Positions 1 through 64,000 of a DNA stretch of 64,000 nucleotides are shown one piece after another. Location: assembly GCA_024698345.1 (NCBI GenBank), contig JAILRH010000255.1:18148-82147 (forward strand), in the 5' to 3' direction. Below the pieces are notes generated by a model, which worked only from the letters and a program-made list of their open reading frames with translations, was not told where the DNA came from and searched no databases. A program made the translations under genes and the position numbers. How positions within the stretch are numbered: the stretch's first letter is position 1; every line of letters starts with the position of its first letter. This DNA comes from Lachnospiraceae bacterium. Its GTDB lineage: Bacteria; Bacillota; Clostridia; Lachnospirales; Lachnospiraceae.

Positions 1-7
1 GCTCACA

Positions 8-532
8 ATGATTCAGTCGTATATGAAACTTGCGGAAGTATCTGTCAAAAACGGCAAAAACGACGAGGCACAGGAATATTTATCAGAGGCAAGAGTACTT
101 ACAGGAAATGGAATAAAGGAACTTAGAGAGTCAATTAATATGCTCAGACAGGGCGAAAACTGCGAATTGGTTACTAAAGGTGTTATGCAACTTGCAAATC
201 AGGTGAAAGAGATGGAAGTTGAAGTAACTGTAAAAGGTGAGGATTCTGAAAAATATTCCCATCTTTCAAAGACGATGTATGATACAATTAGAGAACTGAT
301 AACTAATGCCCTAAAGTATTCAGGCGCATCAAAAATGGAGATTGTGCTAAAGTTTAAACCGAACAGTCTTGAAGTAACAATTGCGGACAACGGCGTGGGT
401 TGCGAAAAGATATCTGAGAATAATGGAATCAAAGGAATCAGAGAACGAATTGAGAAAGAAAAGGGAAAAGTCAGATTTATGACTGCAAAAGGACAGGGAT
501 TTTTGACCAGAATTGAAATTCCGATTAAATAG
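8..532 (+). CDS. Sensor histidine kinase, C-terminal part (likely 5'-truncated by the window); HATPase_c with NarL-type partner
   Basis: Translation has N-box-like 'IRELITNALKYSGASKMEI' and G-box 'VTIADNGVGCEKISENNGIKGIRERI'; followed 17 bp later by a LuxR-type response regulator. Confidence 0.85.
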   Translation: MIQSYMKLAEVSVKNGKNDEAQEYLSEARVLTGNGIKELRESINMLRQGENCELVTKGVMQLANQVKEMEVEVTVKGEDSEKYSHLSKTMYDTIRELITNALKYSGASKMEIVLKFKPNSLEVTIADNGVGCEKISENNGIKGIRERIEKEKGKVRFMTAKGQGFLTRIEIPIK

Positions 533-549
533 TTGATTGTGAGGCACGT

Positions 550-1203
550 ATGAAAAAAATAAAAGTAATAATTGCAGATGACATCAAAATATTAAGACAG
601 GGATTGAAAGCCATTCTTGAGCAGGATGAGGAGATAGAGGTGGTTTCCCTTGCAGAAAACGGAAAGCAGGCTTTCGACATGGCAAAAGTATATGAGCCTG
701 ACATAGTACTCATGGACATGAGGATGCCTGATTATGACGGGGCCTACGGAATTGCGGCTATAAAGGAAAAGTGTCCTAATACGAAAGCACTGGTGCTTAC
801 GACTTTTGATGACAAAGAGACAATAGACAAAGCTATAAAAAGCGGTGCGGACGGATATATTCTCAAAGAGATGGAAGACGAGAAAATAATAGCCGGAATC
901 AAGAGTGTGTACAATGGAATAAATGTTTTTGGCGAGAGTGTATATAAGGTTATGCTCAGTGGATATGAGCAAAGTAAGAAAAACAATAGTTTTGCAGGAG
1001 ATGATAAGATTTCAGATCTGACAGAGCGTGAACTTGACGTAGTAAAGTTGGTGGCTCAGGGTTATGACAATAAGGAAATAGCAGCAGAATTATTTTTAAG
1101 TGACGGAACAGTAAGGAATATAATTTCAAAAGTTTTGGAAAAGTTACAATTAAAAGACAGAACACAGTTGGCGGTATTTGCGGTCAAGAATGGGTTAGAC
1201 TAG
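550..1203 (+). CDS. NarL/LuxR-family two-component response regulator
   Basis: Receiver domain 'IIADDIKILRQGL...DIVLMDMRMPDYDG...LVLTTFDD' plus C-terminal HTH 'LTERELDVVKLVAQGYDNKEIAAELFLSDGTVRNIISKVLEKL'. Confidence 0.95.
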   Translation: MKKIKVIIADDIKILRQGLKAILEQDEEIEVVSLAENGKQAFDMAKVYEPDIVLMDMRMPDYDGAYGIAAIKEKCPNTKALVLTTFDDKETIDKAIKSGADGYILKEMEDEKIIAGIKSVYNGINVFGESVYKVMLSGYEQSKKNNSFAGDDKISDLTERELDVVKLVAQGYDNKEIAAELFLSDGTVRNIISKVLEKLQLKDRTQLAVFAVKNGLD

Positions 1204-1227
1204 ACCTTGTGCAAAATGCCATTTTTC

Positions 1228-1256
1228 TTGACATATTTGACCTAAAAACTTATAAT
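1228..1256 (+). promoter_or_regulatory. Consensus sigma-A promoter upstream of the EAL-like gene
   Basis: TTGACA (1228-1233), 17-nt spacer, TATAAT (1251-1256). Confidence 0.75.
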
Positions 1257-1332
1257 TTTATATAAGAATAACTGTCGGAATATGCTATTTTTATGGCATT
1301 TATTTTCAAAAGAAAAACAAGAGAGATAAAGT

Positions 1333-2094
1333 ATGGAAAATGAAATTAGGGAGACTAAAGTTGGAGGATTGAGAGCTGTTGAGGTTCTTTATCGAGGCAT
1401 TCGAGGATTTGAATCAGGCGACATTACTTTTCTCCAATCTAAGACAAAATTGAATACACCGGATCTTGGCACCCTGATGCCGGAGAATTACCGCAAGGTA
1501 GCAGAACTCAGCAATCAGTGTGTATCTTTATTTGAACTTGAGTTGGCTCAAGTTTTGGAATCGGTCAAAAACCTCCAAAAGAGAGATTATTATTTTAGAT
1601 GGATGTCTGTATATATGCCTTTGAAGTATCTTGAGATGAGAGGCGTGCAGCACACTATTGTAAAGGTTCTTGAGGAGGCGGAGATAGACACTAACAAGAT
1701 ATGTTTTGAACTGACGCCGGATATATTGGTGGAAGGCAATCAGTTGCACAGCAGGAATATTGAGAATCTTCGGAACAGAGGATTTCACTTTATGATTACG
1801 GAGTTTGGCGGAGCTAACTCGCCGCTTATGAGACTTGCGCATTTTCCTGTTGATTATGTTCAGCTTAGCAGGGCAATCATTGGCTACCTGAAGGATGATG
1901 ACAGATCGCTCTCTGCGGTTAGTTCCATGGTTGAGTTCGCACAGGGACTTGGAGCAGAATCCATTGCAGATGGGGTTTCAACTGTGGAGCAGGCGGAGAA
2001 ACTATATCAGGCACAATGCCTGTATGGTACGGGGCCTCTCATAGGCAAGTTTGTGGGCGAGAGATACCTCAGAAAGAAGAACAGTGATGAATAA
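1333..2094 (+). CDS. EAL-domain-like protein, catalytic motifs degenerate
   Basis: EAL fold landmarks present but altered: 'EVLYRG' (ExLxR), 'CFELTPD', 'ITEFGGANSPLMRL' in place of DDFGTGYSSL, 'ESIADGVST' in place of AEGVE(T). Confidence 0.75.
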   Translation: MENEIRETKVGGLRAVEVLYRGIRGFESGDITFLQSKTKLNTPDLGTLMPENYRKVAELSNQCVSLFELELAQVLESVKNLQKRDYYFRWMSVYMPLKYLEMRGVQHTIVKVLEEAEIDTNKICFELTPDILVEGNQLHSRNIENLRNRGFHFMITEFGGANSPLMRLAHFPVDYVQLSRAIIGYLKDDDRSLSAVSSMVEFAQGLGAESIADGVSTVEQAEKLYQAQCLYGTGPLIGKFVGERYLRKKNSDE

Positions 2095-2169
2095 TTTCAA
2101 ATTATTCTTGAATGGCGTCAAAATGGAAAAAAAGGGATATATGGAAAACAGAAAAGGGGCGATGATATC

Positions 2170-2883
2170 TTGGCAGAGAATACAAAAAATGTTGTAGAAT
2201 TGCGAAGAACTGTTAAGGAAGTCAAAAGACATGTTCTTATATCGAGGATGTTGGCGCTTTTGGTAGGATTGTTAGTAGCGATACTTGCGGTTGCGTATGC
2301 GATATCGTACTTCTATGATAAGTTTGGCAGTTTTACGGTAAAGGTTAACAAATATGACATGGCAAAGCAGGGCTTGTGCTTGTCAGAAACTCCGGATTAT
2401 GACAAATCCATATCGCAGCTTAATGCGAATATAGTTTACGATATGACCAATATTAGTGGCGAGGATTTGCCGGATAATCTCGATAAGATAAATGGTAGCC
2501 ACAATGGAAATAATTACATAGCATACACATTTTATCTTATAAATTCGGGAAGCGACACATTAACTTATGATGGGCAGTTGGTTATTCAGAATGTCACAAA
2601 GAATGTGGACGACGCAGTTAGAGTTACAGTATATCAGAATGGCGAGAAAGTGGTTTACGGCAAGACAAAGTCCAATGGTCAGGGCATGGAGAGTGATTGC
2701 GACAAAGAGTTCTTATCTTCCAATATTGTAATGAAAGATAGAAGAAAAGATTTCAAACCAAAGGACAGAGACAAGTATACTGTAGTTATATGGTTAGAGG
2801 GTAATGATCCTGACTGTATTGATGCTATAATCGGAGGAACCATTAAGTTTCAGATGCAGTTCAATATAGTTGAGGCAACCTAA
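2170..2883 (+). CDS. Membrane-anchored TasA/camelysin-like exported protein
   Basis: Basic N-terminus, one TM 'MLALLVGLLVAILAVAYAISYFY', then beta-rich extracytoplasmic domain; directly upstream of a SipW-type peptidase; TTG start. Confidence 0.55.
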   Translation: MAENTKNVVELRRTVKEVKRHVLISRMLALLVGLLVAILAVAYAISYFYDKFGSFTVKVNKYDMAKQGLCLSETPDYDKSISQLNANIVYDMTNISGEDLPDNLDKINGSHNGNNYIAYTFYLINSGSDTLTYDGQLVIQNVTKNVDDAVRVTVYQNGEKVVYGKTKSNGQGMESDCDKEFLSSNIVMKDRRKDFKPKDRDKYTVVIWLEGNDPDCIDAIIGGTIKFQMQFNIVEAT

Positions 2884-2890
2884 TTCAGCA

Positions 2891-2962
2891 GATTATTATT
2901 ACGAAGCAGATTATTATTACGAAACAGAATATTATTACGAAGCAGATTATTATTACGAAAAG
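2891..2962 (+). repeat. Tandem repeat, 18 bp x 4 (GATTATTATTACGAAGCA)
   Basis: Units at 2891, 2909, 2927 and 2945, each 18 bp with 1-3 differences; lies between the stop of the preceding gene and the ATG at 2975. Confidence 0.95.
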
Positions 2963-2974
2963 GAAACAAAGATT

Positions 2975-3754
2975 ATGAAAAAAGTATTAAAAGTAGCAGC
3001 AGATGTATTAGCTTGGGTATTATTGATTTTGGCATTTATTATTACATTGACAGTTCTTACTTCCACAAAGAATGAAGGAGTTGCGAGACTGTTTGGTTAC
3101 ACACCGATGAGTGTACAGTCAGACTCAATGAAGCCGACATTCAACAAAGGGGACCTTATTATAGTTCATAAGATAGATAATCTTTACGATTTGAAGGAAA
3201 ATGATGTTATTACTTTCTATACAATCGTAGGGAAACAGAGAATTATCAACACCCATAGAATTGTCAAAATTGAAGAAAAGGATAATACGAGAAGTTTTAT
3301 TACACGAGGTGATAACAATCCGGTGGATGACGAACTACCTGTTGAGGCGGTTGATATTATAGGACAGTGGACAGGAAAGAGTTTTGGAAAAATAGGCGTT
3401 GCACTTGACTTTGTTCAGACTCAGAAAGGTTTCTTTATCTGTATTATTATTCCTATAGCGATTATCTTCCTGTTTGAATTATACAAGTTCATTACTACTC
3501 TTGTTGAGATAAAGAGTGGAGATATTTCAGAGGAAGACGAAGAAGCAATTAAGCAGAAAGCTATTGAAGAATATCTCGCTAAACAGAAGAAAGAAGAAGA
3601 GGAAAAAGCAGCGGCTGAGGCAGCGGCTGAGACGGCAGCAAAGGCAGCAGCAGAGGCTGAGGCAGCTGCAAAAGCGGCAGAGGAAGATCCGGCTGAGGAT
3701 ATTTTAGATACTGTAGTTGAGACGGCAGAAGATGCAGAGGTAACAGAGCAGTAA
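2975..3754 (+). CDS. Signal peptidase I, SipW/ER type, with long acidic Ala/Glu-rich C-terminal tail
   Basis: 'SVQSDSMKPTFNKGDLIIV' (Ser box), 'IINTHRIVKI' (His instead of Lys), 'FITRGDNN' (Asp box); two TMs. ATG at 2975 preferred over the TTG ORF start at 2870. Confidence 0.88.
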   Translation: MKKVLKVAADVLAWVLLILAFIITLTVLTSTKNEGVARLFGYTPMSVQSDSMKPTFNKGDLIIVHKIDNLYDLKENDVITFYTIVGKQRIINTHRIVKIEEKDNTRSFITRGDNNPVDDELPVEAVDIIGQWTGKSFGKIGVALDFVQTQKGFFICIIIPIAIIFLFELYKFITTLVEIKSGDISEEDEEAIKQKAIEEYLAKQKKEEEEKAAAEAAAETAAKAAAEAEAAAKAAEEDPAEDILDTVVETAEDAEVTEQ

Positions 3755-3856
3755 TAAAAAGTTATCGAATTACTAACCGACATTACAGAAAATGAAGAAA
3801 CATGGAAACAATTGAGTATTGCTGGATAAGCATGATGAAAAGCAAGGGGTGACTGT

Positions 3857-5419
3857 ATGGACGGATTTTTGAGATGGTTTTTTGAATTTATCTCAGAGAT
3901 GCTTCAGGGATATGCCACTATATTCAGAGGTGTAGGTGAAGGAATTCTCAAGATATTCAACGTAAAAAAATATATAGACATTTTTAAGTCATATTCCGAG
4001 AAGTTTACTACGGCCGAGTGGATTCTTGCCATTTTAGCTATAGTTTTGGTTATTGCGGTGTATTTCATAATTGCATTGCTGATTGTAATGGGAATTAGAA
4101 AGTATATCAGATTCAGACATTCCATAGTCAGTAATGAAGATCTGTTAGAGGAGATTACGGTTCTCCAGAAACAGGTTATAAAGATGGTAAAGGAAAAAGA
4201 CGAAATCATGGCAATGAAAGTTGCACAGATTGGCGGAGGATCAGGATCGGCATTAAGTCTTTCACAGACAGACTTTGAAAATGAAGATGCCGAGAATATT
4301 CAGCAGGCAGCCGGTGAAGAAGGTATCATTATCACATCGACAAGACGTTTTTCCAAACTCTTTGAAGTGGATATGTTCTACAAAGATTACACACCACCTG
4401 AATATGACAACGAAATCACTCTTGAAGGAATTTGCGAGAGATTCAGACTATTTGCATGTTCAAGAATGCATCTCTACTATGATATAAAGACAATTAGATT
4501 GTTTGTGGCAGGCATGGCTTCTACAAAGCTTATTATCCTTCAGGGTATTTCCGGAACAGGTAAAACATCCCTCCCATATTCATTCGGAAAGTTTTTACAG
4601 GTAGATACAACTATTGCGTCTGTTCAGCCATCATGGCGTGACAGAACAGAACTTTTTGGTTACTTCAATGAATTTACAAAGAACTTCAACGAGACAGAAG
4701 TTCTTAGAAGAATATATGAAGCCAGTTACAATGACAATGTTAACTTAATCCTTCTCGATGAGATGAATATCGCGAGAATTGAGTACTATTTTGCAGAGAT
4801 GCTTTCTATTCTTGAAATGCCGAATGCAGATGAGTGGGAGCTTGACATTGTACCTAATGTGTGGAGTTCGGATCCTGTAAATCTGGATCATGGAAAACTC
4901 AGGATACCTCAGAATATCTGGTATATTGGAACAGCTAATAACGATGATTCCACATATGCTATTTCTGATAAGGTATATGACCGTGCGCAACCTATCAATC
5001 TTGATGCGAAGGGCGTTGAGTTTGAAGCGGAAGACACAGAACCACTTTCGCTTAGCTTTGAACACTTAAACGCTATGTTCAATGAAGCGTTTGAAAAATA
5101 TCCGGTTTCGGAAGAAAACCTTAAGAAGATACATCAGCTTGACCTTTGGGTAATTGACAAGTTGCGTGTGGCTTTTGGTAACCGTATTATTAAACAGATG
5201 AATATGTTTGTTCCTGTTTATGTAGCATGTGGAGGAGATGAACTGGATGGAATAGATTACGTTCTTGCAACAAAGATATTCCGTAAGTTTGAGTCACTCA
5301 ACTTAGCTATGCTTAGGGATGAACTTAAGGAACTTGTGGTATATATGAACAAGTCCTTCGGAAAAAACAGAATGGCAGAGTCCATTGCATATCTTGAGAG
5401 ATTGCAGAAACTATTTTAA
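3857..5419 (+). CDS. Membrane-anchored McrB-like AAA+ ATPase
   Basis: N-terminal TM 'WILAILAIVLVIAVYFIIALLIVMGI'; Walker A 'GISGTGKTSL'; McrB-type Walker B 'LILLDEMNIARIEYYFAEMLSILE'; sensor segment 'IWYIGTANNDDSTYAISDKVYDRA'. Confidence 0.85.
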   Translation: MDGFLRWFFEFISEMLQGYATIFRGVGEGILKIFNVKKYIDIFKSYSEKFTTAEWILAILAIVLVIAVYFIIALLIVMGIRKYIRFRHSIVSNEDLLEEITVLQKQVIKMVKEKDEIMAMKVAQIGGGSGSALSLSQTDFENEDAENIQQAAGEEGIIITSTRRFSKLFEVDMFYKDYTPPEYDNEITLEGICERFRLFACSRMHLYYDIKTIRLFVAGMASTKLIILQGISGTGKTSLPYSFGKFLQVDTTIASVQPSWRDRTELFGYFNEFTKNFNETEVLRRIYEASYNDNVNLILLDEMNIARIEYYFAEMLSILEMPNADEWELDIVPNVWSSDPVNLDHGKLRIPQNIWYIGTANNDDSTYAISDKVYDRAQPINLDAKGVEFEAEDTEPLSLSFEHLNAMFNEAFEKYPVSEENLKKIHQLDLWVIDKLRVAFGNRIIKQMNMFVPVYVACGGDELDGIDYVLATKIFRKFESLNLAMLRDELKELVVYMNKSFGKNRMAESIAYLERLQKLF

Positions 5420-5455
5420 CATACTTGCACAACTTAGAAAGGGAAGGAAGAGCTA

Positions 5456-7705
5456 TTGAACGAGAAGTATGGAGAGTGGTATCAGCAGTTGCAGGATGCT
5501 CTTGGAAACATGCAGGATAATGATTACTATGACGATATGAACAAACTTGTAGACTCAGGAAACATCAGTGTCTCCATGAATCGAAAACTGATGGAGAAGA
5601 GTATTGATGTATCCTGGGTTGAAGCAATAGAAAATGGACTTGTTCATGTTGACAATGTAGTCAGAAATCCCAGCAGAACAATAGTTGACGTTGAAGAAGT
5701 TGTTCCGATAGCACTGTCTAGGAAGATTACAGTAGAATCCATAAAGCATTTGGCCCAGCATACGGATTTGATTCAGAGCGTAGATGAAAAAAGAGGGACA
5801 ATAACGCCTTCTAAGATTCTAAATATTCACAAAGAAGAAAGTCTGGCGACTTATGAGAATCGATTTGTGAATACTCTTATAGACAGATTGTACATCTTTA
5901 TTATGCTTAGATACGAGAAACTATCTCAGGTAGAAAAGGATGAGGAAGTCTTCGAGATGGAGATGGATAACGAGATAAATGACCAGAGTGGTCATGTATA
6001 TAACGTCAAGATATCCATTGATTCCAAGAAAAATCTTGAGTCCACTAATGAGAGTGGATATACCATTTGGCAAAGGGTTGAAAAATTGAAAAAGACCTTG
6101 GAAGGTTACAAGGGTTCAGAACTTTGTACTACTCTGGGGAATAACTTTGTCCAGCCACCCATTATGCGTACAAACGCCATAATGAAGAATGTGGATTTGA
6201 AAGCATGTCTTTCTTTGTGGCAGTATATCTTAAGTTATGATAAAGCGGGTTATGAAATAAATGTTGAGGATACAGCACTAAATCCGGACAAAGCTTATCT
6301 TCAGGATGTGGGTCAGATGATGGCTTGCAATCTTATGCTTTTTAGAACTTATACTGAAGGTGATAAGGAAGAAGCAGAGTTTGTTCCTATTGGAAAGAAG
6401 AACTATGGTGGGTTCAAGCCTAAGGTAATCAAAAGGTATAAGTCTGAACTTTTGTCAGGTTCTTATGATTTGCATACAGACGGAGCTGTGGGATATATTG
6501 AAGCGGAAGGTATGAATGCGTTTATCAATAAGGATTTGCCGGAAGATTCGGATGAGATATTTGTTCAGATAGACAAGGCAATAGCCATTGAGCGTAATTA
6601 CATCGCAGAAGCAGAGAAGAAGCGAATGGAAGAATTGGCGCTCAAGGAAGAAATAGAAAAGAGAAGACAGGAGCGAATTCAGAGACTCGAGGAAAAGAGA
6701 CGAATCGAGGAAGCAAAGAGAGAGGAACGAGAAAGAATTCGTCGTGAGCGAGAAGAAGAAAAGAAACGTGTTCAGGAAATGCTTGAGAGAAGACGTGCTG
6801 AGATTGAGGCAGAAGAGAGAGAAAGAGCAAGACTTGAGGCAGAGCGTAAGGCGAAAGAAGAGGAGGAAAGACGACAGGCTGAAGAAGCTGCAAGAGAGGC
6901 AGCTGAGAGAGCCAGAATCGAAGAAGAAAAGAAGAGTATCCGAAGTGAGTTTGGTGAGGCAGAAGGTGTCGACACTAATATATTAGATAGCAAGAAAGAG
7001 CAGAGAGACAAAGTTAATGCTTCGGGAATGGTTACAGCTGATGATATAGAGGAAGCTGAAGAAAAACTCAAGGAAGATGCAGAACTTAACGGTGAACTTC
7101 CGAAAGAAGTAATGGAAGATCCTAGAGAAGTTGCAGTTAGAATCAAACTTGAACAGCAGAAGCTTGAGAAAGAAAGAAAAGAAAAAGAAAGAGCACAGAG
7201 ACTGAAAGCAGAGCGAAACAGACTCGAAGCTAAGCCTTTCAGGGAAATATACAAAATGTATACCTACAACCCGATATATGCAATTCCAAGATTCTTCATC
7301 TGGTTGTTATATGTATTATTTGGATATATTCCTAAAGATACTGAAAATCCTGATCAAAGGCGTATACTTGCGCATAGAGAAGAAGTCGCAAGACAGGAAG
7401 AGTACGAGAGAGGCGAGAGAGAAAAATACGAGGTATACTACAAGAAATACTCTACTGCTTTTCCGTATAATGTTGTCAGATATTTTAATGACTTGAAGTT
7501 CAAACGCAAGAGAGCAAAGGCTAACAAGGGAAAACCAAAGCCTGTATTCACCCCGCCTAACAGAACTCCGCAGGAACAGAAAACTATTGACATGGAAATG
7601 AAGAGACTTTACAAGACGTACCATGTTGGTGTTGTAGAGAGTACAAGACGTCTTATTAAGAAGATAAAAGGAAAAGAGGACGATTTGCAGGACAATGCAG
7701 CATAA
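5456..7705 (+). CDS. DUF2357-like N-terminal domain plus long highly charged coiled-coil/single-alpha-helix protein
   Basis: 'ILNIHKEESLATYENRFVNTLIDRLYIFI' resembles DUF2357-type McrB partner proteins; residues ~380-510 are nearly continuous E/K/R-rich helix; C-terminal hydrophobic stretch 'IPRFFIWLLYVLFGYIP'. Start TTG 5456 with AAGGAAG RBS. Confidence 0.6.
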   Translation: MNEKYGEWYQQLQDALGNMQDNDYYDDMNKLVDSGNISVSMNRKLMEKSIDVSWVEAIENGLVHVDNVVRNPSRTIVDVEEVVPIALSRKITVESIKHLAQHTDLIQSVDEKRGTITPSKILNIHKEESLATYENRFVNTLIDRLYIFIMLRYEKLSQVEKDEEVFEMEMDNEINDQSGHVYNVKISIDSKKNLESTNESGYTIWQRVEKLKKTLEGYKGSELCTTLGNNFVQPPIMRTNAIMKNVDLKACLSLWQYILSYDKAGYEINVEDTALNPDKAYLQDVGQMMACNLMLFRTYTEGDKEEAEFVPIGKKNYGGFKPKVIKRYKSELLSGSYDLHTDGAVGYIEAEGMNAFINKDLPEDSDEIFVQIDKAIAIERNYIAEAEKKRMEELALKEEIEKRRQERIQRLEEKRRIEEAKREERERIRREREEEKKRVQEMLERRRAEIEAEERERARLEAERKAKEEEERRQAEEAAREAAERARIEEEKKSIRSEFGEAEGVDTNILDSKKEQRDKVNASGMVTADDIEEAEEKLKEDAELNGELPKEVMEDPREVAVRIKLEQQKLEKERKEKERAQRLKAERNRLEAKPFREIYKMYTYNPIYAIPRFFIWLLYVLFGYIPKDTENPDQRRILAHREEVARQEEYERGEREKYEVYYKKYSTAFPYNVVRYFNDLKFKRKRAKANKGKPKPVFTPPNRTPQEQKTIDMEMKRLYKTYHVGVVESTRRLIKKIKGKEDDLQDNAA

Positions 7706-8399
7706 AGGGACAATAAAAAAAACACTTACGATTTTAGAATACATAATATTAGTCCTGGGACTGATTTTTTTGGCATTTGTATTTATCAATACTAGTAGAG
7801 GTAGGGCAGTTGACATTTTTGGCATGAATATACTGCATGTTGTTACGGGGAGCATGGAGCCAACTATTGAGAAGGGACAATATGTCCTTGTCGTAGAAAA
7901 AGATTTGGATAAACTGGCAGAAGAGGATATAATCGCCTACTACTCAGAGGATCCCGATGTATACGGGAAGATAGTAATCCATAGAGTTATTGAAATAAAT
8001 GATGACGAAACCTATGTAACTAAGGGGGATGCCAATACCAAGGCTGATGATTATCATGTTAGAAAAGATCAAATCATAGGCAGATACACATCTGAGATTT
8101 GGTTTCTTGATTGGCTTACATCATTTACAGACATGAAGAAACTGATGCTGATGGTGGTAGTGATTCCGCTGTTTTTGGTTTGTGCCTACGAGTTTAGTAC
8201 GGTTACAAAGTTGTTCTACAAGTTGAAGAGCGAAGAATACCGGGAAAAACAGAAAGAAAAAGGAATAGAAACTATGGAGGAAAAGCTGGAGAGGCTGAAG
8301 AGAGAGGCAGTTGAGGAGTACCTGAGGCAACAGGATTCAGGTGCTGAAGTTGCAGCGAATGAAGTTGAAGATACAGATACAAAACCAACAGGGCAATGA
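7695..8399 (+). CDS. Second signal peptidase I, SipW/ER type
   Basis: 'VVTGSMEPTIEKGQYVLV', 'KIVIHRVIEI', 'YVTKGDAN'; two TMs and charged cytoplasmic tail; overlaps the previous CDS end by 11 bp (translational coupling). Confidence 0.9.
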   Translation: MQHKGTIKKTLTILEYIILVLGLIFLAFVFINTSRGRAVDIFGMNILHVVTGSMEPTIEKGQYVLVVEKDLDKLAEEDIIAYYSEDPDVYGKIVIHRVIEINDDETYVTKGDANTKADDYHVRKDQIIGRYTSEIWFLDWLTSFTDMKKLMLMVVVIPLFLVCAYEFSTVTKLFYKLKSEEYREKQKEKGIETMEEKLERLKREAVEEYLRQQDSGAEVAANEVEDTDTKPTGQ

Positions 8400-8415
8400 A
8401 TTGTAGAAAAGGCAG

Positions 8416-8955
8416 ATGATTCATATGGCAAAAGACAAAGATAAAAATAGGAAAAATAAAAACGAAAAAGTAGAGGAAATGCTTAATTATACCTATCGTG
8501 ACAGTGGGCAGGAATTTCTTATGCAAAAAAAGATGCTTAGGTCCATTGTTTTGATGATTATTACAATGATGGCATTGATTGTGTTTATTGCGCTATACTT
8601 TGGTGAGAGACAAAGAGTTCAGGAAACGTATCAGAGACAATTTGACAAAGCACTCGACAGCGCAATAGAACATATGGAAGATTATGTTAATGCAGACGGA
8701 GATTTTGAACTACGATACAGAATGATTTTTACTGAAATAACAAATATCAATACGTTTTCATTCCTGCTTGAGGGGAAGGAAGCAGAACATAAATCGATAA
8801 ATGAATTGTATACAGTATTTCTCAAGTATCCTGAGCAGACGAGCGGGAGAATAGAAGAAGTTAAAGAGATAGTTGAGAAAATAAAAACATCAGAAAAAGA
8901 TGCTTATGAACAACTGGATCAATTTATTGCTTCGATTGATAAGAAGGGATTTTAA
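8416..8955 (+). CDS. Small single-TM protein of unknown function
   Basis: ORF 179 aa in operon; TM 'IVLMIITMMALIVFIALYFG' followed by helical extracytoplasmic region. Confidence 0.65.
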   Translation: MIHMAKDKDKNRKNKNEKVEEMLNYTYRDSGQEFLMQKKMLRSIVLMIITMMALIVFIALYFGERQRVQETYQRQFDKALDSAIEHMEDYVNADGDFELRYRMIFTEITNINTFSFLLEGKEAEHKSINELYTVFLKYPEQTSGRIEEVKEIVEKIKTSEKDAYEQLDQFIASIDKKGF

Positions 8956-9084
8956 ATTATAGCTATTGTTTGCCTTTGTGTGAAAGACGGCAATAGGAAA
9001 ATGATGATATTAGAAATGGCTATATAAAGAAATGATAAAAACGAAACGACATGTATGGTGTTTGAGTAAGAAAGGATGAGGCAT

Positions 9085-9309
9085 ATGAGTAGAAAAAGTC
9101 GTCTAAAAAAAGAAATAAAGGTATGTCAGAAAACAATAGTGGAGATAGAGAGAAGACGTGCCAGATCCCAGTCGGCTCTGGTTCAGGCAATCCTTTTACA
9201 GGAGGAACCTGATGAGGCAGATGTTGAGTGGTTCAATAAATATACCGGAGAGATAACAGCCTGCCGTAATCATATGCTGGAGATGAAAAAAGAACTGGAA
9301 TCGCTATAA
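9085..9309 (+). CDS. Small helical protein, unknown function
   Basis: RBS AAAGGATGAGG before ATG 9085; strongly helical charged sequence (MSRKSRLKKEIKVCQKTIVEIERRR...). Confidence 0.55.
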   Translation: MSRKSRLKKEIKVCQKTIVEIERRRARSQSALVQAILLQEEPDEADVEWFNKYTGEITACRNHMLEMKKELESL

Positions 9310-9398
9310 ACTGGCAAAAAATATACCTAAAGATTTCTGGTTTTAGGCTTAATTGTGTAAAATATCGAGTCTTGAGAAAAAAAGTTTTATATTCTATG

Positions 9399-9462
9399 GT
9401 GCATAAAGTGCATAATATTCAATAAAAAGATTAAATGAAAGGTTTTTATGCAGTGTGCATAA
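9399..9462 (+). promoter_or_regulatory. Cluster of GTGCATAA half-sites (direct repeat plus palindrome), candidate operator
   Basis: GTGCATAA at 9399-9406 and 9408-9415; palindrome TTATGCA-GTG-TGCATAA at 9446-9462. Confidence 0.5.
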
Positions 9463-9511
9463 GAATGAGCCAAAAAAATACAAAAACAAAGCAAAAATAT
9501 ACAAAAAAAAC

Positions 9512-9540
9512 TTGTGAAAATGACATTTTTTGTATATAAT
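9512..9540 (+). promoter_or_regulatory. Sigma-A-like promoter of the major TasA-like gene
   Basis: TTGTGA (9512-9517), 17-nt spacer, TATAAT (9535-9540), preceded by A-tract-rich DNA. Confidence 0.65.
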
Positions 9541-9582
9541 TAAGATAGTTAAAAAAGGTAGACTCGTAATTATAGTGGGGTC

Positions 9583-9598
9583 TTGGAAACGGTTTCAA
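9583..9598 (+). promoter_or_regulatory. cre-like (CcpA) operator in the 5' UTR
   Basis: TTGGAAACGGTTTCAA matches the Bacillus cre consensus WTGNNARCGNWWWCAW; lies between the -10 (9535) and the RBS (AAAGGAGG, ~9610). Confidence 0.55.
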
Positions 9599-9626
9599 AG
9601 GAAAAGTGAAAAAGGAGGAAACGATT

Positions 9627-10604
9627 ATGAAAAAAACAAACATGAAAACAAGGAAAAGATTGGCCGGTGCGGTGTCAATGTTATTAATATCGAGTATGAT
9701 GCTCGGAACCGCAACATATGCATGGTTCACAATGAATAATGAAGTTACCGTAACTGGTATGTCAATGAAGACAACTGTAGAAAGCAACTTACTGATTGAT
9801 GATGTTGCAGCTTGTCATGGTGGTTCATGGAGTGCAGGTAGTTATGCTACTAATGATTCAACATTTAGATCATCTACCACCCAAACAATTGGTAGTGCTG
9901 TTTTAGCGCCTTTATCAACAACAAATGGATATAACTTCTTTGCAACTTTACCTAACAATGTAAAGGGTGATGGAGATGCTATTAATAATGCTTACACAGC
10001 TATTACTCAACTTAGTGACTTGACAGGTTTAGGATATAATTCAGCAACCCATACTTGGCTTGATTATCATTTTGTATTAAAGGCTGTAAACACTGATAGT
10101 AGTGCAACTAAGAATATTAACTTGTCTCAACTTAAGATGACATTTAGTAAGGCAACAGATTCAGAAAAAGCTTGGCGTGTTGCAATTCATTCTAAGAAAT
10201 TCGAAACAGCAACTGTTAATGGAGCAAAGACACTTCCTGATATTGATGCAAGTAATACTGGAGTTACAACACATATTTATGCTCCTGCCAGTGCAACTAA
10301 TTTTGAGGCTAACAAAGCTGTAACTTCAACAACTGCAACCGGTAGTGTTACATATGCAAGTCAAGTATCTGATGCAACAATTGCAACTGTAGCTGCAGGC
10401 GCAACAGAGTACTATGAAGTAGTAGTTCGTGTATGGCTTGAAGGTGAAGATAAAACTTGTAATGTAAATACATTCCAGTCATTGGTTGATGGAACATGGA
10501 GTTTTGAAACTAAATTTAAGCTTGAAACTGGAACAACAAGTGGTGTATATGTAATTGAACAGGCTGTTACATCTGCTGGATCGGGATCGGGATCGGGATC
10601 ATAA
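9627..10604 (+). CDS. TasA/camelysin-like SipW-dependent surface protein, predicted major fibre subunit
   Basis: Signal segment 'MLLISSMMLGTATYAWFTMNNEVTVTGMSMKT'; beta-rich body; own promoter and terminator; C-terminal (GS)n tail. ATG 9627 follows AAAGGAGG. Confidence 0.7.
   Translation: MKKTNMKTRKRLAGAVSMLLISSMMLGTATYAWFTMNNEVTVTGMSMKTTVESNLLIDDVAACHGGSWSAGSYATNDSTFRSSTTQTIGSAVLAPLSTTNGYNFFATLPNNVKGDGDAINNAYTAITQLSDLTGLGYNSATHTWLDYHFVLKAVNTDSSATKNINLSQLKMTFSKATDSEKAWRVAIHSKKFETATVNGAKTLPDIDASNTGVTTHIYAPASATNFEANKAVTSTTATGSVTYASQVSDATIATVAAGATEYYEVVVRVWLEGEDKTCNVNTFQSLVDGTWSFETKFKLETGTTSGVYVIEQAVTSAGSGSGSGS
10578..10601 (+). repeat. Hexanucleotide microsatellite GGATCG x4 coding for a Gly-Ser tail
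   Basis: ggatcgggatcgggatcgggatca immediately before the TAA at 10602. Confidence 0.9.
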
Positions 10605-10642
10605 CTTAAAAATGATAATGCCATAGTTATAATCGAATTATA

Positions 10643-10677
10643 TAAAGAACCGTCGGGGATTCCCCGACGGTTCTTTA
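10643..10677. terminator. Long perfect hairpin terminator
   Basis: TAAAGAACCGTCGGGG-ATT-CCCCGACGGTTCTTTA, with A/T tracts on both strands. Confidence 0.9.
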
Positions 10678-10680
10678 TAT

Positions 10681-10758
10681 GCAACAGCATTGGATGATAT
10701 AGACGTTGATATTGTATTTGAACTTAAAGCGATTCCTACTCCTACTCCTGCTTCATAA
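10681..10758 (+). pseudogene. Remnant of the C-terminus of a TasA-like paralogue
   Basis: Open frame reads ATALDDIDVDIVFELKAIPTPTPAS* with no start or RBS; placed after the terminator of the fibre gene. Confidence 0.5.
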
Positions 10759-10799
10759 TGCGTGTTTAGAATTAGAAGTGTCTATTTGGATAAGCATTG

Positions 10800-10826
10800 G
10801 TCCCCTCTTCGGAGGGGACTTTTTTT
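10800..10826 (+). terminator. Intrinsic terminator with UUCG tetraloop
   Basis: GTCCCCTC-TTCG-GAGGGGAC followed by T7. Confidence 0.9.
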
Positions 10827-10841
10827 GTTTAGCAACGAGGA

Positions 10842-10870
10842 AAATTCATCAAGCTTGCTTGAATGAATTT
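10842..10870. repeat. Perfect-arm hairpin AAATTCAT...ATGAATTT with inner CAAGC/GCTTG
   Basis: aaattcatcaagcttgcttgaatgaattt. Confidence 0.7.
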
Positions 10871-10882
10871 GACGACTGCCTA

Positions 10883-10917
10883 CAATCCCGAAACAAGCGT
10901 AGCGGTTTCGGTGATTG
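10883..10917. repeat. Dispersed hairpin repeat family A, copy 1
   Basis: CAATC-ccgaaacaagcgtagcggtttcggt-GATTG; matches copy at 32984-33017. Confidence 0.7.
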
Positions 10918-11163
10918 CCTCTCGACGAAGAAAATGATGTTATCGTTAATAATGATTGATTAACAAATTAATTAAAATAATTTATACAAATAAAAGCGCT
11001 TTGAAAAGTATTATTGTCATATTATGATTATTTTTCATGTTTTATAATGTTAGTAATATACTATTATTACTCGATATGTTATTATTAAATTAGTAGATTT
11101 TGTTTCTTGAATCGGTGATTATTCGTAGTAATTAATAACTAACAGAATTAGGGAGGTGGTAAT

Positions 11164-12063
11164 ATGATTAACTTAAAACATAAATTTAGAACTGTTTTTA
11201 AATTGTATTCCCATTTCTTGGTTTTGTTACTATTATTGATTGCGTCAATTGTATTGATGATTATTATTTTTAATGGAGCTATTGCTTGGCTGGTTGCAAA
11301 TAAACAAACCAACACATCCGGAATGCAAGTGTCCATAAAGAAATCTGATGCCGTGGCAGATTATTATGTATATATATATGATGTCAAGGAAGATGATGTA
11401 CATTATACAGGGCAAACAGTAAATAAGAACGGAATTGCGATTACTTTTTCACCACCGACATTACAGAGTTTGGAAATGCAGTTTTTCGATACAATTTTTA
11501 GATTGAAAAACCGACACACACCGGCTATTGTTCGTATTAGGCTGACGGACTTAGCCGAAGAATGGATTAATGGAGGAAATGTATCGATAACTCTTAAAAG
11601 AGATACGTCGATACCTGAGTATACAACGGAAAATGGGGATAAAAAACTTAATGAATATCTTACAAGTATGATGAGGTTCTCTCTTGCACAGGATAAAGAT
11701 TGGTACAATGCCGATGCAATCACTATGTTCAATAATGTAGATTCTGTGTTATATCCCAAAATTGTTACAAATAGAAATTATAATCCCTCAGGTTCGTCAG
11801 CCGTGTTTACAACAGTTACCACGTCAAATGATGTTATAACAAACATTAGCAAGACGGATGATATAACCATTACAACGTCTTATGAGGCGTCAGACATAGT
11901 AAATGGATATCTGGATGTTTATATGTTTATTACTTATGACGAAAATCTTGTTAATAAGTATGATTTGTCCAATATGAACATTGAAGGAACTGCGGTTGCA
12001 CATGTAACGACTTTAGAAAATGATTTGGAGTTACTTAGTGTTTCTTTTTCGGAAAGTGAGTAA
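11164..12063 (+). CDS. TasA/camelysin-like SipW-dependent surface protein
   Basis: TM then 'NGAIAWLVANKQTNTSGMQVSIKKSDA'; RBS GGGAGGTGG; paralogous N-terminus to 9627 and 17732 products. Confidence 0.7.
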   Translation: MINLKHKFRTVFKLYSHFLVLLLLLIASIVLMIIIFNGAIAWLVANKQTNTSGMQVSIKKSDAVADYYVYIYDVKEDDVHYTGQTVNKNGIAITFSPPTLQSLEMQFFDTIFRLKNRHTPAIVRIRLTDLAEEWINGGNVSITLKRDTSIPEYTTENGDKKLNEYLTSMMRFSLAQDKDWYNADAITMFNNVDSVLYPKIVTNRNYNPSGSSAVFTTVTTSNDVITNISKTDDITITTSYEASDIVNGYLDVYMFITYDENLVNKYDLSNMNIEGTAVAHVTTLENDLELLSVSFSESE

Positions 12064-12072
12064 CCGTATAAC

Positions 12073-12118
12073 TAAGAAATAGATGTTCCCCTCTTCTAAA
12101 CAAAGTGAAGGTGGGGGT
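12073..12118 (+). repeat. Dispersed hairpin repeat family B, copy 1
   Basis: taagaaatagatgttcccctcttctaaacaaagtgaaggtggggg; near-identical to 59599-59642. Confidence 0.8.
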
Positions 12119-12203
12119 AAGAAAATTCGTTAAGTAGATGAAAGGTAAGATGAGTGAGTTGAGAAAGAAGTAAAATATCTTGAAACAGAAAGGAGTTGGG
12201 CGT

Positions 12204-15200
12204 ATGAAAAAATACAGAAAAATTATATTTGTTATATGTTTTATTATTTTTGCAGTTGCCATGACTCCAAATGCGTTTGCATGGTTTTATTCTTCGTTGC
12301 AGACTCAACCGGATATTACAGCATATATCCACAAATCTTATTTTGAGAGTGGGGATGGGACTTCGTCTGCGCAGTTTATTGACGGAACGCATGGAACAGA
12401 TGATTCGGGATGCGCATTTGAGATAAAATATCCGGTCCAGTTGTACTATTTTGCATGGCTTCAGGCTCTTGGATACTTTAATATTCCGAATGACGGCGAA
12501 AATACAATAAACCAGGTTTATTTTTATCTTTCGAGTGATCTTGATATGACAGGATATGTATTACCGGAGATTGGAACCGAAGAATATCCTTTCGTTGGAA
12601 ATTTCGATGGTAATGGTCATACTATTTCCAACCTTACGGTACAGAATGTTACAACAACTTCAGATTCGTCAACTACACTGACAGATATTCCGGATGAAAT
12701 TGCAAATTCCGAGATTGTAGGATTTTTTGGAGTGGTAGGATCGCTTTATACAAGTGGTGCAAATTCCGGGACGGTTAATGGGGCAGTGGATAGTGATGGC
12801 AGCTTTGTTGCTACAGCGGGATATACCTACAGCAGTCTTGTTAATGAAATAAAGAATTTTACTATAGACAATGTAACTATCAAAACTGAAACAGATAATG
12901 CATTGATTGGTGCGATTGCAGGATACGTTAATGGCAATGTATCCAATTCGGCATGCTCTGATATAATGCTGAAAATAAAAGATCATACATCTACAATTGG
13001 AATTACATCAGCAATATCAGATTACTCACTGGTGGGGTATTGCACAGATGCATATAAATTTAATCTTAACGTTTCCAAAAATACAGTCTACGCACCTGAA
13101 GAGACTGACAATATGATTTATAAGATAATCCAGGGTGAGGGTGCAGGCTTTGGTGGAAGTGTAAACATGCAGAACTTTTATAACAGGATGAGGAGTGCGT
13201 ATAATGCAGCTTCTTGGCCGACATATGTTTCTACAAAAAATTATATTGTGGATGTTGATGGAGTTAGAACATTTCAGAGCCAAAGCTCAAGTTCAGATTC
13301 TTACCATAAAGCAGTTGATTATGGAAGTGGGGGTAATTATTCTTTTGTTAAGTATCAGTCCGGTCAGGAAACGACAAATTTCTTTTACGTATATGGCGGA
13401 CTGGAATATGACAGCACTATTGTAACAACAACATATTATTATGATAATGAAACAGCTTACTTCATTAAAAGCAATGGCAAGTATTTAAATTTGGATTCAA
13501 ATCATAATATTGTTGCAGGTGATACTGGTGTTACGAAATGGCTGGTTGATAATTCGGGATATTATTATTCGGTTGAATATAATGATTCTACATCTCAGAA
13601 TTATTATTATCTGAATGCAAACGGAAATACAGATGTCCATATACAAAGTAGTGGAAGTACAGTTTGGAATAATAGTAATTCCCAACTATATTTAACTTCA
13701 GGAGGGGTAAATTACTATCTGTATTTTGATGGAAGTAATTGGCGACTTGTATCTAATATAATGCGTATTTCAGACGGAAACGGAAATTATCTTGGAGTTA
13801 GTAATGGCGACATTGCAAATGTTAATGAAAATGCATCTGTTTTTTGGAAGTATGAGAGTGATTGCTGGTCATGTGAAACAGATGGAAATACATATTATCT
13901 GAGAAATAATGGTGGTAATTTAGAGGTTACTACGAATGTGCTTCAAGCCACACAGTGGAATTATAGTGGCGGCACAATTTCAGACGGTAATTATTATTTA
14001 AGGTACAATAATGGAATGTGGTCTTTGGAAACTCTAACTATAACGCAATATTATGTTACAGATGGAAAGGGAAATTATCTAAGATATAATAGTGGTTTAA
14101 CATATTCAAACAATAAATCAAATGCGACTGTTTGGAATTTTTCGAATCATAGTGGAACCGGAACTATTGGCAATGGAACAAGAAATTTGAGATATTATTA
14201 TAATACACTAACAACCGGAACGGGAACCGGAACTTCATACAATTGGACTACAACTTCAGATTCTATTTATTATACTTCAGGAGGAAATAATTATTATATC
14301 AATTATTCAAACGGATGGAAAGCAACGGTAGGTCAGCAAGGGAGAACAATTAGTTACAATGGACAATATCTTAATATTATATCTACAACAGCAGTTGGAA
14401 CGTCAGAGGGTATTGGAGACTATAATGATGAAAACGGAAATACTTTATGGATGATTAATGGAAATACAGTATATACATATGTTGGAGGTACTGTATATTA
14501 TATGGTAAGGAATGGAACAACAGGAATAAGAGTACAAACAACATCTACGACGTGGTCAAGTGTAGGGTCAGATCAAATTTATTATCGAAGCGGTGGAAGG
14601 TATTATTATGTAAGTTATAACAATGGATGGGCGTTATCTCAAACATCACAGTATCTATCAATGTCAAATTTGGTGGAGTTGTATCCAAAAGTGTATACGG
14701 AACCGTATATTGATTTGTCACAACACAGTGACGTGGTATTTGATTTTGATAGCCCAGTAGTATCTTTCGCTAATACAACAGAGCAGATAATGAAATCGAG
14801 AGTTACGAATGATACTGAAAAAACATATGGGCATTCAAATGCTACGTTTTTTCCGATTAACTGTGTTGGAAGTGAGACCTTCAATGAATCATATCCAACT
14901 ATCACAAACGCTAATAAAAATCTTTTAGAGCCTAGCGATAATAATACGGGATATGTTGTTTCCGGCAATTCTATTGGGAACCAGACTTCATATGGTTATG
15001 ATGGCACCGGTGATATTCGTATATCAACTTATGCAATGTCATCTATTTCGGCATCAACTAATCAGTCAAGCAGTTTCACTTACTCAAATTCATATGATAG
15101 CAGACTTGAAATTATTACTGCGGTTAACAATGGCACATACAGTGGTTTTTACAGAGTATCTGATACATATAATGCAAACAACTCAAATATAAATGCAACT

Positions 15201-16994
15201 ATGTCAAGTGCCGTGGCAAACAGTAGAAAAGTAGATTACAACACATTGGGACTTAAGAGATATAAAGATGCCAGAGCAGCACTGTCTGATACATTTATGA
15301 ACGAATCAAATATTTTTGGTCTTCACTTTATGGAGGCAACAATTGATAAAAATAATTATATTGTCATTCCGGAAGCCAATATTAATGGTGAGATATATGA
15401 AAATTACAAAGTTCCAAAGGATAGTATAGATTTTAATGTTAAAAGACGCGGATTTATTACAGTATTTGCAGGTACTTATTTTAATAATAATAGGGCATTC
15501 TTCTCGCTTCATGAGATAACCCGTTATAAGGAAGATGATCCGGAAGTTATAAGTGGAACTTACGAAGTTAACGACATAAAAGATATCAAGGAAATATCAA
15601 ATATTTATAAGGCGGCAGTAGGAAGTGATTATATTTATCAGTATAGCGACGGAACATTCTCAAGCAATGCTGCACGAGGAAATCTGGCTTTCAATATGGG
15701 TTGGATGACGGATACAGAATCCTATTCAACATGGGTTCAAAATGCGGTATATTATTTTGAAATACCTGTTAATGCGGGGGAATTTGCCCTTGGTTCAGTT
15801 CCGGATAAGAGAGGTGCATATCTCTTCTATCTAGACATTGCTGCAAATGCAGGTACTGCTGAAGATAAAGAACGAAGAACATTTACAGAAAAGTTTATGG
15901 ATGAAACTTTCAGTATGCAGCTTCCTAAGGGAGTTCAGTTAGTTGAGTCAGGTAATAGTTACAATGCCTCAAAACCATACGAGTTTCTAACTGTAAACAT
16001 TGGCTCAGGTTTTAGTGGACAATATCCGTTAGTAAGAACGGGAGATGTGTTTACCTATACAGATAATGCGAATACAGAATTGACATATATTGGAGGAGCA
16101 TTGACAGCCCAGACAGTTTCGGGAAATGTTGCGAATGACTATGTGTATTATCCAAACGGATATAAATTCAAATACATTGAGCATGTGACGGATAAGGGGA
16201 TTGATACAGACAATTATGACCATTTCCTTGTTGAAACAACGGACACATATGATTCGACGGGAAATAGAACCGGAAGAAGTGTAAGTCTGTATTCAAGTAT
16301 ATTAAACGGAACAGATTTTACAGATAATGAGGTGATTGACGAGGATGATTTAGACCATATCATTACATTTACATACAATCCAACCGGGCATGATAATATA
16401 GCTATGCGATGCGTAAGAGCGGCGTCAGAAGGTGGTTTTACTATTGCTTTTAATGAGAACATTACGCTGTTGACAACAAGTATAACCAGCGACAATCCGG
16501 ATGTGCATGTCAACTTCGGAGATACTACAGGAGACTTAACCACCGTAACTGCAGCAAATAATCTTAATGGAGTTACAATCCCTGCCATTAATTTGGATGG
16601 CACCGCCGGTGGAGATGACAATGACGAAGGACTGTATCACAAGTCAGTTTACGGACCGGCACTTGCACAGTATCAGACTTATTATACAGGCACGGGTGCA
16701 AATGCAACACTTGATACGGACACATCATTTACAATGGCAAATCTTGCAGCAGGTAATTCAAATCAGAACAGGACGCTCACATACAACATTACCCTTACTC
16801 CGGGAGCATCTGCAGGAACAGTTACGGTATATGCGAGACGCCTGATAAACAGCTATAGTTACACGACACATACATTTAATACAGTTGAAGGGGAGGAAGC
16901 AGTTGCTTCAGGAACGATAAATGTAACAGTTGGAGGCGTAAATATAAACAGTACCGCAATTGGTACACAGACAACAACAGTTACCATTCAGTGA
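12204..16994 (+). CDS. Large secreted surface protein with GLUG-like N-terminal region and repeated Y/G/N-rich beta-trefoil-like modules
   Basis: Signal segment 'FAVAMTPNAFAWFYSSLQ'; repeated ~40-60 aa units of the form 'NGKYLNL...W...GYYYSVEYN' ; RBS AGGAG before ATG 12204. Confidence 0.75.
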   Translation: MKKYRKIIFVICFIIFAVAMTPNAFAWFYSSLQTQPDITAYIHKSYFESGDGTSSAQFIDGTHGTDDSGCAFEIKYPVQLYYFAWLQALGYFNIPNDGENTINQVYFYLSSDLDMTGYVLPEIGTEEYPFVGNFDGNGHTISNLTVQNVTTTSDSSTTLTDIPDEIANSEIVGFFGVVGSLYTSGANSGTVNGAVDSDGSFVATAGYTYSSLVNEIKNFTIDNVTIKTETDNALIGAIAGYVNGNVSNSACSDIMLKIKDHTSTIGITSAISDYSLVGYCTDAYKFNLNVSKNTVYAPEETDNMIYKIIQGEGAGFGGSVNMQNFYNRMRSAYNAASWPTYVSTKNYIVDVDGVRTFQSQSSSSDSYHKAVDYGSGGNYSFVKYQSGQETTNFFYVYGGLEYDSTIVTTTYYYDNETAYFIKSNGKYLNLDSNHNIVAGDTGVTKWLVDNSGYYYSVEYNDSTSQNYYYLNANGNTDVHIQSSGSTVWNNSNSQLYLTSGGVNYYLYFDGSNWRLVSNIMRISDGNGNYLGVSNGDIANVNENASVFWKYESDCWSCETDGNTYYLRNNGGNLEVTTNVLQATQWNYSGGTISDGNYYLRYNNGMWSLETLTITQYYVTDGKGNYLRYNSGLTYSNNKSNATVWNFSNHSGTGTIGNGTRNLRYYYNTLTTGTGTGTSYNWTTTSDSIYYTSGGNNYYINYSNGWKATVGQQGRTISYNGQYLNIISTTAVGTSEGIGDYNDENGNTLWMINGNTVYTYVGGTVYYMVRNGTTGIRVQTTSTTWSSVGSDQIYYRSGGRYYYVSYNNGWALSQTSQYLSMSNLVELYPKVYTEPYIDLSQHSDVVFDFDSPVVSFANTTEQIMKSRVTNDTEKTYGHSNATFFPINCVGSETFNESYPTITNANKNLLEPSDNNTGYVVSGNSIGNQTSYGYDGTGDIRISTYAMSSISASTNQSSSFTYSNSYDSRLEIITAVNNGTYSGFYRVSDTYNANNSNINATMSSAVANSRKVDYNTLGLKRYKDARAALSDTFMNESNIFGLHFMEATIDKNNYIVIPEANINGEIYENYKVPKDSIDFNVKRRGFITVFAGTYFNNNRAFFSLHEITRYKEDDPEVISGTYEVNDIKDIKEISNIYKAAVGSDYIYQYSDGTFSSNAARGNLAFNMGWMTDTESYSTWVQNAVYYFEIPVNAGEFALGSVPDKRGAYLFYLDIAANAGTAEDKERRTFTEKFMDETFSMQLPKGVQLVESGNSYNASKPYEFLTVNIGSGFSGQYPLVRTGDVFTYTDNANTELTYIGGALTAQTVSGNVANDYVYYPNGYKFKYIEHVTDKGIDTDNYDHFLVETTDTYDSTGNRTGRSVSLYSSILNGTDFTDNEVIDEDDLDHIITFTYNPTGHDNIAMRCVRAASEGGFTIAFNENITLLTTSITSDNPDVHVNFGDTTGDLTTVTAANNLNGVTIPAINLDGTAGGDDNDEGLYHKSVYGPALAQYQTYYTGTGANATLDTDTSFTMANLAAGNSNQNRTLTYNITLTPGASAGTVTVYARRLINSYSYTTHTFNTVEGEEAVASGTINVTVGGVNINSTAIGTQTTTVTIQ

Positions 16995-17011
16995 TTGGTA
17001 CAGTTATATAG

Positions 17012-17056
17012 GCACCTGTTTGTCAATCGGATTGATTGATGAACAGGTGCTTTTTT
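17012..17056 (+). terminator. Intrinsic terminator
   Basis: GCACCTGTTTGTC...GATGAACAGGTGC followed by T6. Confidence 0.85.
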
Positions 17057-17207
17057 AATCGGAGTCGTTTGATTCGAATTATTTGACCTGATTGCTTCTT
17101 ACGCAAAAGGTGAGAAGAATAACGTTTATTGTCATTTTATGGTCATTCTGTGAGTGTATAATTAAAGCAGGATAAACATTATGAAGTTTGATTTGAGTGT
17201 GAACAAA

Positions 17208-17236
17208 TTGTTTTTGCAAGAAAAATGATATATAAT
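17208..17236 (+). promoter_or_regulatory. Putative promoter for the downstream TasA-like gene, giving a ~490-nt leader
   Basis: TTGTTT (17208-17213), 17-nt spacer, TATAAT (17231-17236); next CDS starts at 17732. Confidence 0.45.
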
Positions 17237-17731
17237 GTAAAGAGGAAAAGTTCGTTTTTACGGTTTTCAATTAAATAAAAGAAGACATTGTAATATTAGC
17301 GTTTTGGAGACATTGTATGGCGAGGAAAAATGAGTTTGAAAGAAGTTAGTGTTCTTTAATTAGGACAGCTGGTAAAAAAAAGAAAACGGGGAAATGAAAA
17401 TCTTGACAATTATATATTTAGTTTTGACTGTTATATCTGCGGCTGATAATGGGTTAGTATTTTCTAATCTCGCAGGTAAGATTCATTTAGAGATTTTATT
17501 CTTTTATTCTAATCTAAGCGCATATGGTTCTAAACGTTTTTGGACCGGAGGCTTTCTTTATGTTCATTTAATAGATTGTTTCCAATATTGCAGTTGGTTT
17601 TGTACCGCTTCCTCATTTTGACGATTGTTGACTATAAAACAGAATTGTAAGATAATGGTAGTAAGTGAAAGTTCGCTTTTTTATAGTTATATTTGATTAG
17701 TTTTATGATAATTTTGAAAGAGATGATTTAA

Positions 17732-18664
17732 ATGATAAAGAGAAATGTGGATGATAAAAAAGACAAAAACATAAGATTTATTATTATAAAAAACTGTATA
17801 TTGTTGCTATTGTTGCTCTTTACACTTATTTTTGGCGCAATTGCCTGGTTCTCTAATAACAGACAACTACTTGTAACAGGAATGGAAGTTAAGATGCAGG
17901 AACCGCCTTATACCATTCAAACCCGAAACGAAAGCGGTTACTACAGTGATATTTATGAATCGCTTGATACCGGAGCTATGGAGTGGAAGGTTTCCGAAGA
18001 TGACAATTTTGACAATCATGAGGATGATTTGGATCATGAAGAGGATGAACCGGGACTTGAGCCCGGAGACAGCGGGGTACTTGAATTCAGAGTCAATCCT
18101 AATTCTGATGATACCATAACGGTTGATTGTGTTTTTGGTATTAGAGCATATCTCGAAGTGACAAGTATAGATGAAAACGATAATTCTGTGACAGAGATAA
18201 CAGAAATAGATGACAGTACGCTCTTACAGTTTGTCAAGTCACATATTATACTTTTTGAAGATTATGATGAACAAACAGGAAAATATAGCAACCTGATTGG
18301 CGATGATCAGTCGTTTAGGCGTGTGCTTACAAATCAGACATACAGAAGAAATGAAAATGTATACACCAAAGTTTACTGGGTTTGGCCGGAACATTTAGAT
18401 GAACTTACAGATGAAGATGATGAAGAAATTATATATGACCCGACTGAACGTACAGATGTTATTACATACATCGCCAATAACAAGAATGGCTTTTTTAAGG
18501 ATTGTAATGATAGTGTTACGCAGGTTGCAGCAGATCTTACAGCTCTTTCTTCAGCTTATTCGACTTCAATCTATAATAGATATAGTATGAAGTATGACAA
18601 TACAGATCTTGATATAGGAAACAATGTATCTTATGTGATTCTATCAATGCAGGTAGAAGAGTGA
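17732..18664 (+). CDS. TasA/camelysin-like SipW-dependent surface protein, highly acidic
   Basis: 'LIFGAIAWFSNNRQLLVTGMEVKMQ' shared with 9627/11164 products; D/E-rich body. Confidence 0.7.
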   Translation: MIKRNVDDKKDKNIRFIIIKNCILLLLLLFTLIFGAIAWFSNNRQLLVTGMEVKMQEPPYTIQTRNESGYYSDIYESLDTGAMEWKVSEDDNFDNHEDDLDHEEDEPGLEPGDSGVLEFRVNPNSDDTITVDCVFGIRAYLEVTSIDENDNSVTEITEIDDSTLLQFVKSHIILFEDYDEQTGKYSNLIGDDQSFRRVLTNQTYRRNENVYTKVYWVWPEHLDELTDEDDEEIIYDPTERTDVITYIANNKNGFFKDCNDSVTQVAADLTALSSAYSTSIYNRYSMKYDNTDLDIGNNVSYVILSMQVEE

Positions 18665-18688
18665 TATATGCTCCGTGGGGAGTGAATA

Positions 18689-19513
18689 ATGATAAGTGAA
18701 TCAATCAAAGAGGAGGTGGCAGAATTGAAAAGTTTAATATATACAATTAGGAAGATGTCACTTCGGACTAAGATTATTCTTGTTATGATGATTGTACTTA
18801 TTTCTTCTGCTACTGTATTTGCCTGGCTTGCCTATCAGGACAAGATAGAAGCCTTGAGTAAGATAAAAGAGCCACCGTCCATAAACCTTGCATCGGGTGG
18901 TGATGATTCGGCGTTGTACATATCCCTTGAGAATATTGATGTTTCAGTTGCTGTGGAGAAATATGTTGTGTTCTCTATTGAACCGGGAAAGTATTCAGCA
19001 TATGATATTCAATTATCACATACAACAAACATTCCATTTACATATGAACTATACAGGGTTAGAGAGGATGAAAACGGAACCATAGAATACACAGATCATA
19101 CAAGAGATGTGAATGGAGGAGAAACTATTTTAAAATACAGTATTATGGCCAATGCAACCGGTACAACAGCCGGAAAATTAATCCTTAATGACATTAATCC
19201 TGACGATGGTTCCACAGGAAGGATTCTGGGAGATGAGGGAGAGCTTTCAGCAAGCCGTAAGAATTATGTGGCAACGGATGAAGTTAATCAATATGTAAAG
19301 CCAATATATAGTGTGGTGAGAAGAGTGCCACAGTTTAATGAACATACCGATGGAAGTAGTGATAGAGATTATTTTGTGATTAAACTCACTTGGACTCCGG
19401 GTAACAGTAATATGACGTATGCTGATGCAAACTATTGGAACTATGCATTCAATAACAAAGAAACAGATATTATTTATATTTCGGCTAAGCAGAACACGTA
19501 TGAAGAACCTTAA
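18689..19513 (+). CDS. TasA/camelysin-like SipW-dependent surface protein
   Basis: 'MIVLISSATVFAWLAYQDKIEALSKIKEPPSINLASG'; alternative TTG start at 18725 has a better RBS (GAGGAGGTGG). Confidence 0.65.
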   Translation: MISESIKEEVAELKSLIYTIRKMSLRTKIILVMMIVLISSATVFAWLAYQDKIEALSKIKEPPSINLASGGDDSALYISLENIDVSVAVEKYVVFSIEPGKYSAYDIQLSHTTNIPFTYELYRVREDENGTIEYTDHTRDVNGGETILKYSIMANATGTTAGKLILNDINPDDGSTGRILGDEGELSASRKNYVATDEVNQYVKPIYSVVRRVPQFNEHTDGSSDRDYFVIKLTWTPGNSNMTYADANYWNYAFNNKETDIIYISAKQNTYEEP

Positions 19514-19562
19514 AGTGCCGGTTGGTACTTTGTAGACGGTAAGAAAGAATGGGGCGAGGACT

Positions 19563-20645
19563 ATGAAAGGACATGTTAAGAATTTTTATAAAAGAATAAT
19601 TAAATATCCTTTGACAATCTGTATGGTTGTGTTTTTGCTACTTTCATCAACCGCATTTATAGCTTACGCAGCCTACAATGGAACTGCCAATGTTAAGCGA
19701 GTTGTATCTACTCAGGCTTCAAGTAATATGGTGTTTTCTTCAAATTACATGGAGGTTTATTCTGCAAATAATTTAGTGGTTAAGAATCTTAGAACGATGA
19801 ATGAAGGAAACTTTATATGTTCGGTTACGGTATGTAACTATGATCAGCTTGATCCTACAAGCCCGGCACGCGGAAACATTGATTACAGCTTTAAAGCAGA
19901 ACTTGTGGAATACAATCCAAGTACCGGCACATATGATCCGGTGACAACAGTGCAAATGAATGATAATGTTCCAAAGACTTTCTATGTTAAGAAAACAGTG
20001 GAAGAAAATCAACAAATTGATACTGATACTCAGCATAATTTGAACAGTGCGGGAAGTTTCGCGTATACATATACTTCTGAGAGTCTTACCGGAGGAACTT
20101 CTTATAAGGATTCGTTTGATATTTGTTTCGATGCATCAGAGACAATGAAGGATGTTCCGACACTTTTTATTAGAGTGACATCAACACCAACCGAAGAAAG
20201 TATTCAGATGAACAGCGGTATATCTACGTTGTCAAGTATCATCAGTGTTTCTCAGGGGCGAAGCGTTGAAACCGGATGGCACGGAAGTCTTCAGGAATCA
20301 AGTAATATTGATTACGATGGATATAATCTTATAGTTGAAGGTTCCGGAGCTGGGACAATAGATATTTTGTGGGATGATAATAAATTTGCAATGAATCCTG
20401 CTTTTGTAACACTTTACGGAGGAACAGGGGGAATATTATCTGAAGAATCAAGTGTTTCAGGTCAACCGTATTGGAAGAAGCGAACGCTAACAGTCAATTC
20501 GATGATAGATAACAGATATGTAGTTCAGTTTTATAAGAAAAATGCAAACACTACATATACAGGAAATAATTTTGCAAGCAGATATATATTGTGTAACAAC
20601 TACCTTGAGGAGATAATTGAGGAAGATTCAGAGAATGCCCCATAG
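19563..20645 (+). CDS. Secreted TasA-like/beta-sandwich surface protein
   Basis: Signal segment 'MVVFLLLSSTAFIAYAAYNGTANVKRVVSTQ'; same operon orientation and length class. Confidence 0.6.
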   Translation: MKGHVKNFYKRIIKYPLTICMVVFLLLSSTAFIAYAAYNGTANVKRVVSTQASSNMVFSSNYMEVYSANNLVVKNLRTMNEGNFICSVTVCNYDQLDPTSPARGNIDYSFKAELVEYNPSTGTYDPVTTVQMNDNVPKTFYVKKTVEENQQIDTDTQHNLNSAGSFAYTYTSESLTGGTSYKDSFDICFDASETMKDVPTLFIRVTSTPTEESIQMNSGISTLSSIISVSQGRSVETGWHGSLQESSNIDYDGYNLIVEGSGAGTIDILWDDNKFAMNPAFVTLYGGTGGILSEESSVSGQPYWKKRTLTVNSMIDNRYVVQFYKKNANTTYTGNNFASRYILCNNYLEEIIEEDSENAP

Positions 20646-20709
20646 AGAGTTGGTTATGTTTTTGTTCAGGAGAAGTGCTTGATAGCTGATAAGGATTGTA
20701 GGTGATGAT

Positions 20710-23700
20710 ATGAAAAATCTTATTAAAATTAATTATAGACTAATCAAAAGAAGTATAAGTTGTGTACTTGCTTTGGCAATTATCCTAGCCGGATTTCCAG
20801 TCGAGATGACTTCTGAAAACGGAAGTGAAATAATTAGTTTTCTGAAAGAAGTTAAGGCAGCAGGTGAGCTGGCTGAACTAACAGCACGGTACAGTGGGCA
20901 TACATATACATTTACTTCCGGTGGTACTGAGTTGTCAGAATATTCACAGTGCTTTCAGGATTCTTTATGGGCAGTTGAGCATGCAAATGATATCATTACA
21001 CTCAATCCGGTTGCAGGAGTGTTTGTATTTGATACAAATTATAGCCCAATAGGCAGTGCAAGTGCGCCATTCAATGGGACAATATATTTCAATACATCCG
21101 CAGCTGATTTTGCAGTTAATGCCAACAGTTCTATTTTTGACTATGTCAAAGATTCTGTATCATTACTTAGGTTGGGAAGTGCAGATGATAATATTCCCCT
21201 GAGTATCAACAGAGTTGCAGATGTCGATGATACAGTGTCTCCTCTTTTTGCTAAGCATGTGGTGGGGAGCGGCGCTGCAGCACCATATGAATGGAAAGTT
21301 ACACTGAATTCTGCCAGTGCAAGAAGTTATTCAGGTGTAATATTTGAAATGACGGATGGTGCAAAAGTTAATCTGACATTTGATGATAAAAGCAATCATA
21401 CTCCTTTACGTGATAACAATAATGTTATTGTTTCAGGTTCTATAATAGATAATAAACAGAATAATGCAAACTATGGAATACTTTGCGGAGTTCTTAAAAA
21501 TGGAAGTGTTCTTAATTGTACATATACAAAGGTAAATGACGATAATGTTACGTTTATCGGAACAGGAATAGCATATACAGGTGGGTTGGTAGGAGAGATT
21601 GACGGCTCAACTTTTGAAATTCTTTCAGGTAGCAGCAACCTTAAAGTTGATTTTCAGACTTCAAAGGATAGTGTGGGATTTATCTGCGGACACGCGTATA
21701 ACAGTACAATTACCTTACCTGACGGCTACGCTATATCAGGAACTGTTGACGGGAATCAGTATGCTGGAGGAATTGTAGGTTACTGCAAGAATACTACCAT
21801 TAATTACGAAAACACAACCGGTATAATTAATATAAGCAACTGCAATATTAGTAATGGGAACAACGCATCTGCAACAGGTGGAGTATTTGGTTATTATGAA
21901 AGCAATGTAAAGACAAATGATATACTAATTAATAATCACAGTTATATATTGACAAACTGCACGGTTGTAGGGGAAAGTGGGAAAAATGGAGGCATTGCAG
22001 GAGAGTATAAGCCTACTTATAATGACAATGTTACCATTGACCTTGACAAATATTCACTTGGCAATTCTATTTCGCTTTCAGGGTCGATAGCCGGAGGGCT
22101 TTTTGGAAAATATACCTCAGCCGGAAATGTAACAATTACAGATTCGAATACGACAAACAGCCACTTTGTACCGTCTTCGAGTACAGTGGCTTATGGTGGT
22201 GTAATTGGTGAATATGTCAATGGAAGTACTGCAGGAGTTTATTCACAAACCCTTACTTTAAGCGATTTTGTAGTAAATGGGATTAACTGTACTTCCACGG
22301 GAAATGTCGGCGGAGTTCTAAACGTTCTTACCGGATCTACATATATCAGTGTAGATGATGTCTCAATTACAAATGCAAGTGTTGATGCTTCGACTAAGTT
22401 TGGTGGTATTGTTTCTACACTAAATAGTAATAATATAGGGTCATTTATTGATTTAACAGGTGATTTTACTGTGTCACTTTCCTCAGGTACATATAAGGGT
22501 GGAGCTGTAGCAGGAAGCTTCAAGAACGGTGTGATTCGTTTTGCGGGAACTACGGATATCAGTGGTGCACGTGCTGCGAATGGTTATGGACAACTTGTTT
22601 ATGAGAACGACAACACCCTTGTTTATGCTTTAGGTAGTGGCTCAGATTCAAGATGGAATTTTATAAGAAATGAGGATACCACAACGTCAGATCTTGGTCA
22701 GTGGGGTGAAGTTGTCAGACTTTTTAAGGTTAATGGAGCTGATAAGAATGCAGAGGAGGCTGGGATTGTCTCCGTAAGCGGTAACAAGGTGACTGTTGCA
22801 GGAGTAACAGTTAATCCTACTATAGATGATGAGGTTTCGTTTGCCAAAGTTGCTCTTAATATGCAACTTAATGATGGCAGTGACCATGGTTCACTTTGTT
22901 TTGCAAGTGGCGGAGCAAATAAAAATGCTTTATTGTCGACTGATATCACGGTCAGTGGCACGGTTGACCTTTCCGGAACAGGGCTGCTTGGACTGATGCG
23001 TGATGGTGGACTGGGAAAATATCTTGGTGGGGGAGACAATACTTTTCACAATGTTGCTTTTTTTACCGGTTCTGTTACAGGAACAAATGACGCTGAGATA
23101 AAATTGACCACAGGAGAAGCGTATGGAAATTATAACTCAGGAAATGTGGGGACGGGTGGAAAAATCTATCTTTCAGAAAATTATGGACATGATGCACAGG
23201 GATTATTTGCATTTGCAAAAGGAGTTAGCATTACAGATTTGAAAGTCAGTGGCAACATTGATGTTGAAAGAAATGGAGGATCTAATTACTTATATGCCGG
23301 AGCTTTGTTTGGTGCAATGACAAATGGTGCAACATTGTCAGGTACTACTGTTACAACAACTATTGATGCAACAAGAGCCAATAATGCCCGATTCTATATT
23401 GGTGGTGTTTCGGGTGTGTTTGATGGAAATGAAACTTCAGGCAATCCATATGAATTGAGTATAAAAGACAGTTCCATAATCAGACCTGTAATTGTTCTCA
23501 GTGGAGTGATAGGTTGTACTGATTCTTATAATGACGGTGATCTCTCAAAATGTAATAACACATATGCAGGCGGAGTGCTGGGACTGCTTAAAGGTGCAAC
23601 AGCCACAAGATATGGTGTTTCAATCAATAGCTCGGAGATATCTCCTGCAATAACGATCGATAGTAGAGTTAGCGATGTTGACTATTCATATCTTGGAGGA

Positions 23701-26700
23701 ATGATTGGACGTGTTTCAGCCAATAGCACAAATCAAAGAACTATCAGTATTAATAATGTAGGAATGACAAATGCTGCTGTGCAGACAAAAGCAAAGTATG
23801 CCGGAGGATTGCTTGGTTCTCATTGGGAGAGGACAAATGTTACTATAGACGGACTTACTATATCGGGTGCTTCTGTTACACATAGCTATTCAGCCGGCGG
23901 AAGTAAAATGAGTGGTCTTGTGTTTAAGGGAACAGGTAAATGGGACGTTAATACACTTAGTATGTCATCAACAGGTATTACTTCTGCCGATACGAATGCT
24001 GCATCATTTGGGCTTATCGTAAATGAAGCATATAGTGGAAGTGATGGTCTTTATATAAATCTTAAAAACAGTGGTTATACTCTTTCAGGTGTAACTATTC
24101 CTACTTCATCTGCAAATGGAAACTATTATGTTGACGAAATAGTCGCTGATTCTCAGAATAATGATAAAAGTGGTGGAGATATTCTTATTGGCAAAGATGG
24201 TACGGGAATTGTCAATATTAATATGAATGCAGTAAATGGAGCTGACACAAAAATAACTTCTACAGGTACATATCAGAACAGGATTTATTCCCAGTTGAAT
24301 ACATTAAATCTTACTGCAAATCAGAATAGCAGATATTATTATAATCTTGATGTTATACTTGCTAAGGGAACAAATGGAAGTGGGGCAACAGATGGAGAGA
24401 AGTTCCTCCTTTGGTCGGTGCGCAAATACGCTTCGAACAATATAAAAGCATATTTTAAAAGTAATGATGATATGATCTCCGGAACAGATATTGATCTTAG
24501 AGGTTTGTCATATTATCCAATTTACGGTGATAATGTAACGTTGCCAACGGGTGCAACTGTTACTTTTGGTTTCAAAGCAATAAATGACTATGAGAATTCT
24601 ACGGTGACGCCTGATAATTGGTCAAGAAATCCGGATGATGCCGGAAGTCCTAAAACTTCCGATGCACGTAATCAACATTATCTGATGCAGACGGGATTGT
24701 TTAATACAACATCAAGTCTGTCAGCAGATAGACTTACGCTCACCGGCGATTTTGGATATGTTGAAGGAATCGCTTCCGGTGCACTCATTAACGGTTCAAC
24801 ATCAGGCAGTGTAACTGTAACAGGATTAACACTTGATAAGTTGGTTCCATCCAATACTTCATCATATATGCTTATAAACTATATAAATGGTACGGGAAAT
24901 GCAACGCCTTCGCTTGTTGTGAGCGGTGTTCGCGCAGAGAATTATAATTCCGCCGGAGTTACTCTTCCGGTTGCAAAGTCATTGTTTGGCACTGCAATGG
25001 GGCAGAACATGACAATGACCTTTAGTGATATAAAGCTCGATGCAAGAAATGGCTCAACCATTACTGATGCCAACTGGTCAGCAGATGCCACAAATAATGC
25101 TGCTTCCATGACAGCAGCCTATGGCACATCACGCTCTATTTTTAGTACGGCTACATTTTTTACCACTTTGCTCTCGTCAAAGACTTCAGTTATGATTTAT
25201 AATTACGGCGTTGATGAAGATTGGGAAGGTGGGGCACCACGAAATGTAACTTACGGTAAAGAGATTACATCATCAAAGCAATACGCAAGTGGTGAGGAAC
25301 ACTATTATACAGTTGGTAATATGACAGGAAATTATACAAATCCTATTGGGAATTCTAATACAAGATTTAATTTTTCTGCCGGTTTTCTTCCGTATGTTGG
25401 AAATTACGAAGATAAAGGTGATGACCCTACTTACCCGGTTGTTGAAATTAAAGTAAATTATAAAGCTCCCGGAATTGTTAATGGTTGTGGAACGTATAAT
25501 GATCCTTATATAATTTCTTCCGCTTCACAGCTTGAACTGGTAGCTGACGTTGTGAACGGGGAGGATTCACCTAGTATTATTACACTTCCAAATGAATTTT
25601 ACACAGATCATATCTCAACTTCGTGGCATAATGCAAACAGTGGGGATGGCCTTTATAATCTGGATAACGGAAGATATGTTAAAGATACCACTAATTCCGC
25701 AAAAGGATTGGATAATAAGTGGACAGCGGATAACGTACGTTTATATCTTGCAGCGGCTTATTATTTAATTGATGATGACATTGAATTGACAAGTGATTTT
25801 AAAGGAATAGGTGCTCCTGGAACAGGAACAGCTGTCAATGGAAATTATGTTTTTCATGGTGTTATTATTGGAAAAAAGATTGATGGGACAGCACCAACAA
25901 TTACAAATCCTACAGATAATCCGTTTATATATATAAGTAATGGTTCTGTAGTTAAGAATATTAATATTGAGGTGGAAACTGCTGTTTCTAAATCGCTGGG
26001 CAGGACAGGCGATAACGCACTTTACGGATATAAAAAGAACAATAGTACTGATAAAGGAGCTGAATATTACGGTGGTGTTATTGGTGAGATTATGGGTGGG
26101 GATAACATTATAGATGATGTTTCAATCGCATACTCGGGCGAGACATCACTTAGTGGAAACTACAGCCATCTTATAGCTGAAGGCGGTATGGTTGGTGTTG
26201 TTGTTAATGGTTCACTGATTTTCAGAGGCTCAAATTCCGTGAGCGGAAGGAGTGTGAGTGGTGGAGGAATTTATTCTAATCCTTATGTAGGAAGAGTTAT
26301 TAACGGTTATGCAATTTATGAAAAAATAAGCGGTAGACCGGGCACTGCTCCAGTGAACAGCAGTTACTATCCAATTGATAGTATAGACAGAACTAATCAA
26401 AACAAATTGGATGTAAATTATGATGACGGAACTATTGATATTCCCGATGCTCAGGCACTTTATATCATGTCACTTATCACTCAGTCAATTGCCGGCACGG
26501 CGATTACAACCGGCAATGAAGACTATACTGATGGCAGTAACAATGGGTATTCTCCATCCTATGGTTTTTGGAAGCAAAATTATTTAGTTGGGGTGGCCAG
26601 ACTAGGCGATTACGATGAAGTGGGTTGTGGAATAGATACAACAAAGCCTAAGGATTATTCTTCTTTTGCTTATAGGGATAGCGTTAATAACACTTACACA

Positions 26701-29700
26701 AATAATGGAGATTTAATGTGGTCTCCTACACCTTATATTATTTACAGATATACAAAGGCGTATGGAACAAACAATAAGACTTCACTAAACTTTCCAGCAC
26801 GCAAGATGACGTCAGATAACGATAAATTTTGGAATATTAATCTTGACAAAAGTAATACATTTATTGATTTTGACAGATATCAGGCATTCAGAGGTATTGG
26901 CAGTGTGGGAATTATTTCTCAAAATAACAAGTCAAAAACTGCAATGAAAATTGCTACTTTTGACGGCAACAACAATACGATTAAATTTCATATTAGCCTG
27001 CCTAGATATGAAAGATATGCAAGTAATAAAGATCAAGATAATTATTTCCATAAACAAAATAAATCACTTACGCAAGTATATGATGGAGTTCAGCTTGATA
27101 ATGCAGATTATGGTCATGATGGTACTAATCAGATTCAGCAGTTGATGGGATTGGGGTTATTTGATTGTGTGATGGTGAAAAATGATTCTACTCATGAATA
27201 CCAATTCTGTAATTTCACTCTGCAGGGTACCATTGAGGATAAAGTATATAATAGAAACGGAGATGATATAACAGGTACTACCGATCAGACGCAACTATTT
27301 TGTTTGGGTGGAGTTATAGGTAAACGAGTAAATGGAAACAATTATGACTTGAATTTCAGTAATATTACATTTGACGGATTGACTATCACCGGAGCATATA
27401 ATTGTGGAGGATTGATTGGTATAGACGCAGTTAAAAGTGTTACGAAGATGAAGATAGATGGATGTAATTCAACAACAAACGGAATTAGTCTGACAGGCGG
27501 ATATTATGGAAAGGCTAATGCACTTCGACATGGTGTAGGCAGTTTTGTAGGAATGACATTTTGGTGCCGCCCATATATCAACGGTCAGACTTCTAACTCA
27601 GCAACATCGGATATTTATGTAGCTAACGTTTCCACCTATTATACAGGAAACGACAATAGATGTAATGTAGGTGGTTTGATAGGTACTTCCGGAACCGGTG
27701 CTGAAATTAAAAATATCAGGTTGGTTGCAGCAAATAACAACTCAGTAGTAGGTGCACCAAATGTTGCAAATGCAGCAGGTTTTATAGGTTATGCACAGAC
27801 TAGAGGAAATGGCAACGATGGTTGGTATGCGGATCCAAATTATTTGTCCAATTCAATTTATATTGAAAACTGCACGCTTGATAATGTATCAGTAAAAGCT
27901 AAAAATAGTGCAGCAGGTTTTTATGGGAGAAGCTGGCTCGATGCATGGTCAGTGAAGTATATCTTTATAAAAGACTGTGCAGTGGTCGGTGATGTTAATA
28001 ATAAACCTGAGATCAAAGCATACGGAACCGGAACGAATAATGATGACAATTGTGTTGGTGGATTTGTGAGTGGGTTTAATGGAGCCAGTACTCTTATTAT
28101 TAGCGAAATGACGAATTGCCATATAGAAGGTTATAGATTGGAGGGATACAATGTTGGAGGACTAATTGGAAGAACGACAGACAAGACTGCTTACCTAAAG
28201 AACCTTTATAGTAGGGATTGTGAAATAATTACATGCAATGCAAATGGGCGTGTAGGTGGAATTGTAGGTTTTTCCAATCAGAATCTATCAGGATATAATC
28301 TTAAAATTGATAATGTGAATTTTTACAGGCGAAATAACAACACTTTATCTGACTTCACAAGTAATGCAGGTATGGTTGTAGGAGGGCATACATCAACAAA
28401 TTATATTTACAAATTTATCGGCATCGGAGGTTATCATTCAGACAATATAAAAGTACCTACTGCAGTTGTAAAGTACTATGGAACAAATGCAGGCAATTTG
28501 TTCGTATATTCAGACTATTTAAATACCGGGGCAATTGACATCGCAAATAAAAATAGTTATGTTTCAACGTTTGGCAATGATGGTGTCAATGTTGATCAGC
28601 CTTTGGCACCATTTGTAAATGTTGCTCCTCATATGGATATGGGAACAGATGAATATCTGACAGGCGATGGCGCAAGCATTGGTAAAGCAGGAGAAATATA
28701 CAAAGATATAAAGGCTGCAACTTCAAACAGAAGATATACTATCAGAACATCCTCAGTGACAGATCCTTCAGTAGGAAATGTTACAGATTCTGTTACAATG
28801 GCAAAATATATCAATGATAATGGTACTTATAAAGATGGCACATTTAAGATTTCAACGGCTTCGGCAGAGTTTAAAGATGCATTTAATAATTTGACCGGGG
28901 TTGACAATTTCTCTATGCTGGTTATTAATGATGATACTGATAAAGCCGGAGATATAACTCCGTTCATCAAATCGTATATACGTATGGTTACAAATGCGGC
29001 AGCAGGTTATAATTCAAATACTTTTTCACAGTATGCATACAGTTGTGGAAATACTACTATTGATGCGTTGTATAGTGTTGTGATTAATCCGTGCTACTAT
29101 GATGCAGGACAGGGTAAATTTGTTTTAGGAGAAGCAGGTGATCAAGGCTTACAAATGTATTCGCGTAGTGATACTACTGATGGAGGTAAGTATTATTTTG
29201 ACTCATCTAAAGCAGATTCTGAATCTTCAAACACATGTCAGTTCTCACTGATTGATGTTCAGTTCAAAGACCCTACAGATACGAATAGCAATAGAGTGGC
29301 ATATCACCTTTATGTACCTGTGTATACAAAGAAGATGCTTACGGTAGAATTTAGTGCAGTGACAATGTCTGAAACTAAATATAACCGTGCGCTATATGCA
29401 AATAAAATTACATCTGAAATAGAGGCTGGGAAAAATACAACCAACAGGTCGATACTTGTTGAGAGTACAAATGAGTGGACAACCACATTTATAAGATATA
29501 CTTATCCGAAGAATCAGGTTTCATCAAGTGATGGCTGGAATTTTGATAAGACTATTACTTTGACACTGGATGGTAACTTTAGGACTTTGCCGATTGGAAC
29601 AAAACTGATACTTGTAGATCCAAATGCAAATTCTGATAAATATTACACGATGACAATTGGTTCAGAGTATTCGACAAATACAGCTATACCACTTAATTTG

Positions 29701-31134
29701 TCGTCCTTCGTTGATGAAAGTGGTAATTCGTTTACTCCGCAGAATCTTTCAGCAATCCTTGCAGATTCTGAGGCTTCGGGTAATGGTGCAGGCCATACAA
29801 ATGAACTTTATGAGGATTATTATATTAGTATGTATGTTCCAAAAAATGAAGGTGCTACACACAGTATACTTTTTGGATGTGAAGCAGAATTGGCCCATGG
29901 AAGTGGGGATGGTATGGTTAAGGCTAATATTGATTCAAAACTCTATTCTCTTGTGATTTTGGGTGATTTGTTCAATCATAGCATAGTGGAGAGAGGATTT
30001 GAGGTAAATTCCGGAGACGGTGTTACTTTTGGTGATAGTCCGGAAATGTTACCAACAAATAATGTGCTTAAATCAGAAGTGACCGCCACTGTACAGATTA
30101 AGAATCAAAGTGCAGGTGCATACCTTGCCAACTCGGATGTATATCATGCGTTTTTCATCTCATTGACATCCCATGATGAAGAGCATAAAGTATCAGATAT
30201 TATTTATGGTATTACACCGGGATACATTAATAATACAACTACATATACCTACACTAACAGCTCGGGAGAACATTCTGTTACTAAAACGGAATCCAGATTG
30301 GGAGCGAACTACATTAAACTTGATAGCGGAAGTATAATAGCTGCACTGTATGATCCAACCATGAGTCCTGTTGTTACAATACACGCTGAAACAACTATGA
30401 CTTTTAATGATGTAACGGCTTTCCCATTTAATATGAACGGGGAAGATGAAATAGGAACGCAGGTGTCAATCAAATCAAATCTTGCATATAGAGAAGAAGA
30501 TTTATTGTTCAGTGCGATGAATGTAATAGAGGAAGATCCGGAAGGAACATTCTATTATTCTAAAACAAAAAATAGTGCTGAACTTAGTTTCAATGCAGTA
30601 CCTTCAGATGATACATCAGATGAGATTGGTTTAAAAACTAACAATAGAAATTTACTTGGTGTAAATGGAAAATACGGTACATCACATCCGATTCTTGGAA
30701 TGGCAATCTATAATGTAGATGATATTGTTGACTATGATTCGTCAACGACATTAAAGTACACAGTTGCACTGTATAAAAAAGTTACAGATGTAAATGGAAC
30801 AAGGTATGTTCAGGTTGATGATATCAGTGACTATCTGAGTAGTGTTGACATGGAGGATCATGAAGTAACACTTACGGCAGACAGAACAACTAATCCTGCA
30901 GAATATGTATTTACGGGTTCGATAAACCATGAGCATCAATCAGACTTAGATAGAATGTTCGAGACGGACTTTAGCTGTAATGTTCTCACAGGAGATGCAG
31001 GGCACAATGAGTATGCTAATTATAAAATATATATTACGGCAGAACTAATCGGGGCAACAAACAGCTGGAAAGATGCATATCTTATTTATACAAATGCCAA
31101 ATTTGATCCGTCAGTTATAGATCAGATAAATTGA
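20710..31134 (+). CDS. Giant (3,474 aa) secreted surface protein with many GLUG-like beta-helix motifs
   Basis: Uninterrupted 10.4 kb ORF; N-terminal signal-like segment; recurrent 'GGIVGYCKN', 'GGVFGYYES', 'GGLFGKYTS', 'GGVIGEYVN', 'GGVLGLLKG', 'GGVIGEIMG' motifs. Confidence 0.8.
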   Translation: MKNLIKINYRLIKRSISCVLALAIILAGFPVEMTSENGSEIISFLKEVKAAGELAELTARYSGHTYTFTSGGTELSEYSQCFQDSLWAVEHANDIITLNPVAGVFVFDTNYSPIGSASAPFNGTIYFNTSAADFAVNANSSIFDYVKDSVSLLRLGSADDNIPLSINRVADVDDTVSPLFAKHVVGSGAAAPYEWKVTLNSASARSYSGVIFEMTDGAKVNLTFDDKSNHTPLRDNNNVIVSGSIIDNKQNNANYGILCGVLKNGSVLNCTYTKVNDDNVTFIGTGIAYTGGLVGEIDGSTFEILSGSSNLKVDFQTSKDSVGFICGHAYNSTITLPDGYAISGTVDGNQYAGGIVGYCKNTTINYENTTGIINISNCNISNGNNASATGGVFGYYESNVKTNDILINNHSYILTNCTVVGESGKNGGIAGEYKPTYNDNVTIDLDKYSLGNSISLSGSIAGGLFGKYTSAGNVTITDSNTTNSHFVPSSSTVAYGGVIGEYVNGSTAGVYSQTLTLSDFVVNGINCTSTGNVGGVLNVLTGSTYISVDDVSITNASVDASTKFGGIVSTLNSNNIGSFIDLTGDFTVSLSSGTYKGGAVAGSFKNGVIRFAGTTDISGARAANGYGQLVYENDNTLVYALGSGSDSRWNFIRNEDTTTSDLGQWGEVVRLFKVNGADKNAEEAGIVSVSGNKVTVAGVTVNPTIDDEVSFAKVALNMQLNDGSDHGSLCFASGGANKNALLSTDITVSGTVDLSGTGLLGLMRDGGLGKYLGGGDNTFHNVAFFTGSVTGTNDAEIKLTTGEAYGNYNSGNVGTGGKIYLSENYGHDAQGLFAFAKGVSITDLKVSGNIDVERNGGSNYLYAGALFGAMTNGATLSGTTVTTTIDATRANNARFYIGGVSGVFDGNETSGNPYELSIKDSSIIRPVIVLSGVIGCTDSYNDGDLSKCNNTYAGGVLGLLKGATATRYGVSINSSEISPAITIDSRVSDVDYSYLGGMIGRVSANSTNQRTISINNVGMTNAAVQTKAKYAGGLLGSHWERTNVTIDGLTISGASVTHSYSAGGSKMSGLVFKGTGKWDVNTLSMSSTGITSADTNAASFGLIVNEAYSGSDGLYINLKNSGYTLSGVTIPTSSANGNYYVDEIVADSQNNDKSGGDILIGKDGTGIVNINMNAVNGADTKITSTGTYQNRIYSQLNTLNLTANQNSRYYYNLDVILAKGTNGSGATDGEKFLLWSVRKYASNNIKAYFKSNDDMISGTDIDLRGLSYYPIYGDNVTLPTGATVTFGFKAINDYENSTVTPDNWSRNPDDAGSPKTSDARNQHYLMQTGLFNTTSSLSADRLTLTGDFGYVEGIASGALINGSTSGSVTVTGLTLDKLVPSNTSSYMLINYINGTGNATPSLVVSGVRAENYNSAGVTLPVAKSLFGTAMGQNMTMTFSDIKLDARNGSTITDANWSADATNNAASMTAAYGTSRSIFSTATFFTTLLSSKTSVMIYNYGVDEDWEGGAPRNVTYGKEITSSKQYASGEEHYYTVGNMTGNYTNPIGNSNTRFNFSAGFLPYVGNYEDKGDDPTYPVVEIKVNYKAPGIVNGCGTYNDPYIISSASQLELVADVVNGEDSPSIITLPNEFYTDHISTSWHNANSGDGLYNLDNGRYVKDTTNSAKGLDNKWTADNVRLYLAAAYYLIDDDIELTSDFKGIGAPGTGTAVNGNYVFHGVIIGKKIDGTAPTITNPTDNPFIYISNGSVVKNINIEVETAVSKSLGRTGDNALYGYKKNNSTDKGAEYYGGVIGEIMGGDNIIDDVSIAYSGETSLSGNYSHLIAEGGMVGVVVNGSLIFRGSNSVSGRSVSGGGIYSNPYVGRVINGYAIYEKISGRPGTAPVNSSYYPIDSIDRTNQNKLDVNYDDGTIDIPDAQALYIMSLITQSIAGTAITTGNEDYTDGSNNGYSPSYGFWKQNYLVGVARLGDYDEVGCGIDTTKPKDYSSFAYRDSVNNTYTNNGDLMWSPTPYIIYRYTKAYGTNNKTSLNFPARKMTSDNDKFWNINLDKSNTFIDFDRYQAFRGIGSVGIISQNNKSKTAMKIATFDGNNNTIKFHISLPRYERYASNKDQDNYFHKQNKSLTQVYDGVQLDNADYGHDGTNQIQQLMGLGLFDCVMVKNDSTHEYQFCNFTLQGTIEDKVYNRNGDDITGTTDQTQLFCLGGVIGKRVNGNNYDLNFSNITFDGLTITGAYNCGGLIGIDAVKSVTKMKIDGCNSTTNGISLTGGYYGKANALRHGVGSFVGMTFWCRPYINGQTSNSATSDIYVANVSTYYTGNDNRCNVGGLIGTSGTGAEIKNIRLVAANNNSVVGAPNVANAAGFIGYAQTRGNGNDGWYADPNYLSNSIYIENCTLDNVSVKAKNSAAGFYGRSWLDAWSVKYIFIKDCAVVGDVNNKPEIKAYGTGTNNDDNCVGGFVSGFNGASTLIISEMTNCHIEGYRLEGYNVGGLIGRTTDKTAYLKNLYSRDCEIITCNANGRVGGIVGFSNQNLSGYNLKIDNVNFYRRNNNTLSDFTSNAGMVVGGHTSTNYIYKFIGIGGYHSDNIKVPTAVVKYYGTNAGNLFVYSDYLNTGAIDIANKNSYVSTFGNDGVNVDQPLAPFVNVAPHMDMGTDEYLTGDGASIGKAGEIYKDIKAATSNRRYTIRTSSVTDPSVGNVTDSVTMAKYINDNGTYKDGTFKISTASAEFKDAFNNLTGVDNFSMLVINDDTDKAGDITPFIKSYIRMVTNAAAGYNSNTFSQYAYSCGNTTIDALYSVVINPCYYDAGQGKFVLGEAGDQGLQMYSRSDTTDGGKYYFDSSKADSESSNTCQFSLIDVQFKDPTDTNSNRVAYHLYVPVYTKKMLTVEFSAVTMSETKYNRALYANKITSEIEAGKNTTNRSILVESTNEWTTTFIRYTYPKNQVSSSDGWNFDKTITLTLDGNFRTLPIGTKLILVDPNANSDKYYTMTIGSEYSTNTAIPLNLSSFVDESGNSFTPQNLSAILADSEASGNGAGHTNELYEDYYISMYVPKNEGATHSILFGCEAELAHGSGDGMVKANIDSKLYSLVILGDLFNHSIVERGFEVNSGDGVTFGDSPEMLPTNNVLKSEVTATVQIKNQSAGAYLANSDVYHAFFISLTSHDEEHKVSDIIYGITPGYINNTTTYTYTNSSGEHSVTKTESRLGANYIKLDSGSIIAALYDPTMSPVVTIHAETTMTFNDVTAFPFNMNGEDEIGTQVSIKSNLAYREEDLLFSAMNVIEEDPEGTFYYSKTKNSAELSFNAVPSDDTSDEIGLKTNNRNLLGVNGKYGTSHPILGMAIYNVDDIVDYDSSTTLKYTVALYKKVTDVNGTRYVQVDDISDYLSSVDMEDHEVTLTADRTTNPAEYVFTGSINHEHQSDLDRMFETDFSCNVLTGDAGHNEYANYKIYITAELIGATNSWKDAYLIYTNAKFDPSVIDQIN

Positions 31135-31212
31135 TGAAAATAGTTTACTGGATATTATTCATAATAATTTAAAAATATTCAGTGAAATGTGTCTGTTTTG
31201 TGTCCTTCCACG

Positions 31213-31241
31213 TTGACAAATGAGTACAGAAAAAGTATAAT
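31213..31241 (+). promoter_or_regulatory. Perfect consensus sigma-A promoter
   Basis: TTGACA (31213-31218), 17-nt spacer, TATAAT (31236-31241). Confidence 0.8.
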
Positions 31242-31325
31242 TCTAGTTAATTAGGGTTGTTGTGCCCTTAATCATATTGAGTAGTAAAAAAAAGCACATT
31301 AATTGTACGCAGAACGGAGGAGTTT

Positions 31326-32873
31326 ATGAAAAGTATCAAGAGTAGATTTATTGCGTTAGGAATGGCTGTTGCTATGACAGTTACAGTTGCGGGTGTGATG
31401 CCGACTGATCAGGTATCAGCAAAGGCAAAAGTTAATTCTATTGTACTTAACAGAAAGACAGCTACAGTTTATGTAGGACAGGAGAAATCAATCAAACTGT
31501 TCCACGTAAACGGAGCAAAGCCAACATCTTCTAACAAAGCGGTAACTTATAAGATTGCTAATAAGAAGATTGCTACAGTGTCAAAGAAGGGTATTGTAAA
31601 GGGTGTTTCTAAAGGTAAGACAACTGTTACAGTTACTTCGAAATACAACAAGAAGGCTTCAGCAAAGGTTACTGTAAAGGTTAAACAGCAGATTACAGAT
31701 ATCACTGTTACAAATGCAGTGAAAGATACATTGGTTGTTCGCAAAGGCAAAAAGTTAAAAGCATTAGTTAAAGTTGGACCAAAGAATGCTAACAAGAAGA
31801 AAGTTAAGTTCCTTTCAAAGAACAAGAAGGTTTTCACTGTTAATAAGAAGACAGGTATTATCAAAGCTAAGAAGTTTGGTACAGGCAAGCTCGTTATCAG
31901 AGCCGTATATGCACCAAAGAACAAAAAGGCAAGAAAGACTATCAAGGTTATAGTTCCTAACAAGCCTGTAAGTGCTATCACAGCAAAGGTTGACAACACA
32001 ACTCTTGCTCCTGGTAAGACAGCAAACATTGCGCTTACATTTGCACCTGCAGACGCAACAGTTAAGACTGTTACATATGCAACAAGCGATGAGAAGGTAG
32101 CTACAGTATCAGAAGATGGTGTTATTACAGCAGTTAAGCCTGGAAAGGCAACTATCACAGTTACTACATTAGACGGTGGACTTACAAGTACTATTGAGAT
32201 TACAGTCCCAGCAAAGACACCTGCTTCAAAAGTTACTGACAGCGCTTACACATTCTCATTAGATAAGAATGCAATGAGTTATGATATCGGATACGAGGGC
32301 ATTACATACAATATTGCAAGAGACAAATTTGAAAACGACATCATGACATTAGCTAAGATGTTTGGTAATGAGAAGTTCGATCCACAGACATTTGTAAAAG
32401 AACTTTCAAATGACAAGTTGGCAAAAGACTTCAACATCTTTGGCGAGAACAAGACATTGATGCAGAAGGTTATGACTGTATCAGGAACAGATACAGAGAA
32501 GAAAATCAATGTTGAAGGTGTTGTTTATACACTTACAGCTACAAAGGATTCACTTTTCCTCAAGAGATCTAACGAAGTTGATTACCAGAAGATTAGCGTT
32601 AAGAAAGATGGCAGCAACTATGTAATCACTACAGACATCTACGAGTCAAAAGTAGGTTACACAGATAAGTACACAATTACTATTTCTGATGATTACAAGA
32701 GCATCTCTGTTAAGAGAGGATCAATTGAAGTAATCTCTATCAAGATTGTTGATACAGGAGTTGAAGCAAGCTTCGATAAGAATTTTATAGATGTATTAAA
32801 GAACAAATATCCAACAACACCATTATTCATCCACTTTGTTGAGAAGATTTCTATTACAAACGTTTATGAATAA
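31326..32873 (+). CDS. Secreted Big2 (bacterial Ig-like) repeat protein
   Basis: Signal peptide; Ig-like motifs 'YKIANKKIATVSKKGIVKGVSKGKTTVTVTSKYNKKASAKVTV' and 'VTYATSDEKVATVSEDGVITAVKPGKATITVTTLDG'. Confidence 0.85.
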   Translation: MKSIKSRFIALGMAVAMTVTVAGVMPTDQVSAKAKVNSIVLNRKTATVYVGQEKSIKLFHVNGAKPTSSNKAVTYKIANKKIATVSKKGIVKGVSKGKTTVTVTSKYNKKASAKVTVKVKQQITDITVTNAVKDTLVVRKGKKLKALVKVGPKNANKKKVKFLSKNKKVFTVNKKTGIIKAKKFGTGKLVIRAVYAPKNKKARKTIKVIVPNKPVSAITAKVDNTTLAPGKTANIALTFAPADATVKTVTYATSDEKVATVSEDGVITAVKPGKATITVTTLDGGLTSTIEITVPAKTPASKVTDSAYTFSLDKNAMSYDIGYEGITYNIARDKFENDIMTLAKMFGNEKFDPQTFVKELSNDKLAKDFNIFGENKTLMQKVMTVSGTDTEKKINVEGVVYTLTATKDSLFLKRSNEVDYQKISVKKDGSNYVITTDIYESKVGYTDKYTITISDDYKSISVKRGSIEVISIKIVDTGVEASFDKNFIDVLKNKYPTTPLFIHFVEKISITNVYE

Positions 32874-32937
32874 TCGGTATATCTGTTGATGTGTTCATTG
32901 AACCATAACAGACTTGATTATCAGATATGTTAAGATG

Positions 32938-32973
32938 AATGCTTCGGGTGATATATTTGCCCGAAGCATTTTT
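32938..32973 (+). terminator. Intrinsic terminator
   Basis: AATGCTTCGGG-tgatatatttg-CCCGAAGCATT-TTT. Confidence 0.85.
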
Positions 32974-32983
32974 AAGTGTTGTA

Positions 32984-33017
32984 CAATCACGGAACAAGAG
33001 TAGTGGTTTCGGGATTG
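32984..33017. repeat. Dispersed hairpin repeat family A, copy 2
   Basis: CAATC-acggaacaagagtagtggtttcgg-GATTG. Confidence 0.65.
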
Positions 33018-33038
33018 GCATTAATAAGGAGTAAGAAT

Positions 33039-33728
33039 TTGAAAAAAAGTTTATTGTTTTGTGCCGGAATCATTGCATGCATTGCAGGCGGAAGTTTATT
33101 GGCACCATCAATTGCACATGCCGGAGATTTGAATGCTGCTGAGCAGTCAATTATGGATTTTGCTCATGGGACCTTTGAATATGAGGGGAAGACATACAGA
33201 GCGACTGACGCTGCCATAGCAATTGCCTATGCAAAACTTGTTCAGGATGGAATTGATCTGACACAGGAAGAAGCTGACAATTATATCAGTCAGGCAAAAA
33301 ACAATGTGAAGGCGGGAATAGATCAGGGATATCTCTATCTTGTGGGAGAGTCGGAAAACAATGATGAATCAGGTGATGATGTCAACTCAGACGCCCAAAA
33401 TGGCAAAAATGGTAAAGGTAACAAAAAAGGTGAGAATAAAGGTGGCAATAAAGGAGCGGATTCTGAAGAATCAACCACTGAAGGAGCTACTACCAAAGAA
33501 TTAAAATACAAAGATGAACTTGAAAAAGTTGAAAAAGATGGGCAGATCTTGGAAACTGTGGCAGATGAAACTGTGGTGACAAGGGATGACTACATACTCT
33601 TCAAGGGAGAGAAAGTTATAAAGAATACCGGACATGATATTTCAGCAGGTATTTGGAGTATGGGAACTATCGCTATGGTATTTTCCCTATCTTTTGTGGG
33701 AGCGATAGTTGCTAAAAAGGATGAGTAG
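33039..33728 (+). CDS. Probable sortase-anchored acidic surface protein with non-LPXTG C-terminal signal
   Basis: Signal peptide 'LKKSLLFCAGIIACIAGGSLLAPSIAHAG'; C-terminus 'VIKNTGHDISAGIWSMGTIAMVFSLSFVGAIVAKKDE' (motif-TM-basic tail); next to a sortase. TTG start with AAGGAG RBS. Confidence 0.65.
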   Translation: MKKSLLFCAGIIACIAGGSLLAPSIAHAGDLNAAEQSIMDFAHGTFEYEGKTYRATDAAIAIAYAKLVQDGIDLTQEEADNYISQAKNNVKAGIDQGYLYLVGESENNDESGDDVNSDAQNGKNGKGNKKGENKGGNKGADSEESTTEGATTKELKYKDELEKVEKDGQILETVADETVVTRDDYILFKGEKVIKNTGHDISAGIWSMGTIAMVFSLSFVGAIVAKKDE

Positions 33729-33833
33729 TAAAGCTCACAACAGGAGAAGAACCTCACATATGTAAGTGGTGGAAAAAAACAGGAGCGCTAATGCGTTTCT
33801 TATGACATTAAAGAATTGGAGAAAAATGCGATT

Positions 33834-34457
33834 ATGGGTGATGGCAGACAGAGTAAATGGATGTATATTATCGTGCCGGTAGTATTTACCGTTACGGTTA
33901 TTGTACTTGCCATGACAGGATTCAGACCATTAGTAGATTCGGTTAAGGAAGATTTTCTGGCTGTATGGATACAGGGAAGTCCGACTTACGATTATGCAAA
34001 GGGTGACGACTTGGGTGATGATGAGTATATTCGTCCTTCCAACGGTGATTTGTATGGACAGATTTACACAGATGAGGATATTAATGCGCCTTTGTATTGT
34101 GGAGATGGAGCAGATCAATTGGCAAAAGGTGTAGGAACTTATGAAGGAGAAAATTATCCGGGTGAAGGCGGAGTGATATTGGTCAGCAGTCATGATTCTA
34201 CTTATTTTGAAAAAATAGATCATCTGAAAGAGGGGGACAAGGTATATGTAGATACCATGTACGGAAAATATTCGTATGAAGTGTTTGGTAAGAGAATATA
34301 CAATGTTTCGGATGATTTTGATTATAAAGAAAATATCTCGGGAGAGGTTCTTGTGATGTACACATGTTATCCTCTTGGTCAGTCAGTTGGCAGCAGAGAT
34401 GAGAGATATTTTGTGTATGCAAAGAAGATAGAAGGACCGGAGGTTTCAGATAAATAA
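33834..34457 (+). CDS. Sortase family transpeptidase
   Basis: N-terminal TM; catalytic His 'VILVSSHDSTYFEKIDHLKEGDKVYV', Cys 'VMYTCYPLG', Arg 'DERYFVYA'. Confidence 0.85.
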   Translation: MGDGRQSKWMYIIVPVVFTVTVIVLAMTGFRPLVDSVKEDFLAVWIQGSPTYDYAKGDDLGDDEYIRPSNGDLYGQIYTDEDINAPLYCGDGADQLAKGVGTYEGENYPGEGGVILVSSHDSTYFEKIDHLKEGDKVYVDTMYGKYSYEVFGKRIYNVSDDFDYKENISGEVLVMYTCYPLGQSVGSRDERYFVYAKKIEGPEVSDK

Positions 34458-34458
34458 T

Positions 34459-35298
34459 ATGGATAATAAGAGATTAGTGACTTTGATACTCAAATATATT
34501 TTTTCGTTTTTTGTGGCAATTTCTTTGTTTGTACTGGTACTATGCATGGAATTTGGTTTTGGTTTTCTGAATGAGCAGACAGTGAGAAAAGGCTTGATTG
34601 GCTCAGGTTACGTCAGAAATATTACCAATGATTTGACGGAGATTATTGAAAATGAGATTAAAGAGAGCGCACTTCCAAAAACTTTATCAAGCGAACTTGT
34701 TGATTATGAAAAAATGTACATCACAGTTAACAATGCAATCGAAAAAGGTTTGGACGGAAAAGGAGTGGGCGACACCGTAGATGATGTTGCGGCATTTAAG
34801 GAAGAATTCCGTAATAAAGTATTTAATTATTTGGAAGAACAAAATGTCGAAGTGGACAGTGAATTGGAAAAGAGCGTTGAAACACTGTCTGAAAAGGTGG
34901 CATCCATATACAGAAAATATGCAAAGTCAAAAATGACTTCTAAATACTACAACTATGTTAGGAAAGTTAAGAACACTATTGTTATAACTATAATTGTGTG
35001 CGTAGTTGTATTGGTATTGTCAATAGTGATACTGTACAGTCTTAACAGCTACAGGCACAGGGCGGTAAGAGGTATTTCTTTTGGAGTGCTTACAGCGCTT
35101 TTTTGTAACATTGCAGCCCAGATATTTACGTATATATCATTTAACAGTATGAATAAAATGAATTTTCATGAATATTATGCTGATTTTTTGACGGAATATG
35201 TGGGAAAATCCATGACAATATGGTATACTATAAATGTTGCACTTTTACTGTGCTTTGTGGGACTTTTAATTAGAATAAGAAAGCTGAAAGAGTCATAA
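34459..35298 (+). CDS. Multi-pass membrane protein of unknown function, coupled to the sortase
   Basis: ATG one base after the sortase stop; four hydrophobic segments flanking a helical extracytoplasmic domain. Confidence 0.7.
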   Translation: MDNKRLVTLILKYIFSFFVAISLFVLVLCMEFGFGFLNEQTVRKGLIGSGYVRNITNDLTEIIENEIKESALPKTLSSELVDYEKMYITVNNAIEKGLDGKGVGDTVDDVAAFKEEFRNKVFNYLEEQNVEVDSELEKSVETLSEKVASIYRKYAKSKMTSKYYNYVRKVKNTIVITIIVCVVVLVLSIVILYSLNSYRHRAVRGISFGVLTALFCNIAAQIFTYISFNSMNKMNFHEYYADFLTEYVGKSMTIWYTINVALLLCFVGLLIRIRKLKES

Positions 35299-35317
35299 CG
35301 GCTTGTCCGACTCAGAC

Positions 35318-35375
35318 AAAGTTTACACGTAGTTCGCAGTAAGAACTCCTAGGGTGTTTTCGTGTAGCAAACTTT
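35318..35375 (+). ncRNA. Candidate structured leader RNA upstream of the capsule-type genes
   Basis: AAAGTTT/AAACTTT and ACACG/CGTGT arms enclosing GTTC-gcagtaa-GAAC hairpin. Confidence 0.35.
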
Positions 35376-35406
35376 ATAATTACAAATAATAGAAAGCAGG
35401 AAGGTT

Positions 35407-36201
35407 ATGAAACAACAGACAAACAGAAGATTAAACAATCAGATGGAAGATGCTATAGATTTGTATGAGTTATTTCTCAATGTAAAGAAACACATACTCA
35501 AGATTATTGCGGTGGTTATTGCATTTGCAATTATAGCAATGATTTATACGAACTATTTTGTAAAGCCTCTTTATAAATCAACATCAAAGATTTATATCAG
35601 AGCAAATTCACAGACTATTATCAGTGTCAGTGATATTCAGATTGGTAGTGCGCTTGCGTACGATTACGAAGAAATGATAAAGAGCAGACCGGTTCAGGAA
35701 CAGGTTATCAAGAATCTTGGACTTAATATGTCTTACGGAGCTCTTCTCAGCAGAGTTACAGTCAATAATCCTGAAAAGACCCGTATGGTAACTATCACAA
35801 TAACATATGAAGATCCGGTTGTTGCCATGAAGATTGCAAATGAGATGGCAGAGATTTCGAAAAAAGAGATCGCCAGCATCATGAATATTGATGAGCCGGC
35901 AATTGTGGAGACAGCTATTGAGGCAAAGAACCCATCAAGTCCTAATATGACAAAGAACGTTGCAATGGCTATGATGCTTGCTTTTATCTTGTCTGTCGGA
36001 GTTATTCTTGTACTTCAGATGCTTGATAATACAGTTTATACTCCTGAGGATGTTGAGAAGTATATAGGTCTCAATACACTTGCTGTAGTTCCTGACAGTA
36101 GCAATAATGATAAGAAGAGAAGAAAAAAATATAAAAAGAGTAACAAAAACAGCAGGTCCTCAGATATAAATAACAACAATAAATCAGGTGATAATAAATA
36201 A
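35407..36201 (+). CDS. Wzz/CapA-type polysaccharide chain-length/BY-kinase modulator protein
   Basis: Two TMs flanking extracytoplasmic domain, 'DLYELFLNVKKHILKIIAVVI...NYFVKPLYKSTSKIYI', 'PSSPNMTKNVAMAMMLAFILSVGVI'. Confidence 0.9.
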   Translation: MKQQTNRRLNNQMEDAIDLYELFLNVKKHILKIIAVVIAFAIIAMIYTNYFVKPLYKSTSKIYIRANSQTIISVSDIQIGSALAYDYEEMIKSRPVQEQVIKNLGLNMSYGALLSRVTVNNPEKTRMVTITITYEDPVVAMKIANEMAEISKKEIASIMNIDEPAIVETAIEAKNPSSPNMTKNVAMAMMLAFILSVGVILVLQMLDNTVYTPEDVEKYIGLNTLAVVPDSSNNDKKRRKKYKKSNKNSRSSDINNNNKSGDNK

Positions 36202-36221
36202 GTATAGGAAGGATAAATGAT

Positions 36222-36905
36222 ATGCAGATTACATTAGATAAGTTCGAAGAACTTGATTACGCGAAGAGTGAAGCAATTAGTTCATTGCAGACTAACATCA
36301 GTTTCTGCGGTGACGATAACAGGGTTATCCTTTTTACCAGTTCAGCACCGAATGAAGGAAAGAGTACTCTTGTGATGCAGCTTGGAAGGGATATGGCAGC
36401 TAATGAATTGAAAGTACTTGTAATTGACGCTGACCTTAGAAAGTCAGTCCTTATGGAGAGACATTCTGTGAGGAGCGGAAAAGGAGCGATAAAGGGTTTG
36501 TCGCACTATCTCAGTGGACAGGTAAAGTTAGATAAGGTTATATGTTCTACCAACATCCCAAATTTTGATGTTATTTTTTCAGGACATACAACTCCAAAGC
36601 CTGCAGAACTTCTGAGAAATAATTATTTCAAAGAACTTATTGCTTACGGAAGAGAGAATTATGATGTGGTATTGGTTGATGCACCACCACTTGGAATGGT
36701 TATCGATGCAGCGGTTATCGCATCGGAAGTTGACGGGGCAGTCATTGTTATTGAGGCCGGAAAGTGTCCTTACAAGGACATTCTGGATGTTAAGAAACAG
36801 CTCGAAGTTACAGGAGTAAATATACTTGGTTCTGTTATTAACAAGGCACCTGTTGCCAGTGGAAAGTACTATTCTAAGTACTACAGCAAGTACGGAAAGT
36901 ATTAA
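36222..36905 (+). CDS. Bacterial tyrosine kinase (CpsD/CapB type)
   Basis: Walker A 'SSAPNEGKSTL', 'VIDADLRKS', 'VDAPPLGMVIDA', C-terminal Tyr cluster 'GKYYSKYYSKYGKY'. Confidence 0.95.
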   Translation: MQITLDKFEELDYAKSEAISSLQTNISFCGDDNRVILFTSSAPNEGKSTLVMQLGRDMAANELKVLVIDADLRKSVLMERHSVRSGKGAIKGLSHYLSGQVKLDKVICSTNIPNFDVIFSGHTTPKPAELLRNNYFKELIAYGRENYDVVLVDAPPLGMVIDAAVIASEVDGAVIVIEAGKCPYKDILDVKKQLEVTGVNILGSVINKAPVASGKYYSKYYSKYGKY

Positions 36906-37114
36906 TGAGTATTTATATAATAATTATAATAATTATAGTAATTACACTAATTACATTAATTATATTGCATGCGAATGGTATTGATAATAATCCATGTGTG
37001 AAAGATTGATTACAGTAAATGAAATAAAGATGATTAATCGTATATGTTGGGGTAGAAGGATGATTTAGACCTGTGTGTCTTTAGGATTCATGAAAAACAA
37101 AAGAGGATATGGAT

Positions 37115-39166
37115 ATGAAAGATATTAAGAATGAAATTGACATTGATAATAATGCAACCGAAAAGACAACCCAGAGATGGGAGTGGATTTCTATAGGACT
37201 GATGGCATATGATGCATTGGCTATAGCAGCAAGTTTTTTCCTTGCTCTTTGGTTTAGATTTGACTGCAAGTATTCAGCAATTCCAAAGATTTATTTGACG
37301 CCGTATTTGCATTTTATTCTTATCGGAATAGCTTTTACAGTTCTTGTATTTTGGAGATTACATTTATATAACAGTATTTGGAAGTTTGTCAGTTACGTGG
37401 AATTACTTAGAATGACATTGGCAACAATAGTTAGCTTTTTGTTTCACTGTGTTGTTATCACGTTGTTCTTCAAGAAGATGCCAATGTCGTACTATTTGTT
37501 TGGTATTATTCTTCAGTTTGTTTCGACTCTCGGTATCAGATTTTCCTACAGATTCGTTCTGTTACTCAGAGGAAGAAAGGATGAGACTGTCAAATATACA
37601 AAGATGTCCAACGTTATGCTTATAGGAGCAGGAAAAGCAGGACAGATGATTCTTCGCGATATTAAGGATGCTAAAGAAATCAATGACAGGGTTTGCTGTA
37701 TTATTGATGATGACCCTAATACATGGGGACGTGCAATAGACGGTATTCCTGTTGTTGGAGGAAGAGATGACATACTTAAGAATGTAGAGGAATATGAGAT
37801 TGATAAGATATTCCTTACAATTCCAAGTGCTACAGCACTTGATAAGAGAGAAATTCTCAACATCTGTAGTGAGACAGGATGTGAACTTAAGAATCTTCCG
37901 GGAGCATTTCAGTTTGTTAACGGTGAGATTAATGTAAATGCCTTGAAGGACGTAGCGGTTGAGGATCTTCTTGGAAGAGAGCAGATAAAGGTTAATCTTG
38001 ACGAGATTCTGAATCAGATTAGCGGGAAGGTCTGCCTGGTGTCAGGTGGAGGTGGAAGCATCGGTTCAGAACTTTGCAGGCAGATAGCTACACATAATCC
38101 AAAGCAGTTGATTATATTAGACATATATGAGAACAATGCGTATGATATTCAACAGGAACTGAAGAGAAAGTATCCTGAACTTGATTTGGTCGTTCTTGTT
38201 GGGTCAGTGAGAGATTCAAGAAGAGTGAGAGCTATTTTTGAAGAGTATCATCCTGACATCGTGTATCATGCAGCTGCACATAAACATGTACCTCTTATGG
38301 AGGACAGTCCGTGTGAGGCAATTAAGAATAATTCAATAGGTACATATAAGATTGCATATGAGGCAATGATGAACGGAACCAAAAAGTTTGTTCTTATCAG
38401 TACAGATAAGGCTGTTAATCCTACTAATATTATGGGAGCAAGTAAGAGACTTTGTGAGATGATTATACAGTCTTTTGACCGTATGATAAAAGAAAATACA
38501 CCGGATAAACTTCCATTATTATTTGCTCATTCAGAAGACGAAGATGGTTCAATCAGCAATCACAGATCTCTTCCTAAAGAGATTAAGACAGAGTTTGTTG
38601 CAGTACGTTTTGGAAATGTTCTTGGAAGTAACGGTTCGGTTATTCCTCTGTTCAAGAAACAGATTGAGGAGGGTGGTCCTGTTACAGTAACTCATCCTGA
38701 TATTATCAGATATTTCATGACAATCCCTGAGGCAGTAAGTCTTGTACTTCAGGCGGGAGCTTACGCAAAAGGGGGAGAAATATTTGTCCTTGATATGGGA
38801 GAACCGGTAAAGATTGATACTCTTGCAAGGAATCTTATCAAACTTTCAGGACTTAAGCCTGATGTTGATATCAGAATTGAATATACCGGATTACGACCTG
38901 GTGAAAAATTATTTGAAGAGAAACTTATGGCTGAAGAAGGTATGAAAAAGACTGCAAATAATCTGATTCACATAGGAAAGCCTATTGAGTTTGAAATAGA
39001 AGAATTCTTAGGACAGTTAGAAGAACTGATGTATGAATCTTACAACAATTGTGTCAGGGTGCCTGAGATAGTTGAGTCGATTGTACCAACATATCATCCT
39101 GTCGGAGTGAATGGTGATAAGTACAAGAGAGATGAGTACAAGAAGTTATTCAAAGTTGTTGGATAA
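37115..39166 (+). CDS. CapD/PglF-type membrane NDP-sugar epimerase/dehydratase
   Basis: Four N-terminal TMs, two Rossmann motifs ('MLIGAGKAGQMI', 'CLVSGGGGSIGSELCRQI'), 'YHAAAHKHVPLME'. Confidence 0.93.
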   Translation: MKDIKNEIDIDNNATEKTTQRWEWISIGLMAYDALAIAASFFLALWFRFDCKYSAIPKIYLTPYLHFILIGIAFTVLVFWRLHLYNSIWKFVSYVELLRMTLATIVSFLFHCVVITLFFKKMPMSYYLFGIILQFVSTLGIRFSYRFVLLLRGRKDETVKYTKMSNVMLIGAGKAGQMILRDIKDAKEINDRVCCIIDDDPNTWGRAIDGIPVVGGRDDILKNVEEYEIDKIFLTIPSATALDKREILNICSETGCELKNLPGAFQFVNGEINVNALKDVAVEDLLGREQIKVNLDEILNQISGKVCLVSGGGGSIGSELCRQIATHNPKQLIILDIYENNAYDIQQELKRKYPELDLVVLVGSVRDSRRVRAIFEEYHPDIVYHAAAHKHVPLMEDSPCEAIKNNSIGTYKIAYEAMMNGTKKFVLISTDKAVNPTNIMGASKRLCEMIIQSFDRMIKENTPDKLPLLFAHSEDEDGSISNHRSLPKEIKTEFVAVRFGNVLGSNGSVIPLFKKQIEEGGPVTVTHPDIIRYFMTIPEAVSLVLQAGAYAKGGEIFVLDMGEPVKIDTLARNLIKLSGLKPDVDIRIEYTGLRPGEKLFEEKLMAEEGMKKTANNLIHIGKPIEFEIEEFLGQLEELMYESYNNCVRVPEIVESIVPTYHPVGVNGDKYKRDEYKKLFKVVG

Positions 39167-39398
39167 TAAATGAATTCTAATAAATATTAAATTGATTTTT
39201 AATGATTACAGGTGAGTGTGTATTACATTTAATAAGATAATTGTTAATAATATACTGAATATTATTAGTAGTACAGTGATTATGACATCATATTTTAGGG
39301 TATGATGTCATAATTGTATATAGAGAATCAGACATTAGAATTGAGCTTAAAAAGAACAGATATATCAGAAAAATAACAGTATGAAAGGAATTGAAAAA

Positions 39399-40595
39399 AT
39401 GAACATTTTAGTTACCGGCGCAAAAGGTATGGTTGGAACAGCCCTTGTTAATAATCTGAAAAACATTAGAGATTACAAGAACAGAACAAGACCTAATATT
39501 GTAATTGATGAGGTCTTTGAGTACGACTTGGATTCTACTGAGGAAGAACTCGAAAAATATTGCAGAGAAGCTGAGTTTGTGTTTAATCTTGCAGGTGTTA
39601 ACAGACCTGAAAATCAGGAAGAATTTATGAATGGCAATTTCGGTTTCGCATCTCAACTTCTTGATTGTCTCAAAAAATATAATAATAAGGCACCTGTAAT
39701 GCTTAGTTCTTCTGTTCAGGCGACTTTATCAGGAAGATTTGGCGATTCAGAGTATGGACGTTCTAAAAAGGCCGGGGAAGATTTGTTTTTTGAATATGGA
39801 AAAGAGACAGGAGCAAAAGTGGCAGTTTACAGATTTCCTAATCTTATGGGACATTCCAGACCAAAATACAATTCAGCAGTGTCTACATTTTGCTATGCGG
39901 TTGCAAATGATGAAGATTTTACTGTAAATGACAGAAGTACTGAATTGGAACTGCTCTATATTGATGATTTGGTAGAAGGAATGTTTGACCTTTTAGAAGG
40001 AAAGGAAAAACATTGCGAGTACGATGGAGTAGAGGCGGTGGAGAGAGAAGATGGACGTTTCTGCTATGTTCCAGCAACGCATAAGGTTACGCTTGGTGAG
40101 ATAGTTGATCTGTTAAATGAATTCAAAGAGCAGCCTGTAACTCTTATGATGCCAAAGATGCCGGAAGGCTCTTTTGCAAAGAAACTGTATTCTTTGTATC
40201 TTACATATTTACCAAAGGAAAAGTTTAAGTATGCACTGAAGACAAATGCTGATGAGCGAGGATCGTTCACTGAACTTGTCCATACTGAGGATTGCGGACA
40301 GGTTTCAATTAATATAAGTAAGCCTGGCGTGGTGAAGGGGCAGCATTGGCACAATACTAAATGGGAATTGTTTATCGTTGTTTCAGGTCATGGCTTGATT
40401 CAGGAACGCAACATTAACACGGGTGAGATGGTTGAATTTGAAGTGAGTGGCGATAAGATTGAAGCTATTCATATGATACCGGGCTGGACTCACAATATTA
40501 TCAACTTAAGCGAGACAGAGAATCTTGTTACGGTTATGACTTGTAATGAGATATTTAACCCTGCAAAACCGGATACTTTCTTTGAAGAAGTATAA
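39399..40595 (+). CDS. CapF/WbjC-like bifunctional NAD-dependent epimerase/reductase with C-terminal cupin
   Basis: 'MNILVTGAKGMVGTALV', 'EFVFNLAGVNRPENQEEF', 'SEYGRSKKAGEDLFF', cupin 'GVVKGQHWHNTKWELFIVVSGHGLI'. Confidence 0.85.
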   Translation: MNILVTGAKGMVGTALVNNLKNIRDYKNRTRPNIVIDEVFEYDLDSTEEELEKYCREAEFVFNLAGVNRPENQEEFMNGNFGFASQLLDCLKKYNNKAPVMLSSSVQATLSGRFGDSEYGRSKKAGEDLFFEYGKETGAKVAVYRFPNLMGHSRPKYNSAVSTFCYAVANDEDFTVNDRSTELELLYIDDLVEGMFDLLEGKEKHCEYDGVEAVEREDGRFCYVPATHKVTLGEIVDLLNEFKEQPVTLMMPKMPEGSFAKKLYSLYLTYLPKEKFKYALKTNADERGSFTELVHTEDCGQVSINISKPGVVKGQHWHNTKWELFIVVSGHGLIQERNINTGEMVEFEVSGDKIEAIHMIPGWTHNIINLSETENLVTVMTCNEIFNPAKPDTFFEEV

Positions 40596-40799
40596 AAAAT
40601 AATTCTTCATTGCGTTAAAGCATTAAATGTTGTAGAATAAAGGATGGACTGAATTATTATGTGGAGCAGAACTGGCTCTTACTAAGGAAGAATTGATTAA
40701 AAAGCTGATATAATGTGCGGTAGAAGTACAAATTCAGTAAAAGGAACGCAAAGGCGTTTTTGATTTATGTATACTTTTGAAAAAGGAAGGAAAATAAAA

Positions 40800-42098
40800 A
40801 TGGGCAAATATTTTCAAGAAGACATTGAGACAATGCCTCAATCTGAGATTAAGAAGATTCAGGAGAAGGGCCTTATCGATGTTGTAAAGCGCGTGTATGA
40901 GAATGTTCCATATTATGCAAAGAAGATGGAAGAGATAGGTGTTACTCCGGATGATATAAAGAACCTGAAGGATATTACTAAGTTACCATTTCTTACAAAA
41001 GATGATTTAAGAGATGCATATCCATATGGTTTACTTGCAGTACCTAAGAAGGATTGTGTTCGTATTCATTCTACATCAGGAACTACAGGTAAGAGAGTAG
41101 TAGATTTCTATACACAGAAGGATTTGGATATGTGGAGCGACTGTACAGCCAGAGCGTTGGTTGCAGCAGGAGCATCTGAGGAAGATGTAGTTCACGTTTG
41201 CTATGGTTACGGATTATTTACAGGTGGTTCCGGAATTCATGACGGTTCTCACAAGGTTGGATGTCTTACGCTTCCAATGTCATCAGGAAATACAGACAGA
41301 CAGCTTCAGTTTATGCAGGACATGGAAGCAACAATTCTTTGTTGTACACCTTCTTATGCTGCATATCTTGCTGAATCTATTGAAAAGAGAGGAATCAAAG
41401 ATAATCTTAAGTTAAAGGCTGGTATCTTTGGTGCAGAGGCATGGTCTGAAGATATGAGACATTCCATTGAAGGCAAGCTTGGTATCAAAGCTCACGATAT
41501 ATATGGTCTTACTGAGATTCAGGGACCTGGTGTTTCCTTTGAATGTGAAGAGCAGGACGGAATGCATATCTGTGAAGATTACTTCATTCCTGAGGTAGTT
41601 GATCCTGAGACTTTAGAACCTGTACCTGACGGAGAACTTGGAGAACTTGTATTTACAAGCTTTGCAAAGGAAGCGTTCCCTCTTATCAGATACAGAACAA
41701 AAGACATCACATATATTACTCATGAGAAGTGTAAATGTGGACGTACTCACGCACGTATCCACAGACTTATGGGAAGAACAGATGATATGCTTATCATCAA
41801 GGGTGTAAATGTCTACCCATCACAGGTAGAGGAAGTTCTTATCAAACGTGGTATGGAACCTAACTACCAGCTTATCATCGACAGAATTGACAACAGTGAT
41901 ACACTTGATGTTCATGTTGAAAAGAGCGGTATGCTTATCAATTCTGACTACGAAGTAATCAAGGCTAAAGAGCGCGAAATTGTATCCGGACTTAAGAGCA
42001 TGCTTGGAATTTACGCTAAGGTTACACTTGTTGAGCCTGATTCAATTCCAAGAAGTGAAGGAAAAGCTGTAAGAGTAATTGATAACAGAAAGATATAA
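40800..42098 (+). CDS. paaK: Phenylacetate-CoA ligase (copy 1)
   Basis: 'RIHSTSGTTGKRVVDFYTQKDL', 'DIYGLTEIQGPGVSFECEEQDGMHICEDYF', 'LMGRTDDMLIIKGVNVYPSQVEEVL'. Confidence 0.93.
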   Translation: MGKYFQEDIETMPQSEIKKIQEKGLIDVVKRVYENVPYYAKKMEEIGVTPDDIKNLKDITKLPFLTKDDLRDAYPYGLLAVPKKDCVRIHSTSGTTGKRVVDFYTQKDLDMWSDCTARALVAAGASEEDVVHVCYGYGLFTGGSGIHDGSHKVGCLTLPMSSGNTDRQLQFMQDMEATILCCTPSYAAYLAESIEKRGIKDNLKLKAGIFGAEAWSEDMRHSIEGKLGIKAHDIYGLTEIQGPGVSFECEEQDGMHICEDYFIPEVVDPETLEPVPDGELGELVFTSFAKEAFPLIRYRTKDITYITHEKCKCGRTHARIHRLMGRTDDMLIIKGVNVYPSQVEEVLIKRGMEPNYQLIIDRIDNSDTLDVHVEKSGMLINSDYEVIKAKEREIVSGLKSMLGIYAKVTLVEPDSIPRSEGKAVRVIDNRKI

Positions 42099-42165
42099 TA
42101 AGCAAAAACATTCAGCCAAATGCATAAAACAAGTGTAGGCTGAAAGGTTGAATAGTTATTGTAAT

Positions 42166-42208
42166 AAAAAATTGCAACTAAAGGATTTGCCTTAAGTTGC
42201 AATTTTTT
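42166..42208. terminator. Bidirectional terminator between convergent genes
   Basis: AAAAATTGCAACTaaaggatttgccttAAGTTGCAATTTTTT. Confidence 0.85.
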
Positions 42209-42210
42209 GA

Positions 42211-42582
42211 TTAAATGATATTTCGAACAATTCCAAACAAAATAACTATTGCTAAGATTACATACCACAAATTAGATTTTGAATTCATTAACCTGAAATT
42301 ACCGTATCGTACGTAATGGTATGTATCATAAATACATATCATTCCTAAAAAAGGAAGTAGAAAGAATAACAGCTGATTGTGTTGAAATGCCGATTTGAAA
42401 TCCAAATGCATCATTGAGGTGCACATCCTTGTTATACCGCATCCCGGACATTTTAATCCGGTAACAAGATTGAAAACACAAGGAATTGCCCAGCCGGTTA
42501 TGCTTACGAAGATACCGTAACAAATTCCGACAATTATAATGATGCAAATAACAGATAAACTTTTTTTGAATCTGTTTTTCAT
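42211..42582 (-). CDS. DUF2752-like small membrane protein
   Basis: 'CVFNLVTGLKCPGCGITRMCTSMMHLDFKSAFQHNQLLF' motif. Confidence 0.8.
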   Translation of the reverse strand: MKNRFKKSLSVICIIIIVGICYGIFVSITGWAIPCVFNLVTGLKCPGCGITRMCTSMMHLDFKSAFQHNQLLFFLLPFLGMICIYDTYHYVRYGNFRLMNSKSNLWYVILAIVILFGIVRNII

Positions 42583-42584
42583 TA

Positions 42585-42947
42585 TTAGAATTTGGAGCTT
42601 CCTGAGCTGAGTTTATTTAATTCGTTCTGGATGATACAGTATGAAATGATGCCTAATCCTACTAAAGATAGAAGCAGTAAGAGAATTCCATAATTTTCTT
42701 TTTGAAGACCGTTCTGTTCTCTAAGCGAATCAATCTTATTACCTGTAACATACATCCAATATAATCCGTAGATACCACATGTTACAAGAGTAAGTAATAC
42801 TACTACACCACCGGACATGTCTTTTCCGTATGAACCGTAAAGTGTATTGGTATCATCGTTTAGACAAGCCAACCAGTATAATCCGTAGATGCCACAAGTT
42901 ACAAGTGTTAAAATAATCTGTACAGCAATATTTCTTTGTTTTAACAT
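42585..42947 (-). CDS. DUF4234-like membrane protein with internal duplication
   Basis: Twice-repeated 'LTLVTCGIYGLYW'; GAGGAG RBS before MLKQRN. Confidence 0.8.
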   Translation of the reverse strand: MLKQRNIAVQIILTLVTCGIYGLYWLACLNDDTNTLYGSYGKDMSGGVVVLLTLVTCGIYGLYWMYVTGNKIDSLREQNGLQKENYGILLLLLSLVGLGIISYCIIQNELNKLSSGSSKF

Positions 42948-43190
42948 TTTTTCTCCTCTTTGTAAAATAATATACAAAAAAATACTATATCATATGAAAT
43001 GCGATTGCAATAGTAAAATAAAAATATGAAGAAATGACAGTTAAATAAATATATGAAGAAATGAATATAAAACTATGTAAAAACTTTCGCAAAAAAGAAT
43101 TATATATGTTATAATAAAGTTTGTTGTTTTATTATAGAGGTAGAACATGCATAAAAAGAAAAATATGTTAGACAAAAGAGGTAGAAATCA

Positions 43191-44681
43191 GTGAGAAAAG
43201 GATTTGACAATGACAAGTATTTAAAAATGCAGTCAGAGCACATCAGAGAGAGAATAGCTCAATTTGGAAATAAACTATATCTTGAGTTCGGTGGAAAGTT
43301 ATTTGATGATTTTCATGCGTCAAGAGTTTTACCGGGATTTGAGCCTGATTCCAAGTTGCAGATGCTTCTTCAGTTAAAAGATCAGGCTGAGATTGTTATA
43401 GTTATCAGTGCTGAAGATATTGAAGAGAATAAGGTTAGAGGTGATTACGGTATCACTTATGATATGGATGTTTTGAGACTTATTGATGAGTTCCAGTCTA
43501 TCGGACTTTTTGTAGGAAGTGTTTGTCTTACAAAGTTTGCGGGACAACCATCTGCAGAACTGTTTATGAAGAGACTCGAGTCTATGGGAATTAAGTCTTA
43601 CAAACATTACAAGATTCCGGGATATCCTAGTGATGTTAAGTTTATTGTTAGCGATGAGGGGTATGGCAAGAACGACTACATAGAGACGGAGCGTCCATTG
43701 GTAGTAATTACTGCTCCGGGACCTGGAAGCGGAAAGATGGCTACATGCCTTTCTCAGTTATACCACGAATATAAGAAGGGAATTAAGGCAGGATATGCCA
43801 AGTTTGAGACTTTCCCAATTTGGAATATACCACTTAAGCATCCTGTTAATCTTGCATATGAGGCAGCTACAGCAGATCTCAATGATGTCAATATGATTGA
43901 TCCTTTCCATTTAGAGGCATACGGTGAGACAACTGTTAACTACAACAGAGATATTGAAATCTTCCCTGTTGTTAATGCTATGTTTGAACTTATTGCAGGA
44001 GAAAGTCCATACAAATCCCCAACAGATATGGGTGTTAATATGGCAGGAAACTGCATCTTTGACGATGAAGCATGTTGCGATGCTTCTAAGCAGGAGATTA
44101 TCAGACGTTATTATAAGAGTCTTTGCGAAAAGAAACGTAAGGGAACAACTAAGGACGATATATATAAGTTAGAGTTGCTCATGAAGCAGGCAGAGATAAC
44201 AGTAGAAGACAGAAAAGTGGCAGTTGCCGCATTGGCAAGACAGGAAGAAACAGAGGGCAAGCCTGCAGCAGCAATAGAACTTCCGAATGGTTCTATAGTG
44301 ACCGGAAGAACAAGTGAATTGCTTGGAGCTGCTTCGTCAGCGCTGCTTAATGCAATCAAGGTTTTAGCCGGAATCGATGATGAGGTCAAACTCATTGCAC
44401 CTGAAGCTATCGAGCCTATTCAGACACTCAAGACTAACTATCTTGGAAGCAACAATCCAAGACTTCATACAGATGAGATTCTGACAGCACTTTCATCTAC
44501 TGCGGCACACAGTGATGTTGCAAGGATTGCATTGGAACAGTTGCCACAGCTCAGAGGATGCGATGCTCATTCCACAGTACTTTTATCAACAGTTGATGAG
44601 CAGATTTTTAAGAAACTTGGAATTCAGCTTACTTGCGAGCCAAAGTATGAGGAAGACGGCAGAATGTATCATAAGCACTAG
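43191..44681 (+). CDS. DUF1846 domain protein
   Basis: Full-length recognisable family: '[56 protein letters not shown]'. GTG start. Confidence 0.9.
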
Positions 44682-44730
44682 AGACAGTTAACAATAATAA
44701 AAACATAATAATTTAAAAATACGGAACAAA

Positions 44731-44779
44731 ACACAGGACAGTTTTAAGCAATGGCTTTAAATTTGTTCTGTGTTTTTTA
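44731..44779 (+). terminator. Putative intrinsic terminator
   Basis: AACACAGGACA...TTTGTTCTGTGTTTTTT. Confidence 0.55.
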
Positions 44780-44913
44780 TATAAATAAGTTAAAATAATA
44801 GTAGTATACAAAGTGGTGTATTAGACTGAAAAAATGACCACTTTATCGGGGTGATTTTATTGAAAAAAGTCAAGGAAAAGGATTCAAAGTTGGGGAGACA
44901 GAGGGATAAGAAT

Positions 44914-45618
44914 ATGAATGAAAAAAATAATGAAAAAAATAATGAAAATAAAAACGATAATAAAAACGATAATAAAAATAGTGATTTGAAAGAATGGGAA
45001 CTTGAATATAGTCAGTTTGGTGTTGATAGCATTTACCAATATATACAGGATATGGCAGTGAAGTACAACTTATCGCAGACACTTGAGGCTTTGCCATATG
45101 TTTGCAGGATGCATGAGGGACAATATAGAAAAGGCGAGTGTAAATTACCTTATAGCATTCATCCATTGACTGTTGCAGCACATGCTCTCGCGCTGCATAT
45201 TATTGATGATGTTGTTATTGCGACAAGTCTTTGCCATGATATCTGTGAAGATTGCAAAGATGAAAACGGAAACAGAATCAGTGCAAATGATCTTCCTATT
45301 GGAGATGAAGCTAAGGCGGCAGTTGCACTTTTGACAAAAAAGAAGAGAAAAGATTTTGTGAAAAAAGAGTATTATGACAATATACAAAATAATCAGGTTG
45401 CGATGATTGTAAAGGTTTTGGACAGATGCCATAACATATCGAAAATGGCAACAGGTTTTTCGAAAGAGCGAATTAACGGATATATCGCAGAGACTGAACA
45501 ATATGTTTTTCCGCTGATAGATATTATCGAAAAAAACTACCCTGAATATAAAGAGAAGATGTTTGTAATCAGGTATCATATGCTCGCAGTGATGGAAAGT
45601 TTAAAAAGATATGTATAA
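44914..45618 (+). CDS. SpoT/RelA-like HD-domain phosphohydrolase with Asn/Lys-rich N-terminal repeat
   Basis: 'CRMHEGQYRKGECKLPYSIHPLTVAAHAL...DDVVIATSLCHDICEDC...KVLDRCHNIS'; N-terminus NEKNNEKNNENKNDNKNDNKNSD. Confidence 0.8.
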   Translation: MNEKNNEKNNENKNDNKNDNKNSDLKEWELEYSQFGVDSIYQYIQDMAVKYNLSQTLEALPYVCRMHEGQYRKGECKLPYSIHPLTVAAHALALHIIDDVVIATSLCHDICEDCKDENGNRISANDLPIGDEAKAAVALLTKKKRKDFVKKEYYDNIQNNQVAMIVKVLDRCHNISKMATGFSKERINGYIAETEQYVFPLIDIIEKNYPEYKEKMFVIRYHMLAVMESLKRYV

Positions 45619-45837
45619 AAATAATTTTATATACCTTTTTATTAAATTTGTGATAAAATAGAAATAAGCATAATTATTTATAAGGGGAATGCATATTATT
45701 CAATGATATTTAATATGCACCGGAAAGATATAAATTAATAGAATTGAAAAAGAAAGGATAATTATACTCATTTAATTAATAGTTTCTATTCCAATGAGAC
45801 GACGGTTATGGGATATGTTAGGAGGTTATATTAGAGT

Positions 45838-46308
45838 ATGATTGATAACAGAAAGAGTAGTTCTGTAGGTTTTTTCTTATTCTTTGCTGTTCTGTTGTTA
45901 GCATCAATTCTGGTAATAGTCTATGGTACAAATGAAAAGAAGAGTCTTTTGTACAGTGCAGAGTATGTTGCAAGAGAGCAGGAAGAAACAATAGATGTCC
46001 AATATTTTGAAATGAATGGAGAGGCCTTTTCTATTGGTGCGAACAGTCAGGGAAAGCCTGTATTTAAAGATCCGGAGGCTGCCCTTGAGGCGTTGAAGGC
46101 GGATTACCAGACAGGAGTTAATCTGATAAAAGAAGAGTTTAAACTTGCGGAGTTAACTGATAAAAGTTATAAAGAGTATTTGAGAAAAGGAAAGAAGATT
46201 TCCAACGGTTCTGAAAATGCGAGAATGCAGGCAGATTTCGTAGTAAAGTTTTTAGAAGTATATGATAACAGTTTTGCTGATGATTACAATATCAAGCTGC
46301 CATATTAA
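45838..46308 (+). CDS. Single-TM protein of unknown function
   Basis: RBS AGGAGG; N-terminal TM 'SSVGFFLFFAVLLLASILVIVYG'. Confidence 0.65.
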   Translation: MIDNRKSSSVGFFLFFAVLLLASILVIVYGTNEKKSLLYSAEYVAREQEETIDVQYFEMNGEAFSIGANSQGKPVFKDPEAALEALKADYQTGVNLIKEEFKLAELTDKSYKEYLRKGKKISNGSENARMQADFVVKFLEVYDNSFADDYNIKLPY

Positions 46309-46393
46309 TAGAGCTTGAGTTGCGAGAATAAACTGGTATTGCTTGAGAATAATAACTGGATTTCGTGATTACAAATTGGAACAATAATTATAA

Positions 46394-46440
46394 AAGAAGA
46401 AGGCAAGTTGCAATAGTGCACGCTTGCCTTCTTCTTTTAT
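46394..46440. terminator. Long (17-bp stem) hairpin terminator
   Basis: AAAAGAAGAAGGCAAG...GCTTGCCTTCTTCTTTT. Confidence 0.85.
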
Positions 46441-46522
46441 GGGGAAAAACGGTAATCGCCGCAGCGGGTAACTGCGGCGATCGAAAGGAAATAATTGTAG
46501 TATGGCTAAACTAGTAACCAAG

Positions 46523-46978
46523 TTACTGTGCTTGATAGAAATCATGGGCAAAATACAAATGATTCTTCAACGATCCGTTCATTCTTGATTTGAATGCATC
46601 ATAGTACATTCTTGCGTTCTTTCCATCGAAAATAACATTGCCAATGACAAGTTTGGTTCCATGGAATTTGTTTATGAAATCGCTTATAATACTGTCAATG
46701 ATGCGGGTATCCTTTACATTGGTAACGGCACCGGCTTTGACAAAGCTGTTATTTACAAAAATCATATAGGATAATTCTGTTTGTCCACAGTATATTGTAA
46801 TATTGGCCTGCTGACCTGAATCACTACTTACTTGTTTCTTTTCTTCCGAACCGACTTCGAACTTCCTCGCATCTTTTTTGTAAAAATAGTTCATCATTTT
46901 AAAGTGACTGAATAAATCGATTTCGTTAACCCCAAATTTCTTACTGATTTGCCCAACCATATAGTTTTCTTCAAACAA
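46523..46978 (-). CDS. Hypothetical protein
   Basis: 151-aa ORF with AGGAGG upstream of its ATG (46978 side). Confidence 0.65.
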   Translation of the reverse strand: MFEENYMVGQISKKFGVNEIDLFSHFKMMNYFYKKDARKFEVGSEEKKQVSSDSGQQANITIYCGQTELSYMIFVNNSFVKAGAVTNVKDTRIIDSIISDFINKFHGTKLVIGNVIFDGKNARMYYDAFKSRMNGSLKNHLYFAHDFYQAQ

Positions 46979-47279
46979 AACCTACCACCTCCTTATAATT
47001 AAATTCTTGCAGAATAATTTATACATTTCTGTTGCAATGATGTGAACATTTTGTGAACTTTTTGCATAAAAGTGTTTAACGATGTATAAAAACCATTTTA
47101 TTTAACACGGAGTTTAAAAAGAGTGTAAATGAATAGTGATGAATTTTTATTAGATAAATGAATGATAGTAAAATATTACAAGATTAATGAATAATGATGA
47201 ATTCTTATCTGATTGTATAGAATAATATATAAATATGGTGTATGATAGGAAAAGTGTGACACGTGAAAGGAGATTTTCA

Positions 47280-47792
47280 ATGAGAAATATATTTAAAAGA
47301 ACTGTGGCAGTTTCAATGATTATGATTATGGCGGCGACTACATTGAGTGGATGCAATTCAAATAAGAAGGCTGATGGCAAAAGTAAGGAGACTAAGCAGG
47401 AAATTACAAATCAGGCATTTGTTGACGGAAAGAAAGTTTTTGATGATTATATGAATAGTAAATACAATAAGAAGACTAAGAAAGAGGCTGAAAACATTTA
47501 TTCTTATACTATTAGAGATAAAGAGAAAAATATACTGGTAAAATATGCCTTTGTATATTTGAAATCTGATGAAGAAGCTGATAAATACATTGATAATGTA
47601 TCAGGTGCTTTCTCAGATGATTATGTAAGTGAATATGATGCCGGAGAAAAGGGAGTTGCAATTATCCCTTCAGATGATATAGATTATCCTTCATATATTC
47701 TGACTAAAAAAGGAACAGGTGTATATACTGTTTCATACGAAGATGAGTATGAAGCAGATGCAAAAGAATTTATTGTCGAAGTTACAAAGTAA
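47280..47792 (+). CDS. Small lipoprotein
   Basis: '[35 protein letters not shown]' lipobox LSGC; AAAGGAG RBS. Confidence 0.8.
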
Positions 47793-47820
47793 TATTATTT
47801 TATTCAAAGGGAATTATAAA

Positions 47821-48333
47821 ATGAGCAGAGTAAAAATAATAAAGAAAAAAACTGATTATTCACTCGAGTATGTCGTTGGTGAAGAGTATGAGGTTGATAC
47901 TACGTGGTATGGTGGAGTGAATATAATAGGTAAGAGTGGAATTCCGGTTCCTGTTGAAAAGGATGAATATATTTTAATAGAAGAAACAGGTGCTTCGGAA
48001 AATGTTGAAAACTCAGATTTTTCAGACAAAACTCATTATTCAGATGGCGAAAATAAAACTGCTTTTATGAATAATGATAGAGATATAACCGTTGGCGATA
48101 TAGTGAGACATTTTAAAAGGGAATGGATTAAAGAAGACAATTCTGAGTATTATTACAAGGTATTGGCATTTGCCAGCCATACCGAAACAGGAGAGAGACT
48201 TGTAATTTATCAGGGGATGTATCCGCCTTTTAAGGTGTGCGCAAGACCGTATGACATGTTTATGTCTGAAGTTGACAGAGAAAAATATCCGGATGTAAAA
48301 CAAAAATATAGATTTGAAAAAGTAGAACTATAG
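47821..48333 (+). CDS. DUF1653-like domain protein
   Basis: '[61 protein letters not shown]'. Confidence 0.8.
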
Positions 48334-48450
48334 ATTTTGGAAAGTAGAACTATAGATTTTGGAAAGTAGAACTATAGATTTGAGAATATTATAACTATAG
48401 ATTAGGAAAAGAAAACGATAGATTAGGAAGAGAAGAACTATAGATTTGGG
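48319..48450 (+). repeat. Degenerating 22-bp tandem repeat (about 6 units) that includes the 3' end and stop codon of the preceding CDS
   Basis: AAAGTAGAACTATAGATTTTGG at 48319 and 48341 identical; further diverged units at 48363, 48385, 48407, 48428. Confidence 0.9.
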
Positions 48451-48593
48451 AATGCTAGAAATACAACCGGAAAAATGTAGTTAAATTGACATATAATTAT
48501 ATAAAATATGAAAATATTTCAAATATTTGTTATACATAATGTTATATATCTCTTTAAAATTGTGAAAAAAGTGTATAAAAATATTTCAATCCC

Positions 48594-48622
48594 TTGTCTT
48601 TTTATTATAAATAGTGCATAAT
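48594..48622 (+). promoter_or_regulatory. Putative promoter of the GH64-like gene
   Basis: TTGTCT, 17-nt spacer, CATAAT. Confidence 0.45.
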
Positions 48623-48707
48623 GTAGATGATATGGTTTGAGCGGATTTCAACTTAATATTATCCAATCACAAAGCGAAGAGAAAAAGAATTGAAAGGGAG
48701 AAAGAAA

Positions 48708-51680
48708 ATGAGAGATATTTTCAAATTTGGAAGACGTTTAGTGTCTTCTGTATGTGCTATGGCACTTGTGGTAACTATGAGCGGACCTATCTACAAGACT
48801 CAGGCTGCTTCAGTTTCTGTAGAGATTAACGGTTACCAGATTAGTACATCTTGGGAAGGGTACAGAACAATTTATTCTATAGCTGATTCATCTAACTCAG
48901 TTGCAAGTTGCGGATTATTATACGGACTTTCAGATGAGGTTTCAGCATCACAGATGGTAGTAAACAGTTCAAGTTCAAGAGTTTACGATTATCAGGCAAC
49001 ATCTGCCGGAATTCTTTCAAAGAATTACAGTAAATTAAATAACTCAGTTAGCCGTGCAATGACAATGAAGTTCATTAAGACAGCTGACTTTTACAATGCA
49101 GGTATTTTGGTAAGAGCATACGCGAAGTTAAAAGATGGAAGCGTATCTTACAGTACATGTCAGACAGTAAACGTATTTGGTGTTGCTGATTATTTATATC
49201 AGAACTTAAAGATGCAAAACAGCAGCGCTCACGCTTACGTTTACAATGAGATTCTTAAAATAGCAAATCCAAATTATCAGACAGTTGATTATGACTGGAA
49301 TGATGATGTATACGCTCCTGGCGGAGATGTAGCAACAGAAGTATCAGTTGAGACAGAGGCTCCAACACAGGCTCCAACACAGGCTCCAACAGAAGCTCCA
49401 ACACAGGCTCCTGGTGGTTCTTACACAACAGCAACAGTTAATGAGTGGGGACATGTTGATAAATGGGGCGCATATTTTGGAAACTGGGCTGGAACAGCTA
49501 CAGGAGAATATAAATATGAAAACGGTACTTTCTTTGTAAAAGTAGATTCAAATGACAAGAGTGACTGGTTAGTTCAGGGAAGTTATGAGTCAACAGTTTC
49601 TTCTGGAAAGACATACAAAGTATCAGTTGATGTTAAGTCAAACAAGGCAGCATCATTCCTTATGAAGGAAGACGTTTCTAACGAGAACAATAGTTCAACA
49701 TTTGTTAACGCAAGTGTTTCAGCAAATGCAAAGAAGACAATAACAGGAACATTCCCTGTTTCATCAAACAGTATCAAAGTAATGTTCAATCTTGGACAGG
49801 TTGATGCAGGAACTATTCTTGAATTTAGCAATGTTAAGATTGAAGAAGTTCAGGGACAGGTTGTAACAGAAGCTCCAACACAGGCACCTACAACTAAGCC
49901 TGCACAGTCTGGAAACGGACCTGAAGCTCCTGTAGGATTAACATTTGCTGGAAATGCAGATCTTCCATACTACTTTGCATGGGCTGCATCTGATGGTGTT
50001 ACATATAACTTCTATATTGATGGAACAAAGGTTGCACAGGGAATCACAGGTGGTGCATATAATGCAGCACAGCATTCAGGATACTTTACAGCAGGTGAGC
50101 ACACAATCGGAATCACAGCTGTTAACGGAAACGGTGAGTCAGCACTCACAACAATCAAGCATACATTTGAAACTAATGGTCCTTCACAGCAGCAGACATC
50201 AGCTCAGGTTGAAAATCCAACAGTTCCTGATGTAAATGGTGACTATGAAGAAGATGCATCAATCGAGAAACCATTTGGTATGGTATTATCATCACCAAAG
50301 GATGGTTATGTAAATGTAGTTTGGGGAGCTGGTTCAGTTAACTGCTACAATGTATATGTTGACGGTGAGAGAAGAAGAACAGCAGTACCTGCATCAAGCA
50401 TTACAATGCCTGTATACTTCCAGGGTACTCATTCAGTTTCAATCAGAACATTATCAAATGGAAAAGAATCACAGCCTACAACACTTACAATTCAGATTAA
50501 CGGCGTTGGAGAGAGAGAGACAGAGGCTCCGACAGTTCCTGCTAACTTAAGACCACAGGTTAGATACAATTACCAGAGTGATAAGATTCTTATCCAGCTT
50601 AACAACAAGACAAACGGTGCATATAGAGATGATGAGATTTATTGGTGCTTATTCGGTATGGATAAACAGGACAGAATGTGTTATGTAGATACAAACGGTA
50701 ACCTTATTCCTGGTTCAGTTAGTCTTAACACAGCATCAATCGGTAATAGAGAGTACGCTCCTATTATCTGCCATAAGCTTTCTGAGAGTGATCACTTCTA
50801 CATCGGATCAATCAACTCAGGACGTATGTACATCAGTTACGGTAAGCCAATGTATATCGCATTCAATCAGTCAGCAGACGGACATGTAGGATACGGCGGA
50901 CCTGACCTTAACAACACATCAGATCCAAATGCAAATACATTATATGAATTTGAAGAATTTACTATTGATGGTAAGTTCTACTGGGGAAATACAACAAGAG
51001 TAGATTACTTCTGTTTCCCAACTGTAACAAGATTATTAGGACATACACAGTACACAACATATGATAAGACAGTAGGTGATATGGACTCACGTGCAGATAC
51101 ATTTGCAGCATTCAGAGCTACAGCACCTGCAGCATTCCAGTCATTAGTAACAGATCAGAGAATCATGGCTCCATGTAAGACAACATTTAATGAGGGTCAG
51201 ATTTACGGAAATTACTTCGACGGATACATCAACCAGTTCTGGGCAAAATATGCTAACGAAGATTTAGTAATCAACTTAGAACAGGGATCATATATTGGTA
51301 GAGTATATGGTAACAGAATGCAGTTCCACAGAAATGGTGACAGCACAATCTACTATGTAGACAAGCCATCTACACAGGATGTTCTCGAAGGAAGAGGAGC
51401 ATTCAACAGAGAAAGTGACCCAAGTAAATCGGTTGTTGAAAAAGCTATCGAAGCTCAGCTTTGTGCAGCATTCAACAGAGGTGTTGCTACATCACCAGCT
51501 GATTACTATGATATTTCTAAGTACTACAAGAATGACATTAACAACTTCTATGCTGGATTCATGCATGAACATTCATTTGTAGGTCTTGCATACGGATTCT
51601 GTTACGATGATGTAAATGATCAGAGTACATTACTTCAGACAAACGATGCAGACGCATTAATTGTTGACCTTAAGTGGTAA
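48708..51680 (+). CDS. Secreted multidomain glucanase: CBM-like and Fn3-like modules plus C-terminal GH64-like beta-1,3-glucanase domain
   Basis: Signal peptide; 'EAPTQAPTQAPTEAPTQAP' linker; CBM-like 'GHVDKWGAYFGNWAGTATGEYKYENGTFFVKV'; GH64-like 'YEFEEFTIDGKFYWGNTTRVDYFCFPT...'. Confidence 0.75.
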   Translation: MRDIFKFGRRLVSSVCAMALVVTMSGPIYKTQAASVSVEINGYQISTSWEGYRTIYSIADSSNSVASCGLLYGLSDEVSASQMVVNSSSSRVYDYQATSAGILSKNYSKLNNSVSRAMTMKFIKTADFYNAGILVRAYAKLKDGSVSYSTCQTVNVFGVADYLYQNLKMQNSSAHAYVYNEILKIANPNYQTVDYDWNDDVYAPGGDVATEVSVETEAPTQAPTQAPTEAPTQAPGGSYTTATVNEWGHVDKWGAYFGNWAGTATGEYKYENGTFFVKVDSNDKSDWLVQGSYESTVSSGKTYKVSVDVKSNKAASFLMKEDVSNENNSSTFVNASVSANAKKTITGTFPVSSNSIKVMFNLGQVDAGTILEFSNVKIEEVQGQVVTEAPTQAPTTKPAQSGNGPEAPVGLTFAGNADLPYYFAWAASDGVTYNFYIDGTKVAQGITGGAYNAAQHSGYFTAGEHTIGITAVNGNGESALTTIKHTFETNGPSQQQTSAQVENPTVPDVNGDYEEDASIEKPFGMVLSSPKDGYVNVVWGAGSVNCYNVYVDGERRRTAVPASSITMPVYFQGTHSVSIRTLSNGKESQPTTLTIQINGVGERETEAPTVPANLRPQVRYNYQSDKILIQLNNKTNGAYRDDEIYWCLFGMDKQDRMCYVDTNGNLIPGSVSLNTASIGNREYAPIICHKLSESDHFYIGSINSGRMYISYGKPMYIAFNQSADGHVGYGGPDLNNTSDPNANTLYEFEEFTIDGKFYWGNTTRVDYFCFPTVTRLLGHTQYTTYDKTVGDMDSRADTFAAFRATAPAAFQSLVTDQRIMAPCKTTFNEGQIYGNYFDGYINQFWAKYANEDLVINLEQGSYIGRVYGNRMQFHRNGDSTIYYVDKPSTQDVLEGRGAFNRESDPSKSVVEKAIEAQLCAAFNRGVATSPADYYDISKYYKNDINNFYAGFMHEHSFVGLAYGFCYDDVNDQSTLLQTNDADALIVDLKW

Positions 51681-51702
51681 TGAATTTATAATAATAAATG
51701 GA

Positions 51703-51736
51703 GTGTCCCAGGGCATTGCCCTGGGACATTTTTATG
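51703..51736 (+). terminator. Intrinsic terminator
   Basis: GTGTCCCAGGGCA-TTG-CCCTGGGACATTTTT. Confidence 0.9.
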
Positions 51737-51874
51737 TGTTATTCACTGGGAACCAAGGTGTAGCAGATTTTGCTAATTGTGAGAATTTCTTAAACCAGGT
51801 AGTTTCTGATTTGAATTCTTAAACCTTAGGATATTTTAAAAACTTGGAGAATAACAATTGAGGAGGAACTATAA

Positions 51875-53671
51875 ATGAAGAAAGAATACGTTATGGGAAA
51901 TGGAGCTATAGCTCTAGGGGCTATGGCTGCAGGTGTAAATGTTGTTGCGGGATATCCGGGAACACCATCATCTGAGATTATTGAGACAATTTCTAAGTAT
52001 AATAACGGGGATATTCATCTTGAGTGGTCTATTAATGAGAAGGCAGCCATGGAAGTTGCAGCCGCAGCAGCATATACAGGTGCAAGAACTATGGTTACCA
52101 TGAAGCAGGTAGGACTTAATGTCGCTTCGGATCCGCTTATGTCATTGGCATATGTTGGAGTAAAAGGCGGAATGGTTGTGGTTTCAGCGGATGATCCGGG
52201 ACCTATTTCTTCTCAGACAGAGCAGGATACGAGACTCTTTGGAAGTTTTTGTAAGATTCCGGTTTTTGATCCTTCCACACCGGAGGAAGCTTTTGAGATG
52301 ATTCAAGATGCATTTGAATATTCTGAAAAATATAAGACACCTGTATTGTTCAGACCAACAACAAGAGTTTGCCATGGTTATGCTTCAATTGAAGTGGCTG
52401 AAAGTTATGATACGAAAAAGCACGGAGATTTTGAAAAGGATTCATCTAAATGGGTTATTTTCCCAAGATTGTCTTTTGAAAATCATGCCATGATAGAGAA
52501 GAGAAATCCAAAGATTGGTGCGGATTTTTCTGAGTATAAATACAATAGTGTAAGAGGTAACGGCAAGAAAGCTGTATTTGCAGGAGGAATCAGTTACGCT
52601 TATGCAATGGAATATCTTAAGGATAAAGATGATGTCAAGGTGTGCAAGATTGGAACACCATTCCCATTCCCTGAGGATTTTGTGCTTAGGGTATTAGAGG
52701 GAGTGGAAGAGGTTTTGTGTTTCGAAGAACTTCATCCGTTTATTGAGGAAGAACTTTTAAAACTTGTAGGAAAACATCACCTTAATATAAAAATAAGAGG
52801 AAAACACACAGGAGATGTTGCACTCAGCGGTGAGAATTCATCTGAATCTGCAAGAGAGGTTATTAGTTCGTTCCTTGGTCTTTCTGATTCTTGTGAGCAG
52901 ATAGACCTAAGTGATATGCCAAAACTTCCTGTCAGACCGCCGGTGCTTTGCGCAGGTTGTCCCCACAGAGCATCTTTCTATGCCGTAAAGGAAGCGATGA
53001 AAGGTAAAAAGGCTATTTTTTGTGGAGATATAGGCTGTTACACATTAGGTAATGCGATGCCACTTGACATGGTGGACACTTGTCTTTGCATGGGTGCCGG
53101 AATAACTATGGCTCAGGGATTTAACTGGACACATGATGATTGTACTAATTTTGCCTTTGTCGGAGATTCGACTTTCTTTGCGTCAGGAATGACAGGTGTT
53201 GCAAATGCGCTCTACAATGAAGCAGACATGATACTTTGCGTTCTTGACAACTCGACCACAGCAATGACAGGTCACCAGCCTCATCCAGGTACCGGAAGGA
53301 ATATGATGGGCGATGTGGTTGACAAGATTAGCATTCAAAGTGTTCTTGAAGGTATGGGAGTTAAGAAGATTGAGACTGTTGATCCTCTTGATTTTGAAAA
53401 AGCAGTTAATGTTGTAAAAGAATGCGCAGAAATGAAAGGCGTTAAGGCCATTATATTCAAATCGCCATGTATTGCCATTGTCAAATCAGATAAGAAGATG
53501 ACAATCAGTGATAAATGTATCAACTGTAAGAAGTGCATCAGGGAGATTGGATGTCCGGCTCTTATTACAGTTGACGGACAGGTTACAATTGACAGCAGCC
53601 TGTGTACAGGATGCGGGCTTTGCAGTCATATCTGCCCGGTAAAAGCTATAGGAGGTGAGTGCAATGAATAA
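51875..53671 (+). CDS. iorA: Indolepyruvate ferredoxin oxidoreductase, alpha subunit
   Basis: 'MGNGAIALGAMAAGVNVVAGYPGTPSSEIIETI', TPP motif 'GDSTFFASGMTGVANALYNEADMILCVLDNSTTAMTGHQPHPGTG', C-terminal 2x[4Fe-4S]. Confidence 0.96.
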   Translation: MKKEYVMGNGAIALGAMAAGVNVVAGYPGTPSSEIIETISKYNNGDIHLEWSINEKAAMEVAAAAAYTGARTMVTMKQVGLNVASDPLMSLAYVGVKGGMVVVSADDPGPISSQTEQDTRLFGSFCKIPVFDPSTPEEAFEMIQDAFEYSEKYKTPVLFRPTTRVCHGYASIEVAESYDTKKHGDFEKDSSKWVIFPRLSFENHAMIEKRNPKIGADFSEYKYNSVRGNGKKAVFAGGISYAYAMEYLKDKDDVKVCKIGTPFPFPEDFVLRVLEGVEEVLCFEELHPFIEEELLKLVGKHHLNIKIRGKHTGDVALSGENSSESAREVISSFLGLSDSCEQIDLSDMPKLPVRPPVLCAGCPHRASFYAVKEAMKGKKAIFCGDIGCYTLGNAMPLDMVDTCLCMGAGITMAQGFNWTHDDCTNFAFVGDSTFFASGMTGVANALYNEADMILCVLDNSTTAMTGHQPHPGTGRNMMGDVVDKISIQSVLEGMGVKKIETVDPLDFEKAVNVVKECAEMKGVKAIIFKSPCIAIVKSDKKMTISDKCINCKKCIREIGCPALITVDGQVTIDSSLCTGCGLCSHICPVKAIGGECNE

Positions 53672-54245
53672 AGATATTTTAGTTTGCGGTGTTGGCGGAC
53701 AGGGTACTGTACTTGCATCTAAGCTTATAGCTTCTGCAGCTATGGACAACGGCGAAGTTGTTCATTCAGCAGAAACTATCGGAATGGCTCAGAGAGGTGG
53801 CTCAGTTACAAGTCATATCCGAATTGGAGATGAAATATACTCACCACTTATTCCAAAGGGACATGCTGATATGATAATTGCATTTGAACCTGCTGAAGCT
53901 GTTAGAAATCTTTCTTATCTAAAAAAAGATGGAATAGTTATAGTAAATAAACAGCCGGTCAAACCTGTTACTGAATCATTACAGGATACAGGTTACGATG
54001 GAGTTGAGATGATAGAATATATGCAGAAAAAATGTGAATGTATCGTTGTTGACGCAAAGTCTATCTGTGAGCCCCTTGGTTCGTCTAAGTTTTTCAATGT
54101 TGCTATTTTAGGAGTTGCTGTTGGAAGTGGTAAACTTGGAATCAGCAAAGAGTGGATGGTCAAGCAGATTGAGACAAGAGTTAACGCGAAGTTTGTTGAG
54201 AAGAATATGCAGGCATTTGAAGCAGGAATTAAAGTTGTTCAGTAA
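53664..54245 (+). CDS. iorB: Indolepyruvate ferredoxin oxidoreductase, beta subunit
   Basis: 'DILVCGVGGQGTVLASKLIASAAMDNGEVVHSAETIGMAQRGGSVTSHIRIG'; overlaps iorA end by 8 bp. Confidence 0.95.
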   Translation: MNKDILVCGVGGQGTVLASKLIASAAMDNGEVVHSAETIGMAQRGGSVTSHIRIGDEIYSPLIPKGHADMIIAFEPAEAVRNLSYLKKDGIVIVNKQPVKPVTESLQDTGYDGVEMIEYMQKKCECIVVDAKSICEPLGSSKFFNVAILGVAVGSGKLGISKEWMVKQIETRVNAKFVEKNMQAFEAGIKVVQ

Positions 54246-54340
54246 AGTGAAAAATGCATTCTTTATTATGGTAATTATTTGAAAAAAAGATATATATTAT
54301 TTTTATAATTTACGATATGGACTGAAAGGAGAATTTTAGT

Positions 54341-55582
54341 ATGAAACCAAATACAGAACAGTTAAAACTGATTGATGCGCAGATTAAGCGCCTCATTAAG
54401 ACAGACAGTTATTACGGAAAAATGTACAGAGAACTTGGAATTGACAAGGTTGAGTCTTTTGAAGATTTTAAAAAGATTCCATTTTCAAGTAAGGAGGATT
54501 TGAGAAATGCTTATCCACTTGGAATTCAGGCAGTTCCTGATGAAGAAGTTGTAAGAATTCATTCATCGTCAGGTACAACAGGAAAACCGGTTATTATTCC
54601 TTACACAAAGAAGGATGTTGAAGACTGGGCTACAATGTTTGCAAGATGCTATGAGATGGCAGGTATTACAAAGAATGACAGAATTCATATTACTCCGGGA
54701 TATGGTCTTTGGACCGCCGGTATCGGATTTCAGGCAGGTTGTGAAAAATTAGGTGCTATGGCAATTCCTATGGGACCGGGTAATACAGAGAAACAGTTAC
54801 AGATGATGCAGGATTTAGGTTCCACTGTATTGACAGCAACATCTTCTTATGCACTTTTACTTGCTGAGGAAATCAATAAGAGAGGACTCAAGGACAAGAT
54901 TAAACTTAAAAAAGGTGTAATCGGTTCAGAGAGATGGAGTGAGAAAAAACGTGAGTATATCGCAAATGAACTTGGAATCGAACTTTATGATATCTATGGA
55001 CTGACAGAAATTTATGGACCTGGAATTGGCGTAAATTGTGATAAGAATGAAGGAATTCATTATTGGGATGATTATCTTTACATTGAAATAATTGATCCTA
55101 AGACAGGAGAGCAGGTTGAAGACGGTGAAGAGGGAGAAATTGTTATCACAACAATGGTAAAAGAAGGCGCACCTCTCATCAGATTCAGAACACATGATAT
55201 TTCAAGAATTATTCCTAAGAAATGTTCATGTGGAAGTGAATTTCCAATGCTTGATATTATCAAGGGAAGAAGTGACGACATGTTCAAAGTACACGGCGTA
55301 AACATGTTCCCAAGTCAGGTAGAAGAACTTCTTCAGAAATTTGACGGCGTACTCAGCGAGTACAGCATCAATATTGCTCATGATGAGACAAAGAACAAAG
55401 ACGTAATGCTTCTTACAGTAGAGGCAGAAGGTAGAGTAGATTTCGAACAGACAGCAAAAGAAATCAGAGATATGTTCAAAGCGATAATCGGAGTTACTCC
55501 AAAGGTAACAGTAGTGCCAATCAATACACTTCCAAGAAGTGAGAAGAAGACACAGAGAGTAATCGATCACAGAGAACAGTAG
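54341..55582 (+). CDS. paaK: Phenylacetate-CoA ligase (copy 2)
   Basis: 'RIHSSSGTTGKPVIIPYTKKDV', 'DIYGLTEIYGPGIGVNCDKNEGIHYWDDYL', 'IKGRSDDMFKVHGVNMFPSQVEELL'. Confidence 0.95.
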   Translation: MKPNTEQLKLIDAQIKRLIKTDSYYGKMYRELGIDKVESFEDFKKIPFSSKEDLRNAYPLGIQAVPDEEVVRIHSSSGTTGKPVIIPYTKKDVEDWATMFARCYEMAGITKNDRIHITPGYGLWTAGIGFQAGCEKLGAMAIPMGPGNTEKQLQMMQDLGSTVLTATSSYALLLAEEINKRGLKDKIKLKKGVIGSERWSEKKREYIANELGIELYDIYGLTEIYGPGIGVNCDKNEGIHYWDDYLYIEIIDPKTGEQVEDGEEGEIVITTMVKEGAPLIRFRTHDISRIIPKKCSCGSEFPMLDIIKGRSDDMFKVHGVNMFPSQVEELLQKFDGVLSEYSINIAHDETKNKDVMLLTVEAEGRVDFEQTAKEIRDMFKAIIGVTPKVTVVPINTLPRSEKKTQRVIDHREQ

Positions 55583-55609
55583 AGAAAAGCATGATATTAT
55601 AGAAAAGTC

Positions 55610-55737
55610 AGGTAATCTGGAATAATTAAGGTAATCCAGGTAACTTGGAACTATTAAGATGATCCAGGTAATCTGGAATAATATATATTTGAGATTATCT
55701 AGAATAATATTGAAAATCGAGATATTCTAGAATAATG
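55610..55737 (+). repeat. Degenerate 28-bp tandem repeat, ~5 units
   Basis: AGGTAATCTGGAATAATTAAGGTAATCC-like units at 55610, 55638, 55666, 55694, 55720. Confidence 0.85.
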
Positions 55738-55779
55738 GTAAAGGAAAAAGTTCAATAACGAACAATAAAAATAAGATGT

Positions 55780-56200
55780 GTACCTCCTAGATACGAAAAA
55801 TGGTGTTTGGGAGGTACATTTTTGTGCGAAAAGAAGAGTTATGTTAACAATAATTAAAGGGTATTTACCTACTAAACGTTAAAAACTTGATTTAGTAGGT
55901 CATAATCATGTGAAAAAGGAATGTGTTATGTTAACAAATTAAAAAAATATATACCGCCCAAACTCTAAAAAAGCCATATGAGTGGTAGTGATTGTTTGAA
56001 AAAATGAAAAAGAGTTAACATAATTGAAAAATGAAATACCGCCCAAACACTAAAAAGGCCATATGAGCGGTAGTGATTGTTTGAAAAAATGAAAAAGAGT
56101 TAACATAATTGAAAAATGAAATACCGCCCGAACACTAAAAAGGCCATATGAGCGGTAGTAATTGTTTTAAAAGATAAAAATAGTCAACATAATTAAAAAA
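55780..56200 (+). repeat. Tandem array of five ~85-bp hairpin units
   Basis: Stem-loops starting at ~55780, 55867, 55952, 56037, 56122 (spacing ~85 bp); each followed by an A-rich linker containing a GTTAACA-type motif. Confidence 0.9.
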
Positions 56201-56212
56201 CAGAATAACTCC

Positions 56213-56284
56213 ATTTATTAAAGTATATGCTTTTTTATTTATTAAAGTATATTCTTTTTTGTTTACTAATGTATTTGCTTATTT
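56213..56284 (+). repeat. 24-bp tandem repeat, 3 units
   Basis: ATTTATTAAAGTATATGCTTTTTT, ATTTATTAAAGTATATTCTTTTTT, GTTTACTAATGTATTTGCTTATTT. Confidence 0.85.
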
Positions 56285-56305
56285 ATTCCAACTACAATGT
56301 AAAAA

Positions 56306-56668
56306 TTACTCTGATGGACATGATATTTCAACCATTTTCTCGATCATATGATGGAGTAAATCGACAGGTTTTGTTTCGGCAGCCTTGTAATATACTTCCT
56401 TACCCTCTCTGCGGCTTACAATCAAACCACTCGATTTTAGGGATTTTAAATGATGCGATACAGCAGGACTACTCATATCTACCATTGCTGAAATATTTGT
56501 TACACATTCTTCGCAGTGGCATAACAACCAGAAAATTCTGATTCGGCTGCTGTCGCTCAACTGTTTGAATATTGTTGAAATTGTTTCGAAGTCCTCAACC
56601 TTTGGCATATGATCAAAATTGTGCTCCATATGTTGTCCGTGATTGTGAGGTAAATGTTTATCTGACAT
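56306..56668 (-). CDS. ArsR/SmtB-family metal-responsive repressor
   Basis: 'LKQLSDSSRIRIFWLLCHCEECVTNISAMVDMSSPAVSHHLKSLKSSGLIVSRREGKEVYYKA'; His-rich N-terminus; Cys in alpha-3 position. Confidence 0.9.
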   Translation of the reverse strand: MSDKHLPHNHGQHMEHNFDHMPKVEDFETISTIFKQLSDSSRIRIFWLLCHCEECVTNISAMVDMSSPAVSHHLKSLKSSGLIVSRREGKEVYYKAAETKPVDLLHHMIEKMVEISCPSE

Positions 56669-56769
56669 AAATTATCTCCTTGATTATTATTAAGTATAAA
56701 TTTAATTCTCATGGAGTGTATATCAGATGTGAGATTGGACTCCCACTGATACTATCTTGCTGCTCACCA

Positions 56770-56848
56770 CTTAGCTCATACGCGCTTGAAGCGGGAGCTG
56801 TATCACATCTTAGCTCATACGCGCTTGAAGCGGGAGTTGTATCACATC
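56770..56848. repeat. 39-bp direct repeat x2 with internal inverted repeats
   Basis: CTTAGCTCATACGCGCTTGAAGCGGGAG(C/T)TGTATCACAT at 56770 and 56809. Confidence 0.9.
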
Positions 56849-57073
56849 TTATATAACTAACTCATTATGATAGTATAACACAGTTAATTATAATTAATCT
56901 ATAAAAAAAGTGAATGAGAAAAATAGTATTTTTGATTGAATGAAATATCCAAATGTAATAAAATATAGAGTAAGAGATATTGAGATTGGATTTATTAAGA
57001 TATAGTTAAAAATGGATGTCTTTAAATGTAAAAAAAGATAATGTCAAATAACTAAAAAATGGAGGTATTGTTT

Positions 57074-59005
57074 ATGAAAACAAAAAAACTAATAGCAGGA
57101 CTATGTTCCTGTGCATTACTCGTTTCAGGGACTAATATAGCACCGACAAGTACGGTAGAGGCTGATTCTGTCTGGCTACCATTCGCTCTTGAAGCACCAA
57201 AGGATGTAGTGCTTGACTGGTTACAGGGGGGCGATTCGCCTACAACCATGCAAGTAGGATACAATATGTCTGAAGAGATGTGCAATTTTATGAAATTAAA
57301 GAGAGATGATTATGATTCATATAAAGATGTTATCGGGCAGCAAAAATATGATTCGGTCGATATATTTGCACAGATTGACTGGGCGATTGATGATCCTGAA
57401 AATGGATGGCATTACAATGATTTCTGGGATACCATGGGATATGAAGTCACAGGTGCGTATAGAGTTGGATGCTGGGACGTTATGCAAAGTAGTCCATCAG
57501 GAGATACGACGACTACTGAATGGATTATGAGAAGCGGTGGCTATGGTGATATAAATGACATCACAAATCAATATTGGTATGGCGATAATGAGAATCCGGG
57601 TCTGAAGAATCAGTTGAAAGAGGGACAGTATAATATAGTGAATGGTGAAGATTCGTCATATATTACAATTGATTACAAAGAGCATACTGTATATGTAAGA
57701 GTGCGTTACGGTGTGGAAATCGGTGATATGAATAATGGATATAGTTACACATTCTCGGATTGGTCAAATGTTGCTTCATACGGAAAAAACGGTAACGGAT
57801 TTATACCATACACAGAGAGTACCATTCCGACACCGGATCCATATGATCTTCGTATTACAGATAAGTATTTTAACAATAATCCGATAGCAGGAGTGAAAAT
57901 AAAAGTATCTGATGAATTGGCATCTCAGGTAACACAAATTGTTGCAAGAGGTGGTGCAATGTTTCTTGAAGTTGAAATGAGAGCACAGGGTACGGATAAA
58001 TGGAGATTCATTGCCGGAGATAGGAATGTATCGCCAAGTGAACTTGAGCAGCCATTGAGTTATCTTGTAGATGAGGGACAGATGATTCCTGCAGGTTCAA
58101 CATTAGAATTTAGATGCAGATTTTTCTGCTCGCAATATCCATCTTATGGAGTGGAAGCTCTTCCGGATTTGTATTCGTCATATTCAAAAACACTCACAGT
58201 GACGACTCCTGTTCAGATAGGTTCCGGCAAGAGTGTTTATGACCAAACACCTGCTAATCCGTCAACAGAAAAGCCAACAACAGCACCGGGTTCAGGAGAT
58301 TCCGGAAATAAATCAACTATCAATTCAAACGGTGATAACAAGCAGGTGGACAATGCCCCTATTTATTCAGCATTAACAGGTGCTACAAATACACAGGTTG
58401 ATAATTTTGTTGCTGCGCTTTCAAACGACAATGATCCAAAAGGAACATCTTTTGATTATCTGTTTGGAAGACAGAAGAAGTCAACAAAAAATGCAATCAC
58501 ACTTACATGGAAGAAACCTGCAAAAGCTTCTTATTTTGTTATCTACGGAACAAAATGTGGAAAGAAGAACCGTTATGTGAAAATTGGAAGTGCAACATCA
58601 ACTTCTTTTACACAGTCAGGTTTGAAGAAAGGTACATACTATAAGTTCCTTATAGGTGCATTCGATTCTAATAACAAATTACTTGGAATGTCAAATACAA
58701 TCCATATTGCAACAAAGGGTGGTAAATATGGAAACTTCAAATCAGTAACAACAGCTGCTAAGAAAAACAAAGTTACATTAGATAAGAAGGGTAAAATATT
58801 CAAACTAAAAGGAAAAGGAATTGTTGAGTCAAAGAAACTGAAAGTACCTGTACACAGAACTGTTAGATATCTTTCAACAAATAAAAAGATTGCAACAGTA
58901 GATACATCAGGAAAAGTAACTGCAAAGAAAAAAGGAAAATGTACAATAATTGTATATGCCCAAAATGGAGCGTTCAAGAAGATAACGGTAACAGTCAAAA
59001 AATAA
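57074..59005 (+). CDS. Secreted surface protein with Fn3-like and C-terminal Big2-like domain
   Basis: Signal peptide; 'AITLTWKKPAKASYFVIYGTKCGKKNRYVKIGSATSTSFTQSGLKKGTYYKFLIGAF'; 'VRYLSTNKKIATVDTSGKVTAKKKGKCTIIVYAQNGAFKKITVTVKK'. Confidence 0.75.
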   Translation: MKTKKLIAGLCSCALLVSGTNIAPTSTVEADSVWLPFALEAPKDVVLDWLQGGDSPTTMQVGYNMSEEMCNFMKLKRDDYDSYKDVIGQQKYDSVDIFAQIDWAIDDPENGWHYNDFWDTMGYEVTGAYRVGCWDVMQSSPSGDTTTTEWIMRSGGYGDINDITNQYWYGDNENPGLKNQLKEGQYNIVNGEDSSYITIDYKEHTVYVRVRYGVEIGDMNNGYSYTFSDWSNVASYGKNGNGFIPYTESTIPTPDPYDLRITDKYFNNNPIAGVKIKVSDELASQVTQIVARGGAMFLEVEMRAQGTDKWRFIAGDRNVSPSELEQPLSYLVDEGQMIPAGSTLEFRCRFFCSQYPSYGVEALPDLYSSYSKTLTVTTPVQIGSGKSVYDQTPANPSTEKPTTAPGSGDSGNKSTINSNGDNKQVDNAPIYSALTGATNTQVDNFVAALSNDNDPKGTSFDYLFGRQKKSTKNAITLTWKKPAKASYFVIYGTKCGKKNRYVKIGSATSTSFTQSGLKKGTYYKFLIGAFDSNNKLLGMSNTIHIATKGGKYGNFKSVTTAAKKNKVTLDKKGKIFKLKGKGIVESKKLKVPVHRTVRYLSTNKKIATVDTSGKVTAKKKGKCTIIVYAQNGAFKKITVTVKK

Positions 59006-59094
59006 AAAAGAGAATATAACTTAAGTGAGTTATACAAAAACAGTTGTATAAGTGAATGGGAATCATATCATTTATGCAACTGTTTTTTTGCTGG

Positions 59095-59180
59095 GACAAA
59101 AATCTGCTTAGAAAATATCGACAAAAATCTGCTTAGAAAATATCGACAAAAATCTGTTTAGAAAATATCGATAAAAATCT
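59095..59180 (+). repeat. 25-bp tandem repeat, 3.5 units
   Basis: GACAAAAATCTGCTTAGAAAATATC at 59095, 59120, 59145 (and partial at 59170). Confidence 0.92.
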
Positions 59181-59181
59181 A

Positions 59182-59210
59182 TTGATTATTTCTAAGTGAA
59201 AGTGTATAAT
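59182..59210 (+). promoter_or_regulatory. Sigma-A promoter of HMA/P-type ATPase genes
   Basis: TTGATT (59182-59187), 17-nt spacer, TATAAT (59205-59210). Confidence 0.7.
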
Positions 59211-59217
59211 ACAATTA

Positions 59218-59243
59218 AACAATTAAACAACCGTTTAATTGTT
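59218..59243. promoter_or_regulatory. Inverted-repeat operator, probably for ArsR-type repressor
   Basis: AACAATTAAAC-AACC-GTTTAATTGTT, 11-bp perfect arms just after the -10 box. Confidence 0.65.
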
Positions 59244-59378
59244 GCAAGCGCATACAAGGCACTTGTTGATAGAAATACTTATTTAATAATCATGACCAAA
59301 GAACAGAATAACAAAAATTAAGAAGTAAGTATTAATTTTATAAAAATGTAGAATTAAGAGATAATGGAGGATTAAATC

Positions 59379-59597
59379 ATGAAGAAATCGTACAAAATTG
59401 AAGTGGACTGTGCAAACTGTGCAAACAAGATGGAGGAGGCTACAAAGAAGACAGCAGGAGTTGCTGATTGTGTAGTTAATTTCATGACTCAGAAGATGAA
59501 AGTTGAGTTTGAAGAAGGAGCAGATGTTGATTCTGTTATGAAAGAGGTTCTTAAGAATTGTAAAAAGGTCGAGGACGACTGTGAAATATATTTTTAA
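59379..59597 (+). CDS. Stand-alone HMA (heavy-metal-associated) domain protein
   Basis: 'YKIEVDCANCANKMEEATKKTAGVADCVVNFMTQKMKVEF' CxxC HMA motif. Confidence 0.9.
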   Translation: MKKSYKIEVDCANCANKMEEATKKTAGVADCVVNFMTQKMKVEFEEGADVDSVMKEVLKNCKKVEDDCEIYF

Positions 59598-59598
59598 T

Positions 59599-59642
59599 TA
59601 AGAAGTAGATGTTCCCACCTCTAAACAAAGTGAAGGTGGGGT
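59599..59642 (+). repeat. Dispersed hairpin repeat family B, copy 2
   Basis: taagaagtagatgttcccacctctaaacaaagtgaaggtggggt; stem CCCACCT/AGGTGGG. Confidence 0.8.
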
Positions 59643-59680
59643 GATAAAAGTTACTATTAAATATACTGCCGGAGGTGCGT

Positions 59681-61564
59681 ATGAACAAAAAGCAAAAGAA
59701 ATTATTAACTAGAATTATTATATCCGCGATGTTAATGATTGGACTCTACTTTATGCCTGTTAAAGGGTTGGTTAGGTTTTTACTGTACCTGATACCATAT
59801 TTTGTTATAGGATATGATATTTTAAAGAAGGCATTTAAGGGCATTGTAAACAGGCAGATTTTTGATGAGAATTTTTTGATGGCGGTAGCAACGATTGGGG
59901 CCATGGCTATTGCCGTGTATGAAGACGGTGATTACACGGAAGCTATTGCGGTTATGTTGTTTTATCAGATAGGCGAGTTTTTCCAAAGTTATGCTGTCGG
60001 AAAGAGCCGAAAGAATATATCTGCATTGATGGATATCAGACCTGATTATGCAAATGTGGAAACAGAAGGTCAGATTGAACAGGTCGATCCTGACGAGGTG
60101 GAAGTTGGAACGGTTATTATTGTTAATCCGGGAGAGAAAATTCCAATTGACGGAGTTGTAGTCGAGGGACAATCCAGTGTTGATACAAGTGCGCTCACGG
60201 GCGAAAGTGTTCCAAGAGATATCGAAAAGGGAGAAGAAGTCATAAGTGGATGCATTAATCTGTCAGGAGTGCTCAAAGTCAAGACAACAAAGGAGTTTGA
60301 AGAGTCTACAGTTTCTAAGGTGTTGGAACTGGTGGAAGATTCGAGTTCGAGAAAGTCTAAGTCTGAAAACTTCATTTCAAAGTTTGCAAAGTATTATACT
60401 CCGGCGGTTTGTTACAGTGCGTTAGCATTAGCTGTATTACCTCCTATTTTTATATTGATTGTTCTTGGGGGCAATCCTATGTGGGGTTCATGGATTTACA
60501 GAGCTCTTACATTTTTGGTAATCAGTTGCCCTTGTGCATTGGTTATCAGCATTCCGCTCAGCTTCTTTGCAGGGATTGGAGGAGCAAGCCACGCAGGAGT
60601 TTTGGTTAAGGGATCTAACTATTTAGAGGCATTGGCGAAAACTAAGTATATTGTTTTTGACAAGACTGGAACTTTGACACATGGAGTGTTTGAGGTCGCG
60701 GGAGTTCATCATAATAAAAAAGAAGATGAACTGATTTTGGAGTATGCCGCGCTGGCTGAGAGTGCATCATCACATCCAATCAGCAAGAGTATTAGAAGGG
60801 CTTACGGGAAGAAAATTGATTTATCGAGAGTTAAGGATATAAAGGAAATAAGCGGAAACGGAGTTACAGCGACTATTGATGGAAAGCAGGTGGCTGTGGG
60901 AAATGATAAACTCATGAAAAGCATTGATGCAGATTATATTCCGTGCCACAGTGTTGGAACAATTATACATATTGCTATTGACGGAATATATGAAGGGCAT
61001 ATAATAATATCAGACATCATTAAATCTACATCAAAAGATGCAATTAGCAAAATGAAGGCTATGGGAATCAAACAGACAACAATGCTTACAGGTGATGCAA
61101 AAGCAGTTGCTAAGAATGTTGCTGAGGAAATTGGAGTTGATAGTTATTACGGCGAACTGTTACCGGCAGATAAGGTTGAAAAGATTGAGGAGATTCTTTC
61201 AGCCAAGGGTGCAAAAGAAATTGTTGCTTTTGTAGGTGACGGTATAAACGATGCTCCGGTTTTGTCCAGAGCAGATATTGGTATTGCTATGGGTGCCATG
61301 GGATCTGATGCTGCGATAGAGGCGGCAGACATTGTTCTTATGGATGACAATCCAATGAAGATAGTGAAGGCTATCAATATTTCAAAGAAATGTCTTCGAA
61401 TTGTATATGAGAATATTGGATTTGCGCTCTTTGTAAAGTTCGCATGTCTTATACTGGGAGCATTCGGTATTGCAAACATGTGGTTAGCCATATTTGCGGA
61501 TGTAGGTGTTATGATTATCGCAGTATTAAATGCAATAAGAGCCTTGTTTGTAGAAAAACTCTAA
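59681..61564 (+). CDS. Heavy-metal P1B-type ATPase (Zn/Cd-type), lacking N-terminal HMA
   Basis: 'SCPCALVISIPLSF', 'FDKTGTLTHGVFEV', 'SASSHPISKSI', 'MLTGDAKAVAKNVAEEIGVDSYYGELLPADKV', 'VGDGINDAPVLSRADIGIAMG'. Confidence 0.95.
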   Translation: MNKKQKKLLTRIIISAMLMIGLYFMPVKGLVRFLLYLIPYFVIGYDILKKAFKGIVNRQIFDENFLMAVATIGAMAIAVYEDGDYTEAIAVMLFYQIGEFFQSYAVGKSRKNISALMDIRPDYANVETEGQIEQVDPDEVEVGTVIIVNPGEKIPIDGVVVEGQSSVDTSALTGESVPRDIEKGEEVISGCINLSGVLKVKTTKEFEESTVSKVLELVEDSSSRKSKSENFISKFAKYYTPAVCYSALALAVLPPIFILIVLGGNPMWGSWIYRALTFLVISCPCALVISIPLSFFAGIGGASHAGVLVKGSNYLEALAKTKYIVFDKTGTLTHGVFEVAGVHHNKKEDELILEYAALAESASSHPISKSIRRAYGKKIDLSRVKDIKEISGNGVTATIDGKQVAVGNDKLMKSIDADYIPCHSVGTIIHIAIDGIYEGHIIISDIIKSTSKDAISKMKAMGIKQTTMLTGDAKAVAKNVAEEIGVDSYYGELLPADKVEKIEEILSAKGAKEIVAFVGDGINDAPVLSRADIGIAMGAMGSDAAIEAADIVLMDDNPMKIVKAINISKKCLRIVYENIGFALFVKFACLILGAFGIANMWLAIFADVGVMIIAVLNAIRALFVEKL

Positions 61565-61580
61565 TCAAAAGAGCAGAGAA

Positions 61581-61680
61581 ATAATTCATGAAGCAATGAA
61601 CAGAAAAATGCTTGCATAGTAATTATTCATGGAACAATGAACAGAAAAATGCTTGCATAATAATTATTCATGGAGCAATT
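61581..61680 (+). repeat. 41-bp tandem repeat, ~2.5 units, directly after the ATPase stop
   Basis: TTCATGGAACAATGAACAGAAAAATGCTTGCATA(A/G)TAATTA units at 61585, 61626, 61667. Confidence 0.9.
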
Positions 61681-61703
61681 AAAAATAAGAAAGGAATGCA
61701 GTT

Positions 61704-62576
61704 ATGTTTTTAATAGGAAGGAATGATCCATGCTGGTGTGGAAGTGGTAAGAAGTATAAGCAGTGCCATTTGGCATTTGATGAAAAACTCAAGCAGTTCA
61801 AGAGAGAAGGATATATAGTTCCAAAGAAAAAGATTATCAAAACTCCGGCACAGATTGAAGCGATTAAAGAAAGTGCAAAAATAAATATAGCAGTTCTTGA
61901 TTATGTGGCAGAACACATCAAAGAGGGCGTTTCAACAGAAGATATCAATACATGGGTTCATGAAGAAACTATAAGACAGGGTGCAACTCCGGCAACCCTT
62001 GGATATCAGGGATATCCAAAGTCAGTGTGTACATCAGTAAATGATGAAGTGTGTCACGGAATTCCAGATGAGAATATAATATTAAAAGATGGAGATATCA
62101 TAAATGTAGACTGCTCGACTATATATAACGGTTATTTTTCCGATTCTTCAAGAATGTTTTGCATAGGAAATGTATCTGATGAGAAAAAGAAACTTGTTGA
62201 AGATGTAAAGAAGAGTATTGAACTTGGATTGGAGCAGGTAAAACCTTGGACCACAATTGGTAATATTGGTCAGGCAATCAATGATTTTGCAACAGAACAG
62301 GGATATTCAGTTGTCCGAGAAATCGGCGGACACGGTGTCGGACTTGAGTTTCATGAGGATCCATGGGTTGGCTATGTTACAAAGCGTGATACCGGAATGC
62401 TTATGGTACCGGGAATGATGTTTACAATAGAGCCAATGATTAATATGGGAAGACCTGAAATTTATCAGGATGCTGATAACGGTTGGACTATATATACTGA
62501 GGATGGCTCTCCTTCTGCACAGTGGGAAGTTCAGGTGCTTGTAACAGAAGACGGATATGAGATTATATCTTATTAA
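61704..62576 (+). CDS. map: Methionine aminopeptidase with N-terminal SEC-C zinc motif
   Basis: 'IGRNDPCWCGSGKKYKQCH' followed by type I MetAP body 'VCHGIPDENIILKDGDIINVDCSTIYNGYFSDSSRMF', 'GGHGVGLEFHEDPWV'. Confidence 0.95.
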   Translation: MFLIGRNDPCWCGSGKKYKQCHLAFDEKLKQFKREGYIVPKKKIIKTPAQIEAIKESAKINIAVLDYVAEHIKEGVSTEDINTWVHEETIRQGATPATLGYQGYPKSVCTSVNDEVCHGIPDENIILKDGDIINVDCSTIYNGYFSDSSRMFCIGNVSDEKKKLVEDVKKSIELGLEQVKPWTTIGNIGQAINDFATEQGYSVVREIGGHGVGLEFHEDPWVGYVTKRDTGMLMVPGMMFTIEPMINMGRPEIYQDADNGWTIYTEDGSPSAQWEVQVLVTEDGYEIISY

Positions 62577-62906
62577 CGGATTTGAACTGGCATTGCTGAA
62601 AGACTGAATAATTACAATTAGCTGAATTAACAGTGAAAAGATAAAAAGTGAATCAAATCAACTTAATTATTGGCGAAAAGTAGAAAAAAAGTGGCGAAAA
62701 ACAACGAAAAATGGTGAGAAATCTTTATAATTATAAAAATACCAAAAATATTCGAAAAAACACACTTTTTTCATAATTAATCTGTATTATTACATACTAA
62801 AGAGAAAACAATCACATTTTGTTAATCTTTTGTTAATAATTTATTTACAATTGAACATGACGAAACACTTGTAATCAAAGCTTGAATATGTCAGAAAGGA
62901 GTATAG

Positions 62907-63407
62907 ATGGCAGAGTTAGTTGTGTATTTTTCAAGAGCTGACGAAAACTATTTTGGGGGAGACATACGTAGCGTAGGTGTGGGTAATACAGAAAAAATCG
63001 CATCAATGATTGAGGAAGTAACTGGTGCAGACAGTTTCAAAATTGAGCCAAGCAATCCTTATTCACAGAATTATTATGAATGTGTAGAGGAAGCTAAGGC
63101 TGATTTGCAGAACGATGCACGTCCGGATATCAAAGGATATTTGGATAATATAGAAGATTATAATACTGTTTATATCGGATATCCAAATTACTGCGGAACA
63201 ATGCCGATGCATGTATTTACTTTCTTGGAGCATTACAATTTTTCAGGAAAGAATATCAAACCGTTTTGTACCCATGAGGGTGACGGGTTTGGACAGAGTG
63301 TAGACGATATTAAGAGAATCTGTCCGGGAGCTGTTGTTGAGAGAGGGCTTGCTATAAAAGGAGACGCTATCGGAACAGCAAAAAAAGCAATTGAAAACTG
63401 GGTATAA
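62907..63407 (+). CDS. Flavodoxin family protein
   Basis: 'LVVYFSRADENYFGG...GNTEKIASMIEE', 'YNTVYIGYPNYCGTMPMHVFTFLEHYNFSGKNIKPFCTHEGDGFG'. Confidence 0.9.
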   Translation: MAELVVYFSRADENYFGGDIRSVGVGNTEKIASMIEEVTGADSFKIEPSNPYSQNYYECVEEAKADLQNDARPDIKGYLDNIEDYNTVYIGYPNYCGTMPMHVFTFLEHYNFSGKNIKPFCTHEGDGFGQSVDDIKRICPGAVVERGLAIKGDAIGTAKKAIENWV

Positions 63408-63561
63408 ACAGTTTATTGTCAGTTGAGAAACTATATAAGAAGTCGAGTGAATATAATTTTTTTCGCCGACACAATTGGATGATAAAATGATATGAGGGCT
63501 GTTGCATTAACAAAAGGTTAGTGCGGCGGCTTTTCTTTTTGTATTGAACTATTCTTTTTGT

Positions 63562-63725
63562 GTAACTATTCAGCTTTTCAGCAATGCCAGCTCGAATCCG
63601 CAGATCTGCTTAGCTTTCGTGATTTTCATCCTTCGGATATCAAATCACTTTCGCTCGCGACAAAAAAAAGTTTTGTCGCGTATCTCGCTGATTTGGGTTC
63701 CCCAAATACATAAAAGAATAGTTAC
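63562..63725. repeat. Multi-hairpin element bounded by 10-bp perfect inverted repeats
   Basis: GTAACTATTC (63562-63571) / GAATAGTTAC (63716-63725); internal palindromes at 63600-63609, 63619-63648, 63656-63680, 63691-63707. Confidence 0.7.
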
Positions 63726-63799
63726 ATTTAAATAACAAAAAACGCCCAAAATAGAAAAATAAAATAAAAAATAAAAAATAAAAAAATCAAAAAAAAGTG

Positions 63800-63828
63800 T
63801 TGACAGATGTTGTTTGAGGTGTTAATAT
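63800..63828 (+). promoter_or_regulatory. Strong promoter of probable rRNA operon
   Basis: TTGACA (63800-63805), 17-nt spacer, TAATAT (63823-63828), preceded by A-tracts; downstream sequence 'gaacattgataattaaacagcaa...' resembles Lachnospiraceae rrn leaders. Confidence 0.65.
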
Positions 63829-63835
63829 ATCAGAG

Positions 63836-64000
63836 TTGCTGCTGAACAAGACAGCAGAACAACACAGGAACATTGATAATTAAACAGCAACCATCCCTGA
63901 AAATTTCAAGAATAAATTTTCAGCGAACATCATCGAAAGATGATTTTCCAAAACAGTAATTGATGGAAGAATGGCTAACGTCATTCTGAAATGGATTAAA
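63836..64000 (+). other. Probable 5' leader of a 16S rRNA gene that begins just outside the window
   Basis: Leader-like sequence following a strong promoter with no ORF; 16S start not within window. Confidence 0.5.

Follow-up and report, generated by a model that had tools for sequence, protein, structure and literature searches.

Why should a McrB-like AAA+ ATPase and a DUF2357 protein, relatives of the two parts of a restriction system, be encoded between two SipW-type signal peptidases? The question is raised by a window of 64,000 nucleotides from a Lachnospiraceae bacterium (assembly GCA_024698345.1, contig JAILRH010000255.1). To our knowledge, SipW/TasA-type fibres have no energy-using cytoplasmic motor, and no relative of McrBC has a demonstrated role beyond nucleic-acid defence. 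The initial annotation proposed that the McrB-like pair had been repurposed for the export, processing or assembly of SipW-dependent surface proteins, in a system without described precedent. The repurposing idea now has computational support from the lost nuclease, intact ATPase motifs, linkage with SipW and TasA-like genes, and 21 gene fusions. The claim of novelty falls, as the CoCoPALM loci named by Bell et al. 2024 (PMC11090510) fit this composition. We give a probability of roughly two in three to the reading that this is a CoCoPALM member and not a restriction system, in which a membrane McrB-like NTPase acts through the DUF2357 protein on SipW and on the assembly of TasA-like pilins. 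The probable role of such an ATPase pair, in Clostridia of the rumen and gut, is to drive surface-fibre formation or to control it.

The reading frames between 2170 and 9309 have the boundaries first described for them, save for the start of SipW-1. The order is degenerate EAL protein, P1, SipW-1, TM-anchored McrB-like AAA+ ATPase, DUF2357 protein, SipW-2 and fibre-like genes (Table 1), and it is kept in about 90 other Clostridia loci. The unit had been taken to begin at 2170, but its likely start is further upstream, where a promoter-like site and the EAL gene are located. The original gene list is correct as far as it goes; it missed the EAL gene and the TasA-like nature of P1. After the promoter-like site, the next strong terminator-like site on the plus strand is the one behind the first fibre-like gene.

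Table 1. Features of the locus, in coordinates of the window
Feature	Position	Strand	Basis or remark
Sigma-70 promoter-like site TTGACA-17-TATAAT	1228-1256	+	12/12 consensus, consensus match only; likely operon start
Stand-alone EAL-domain protein, catalytically degenerate	1333-2094	+	PF00563, E=1.2e-33
P1, N-terminal TM helix and predicted extracellular beta-sandwich, TasA/pilin type	2170-2883	+	AF2 model, Foldseek
18-bp tandem repeat, 4.1 copies, P1/SipW-1 intergenic, outside SipW-1 coding	2887-2959	+	
SipW-1, ER-type signal peptidase, two TM segments, charged cytoplasmic tail	2975-3754	+	TIGR02228
McrB-like AAA+ ATPase, TM-anchored, 520 aa	3857-5419	+	PDB profile match to E. coli McrB
Walker A GISGTGKT	4544-4567	+	Invariant alignment columns
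NxD signature N361-N362-D363, then D364	4937-4945	+	NNDD in 93 members
DUF2357 (McrC N-domain-like) protein, 749 aa, long charged helical region, without nuclease domain	5456-7705	+	
Predicted long beta-hairpin, residues 163-193, candidate McrC-type stalk	5942-6034	+	AF2 model
SipW-2, start overlaps DUF2357 stop	7695-8399	+	TIGR02228
Small TM protein	8416-8955	+	Present downstream in 34/60 loci
Helical protein, 77 aa, recurrent downstream neighbour	9076-9309	+	
Fibre-like protein, SipW-type signal TATYAWF	9606-10604	+	Cross-detects P1 family
Intrinsic-terminator-like hairpin and T run	10799-10820	+	
Fibre-like exported protein, GAIAWL signal	11164-12063	+	
Exported protein, 1604 aa, AFAWF signal	12180-16994	+	No Pfam family
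Three more fibre-like exported proteins (17732-18664, 18689-19513, 19563-20645)	17732-20645	+	
Exported protein, 3474 aa, candidate fibre/adhesin cargo	20710-31134	+	No Pfam family; role inferred

Both signal peptidases belong to the SipW class in the broad sense. SipW-1 and SipW-2 score 92.4 and 90.8 bits against TIGR02228 (cut-off 51.85), and match the SipW model NF046067 with E = 1.8e-32 and 5.4e-28; these latter scores, 112.5 and 97.8 bits, are under the curated cut-off of 190 bits, and both are therefore SipW-like proteins, not the Bacillus equivalog. The two retain Ser, His and Asp, as does the SipW-2 family at large; in the SipW-1 family Ser and His are conserved in nearly all members, and Asp in 82 of about 87 aligned. 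For SipW-1 the start codon is very probably ATG 2975 and not the originally placed 2870: a ribosome-binding site and ATG are conserved at the former, and the frame upstream consists of the 18-bp intergenic repeat, which is missing in the closest relatives. No other gene of the 3.7-Mb genome exceeds the TIGR02228 cut-off, and the 749-aa protein is its sole DUF2357 gene; their clustering here is thus far beyond chance. Further, DUF2357 and SipW-2 form one in-frame polypeptide in 21 Ruminococcus-group genomes, including isolates of R. albus and R. flavefaciens. Consequently, these genomes physically couple their McrC-like subunit to a signal peptidase.

The AF2 model of P1 (pLDDT 87.6) matches the donor-strand pilins FimA and Pyrobaculum bundling pilin in Foldseek searches (E<1e-3), and aligns with the TasA fibre 8aur over 129 residues (Z 6.9, rmsd 3.1), although matches with Z below 8 are modest. 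P1 matches no Pfam or NCBIfam family, TasA and TapA included, and the protein at 9606-10604 and its tested relatives likewise fall into none. An assignment of the giant exported proteins to GLUG adhesins was dropped, as Pfam did not support it.

The EAL protein introduces a different possibility. A homologue is found upstream in 51 of the 69 loci having enough flank. Across 49 aligned homologues the catalytic positions are lost, with DDFG replaced (TEFG in the window), KxD replaced, and AEG changed to ADG in most; E and R of the ExLxR motif are mostly retained. Judged by these motifs, the window's protein is catalytically degenerate, without the residue set of an active phosphodiesterase. In other Clostridia, SipW-2 is followed by an intact sensor-GGDEF-EAL gene (750 aa) that keeps DDFG and KLD motifs, and HD-domain neighbours also occur at related loci. 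A degenerate EAL protein at the head of the operon and an intact GGDEF-EAL protein after SipW-2 elsewhere together suggest that the locus is under c-di-GMP control. Signalling roles are common among AAA+ NTPases, and SipW of B. subtilis has a second role, beyond cleavage, in surface-adhered biofilm formation (PMC4238804). Together with the c-di-GMP-type neighbours, these points would fit a membrane regulatory hub, in which the McrB/DUF2357 pair, along with the cytoplasmic tails of SipW, detects the state of the envelope or of c-di-GMP and controls the expression or activity of fibre genes without moving or assembling subunits. We consider this unlikely: Pfam assigns neither the ATPase nor the DUF2357 protein a DNA-binding or output domain, and a DUF2357 joined in one chain to a seemingly active SipW speaks for processing itself as the step concerned.

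The ATPase was described as McrB-like and membrane-anchored, and is so. When its family profile was compared with all PDB sequences, the sole match was E. coli McrB (E = 5e-6), and a hydrophobic TM segment near residue 59 is aligned across single-type members. The Walker A and N-N-D-D motifs are kept in 93 members. The spacing from N-N-D-D to K-V-x-D-R equals that of generic NxD relatives, an assignment for which the motif alone is slightly ambiguous, as its second D would fit NxxD too. Generic NxD McrB relatives without SipW or P1 neighbours occur in the same bacterial family. Pfam finds no DNA-recognition domain on the ATPase, whose N-terminal part consists of the TM segment and a helix, and no FtsB/DivIC match in 15 members.

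The partner protein carries its DUF2357 domain at residues 65-176 (E = 2.5e-9). No nuclease is detectable in its 749 residues, in line with the initial annotation: no PD-(D/E)xK motif is conserved across the family alignment, the AF2 model contains no nuclease-like domain, and many family members stop at about 380 aa. Nor were nuclease families found among the scanned operon genes (1333-10604), or a recurrent nuclease candidate in the gene order of relatives. Beyond a predicted helix (365-399), residues 401-600 are 48-80% K/R/E/D/Q. This helical extension is present in the window's clade and missing in one Lachnospiraceae subclade, where the protein is short. The AF2 model has an overall pTM of 0.50, with a local pLDDT of about 75-89 in the hairpin, which may correspond to the stalk by which McrC contacts McrB. 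Searches of the core against the PDB (Foldseek and VIA-align) returned nothing useful, and McrC was not among the matches; given the moderate confidence of the model, this does not count as contrary evidence.

Linkage with SipW and TasA-like genes is conserved across many families, as a neighbourhood survey shows. Among loci with enough flank, SipW is found upstream of the ATPase in 59/69 and P1 in 63/69, with DUF2357 (59/60) and SipW (56/60) downstream; neighbours were counted over all reading frames, and some SipW and P1 genes lie under long reverse-strand ORFs. Class-level genomes of further families have the same order. Neither finding that the initial annotation set as refuting its idea, a nuclease site in the 749-aa protein together with a phage-defence phenotype, or a lack of conserved SipW/TasA linkage, has emerged. 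In a family sample of 200 genomes, SipW is present in all 13 that bear the ATPase, versus 64 of 200 overall (P = 1.5e-7). Conversely, 51 of these 64 SipW-bearing genomes have no ATPase, and SipW/TasA systems therefore do not generally need it; that of B. subtilis likewise does without. A sister 'twin' branch encodes two McrB-like ATPases and DUF2357 with no adjacent SipW, and three twin genomes have no SipW at all. SipW is therefore not the sole possible client. A phage or mobile origin is unsupported: no relatives were found in viral contigs, and the window carries neither Rfam nor tRNA features.

These results also bear on whether the locus is a membrane-anchored, type IV restriction-like defence system merely travelling with surface-fibre genes. 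McrBC ancestry, the generic relatives in the same family, and a match of the ATPase to the PADLOC candidate model PDC-M26A would fit this, although that match covers the AAA domain only and the defence label was rejected on that ground. However, even CoCoNuTs whose McrC nuclease is lost invariably encode a HEPN or other nuclease (PMC11090510), whereas none was found in the DUF2357 protein or among the scanned genes beside it; with stable SipW, P1 and EAL linkage and no viral relatives, a defence role is very improbable. A chance or historical neighbourhood of functionally unconnected genes, for which nothing speaks but the SipW-less twin loci, is barely credible given the conserved order and co-occurrence, and is already contradicted by the gene fusion.

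The reading favoured at the outset, a membrane CoCoPALM NTPase acting on SipW and fibre assembly, can be set out in more detail. Gene content, motif conservation, nuclease loss, linkage, fusion and EAL degeneracy are read from the sequences; ring formation, the choice of nucleotide, direct action on the fibres' assembly and control by c-di-GMP are inferred. The N-terminal TM segment would hold the McrB-like AAA+ ring at the inner membrane face, and the DUF2357 protein, having lost the McrC nuclease, keeps the domain of McrC that contacts and stimulates McrB. Its helical region may tie it to SipW-2, a tie made covalent in Ruminococcus. By hydrolysing NTP, the complex would act on SipW and on TasA-like substrates just exported; it would time or power both the cleavage of signal peptides and the transfer of subunits to membrane-anchored P1, the presumed seed of a fibre of donor-strand type. 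The degenerate EAL protein, with the intact GGDEF-EAL partner in some clades, could make this machine c-di-GMP-responsive.

We also consider, at somewhat less than even odds, a bolder form: an NTPase of McrB/McrC restriction origin, now bound to the membrane and gated by a second messenger, would directly drive or gate the processing of signal peptides and the donor-strand assembly of fibres of TasA type. If true, this would be a class of pilus-assembly motor unlike those of type IV pilus, chaperone-usher, sortase and known TasA pathways. The fusion of a McrC-like subunit to a signal peptidase offers a concrete, testable physical link. Hosts include the cultured rumen cellulose degraders Ruminococcus albus and R. 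flavefaciens, and also Eubacterium ruminantium, for which surface fibres and attachment to plant material are important.

Several known systems share parts of this arrangement. Gram-positive pili use signal-peptidase-like assembly factors, and here too a signal peptidase homologue is devoted to a surface-filament locus, but its catalytic residues are conserved and it is coupled to an AAA+ partner. The TapA-SipW-TasA system of Bacillus subtilis (PMC9674648, PMC10151520) has in common SipW-class peptidases, beta-sandwich proteins (here predicted to be TasA-like) and a probable anchoring or seeding subunit; the present locus differs in adding an NTPase complex, two SipWs and c-di-GMP-type proteins, and in a P1 that lacks an AWF-type cleavage motif and is recognised as neither TasA nor TapA by Pfam or NCBIfam. 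E. coli McrBC type IV restriction shares the profile-detectable AAA+ core and adjoining DUF2357 partner, yet here the PD-(D/E)xK nuclease and DNA-recognition domain give way to a membrane anchor and a surface-protein context; in contrast to CoCoNuTs, no HEPN or other nuclease family was found among the scanned operon genes. The closest counterpart is CoCoPALM, named in one paragraph without a mechanism and defined by an NxD McrB-like GTPase/ATPase whose N-terminal TM/coiled-coil part has FtsB homology, a McrC homologue, adjacent signal peptidases, and coiled coils on the McrB and McrC homologues (PMC11090510). The NxD signature, N-terminal TM segment, signal peptidase association and McrC homologue recur here. 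Beyond the main text of that paper are the two flanking catalytic SipWs, the DUF2357-SipW fusions, the TasA-like anchored P1 and SipW-type substrates, the degenerate EAL and GGDEF-EAL linkage, and the SipW-less twin branch, which take CoCoPALM from a bare name to a specific mechanistic proposal.

We conclude that the locus is a real, conserved machine belonging to a named but unexplained kind. Its composition, conservation and nuclease loss are firm, as is the gene fusion in related loci; it is probably related to surface fibres and likely acts on SipW-dependent processing or assembly.

All genes that the initial annotation described are present. Against TIGR02228 (cut-off 51.85) the two ER/SipW-type signal peptidases score 92.4 and 90.8 bits; with the Bacillus SipW model they reach E = 1.8e-32 and 5.4e-28, both under its equivalog cut-off. 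Besides these two, the 3.7-Mb genome has no SipW above cut-off; it carries one DUF2357 gene, one McrB relative of the kind seen here and six EAL matches. SipW-1 should start at ATG 2975, because the preceding 18-bp repeat, whose copy number could vary, is missing in the nearest relatives while the RBS and this ATG are conserved. A perfect consensus match to a sigma-70-type promoter precedes the EAL gene, and no strong terminator-like site then occurs on the same strand until after the first fibre gene, making EAL-P1-SipW1-McrB-DUF2357-SipW2-TM-h77-fibre a probable transcription unit.

Features of the window and of relatives' loci (L handles)
Sequence	Position	Strand	Feature
Window	1333-2094	+	EAL gene
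Window	2887-2959		P1/SipW-1 intergenic tandem repeat (18-bp unit, 4.1 copies), missing in closest relatives
Window	3857-5419	+	McrB-like ATPase
Window	31326-34457		Big_2 Ig-like exported protein, TM protein and sortase gene, after 3474-aa exported protein
Window	55930-56200		85-bp tandem repeat, three copies, 91% alike, between annotated-size ORFs
L035	8778-9440	-	HD_5-domain gene beside P1, where the window's genome has EAL; equivalents in L033, L037-L040
L042	5397-12200		Sister twin locus
L043	9940-11301		Sister twin locus
L136	7749-15592		Sister twin locus
L137, L138, L139, L140			Sister twin loci
L141	7012-11334		Membrane McrB-like protein (at least 5 TM segments) plus DUF2357, outside main clade
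L100, L103, L109, L117, L121, L122, L146			~750-aa GGDEF-like/EAL membrane proteins directly or shortly after SipW-2, EAL motifs mostly intact

Among 200 genomes of the bacterial family, a single-type orthologue occurs in 13, including the window's own, and the twin type (two TM-anchored McrB-like ATPases) in two; eight further genomes hold only weaker, generic McrB relatives. SipW is present in 13/13 single-type genomes versus 64/200 overall (hypergeometric P = 1.5e-7). In the class sample, the ATPase is found in 21/391 genomes from 11 families, and five more single-type loci from those families keep the same gene order. Searching genome contigs with the ATPase profile recovered at least 547 relatives, and the loci of 80 were examined; the viral contigs scanned yielded none. 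Across 94 loci, which are related and hence not independent, were selected by ATPase rather than neighbourhood, and were counted only where flank sufficed, the ATPase is preceded by SipW (59/69), P1 (63/69) and EAL (51/69), and followed by DUF2357 (59/60) and SipW (56/60). This bears out conserved linkage to SipW/TasA-like genes in other genomes. Where both flanks are ample, the only locus lacking a SipW is of twin type, and six generic McrB loci had no SipW, P1, EAL or DUF2357 neighbours.

The ATPase matches Pfam AAA_5/AAA_22 weakly, and a search of all PDB sequences with its family profile picked up E. coli McrB alone (E = 5e-6). The alignment shows no variation in Walker A, Walker B DE or N-N-D-D, and the N-x-D spacing equals that of generic NxD relatives within the bacterial family. 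In a tree, the single and twin types cluster with one outlier membrane form and are separated from the generic relatives (branch support 100/97), the deeper branching order being unsure owing to long branches. The window's ATPase clusters with those of Eubacterium ruminantium and Ruminococcus albus (L054, L066) rather than with other Lachnospiraceae orthologues; transfer between rumen bacteria is possible.

In the 749-aa partner, DUF2357 spans residues 65-176 (E = 2.5e-9); many of the aligned DUF2357 proteins terminate near residue 380. The initial annotation saw no obvious nuclease here, and rightly: the alignment has no shared nuclease motif, and residues 1-400, modelled with AF2 (mean pLDDT 73.5, pTM 0.50), are predicted to form helices, a long beta-hairpin (163-193) and a final helix; nothing in the model resembles the alpha/beta domain of a nuclease. 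Fold searches with this moderate-confidence model gave no informative match. The hairpin may correspond to the McrC N-domain stalk, which touches and activates McrB (McrBC literature as quoted in PMC11090510).

A fusion gives the strongest evidence for joint action of the McrC-like protein and a signal peptidase. In 21 loci, isolates of R. albus and R. flavefaciens among them, the DUF2357 reading frame runs on through a complete SipW, giving proteins of 973-1053 aa (in R. albus 8, 998 aa with SipW at 734-996), and Pfam places DUF2357 and Peptidase_S26 on one chain. The topology fits: a cytoplasmic DUF2357 and charged helix come first, then a hydrophobic stretch and finally SipW, its catalytic domain set between two TM segments. 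Ser, His and Asp are kept in nearly all copies of both SipWs.

P1 is predicted to be a TM helix plus beta-sandwich (pLDDT 87.6). Among its best Foldseek matches are FimA and the Pyrobaculum bundling pilin (E < 1e-3); re-alignment brought up the TasA fibre (Z 6.9 over 129 residues) along with Sulfolobus 0406 threads and Pap/Fim pilins. The predicted likeness is modest (Z below 8), yet donor-strand filament proteins keep recurring. P1 and fibre profiles find one another, and both proteins carry W-L-E-G-x-D close to the C-terminus. The fibre genes encode SipW-type signals (TYAWF, AIAWF, AFAWF), and those products that were tested matched no Pfam or NCBIfam family. TapA has been proposed as anchor or first subunit for TasA (PMC9674648); P1, with its seemingly uncleaved TM and its gene position, may play the same part.

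Catalytic positions are missing from the upstream EAL protein: across the aligned homologues DDFG is substituted, the KxD Lys is mostly gone and AEG has become ADG in 39/49. Elsewhere in the Clostridia, SipW-2 is followed by a 750-aa membrane protein that combines GGDEF-like motifs with intact EAL ones, while in a different Lachnospiraceae subclade an HD-domain gene lies ahead of P1. Together with the degenerate EAL protein, these neighbours point to possible c-di-GMP-type control.

Twin loci place the DUF2357 protein between two TM-anchored McrB-like ATPases, followed by large TM-anchored exported proteins. No SipW adjoins them, and three twin genomes lack any SipW, which suggests that the McrB/DUF2357 pair also serves other surface proteins.

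The locus differs from McrBC restriction and CoCoNuT systems in that no nuclease was found in the DUF2357 protein or among the operon genes scanned. It shares with CoCoPALM the NxD motif, a TM on the McrB-like protein and the association with signal peptidases, so its kind is already known by name, contrary to the earlier view that no system of this composition had been described. Bell et al. 2024 (PMC11090510) name CoCoPALM in one paragraph, with analysis deferred to a later paper, as an NxD GTPase clade whose members carry a fused FtsB-like TM/coiled-coil part and occur in association with signal peptidases; in the literature searched, only that paper and its preprint use the term in this sense. 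The fusion, EAL link, dual SipWs, TasA-like P1 and SipW-less twin branch, which do not appear in its main text, are mechanism-relevant additions to CoCoPALM as introduced there.

Follow-up and report, generated by a model that had tools for sequence, protein, structure and literature searches.

A tandem hairpin array in a convergent gene gap of a rumen-type Lachnospiraceae bacterium: a probable terminator-type member of a genus-specific family of modular intergenic repeats

The 64,000-nt stretch of DNA analyzed here (the window; contig C152 of genome G000, a rumen-type Lachnospiraceae) carries five successive hairpins in a convergent 3' gap. These are probably a hairpin repeat of terminator type that has expanded in tandem and is part of a genus-specific family of modular intergenic repeats. 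The array evolves fast and is not a product of chance; the strongest evidence on the latter point is that the corresponding gap of two other species holds it too. Most likely it is part of a genus-restricted, BOX-like family, and it resembles already known kinds of intergenic repeat more than a new molecular machine. In pneumococci and enterobacteria, small hairpin repeats between genes are well documented; a literature search returned no published description of such repeats in rumen Lachnospiraceae.

The hairpin blocks are 36 nt long each, with starts at 55781, 55866, 55952, 56037 and 56122 and a start-to-start spacing of 85, 86, 85 and 85 nt (Table 1), which confirms the number and positions of the hairpins reported in a first-pass annotation of the window. 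The conserved linker motif described there for every unit is also present, in two forms: GTTATGTTAACA 3' of units 1-2, and a AGTTAACATAA-like form 3' of units 3-5, the version of unit 5 being TAGTCAACATAA (the last unit of the corresponding array in sister genome G002 has a similar end, TAGTTAACATAATT). For the change of linker between units 2 and 3, an inversion of the motif and a 5-nt gain or loss (GTTA[TGTTA]ACA) fit equally well. Hairpin identity among units 3-5 ranges from 89 to 97% (unit 4 vs. unit 3, 92%; unit 5 vs. unit 4, 97%); these units are recent near-copies, and thus only about three independent stem versions exist in the window. Tandem Repeats Finder reports an 85-bp unit in 3.2 copies with 91% matches at 55930-56200, missing units 1-2 because they are too diverged. 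Folding of the plus strand gives -26.8 kcal/mol for unit 1 (z about -9.5) and -11.1 kcal/mol for unit 2 (z -4.2), and is weak for units 3-5 (-6.0 to -8.3 kcal/mol, z -1.0 to -1.8), whose stems are short, with about 6 bp plus broken inner pairs.

Table 1. Coordinates of the hairpin array and of its two flanking genes in the window.
Feature	Positions	Strand	Basis
Upstream gene, AMP-binding enzyme of phenylacetate-CoA ligase type	54341..55582	+	Pfam AMP-binding, AMP-binding_C_2
Unit 1, 17-bp hairpin followed by TTTTGTG	55778..55819	+	Terminator scan match, -26.8 kcal/mol
Linker motif 3' of unit 1, GTTATGTTAACAA	55838..55850	+	Direct repeat
Unit 2 hairpin, ACCTACTAAA/TTTAGTAGGT	55866..55901	+	Fold; covariance model R1 match, 51.1 bits
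Linker motif 3' of unit 2, GTTATGTTAACAA	55925..55937	+	Direct repeat
Unit 3 hairpin, T-tailed and more stable on the minus strand	55952..55987	-	-10.1 kcal/mol, tail TATATTTT
Linker motif 3' of unit 3, GAGTTAACATAATT	56012..56025	+	Sequence
Unit 4, near-copy of unit 3, terminator-like	56037..56072	-	-14.3 kcal/mol, tail TTTCATTT
Linker motif 3' of unit 4, GAGTTAACATAATT	56097..56110	+	Sequence
Unit 5, near-copy of unit 4	56122..56157	-	-11.9 kcal/mol, tail TTTCATTT
Linker motif 3' of unit 5, TAGTCAACATAATT, right end of array	56181..56194	+	Sequence
ArsR-family regulator, convergent neighbor	56306..56668	-	Pfam HTH_5, 3.3e-11

Several known repeat types and readings were discarded. The array is not a CRISPR, as the first-pass annotation had already concluded: there is no constant repeat with unique spacers, and the whole 85-nt units diverge together throughout. 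An integron attC array is ruled out by the 85-nt spacing and the absence of cassette genes. A Shine-Dalgarno-plus-start reading of the 3' arm (GGAGGTACATNNNNATG) is seen in some C220 units and is absent from units 3-5 of the window. Searches of phage and plasmid collections gave no match, and an Rfam scan gave none in the array and a single chance-level match (E 4.5) outside it. The genome is also rich in other short intergenic tandem arrays. Directly 5' of the array, positions 55609-55736 hold five 18-nt copies at 26-28-nt spacing (CAGGTAATCTGGAATAAT) with several short palindromes (e.g., TCCAGGTAATCTGGA), a tandem repeat not seen in the corresponding gap of the sister species; immediately to the right, an AT-rich 24-bp tandem repeat in three copies covers 56213-56287. 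Further intergenic tandem repeats of the window lie at 48307-48449, 59095-59180 and 61573-61679 (periods of 22, 25 and 41 bp), and a repeat-like element with an internal 39-bp duplication (CTTAGCTCATACGCGCTTGAAGCGGGAGCTGTATCACAT) at 56719-56855; a relative with the same TATATCAGATGT.. start adjoins an array of sister genome G001 (L169).

The junction occupied by the array separates a CoA-ligase-type gene on the plus strand from a convergent gene for an ArsR-family regulator on the minus strand. The former is the last gene of an indolepyruvate-oxidoreductase-like cluster (Pfam POR_N/TPP/Fer4 and POR in the genes upstream), and its nearest named relative is found in Lachnospiraceae bacterium SIG293, with 99% identity in the best segment. 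No binding protein or transposase, for which the first-pass annotation had advised looking nearby, adjoins the array. The genus was sampled through three genomes (G000, G001 and G002), all of them fragmented into 30-263 contigs, some of which end within an array. The search for the same array in related genomes, suggested in that annotation too, was successful: the orthologous gap holds four hairpins each in G002 (L033) and in G001 (L034, which equals L037 of SIG293). Their spacing is 84-86 nt in all three genomes, with strongly diverged sequence; the first units are orthologous in the three species (81-89% hairpin identity), and the later units are far more diverged. At that place, distant relatives of the CoA-ligase gene (L038, L039) have no array and a single ordinary terminator.

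A terminator scan of the 1.8-kb region returned 3 sites against 0.4 expected, unit 1 being the strongest by far. About 195 nt 3' of the CoA-ligase stop codon, it forms 17 pairs with the tail TTTTGTGCGA, that is, the GC-containing stem followed directly by a T-run, 3' of a gene, by which intrinsic terminators are recognized. The corresponding first units of the sister species fold at -30.0 and -23.0 kcal/mol and have T-rich tails; the 8 nt after the first unit contain 5, 4 and 5 T in the three species. These sequence features support the prediction of unit 1 as a textbook intrinsic terminator of the upstream CoA-ligase gene. None of units 2-5 is followed by a good T-tract in the plus direction. 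Read on the minus strand, units 3-5 fold at -10 to -14 kcal/mol and 6 of the 8 tail nucleotides are T; from stem and T-rich tail they look like predicted terminators for the ArsR gene, unit 5 being the first hairpin reached by transcription leaving it. The last unit of G001, when read from the ArsR side, forms a strong palindrome (-22 kcal/mol on either strand). The array had initially been described as too regular for random terminators, a claim which finds no support: unit 1 is itself terminator-like, and single terminators of TACC..GGTA type are found at gene ends in the genus. One terminator would suffice, and hence the multiplicity of units may be neutral or selfish.

Stem pairing was evaluated on the 13 units of the orthologous gap in the three species, over a 15-pair stem. 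Paired cells reach 79%, against 35-42% with slid partners. Cells changed on both sides with the pair kept number 17 vs. 8.6 +/- 2.4 in shuffles, and the covariation score is 0.262 vs. 0.142 shuffled, neither value being reached in any of 500 shuffles, which ignore relatedness; an enlarged set of 26 units drawn from more loci gives a result of the same kind. Pairing drops when 3' arms are exchanged between units (p <= 0.0014, or p <= 0.003 with units 3-5 collapsed to one), in a control that likewise ignores relatedness. The compensatory stem evolution proposed in the first-pass annotation is therefore upheld as regards the excess of double changes and the covariation, but it is weakened by the near-identity of units 3-5 and by imperfect pairing: stem positions 10 and 12-15 are frequently open, and two units (G1a2 and G2a3) barely pair at all (z -0.3 and -0.1).

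Template switching during replication is documented both to generate paired hairpins and to keep them paired (PMC8794818), and E. coli undergoes template-switch mutations at quasipalindromes (PMC7202029). Such a process can yield the same covariation signal as seen here, and pairing may be retained through selection, through template-switch correction, or both. Among the dispersed units of G001, the arms are exactly complementary at stem positions 5-8 in only 32 of 125, and mixed arms occur, TTCC standing with TACT in 13 units and with TACC in 20, which suggests arm turnover and relaxed constraint in the dispersed copies. From the earlier proposal of a functional RNA or DNA structure, the maintenance of pairing stands, but a dedicated functional RNA is not needed, because template switching can keep hairpins paired (PMC8794818) and exact complementarity is restricted to that minority of units.

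Dispersed relatives were sought with a covariance model (R1) at a cut-off of E <= 1, the E-values being rough and the training set having included part of what the model later finds. This genome search, also foreseen in the first-pass annotation, recovered homologues within the genus: 27 matches in G000, 136 in G001 and 23 in G002, a palindrome being counted on both strands in some cases. Among the 299 genomes of the family sampled, only this genus shows multi-copy matches, and no comparable array occurs outside it in that sample; other genomes have one or at most two weak matches each, the best of which resembles a single terminator. The dispersed elements of G001 are bounded by fixed modules on the left and right, between which hairpin units of 64-65 nt occur in varying number; core lengths are 298, 363 and 428 nt, i.e., steps of one 65-nt unit. 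Those of G000 have common ends and one to several units. An element of 86-nt period with its own fixed ends is present in G000 and G002 between what we take to be coaX and purA, and in G000 also near a putative hsp20 (names read off the flanking sequences), and a one-unit form of it lies at another shared site. At coaX-purA, G001 has a single TACCTACCGG..CAGGTA terminator, and in G000 and G002 a terminator there precedes an array. At one array site of G001, G000 and G002 have no array, the gap there differing in gene content.

With crude ORF calling, the 38 arrays or single units of the three genomes are located between convergent genes in 12 cases, codirectional genes in 23 and divergent genes in only 2, with 1 lying within a short ORF; all gaps of >100 bp at the same loci were 13 convergent, 69 codirectional and 21 divergent. 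Modular ends were not seen for the window array itself. Long terminal inverted repeats were not found: the G000-type ends match no better than shuffles (14 vs. a mean of 13.8), as do those of the window array, and the G001-type ends show only a short GAAAC/GTTTC-type match (p about 0.04). Judged with a model partly trained on the 86-bp elements, the window array appears homologous to both the 65-bp and the 86-bp dispersed elements. Two other repeats were observed around such elements. In G001 (L161-L171, L204-L208), palindromes like GTTTCATAAAGTATACTTTATGAAAC flank many hairpin elements and may mark an insertion hotspot or be another dispersed repeat. In G000 (L010, 1220-1310; L011, 170-255), a repeat bounded by TGTCAAGCAT / ATGCTTGACA and enclosing a GCCCC..GGGGC hairpin adjoins two arrays and looks like a small inverted-repeat element.

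Under the reading we favor, unit 1 would end transcription of the upstream CoA-ligase gene, and units 3-5 would serve on the minus strand as back-to-back terminators of the ArsR gene, as deduced from stem and T-rich tail. The extra units would derive from tandem duplication at the 85-nt period and from turnover within the array, since units 3-5 are near-identical and the units differ between sister species. As a whole, the array would probably prevent, in both directions, transcriptional read-through and antisense collision. Elsewhere in the genus, units of this type would have given rise to a dispersed element whose left and right modules are fixed and which includes from zero to several extra middle units; the terminator role would account for part of the retained stem pairing, and template-switch correction of near-palindromes probably for another part.

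The alternative that the array is a modular repeat of neutral or selfish nature, in which only unit 1 has a role, is one we consider unlikely on balance. Slippage and unequal recombination would multiply the units, some mobilizer would disperse the elements, and template switching, which is documented (PMC8794818, PMC7202029), would convert one arm to match the other. This alternative is favored by the dispersed copies of G001 and of G000/G002, whose ends are fixed and whose unit number varies, by the mixed arms, which look like intermediates, and by the scarcity of exact complementarity; however, an array retained at one gene gap in three species, with a conserved terminator as its gene-proximal unit, argues against it. 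The near absence of elements between divergent genes fits either view. A rather doubtful, more far-reaching scenario is that a host gene terminator became a tandem array, acquired end modules and turned into a dispersed, self-multiplying repeat, with stems rewritten by template switching and yet paired. If true, the origin of BOX-like repeats from a host terminator would be directly traceable.

Neither a dedicated small RNA nor a binding-site array is supported. That a structured noncoding RNA or small-RNA array is transcribed from the gap and acts through its hairpins is very unlikely: the compensatory-type changes and a promoter-like TTGAAA-17-CATAAT in units 3 and 4 would agree with it, but promoter-like sites in the region exceed shuffles by only about 2 sd (15 vs. 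8.9 +/- 2.8), Rfam offers nothing save the chance-level match outside the array, no loop or sequence block is strongly conserved beyond the A-run and the stem feet, and several related units fold poorly. An array made up of protein-binding sites (palindromic GTTATGTTAAC / GTTAACATAA motifs) or of cruciform DNA sites is most improbable; the motif occurs about once per unit at the orthologous gap in all three species, but it is missing from the 65-bp dispersed units, and GAGTTATGTTAAC with <=1 mismatch, rejected as a genome-wide binding site, is not commoner than its reversed-pattern control (5 vs. 15 in G000, 6 vs. 7 in G001 and 7 vs. 13 in G002). A REP/REPIN-type element mobilized by a RAYT (Y1_Tnp) transposase, to which the many intergenic hairpin copies and the Y1_Tnp matches in G000 and G002 might point, is scarcely credible and was rejected because the copy-richest genome, G001 (136 matches vs. 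27 and 23), has no Y1_Tnp match, with roughly 3% of that genome missing.

Among known systems, REP, BIME and REPIN sequences are palindromic intergenic repeats at gene 3' ends, sometimes clustered, with proposed roles in termination or mRNA stability (PMC3116915, PMC3733652); their nature and location are shared by the family described here, whereas the RAYT is lacking in G001. Bidirectional intrinsic terminators likewise place a hairpin with a T-tract on either strand between converging genes, but as one hairpin instead of five, and most units here have poor T-tracts on one strand. SPRITE, a pneumococcal repeat resembling a Rho-independent terminator, with an 18-bp duplex and a long T-rich tract (PMC3049150), is similar as a terminator-like hairpin repeated in 3' gaps of genes with convergent enrichment, and differs in that tandem arrays are found here and that, on the plus strand, unit 1 alone has retained a good T-tract. 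BOX elements of Streptococcus pneumoniae and S. suis have the structure boxA - boxB n - boxC, are intergenic, over-represented between convergent genes and limited to a narrow lineage, and carry terminal inverted repeats resembling those of an IS (PMC3049150). The dispersed relatives share with them the fixed end modules flanking a variable number of tandem stem-loop middle modules, the narrow-lineage restriction, the intergenic location, the excess between convergent genes and an effect on neighbors thought to act via RNA structure. They differ from BOX in the unit period, 85 or 65 bp here, and in the absence of clear terminal inverted repeats; furthermore, the window array is without recognizable end modules. 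Here an old array at one orthologous gap can be compared with single terminators at the ends of equivalent genes and with modular copies recently dispersed in sister species, a combination offering a compact test case for the origin of BOX-like repeats and for compensatory stem changes by selection versus template switching.
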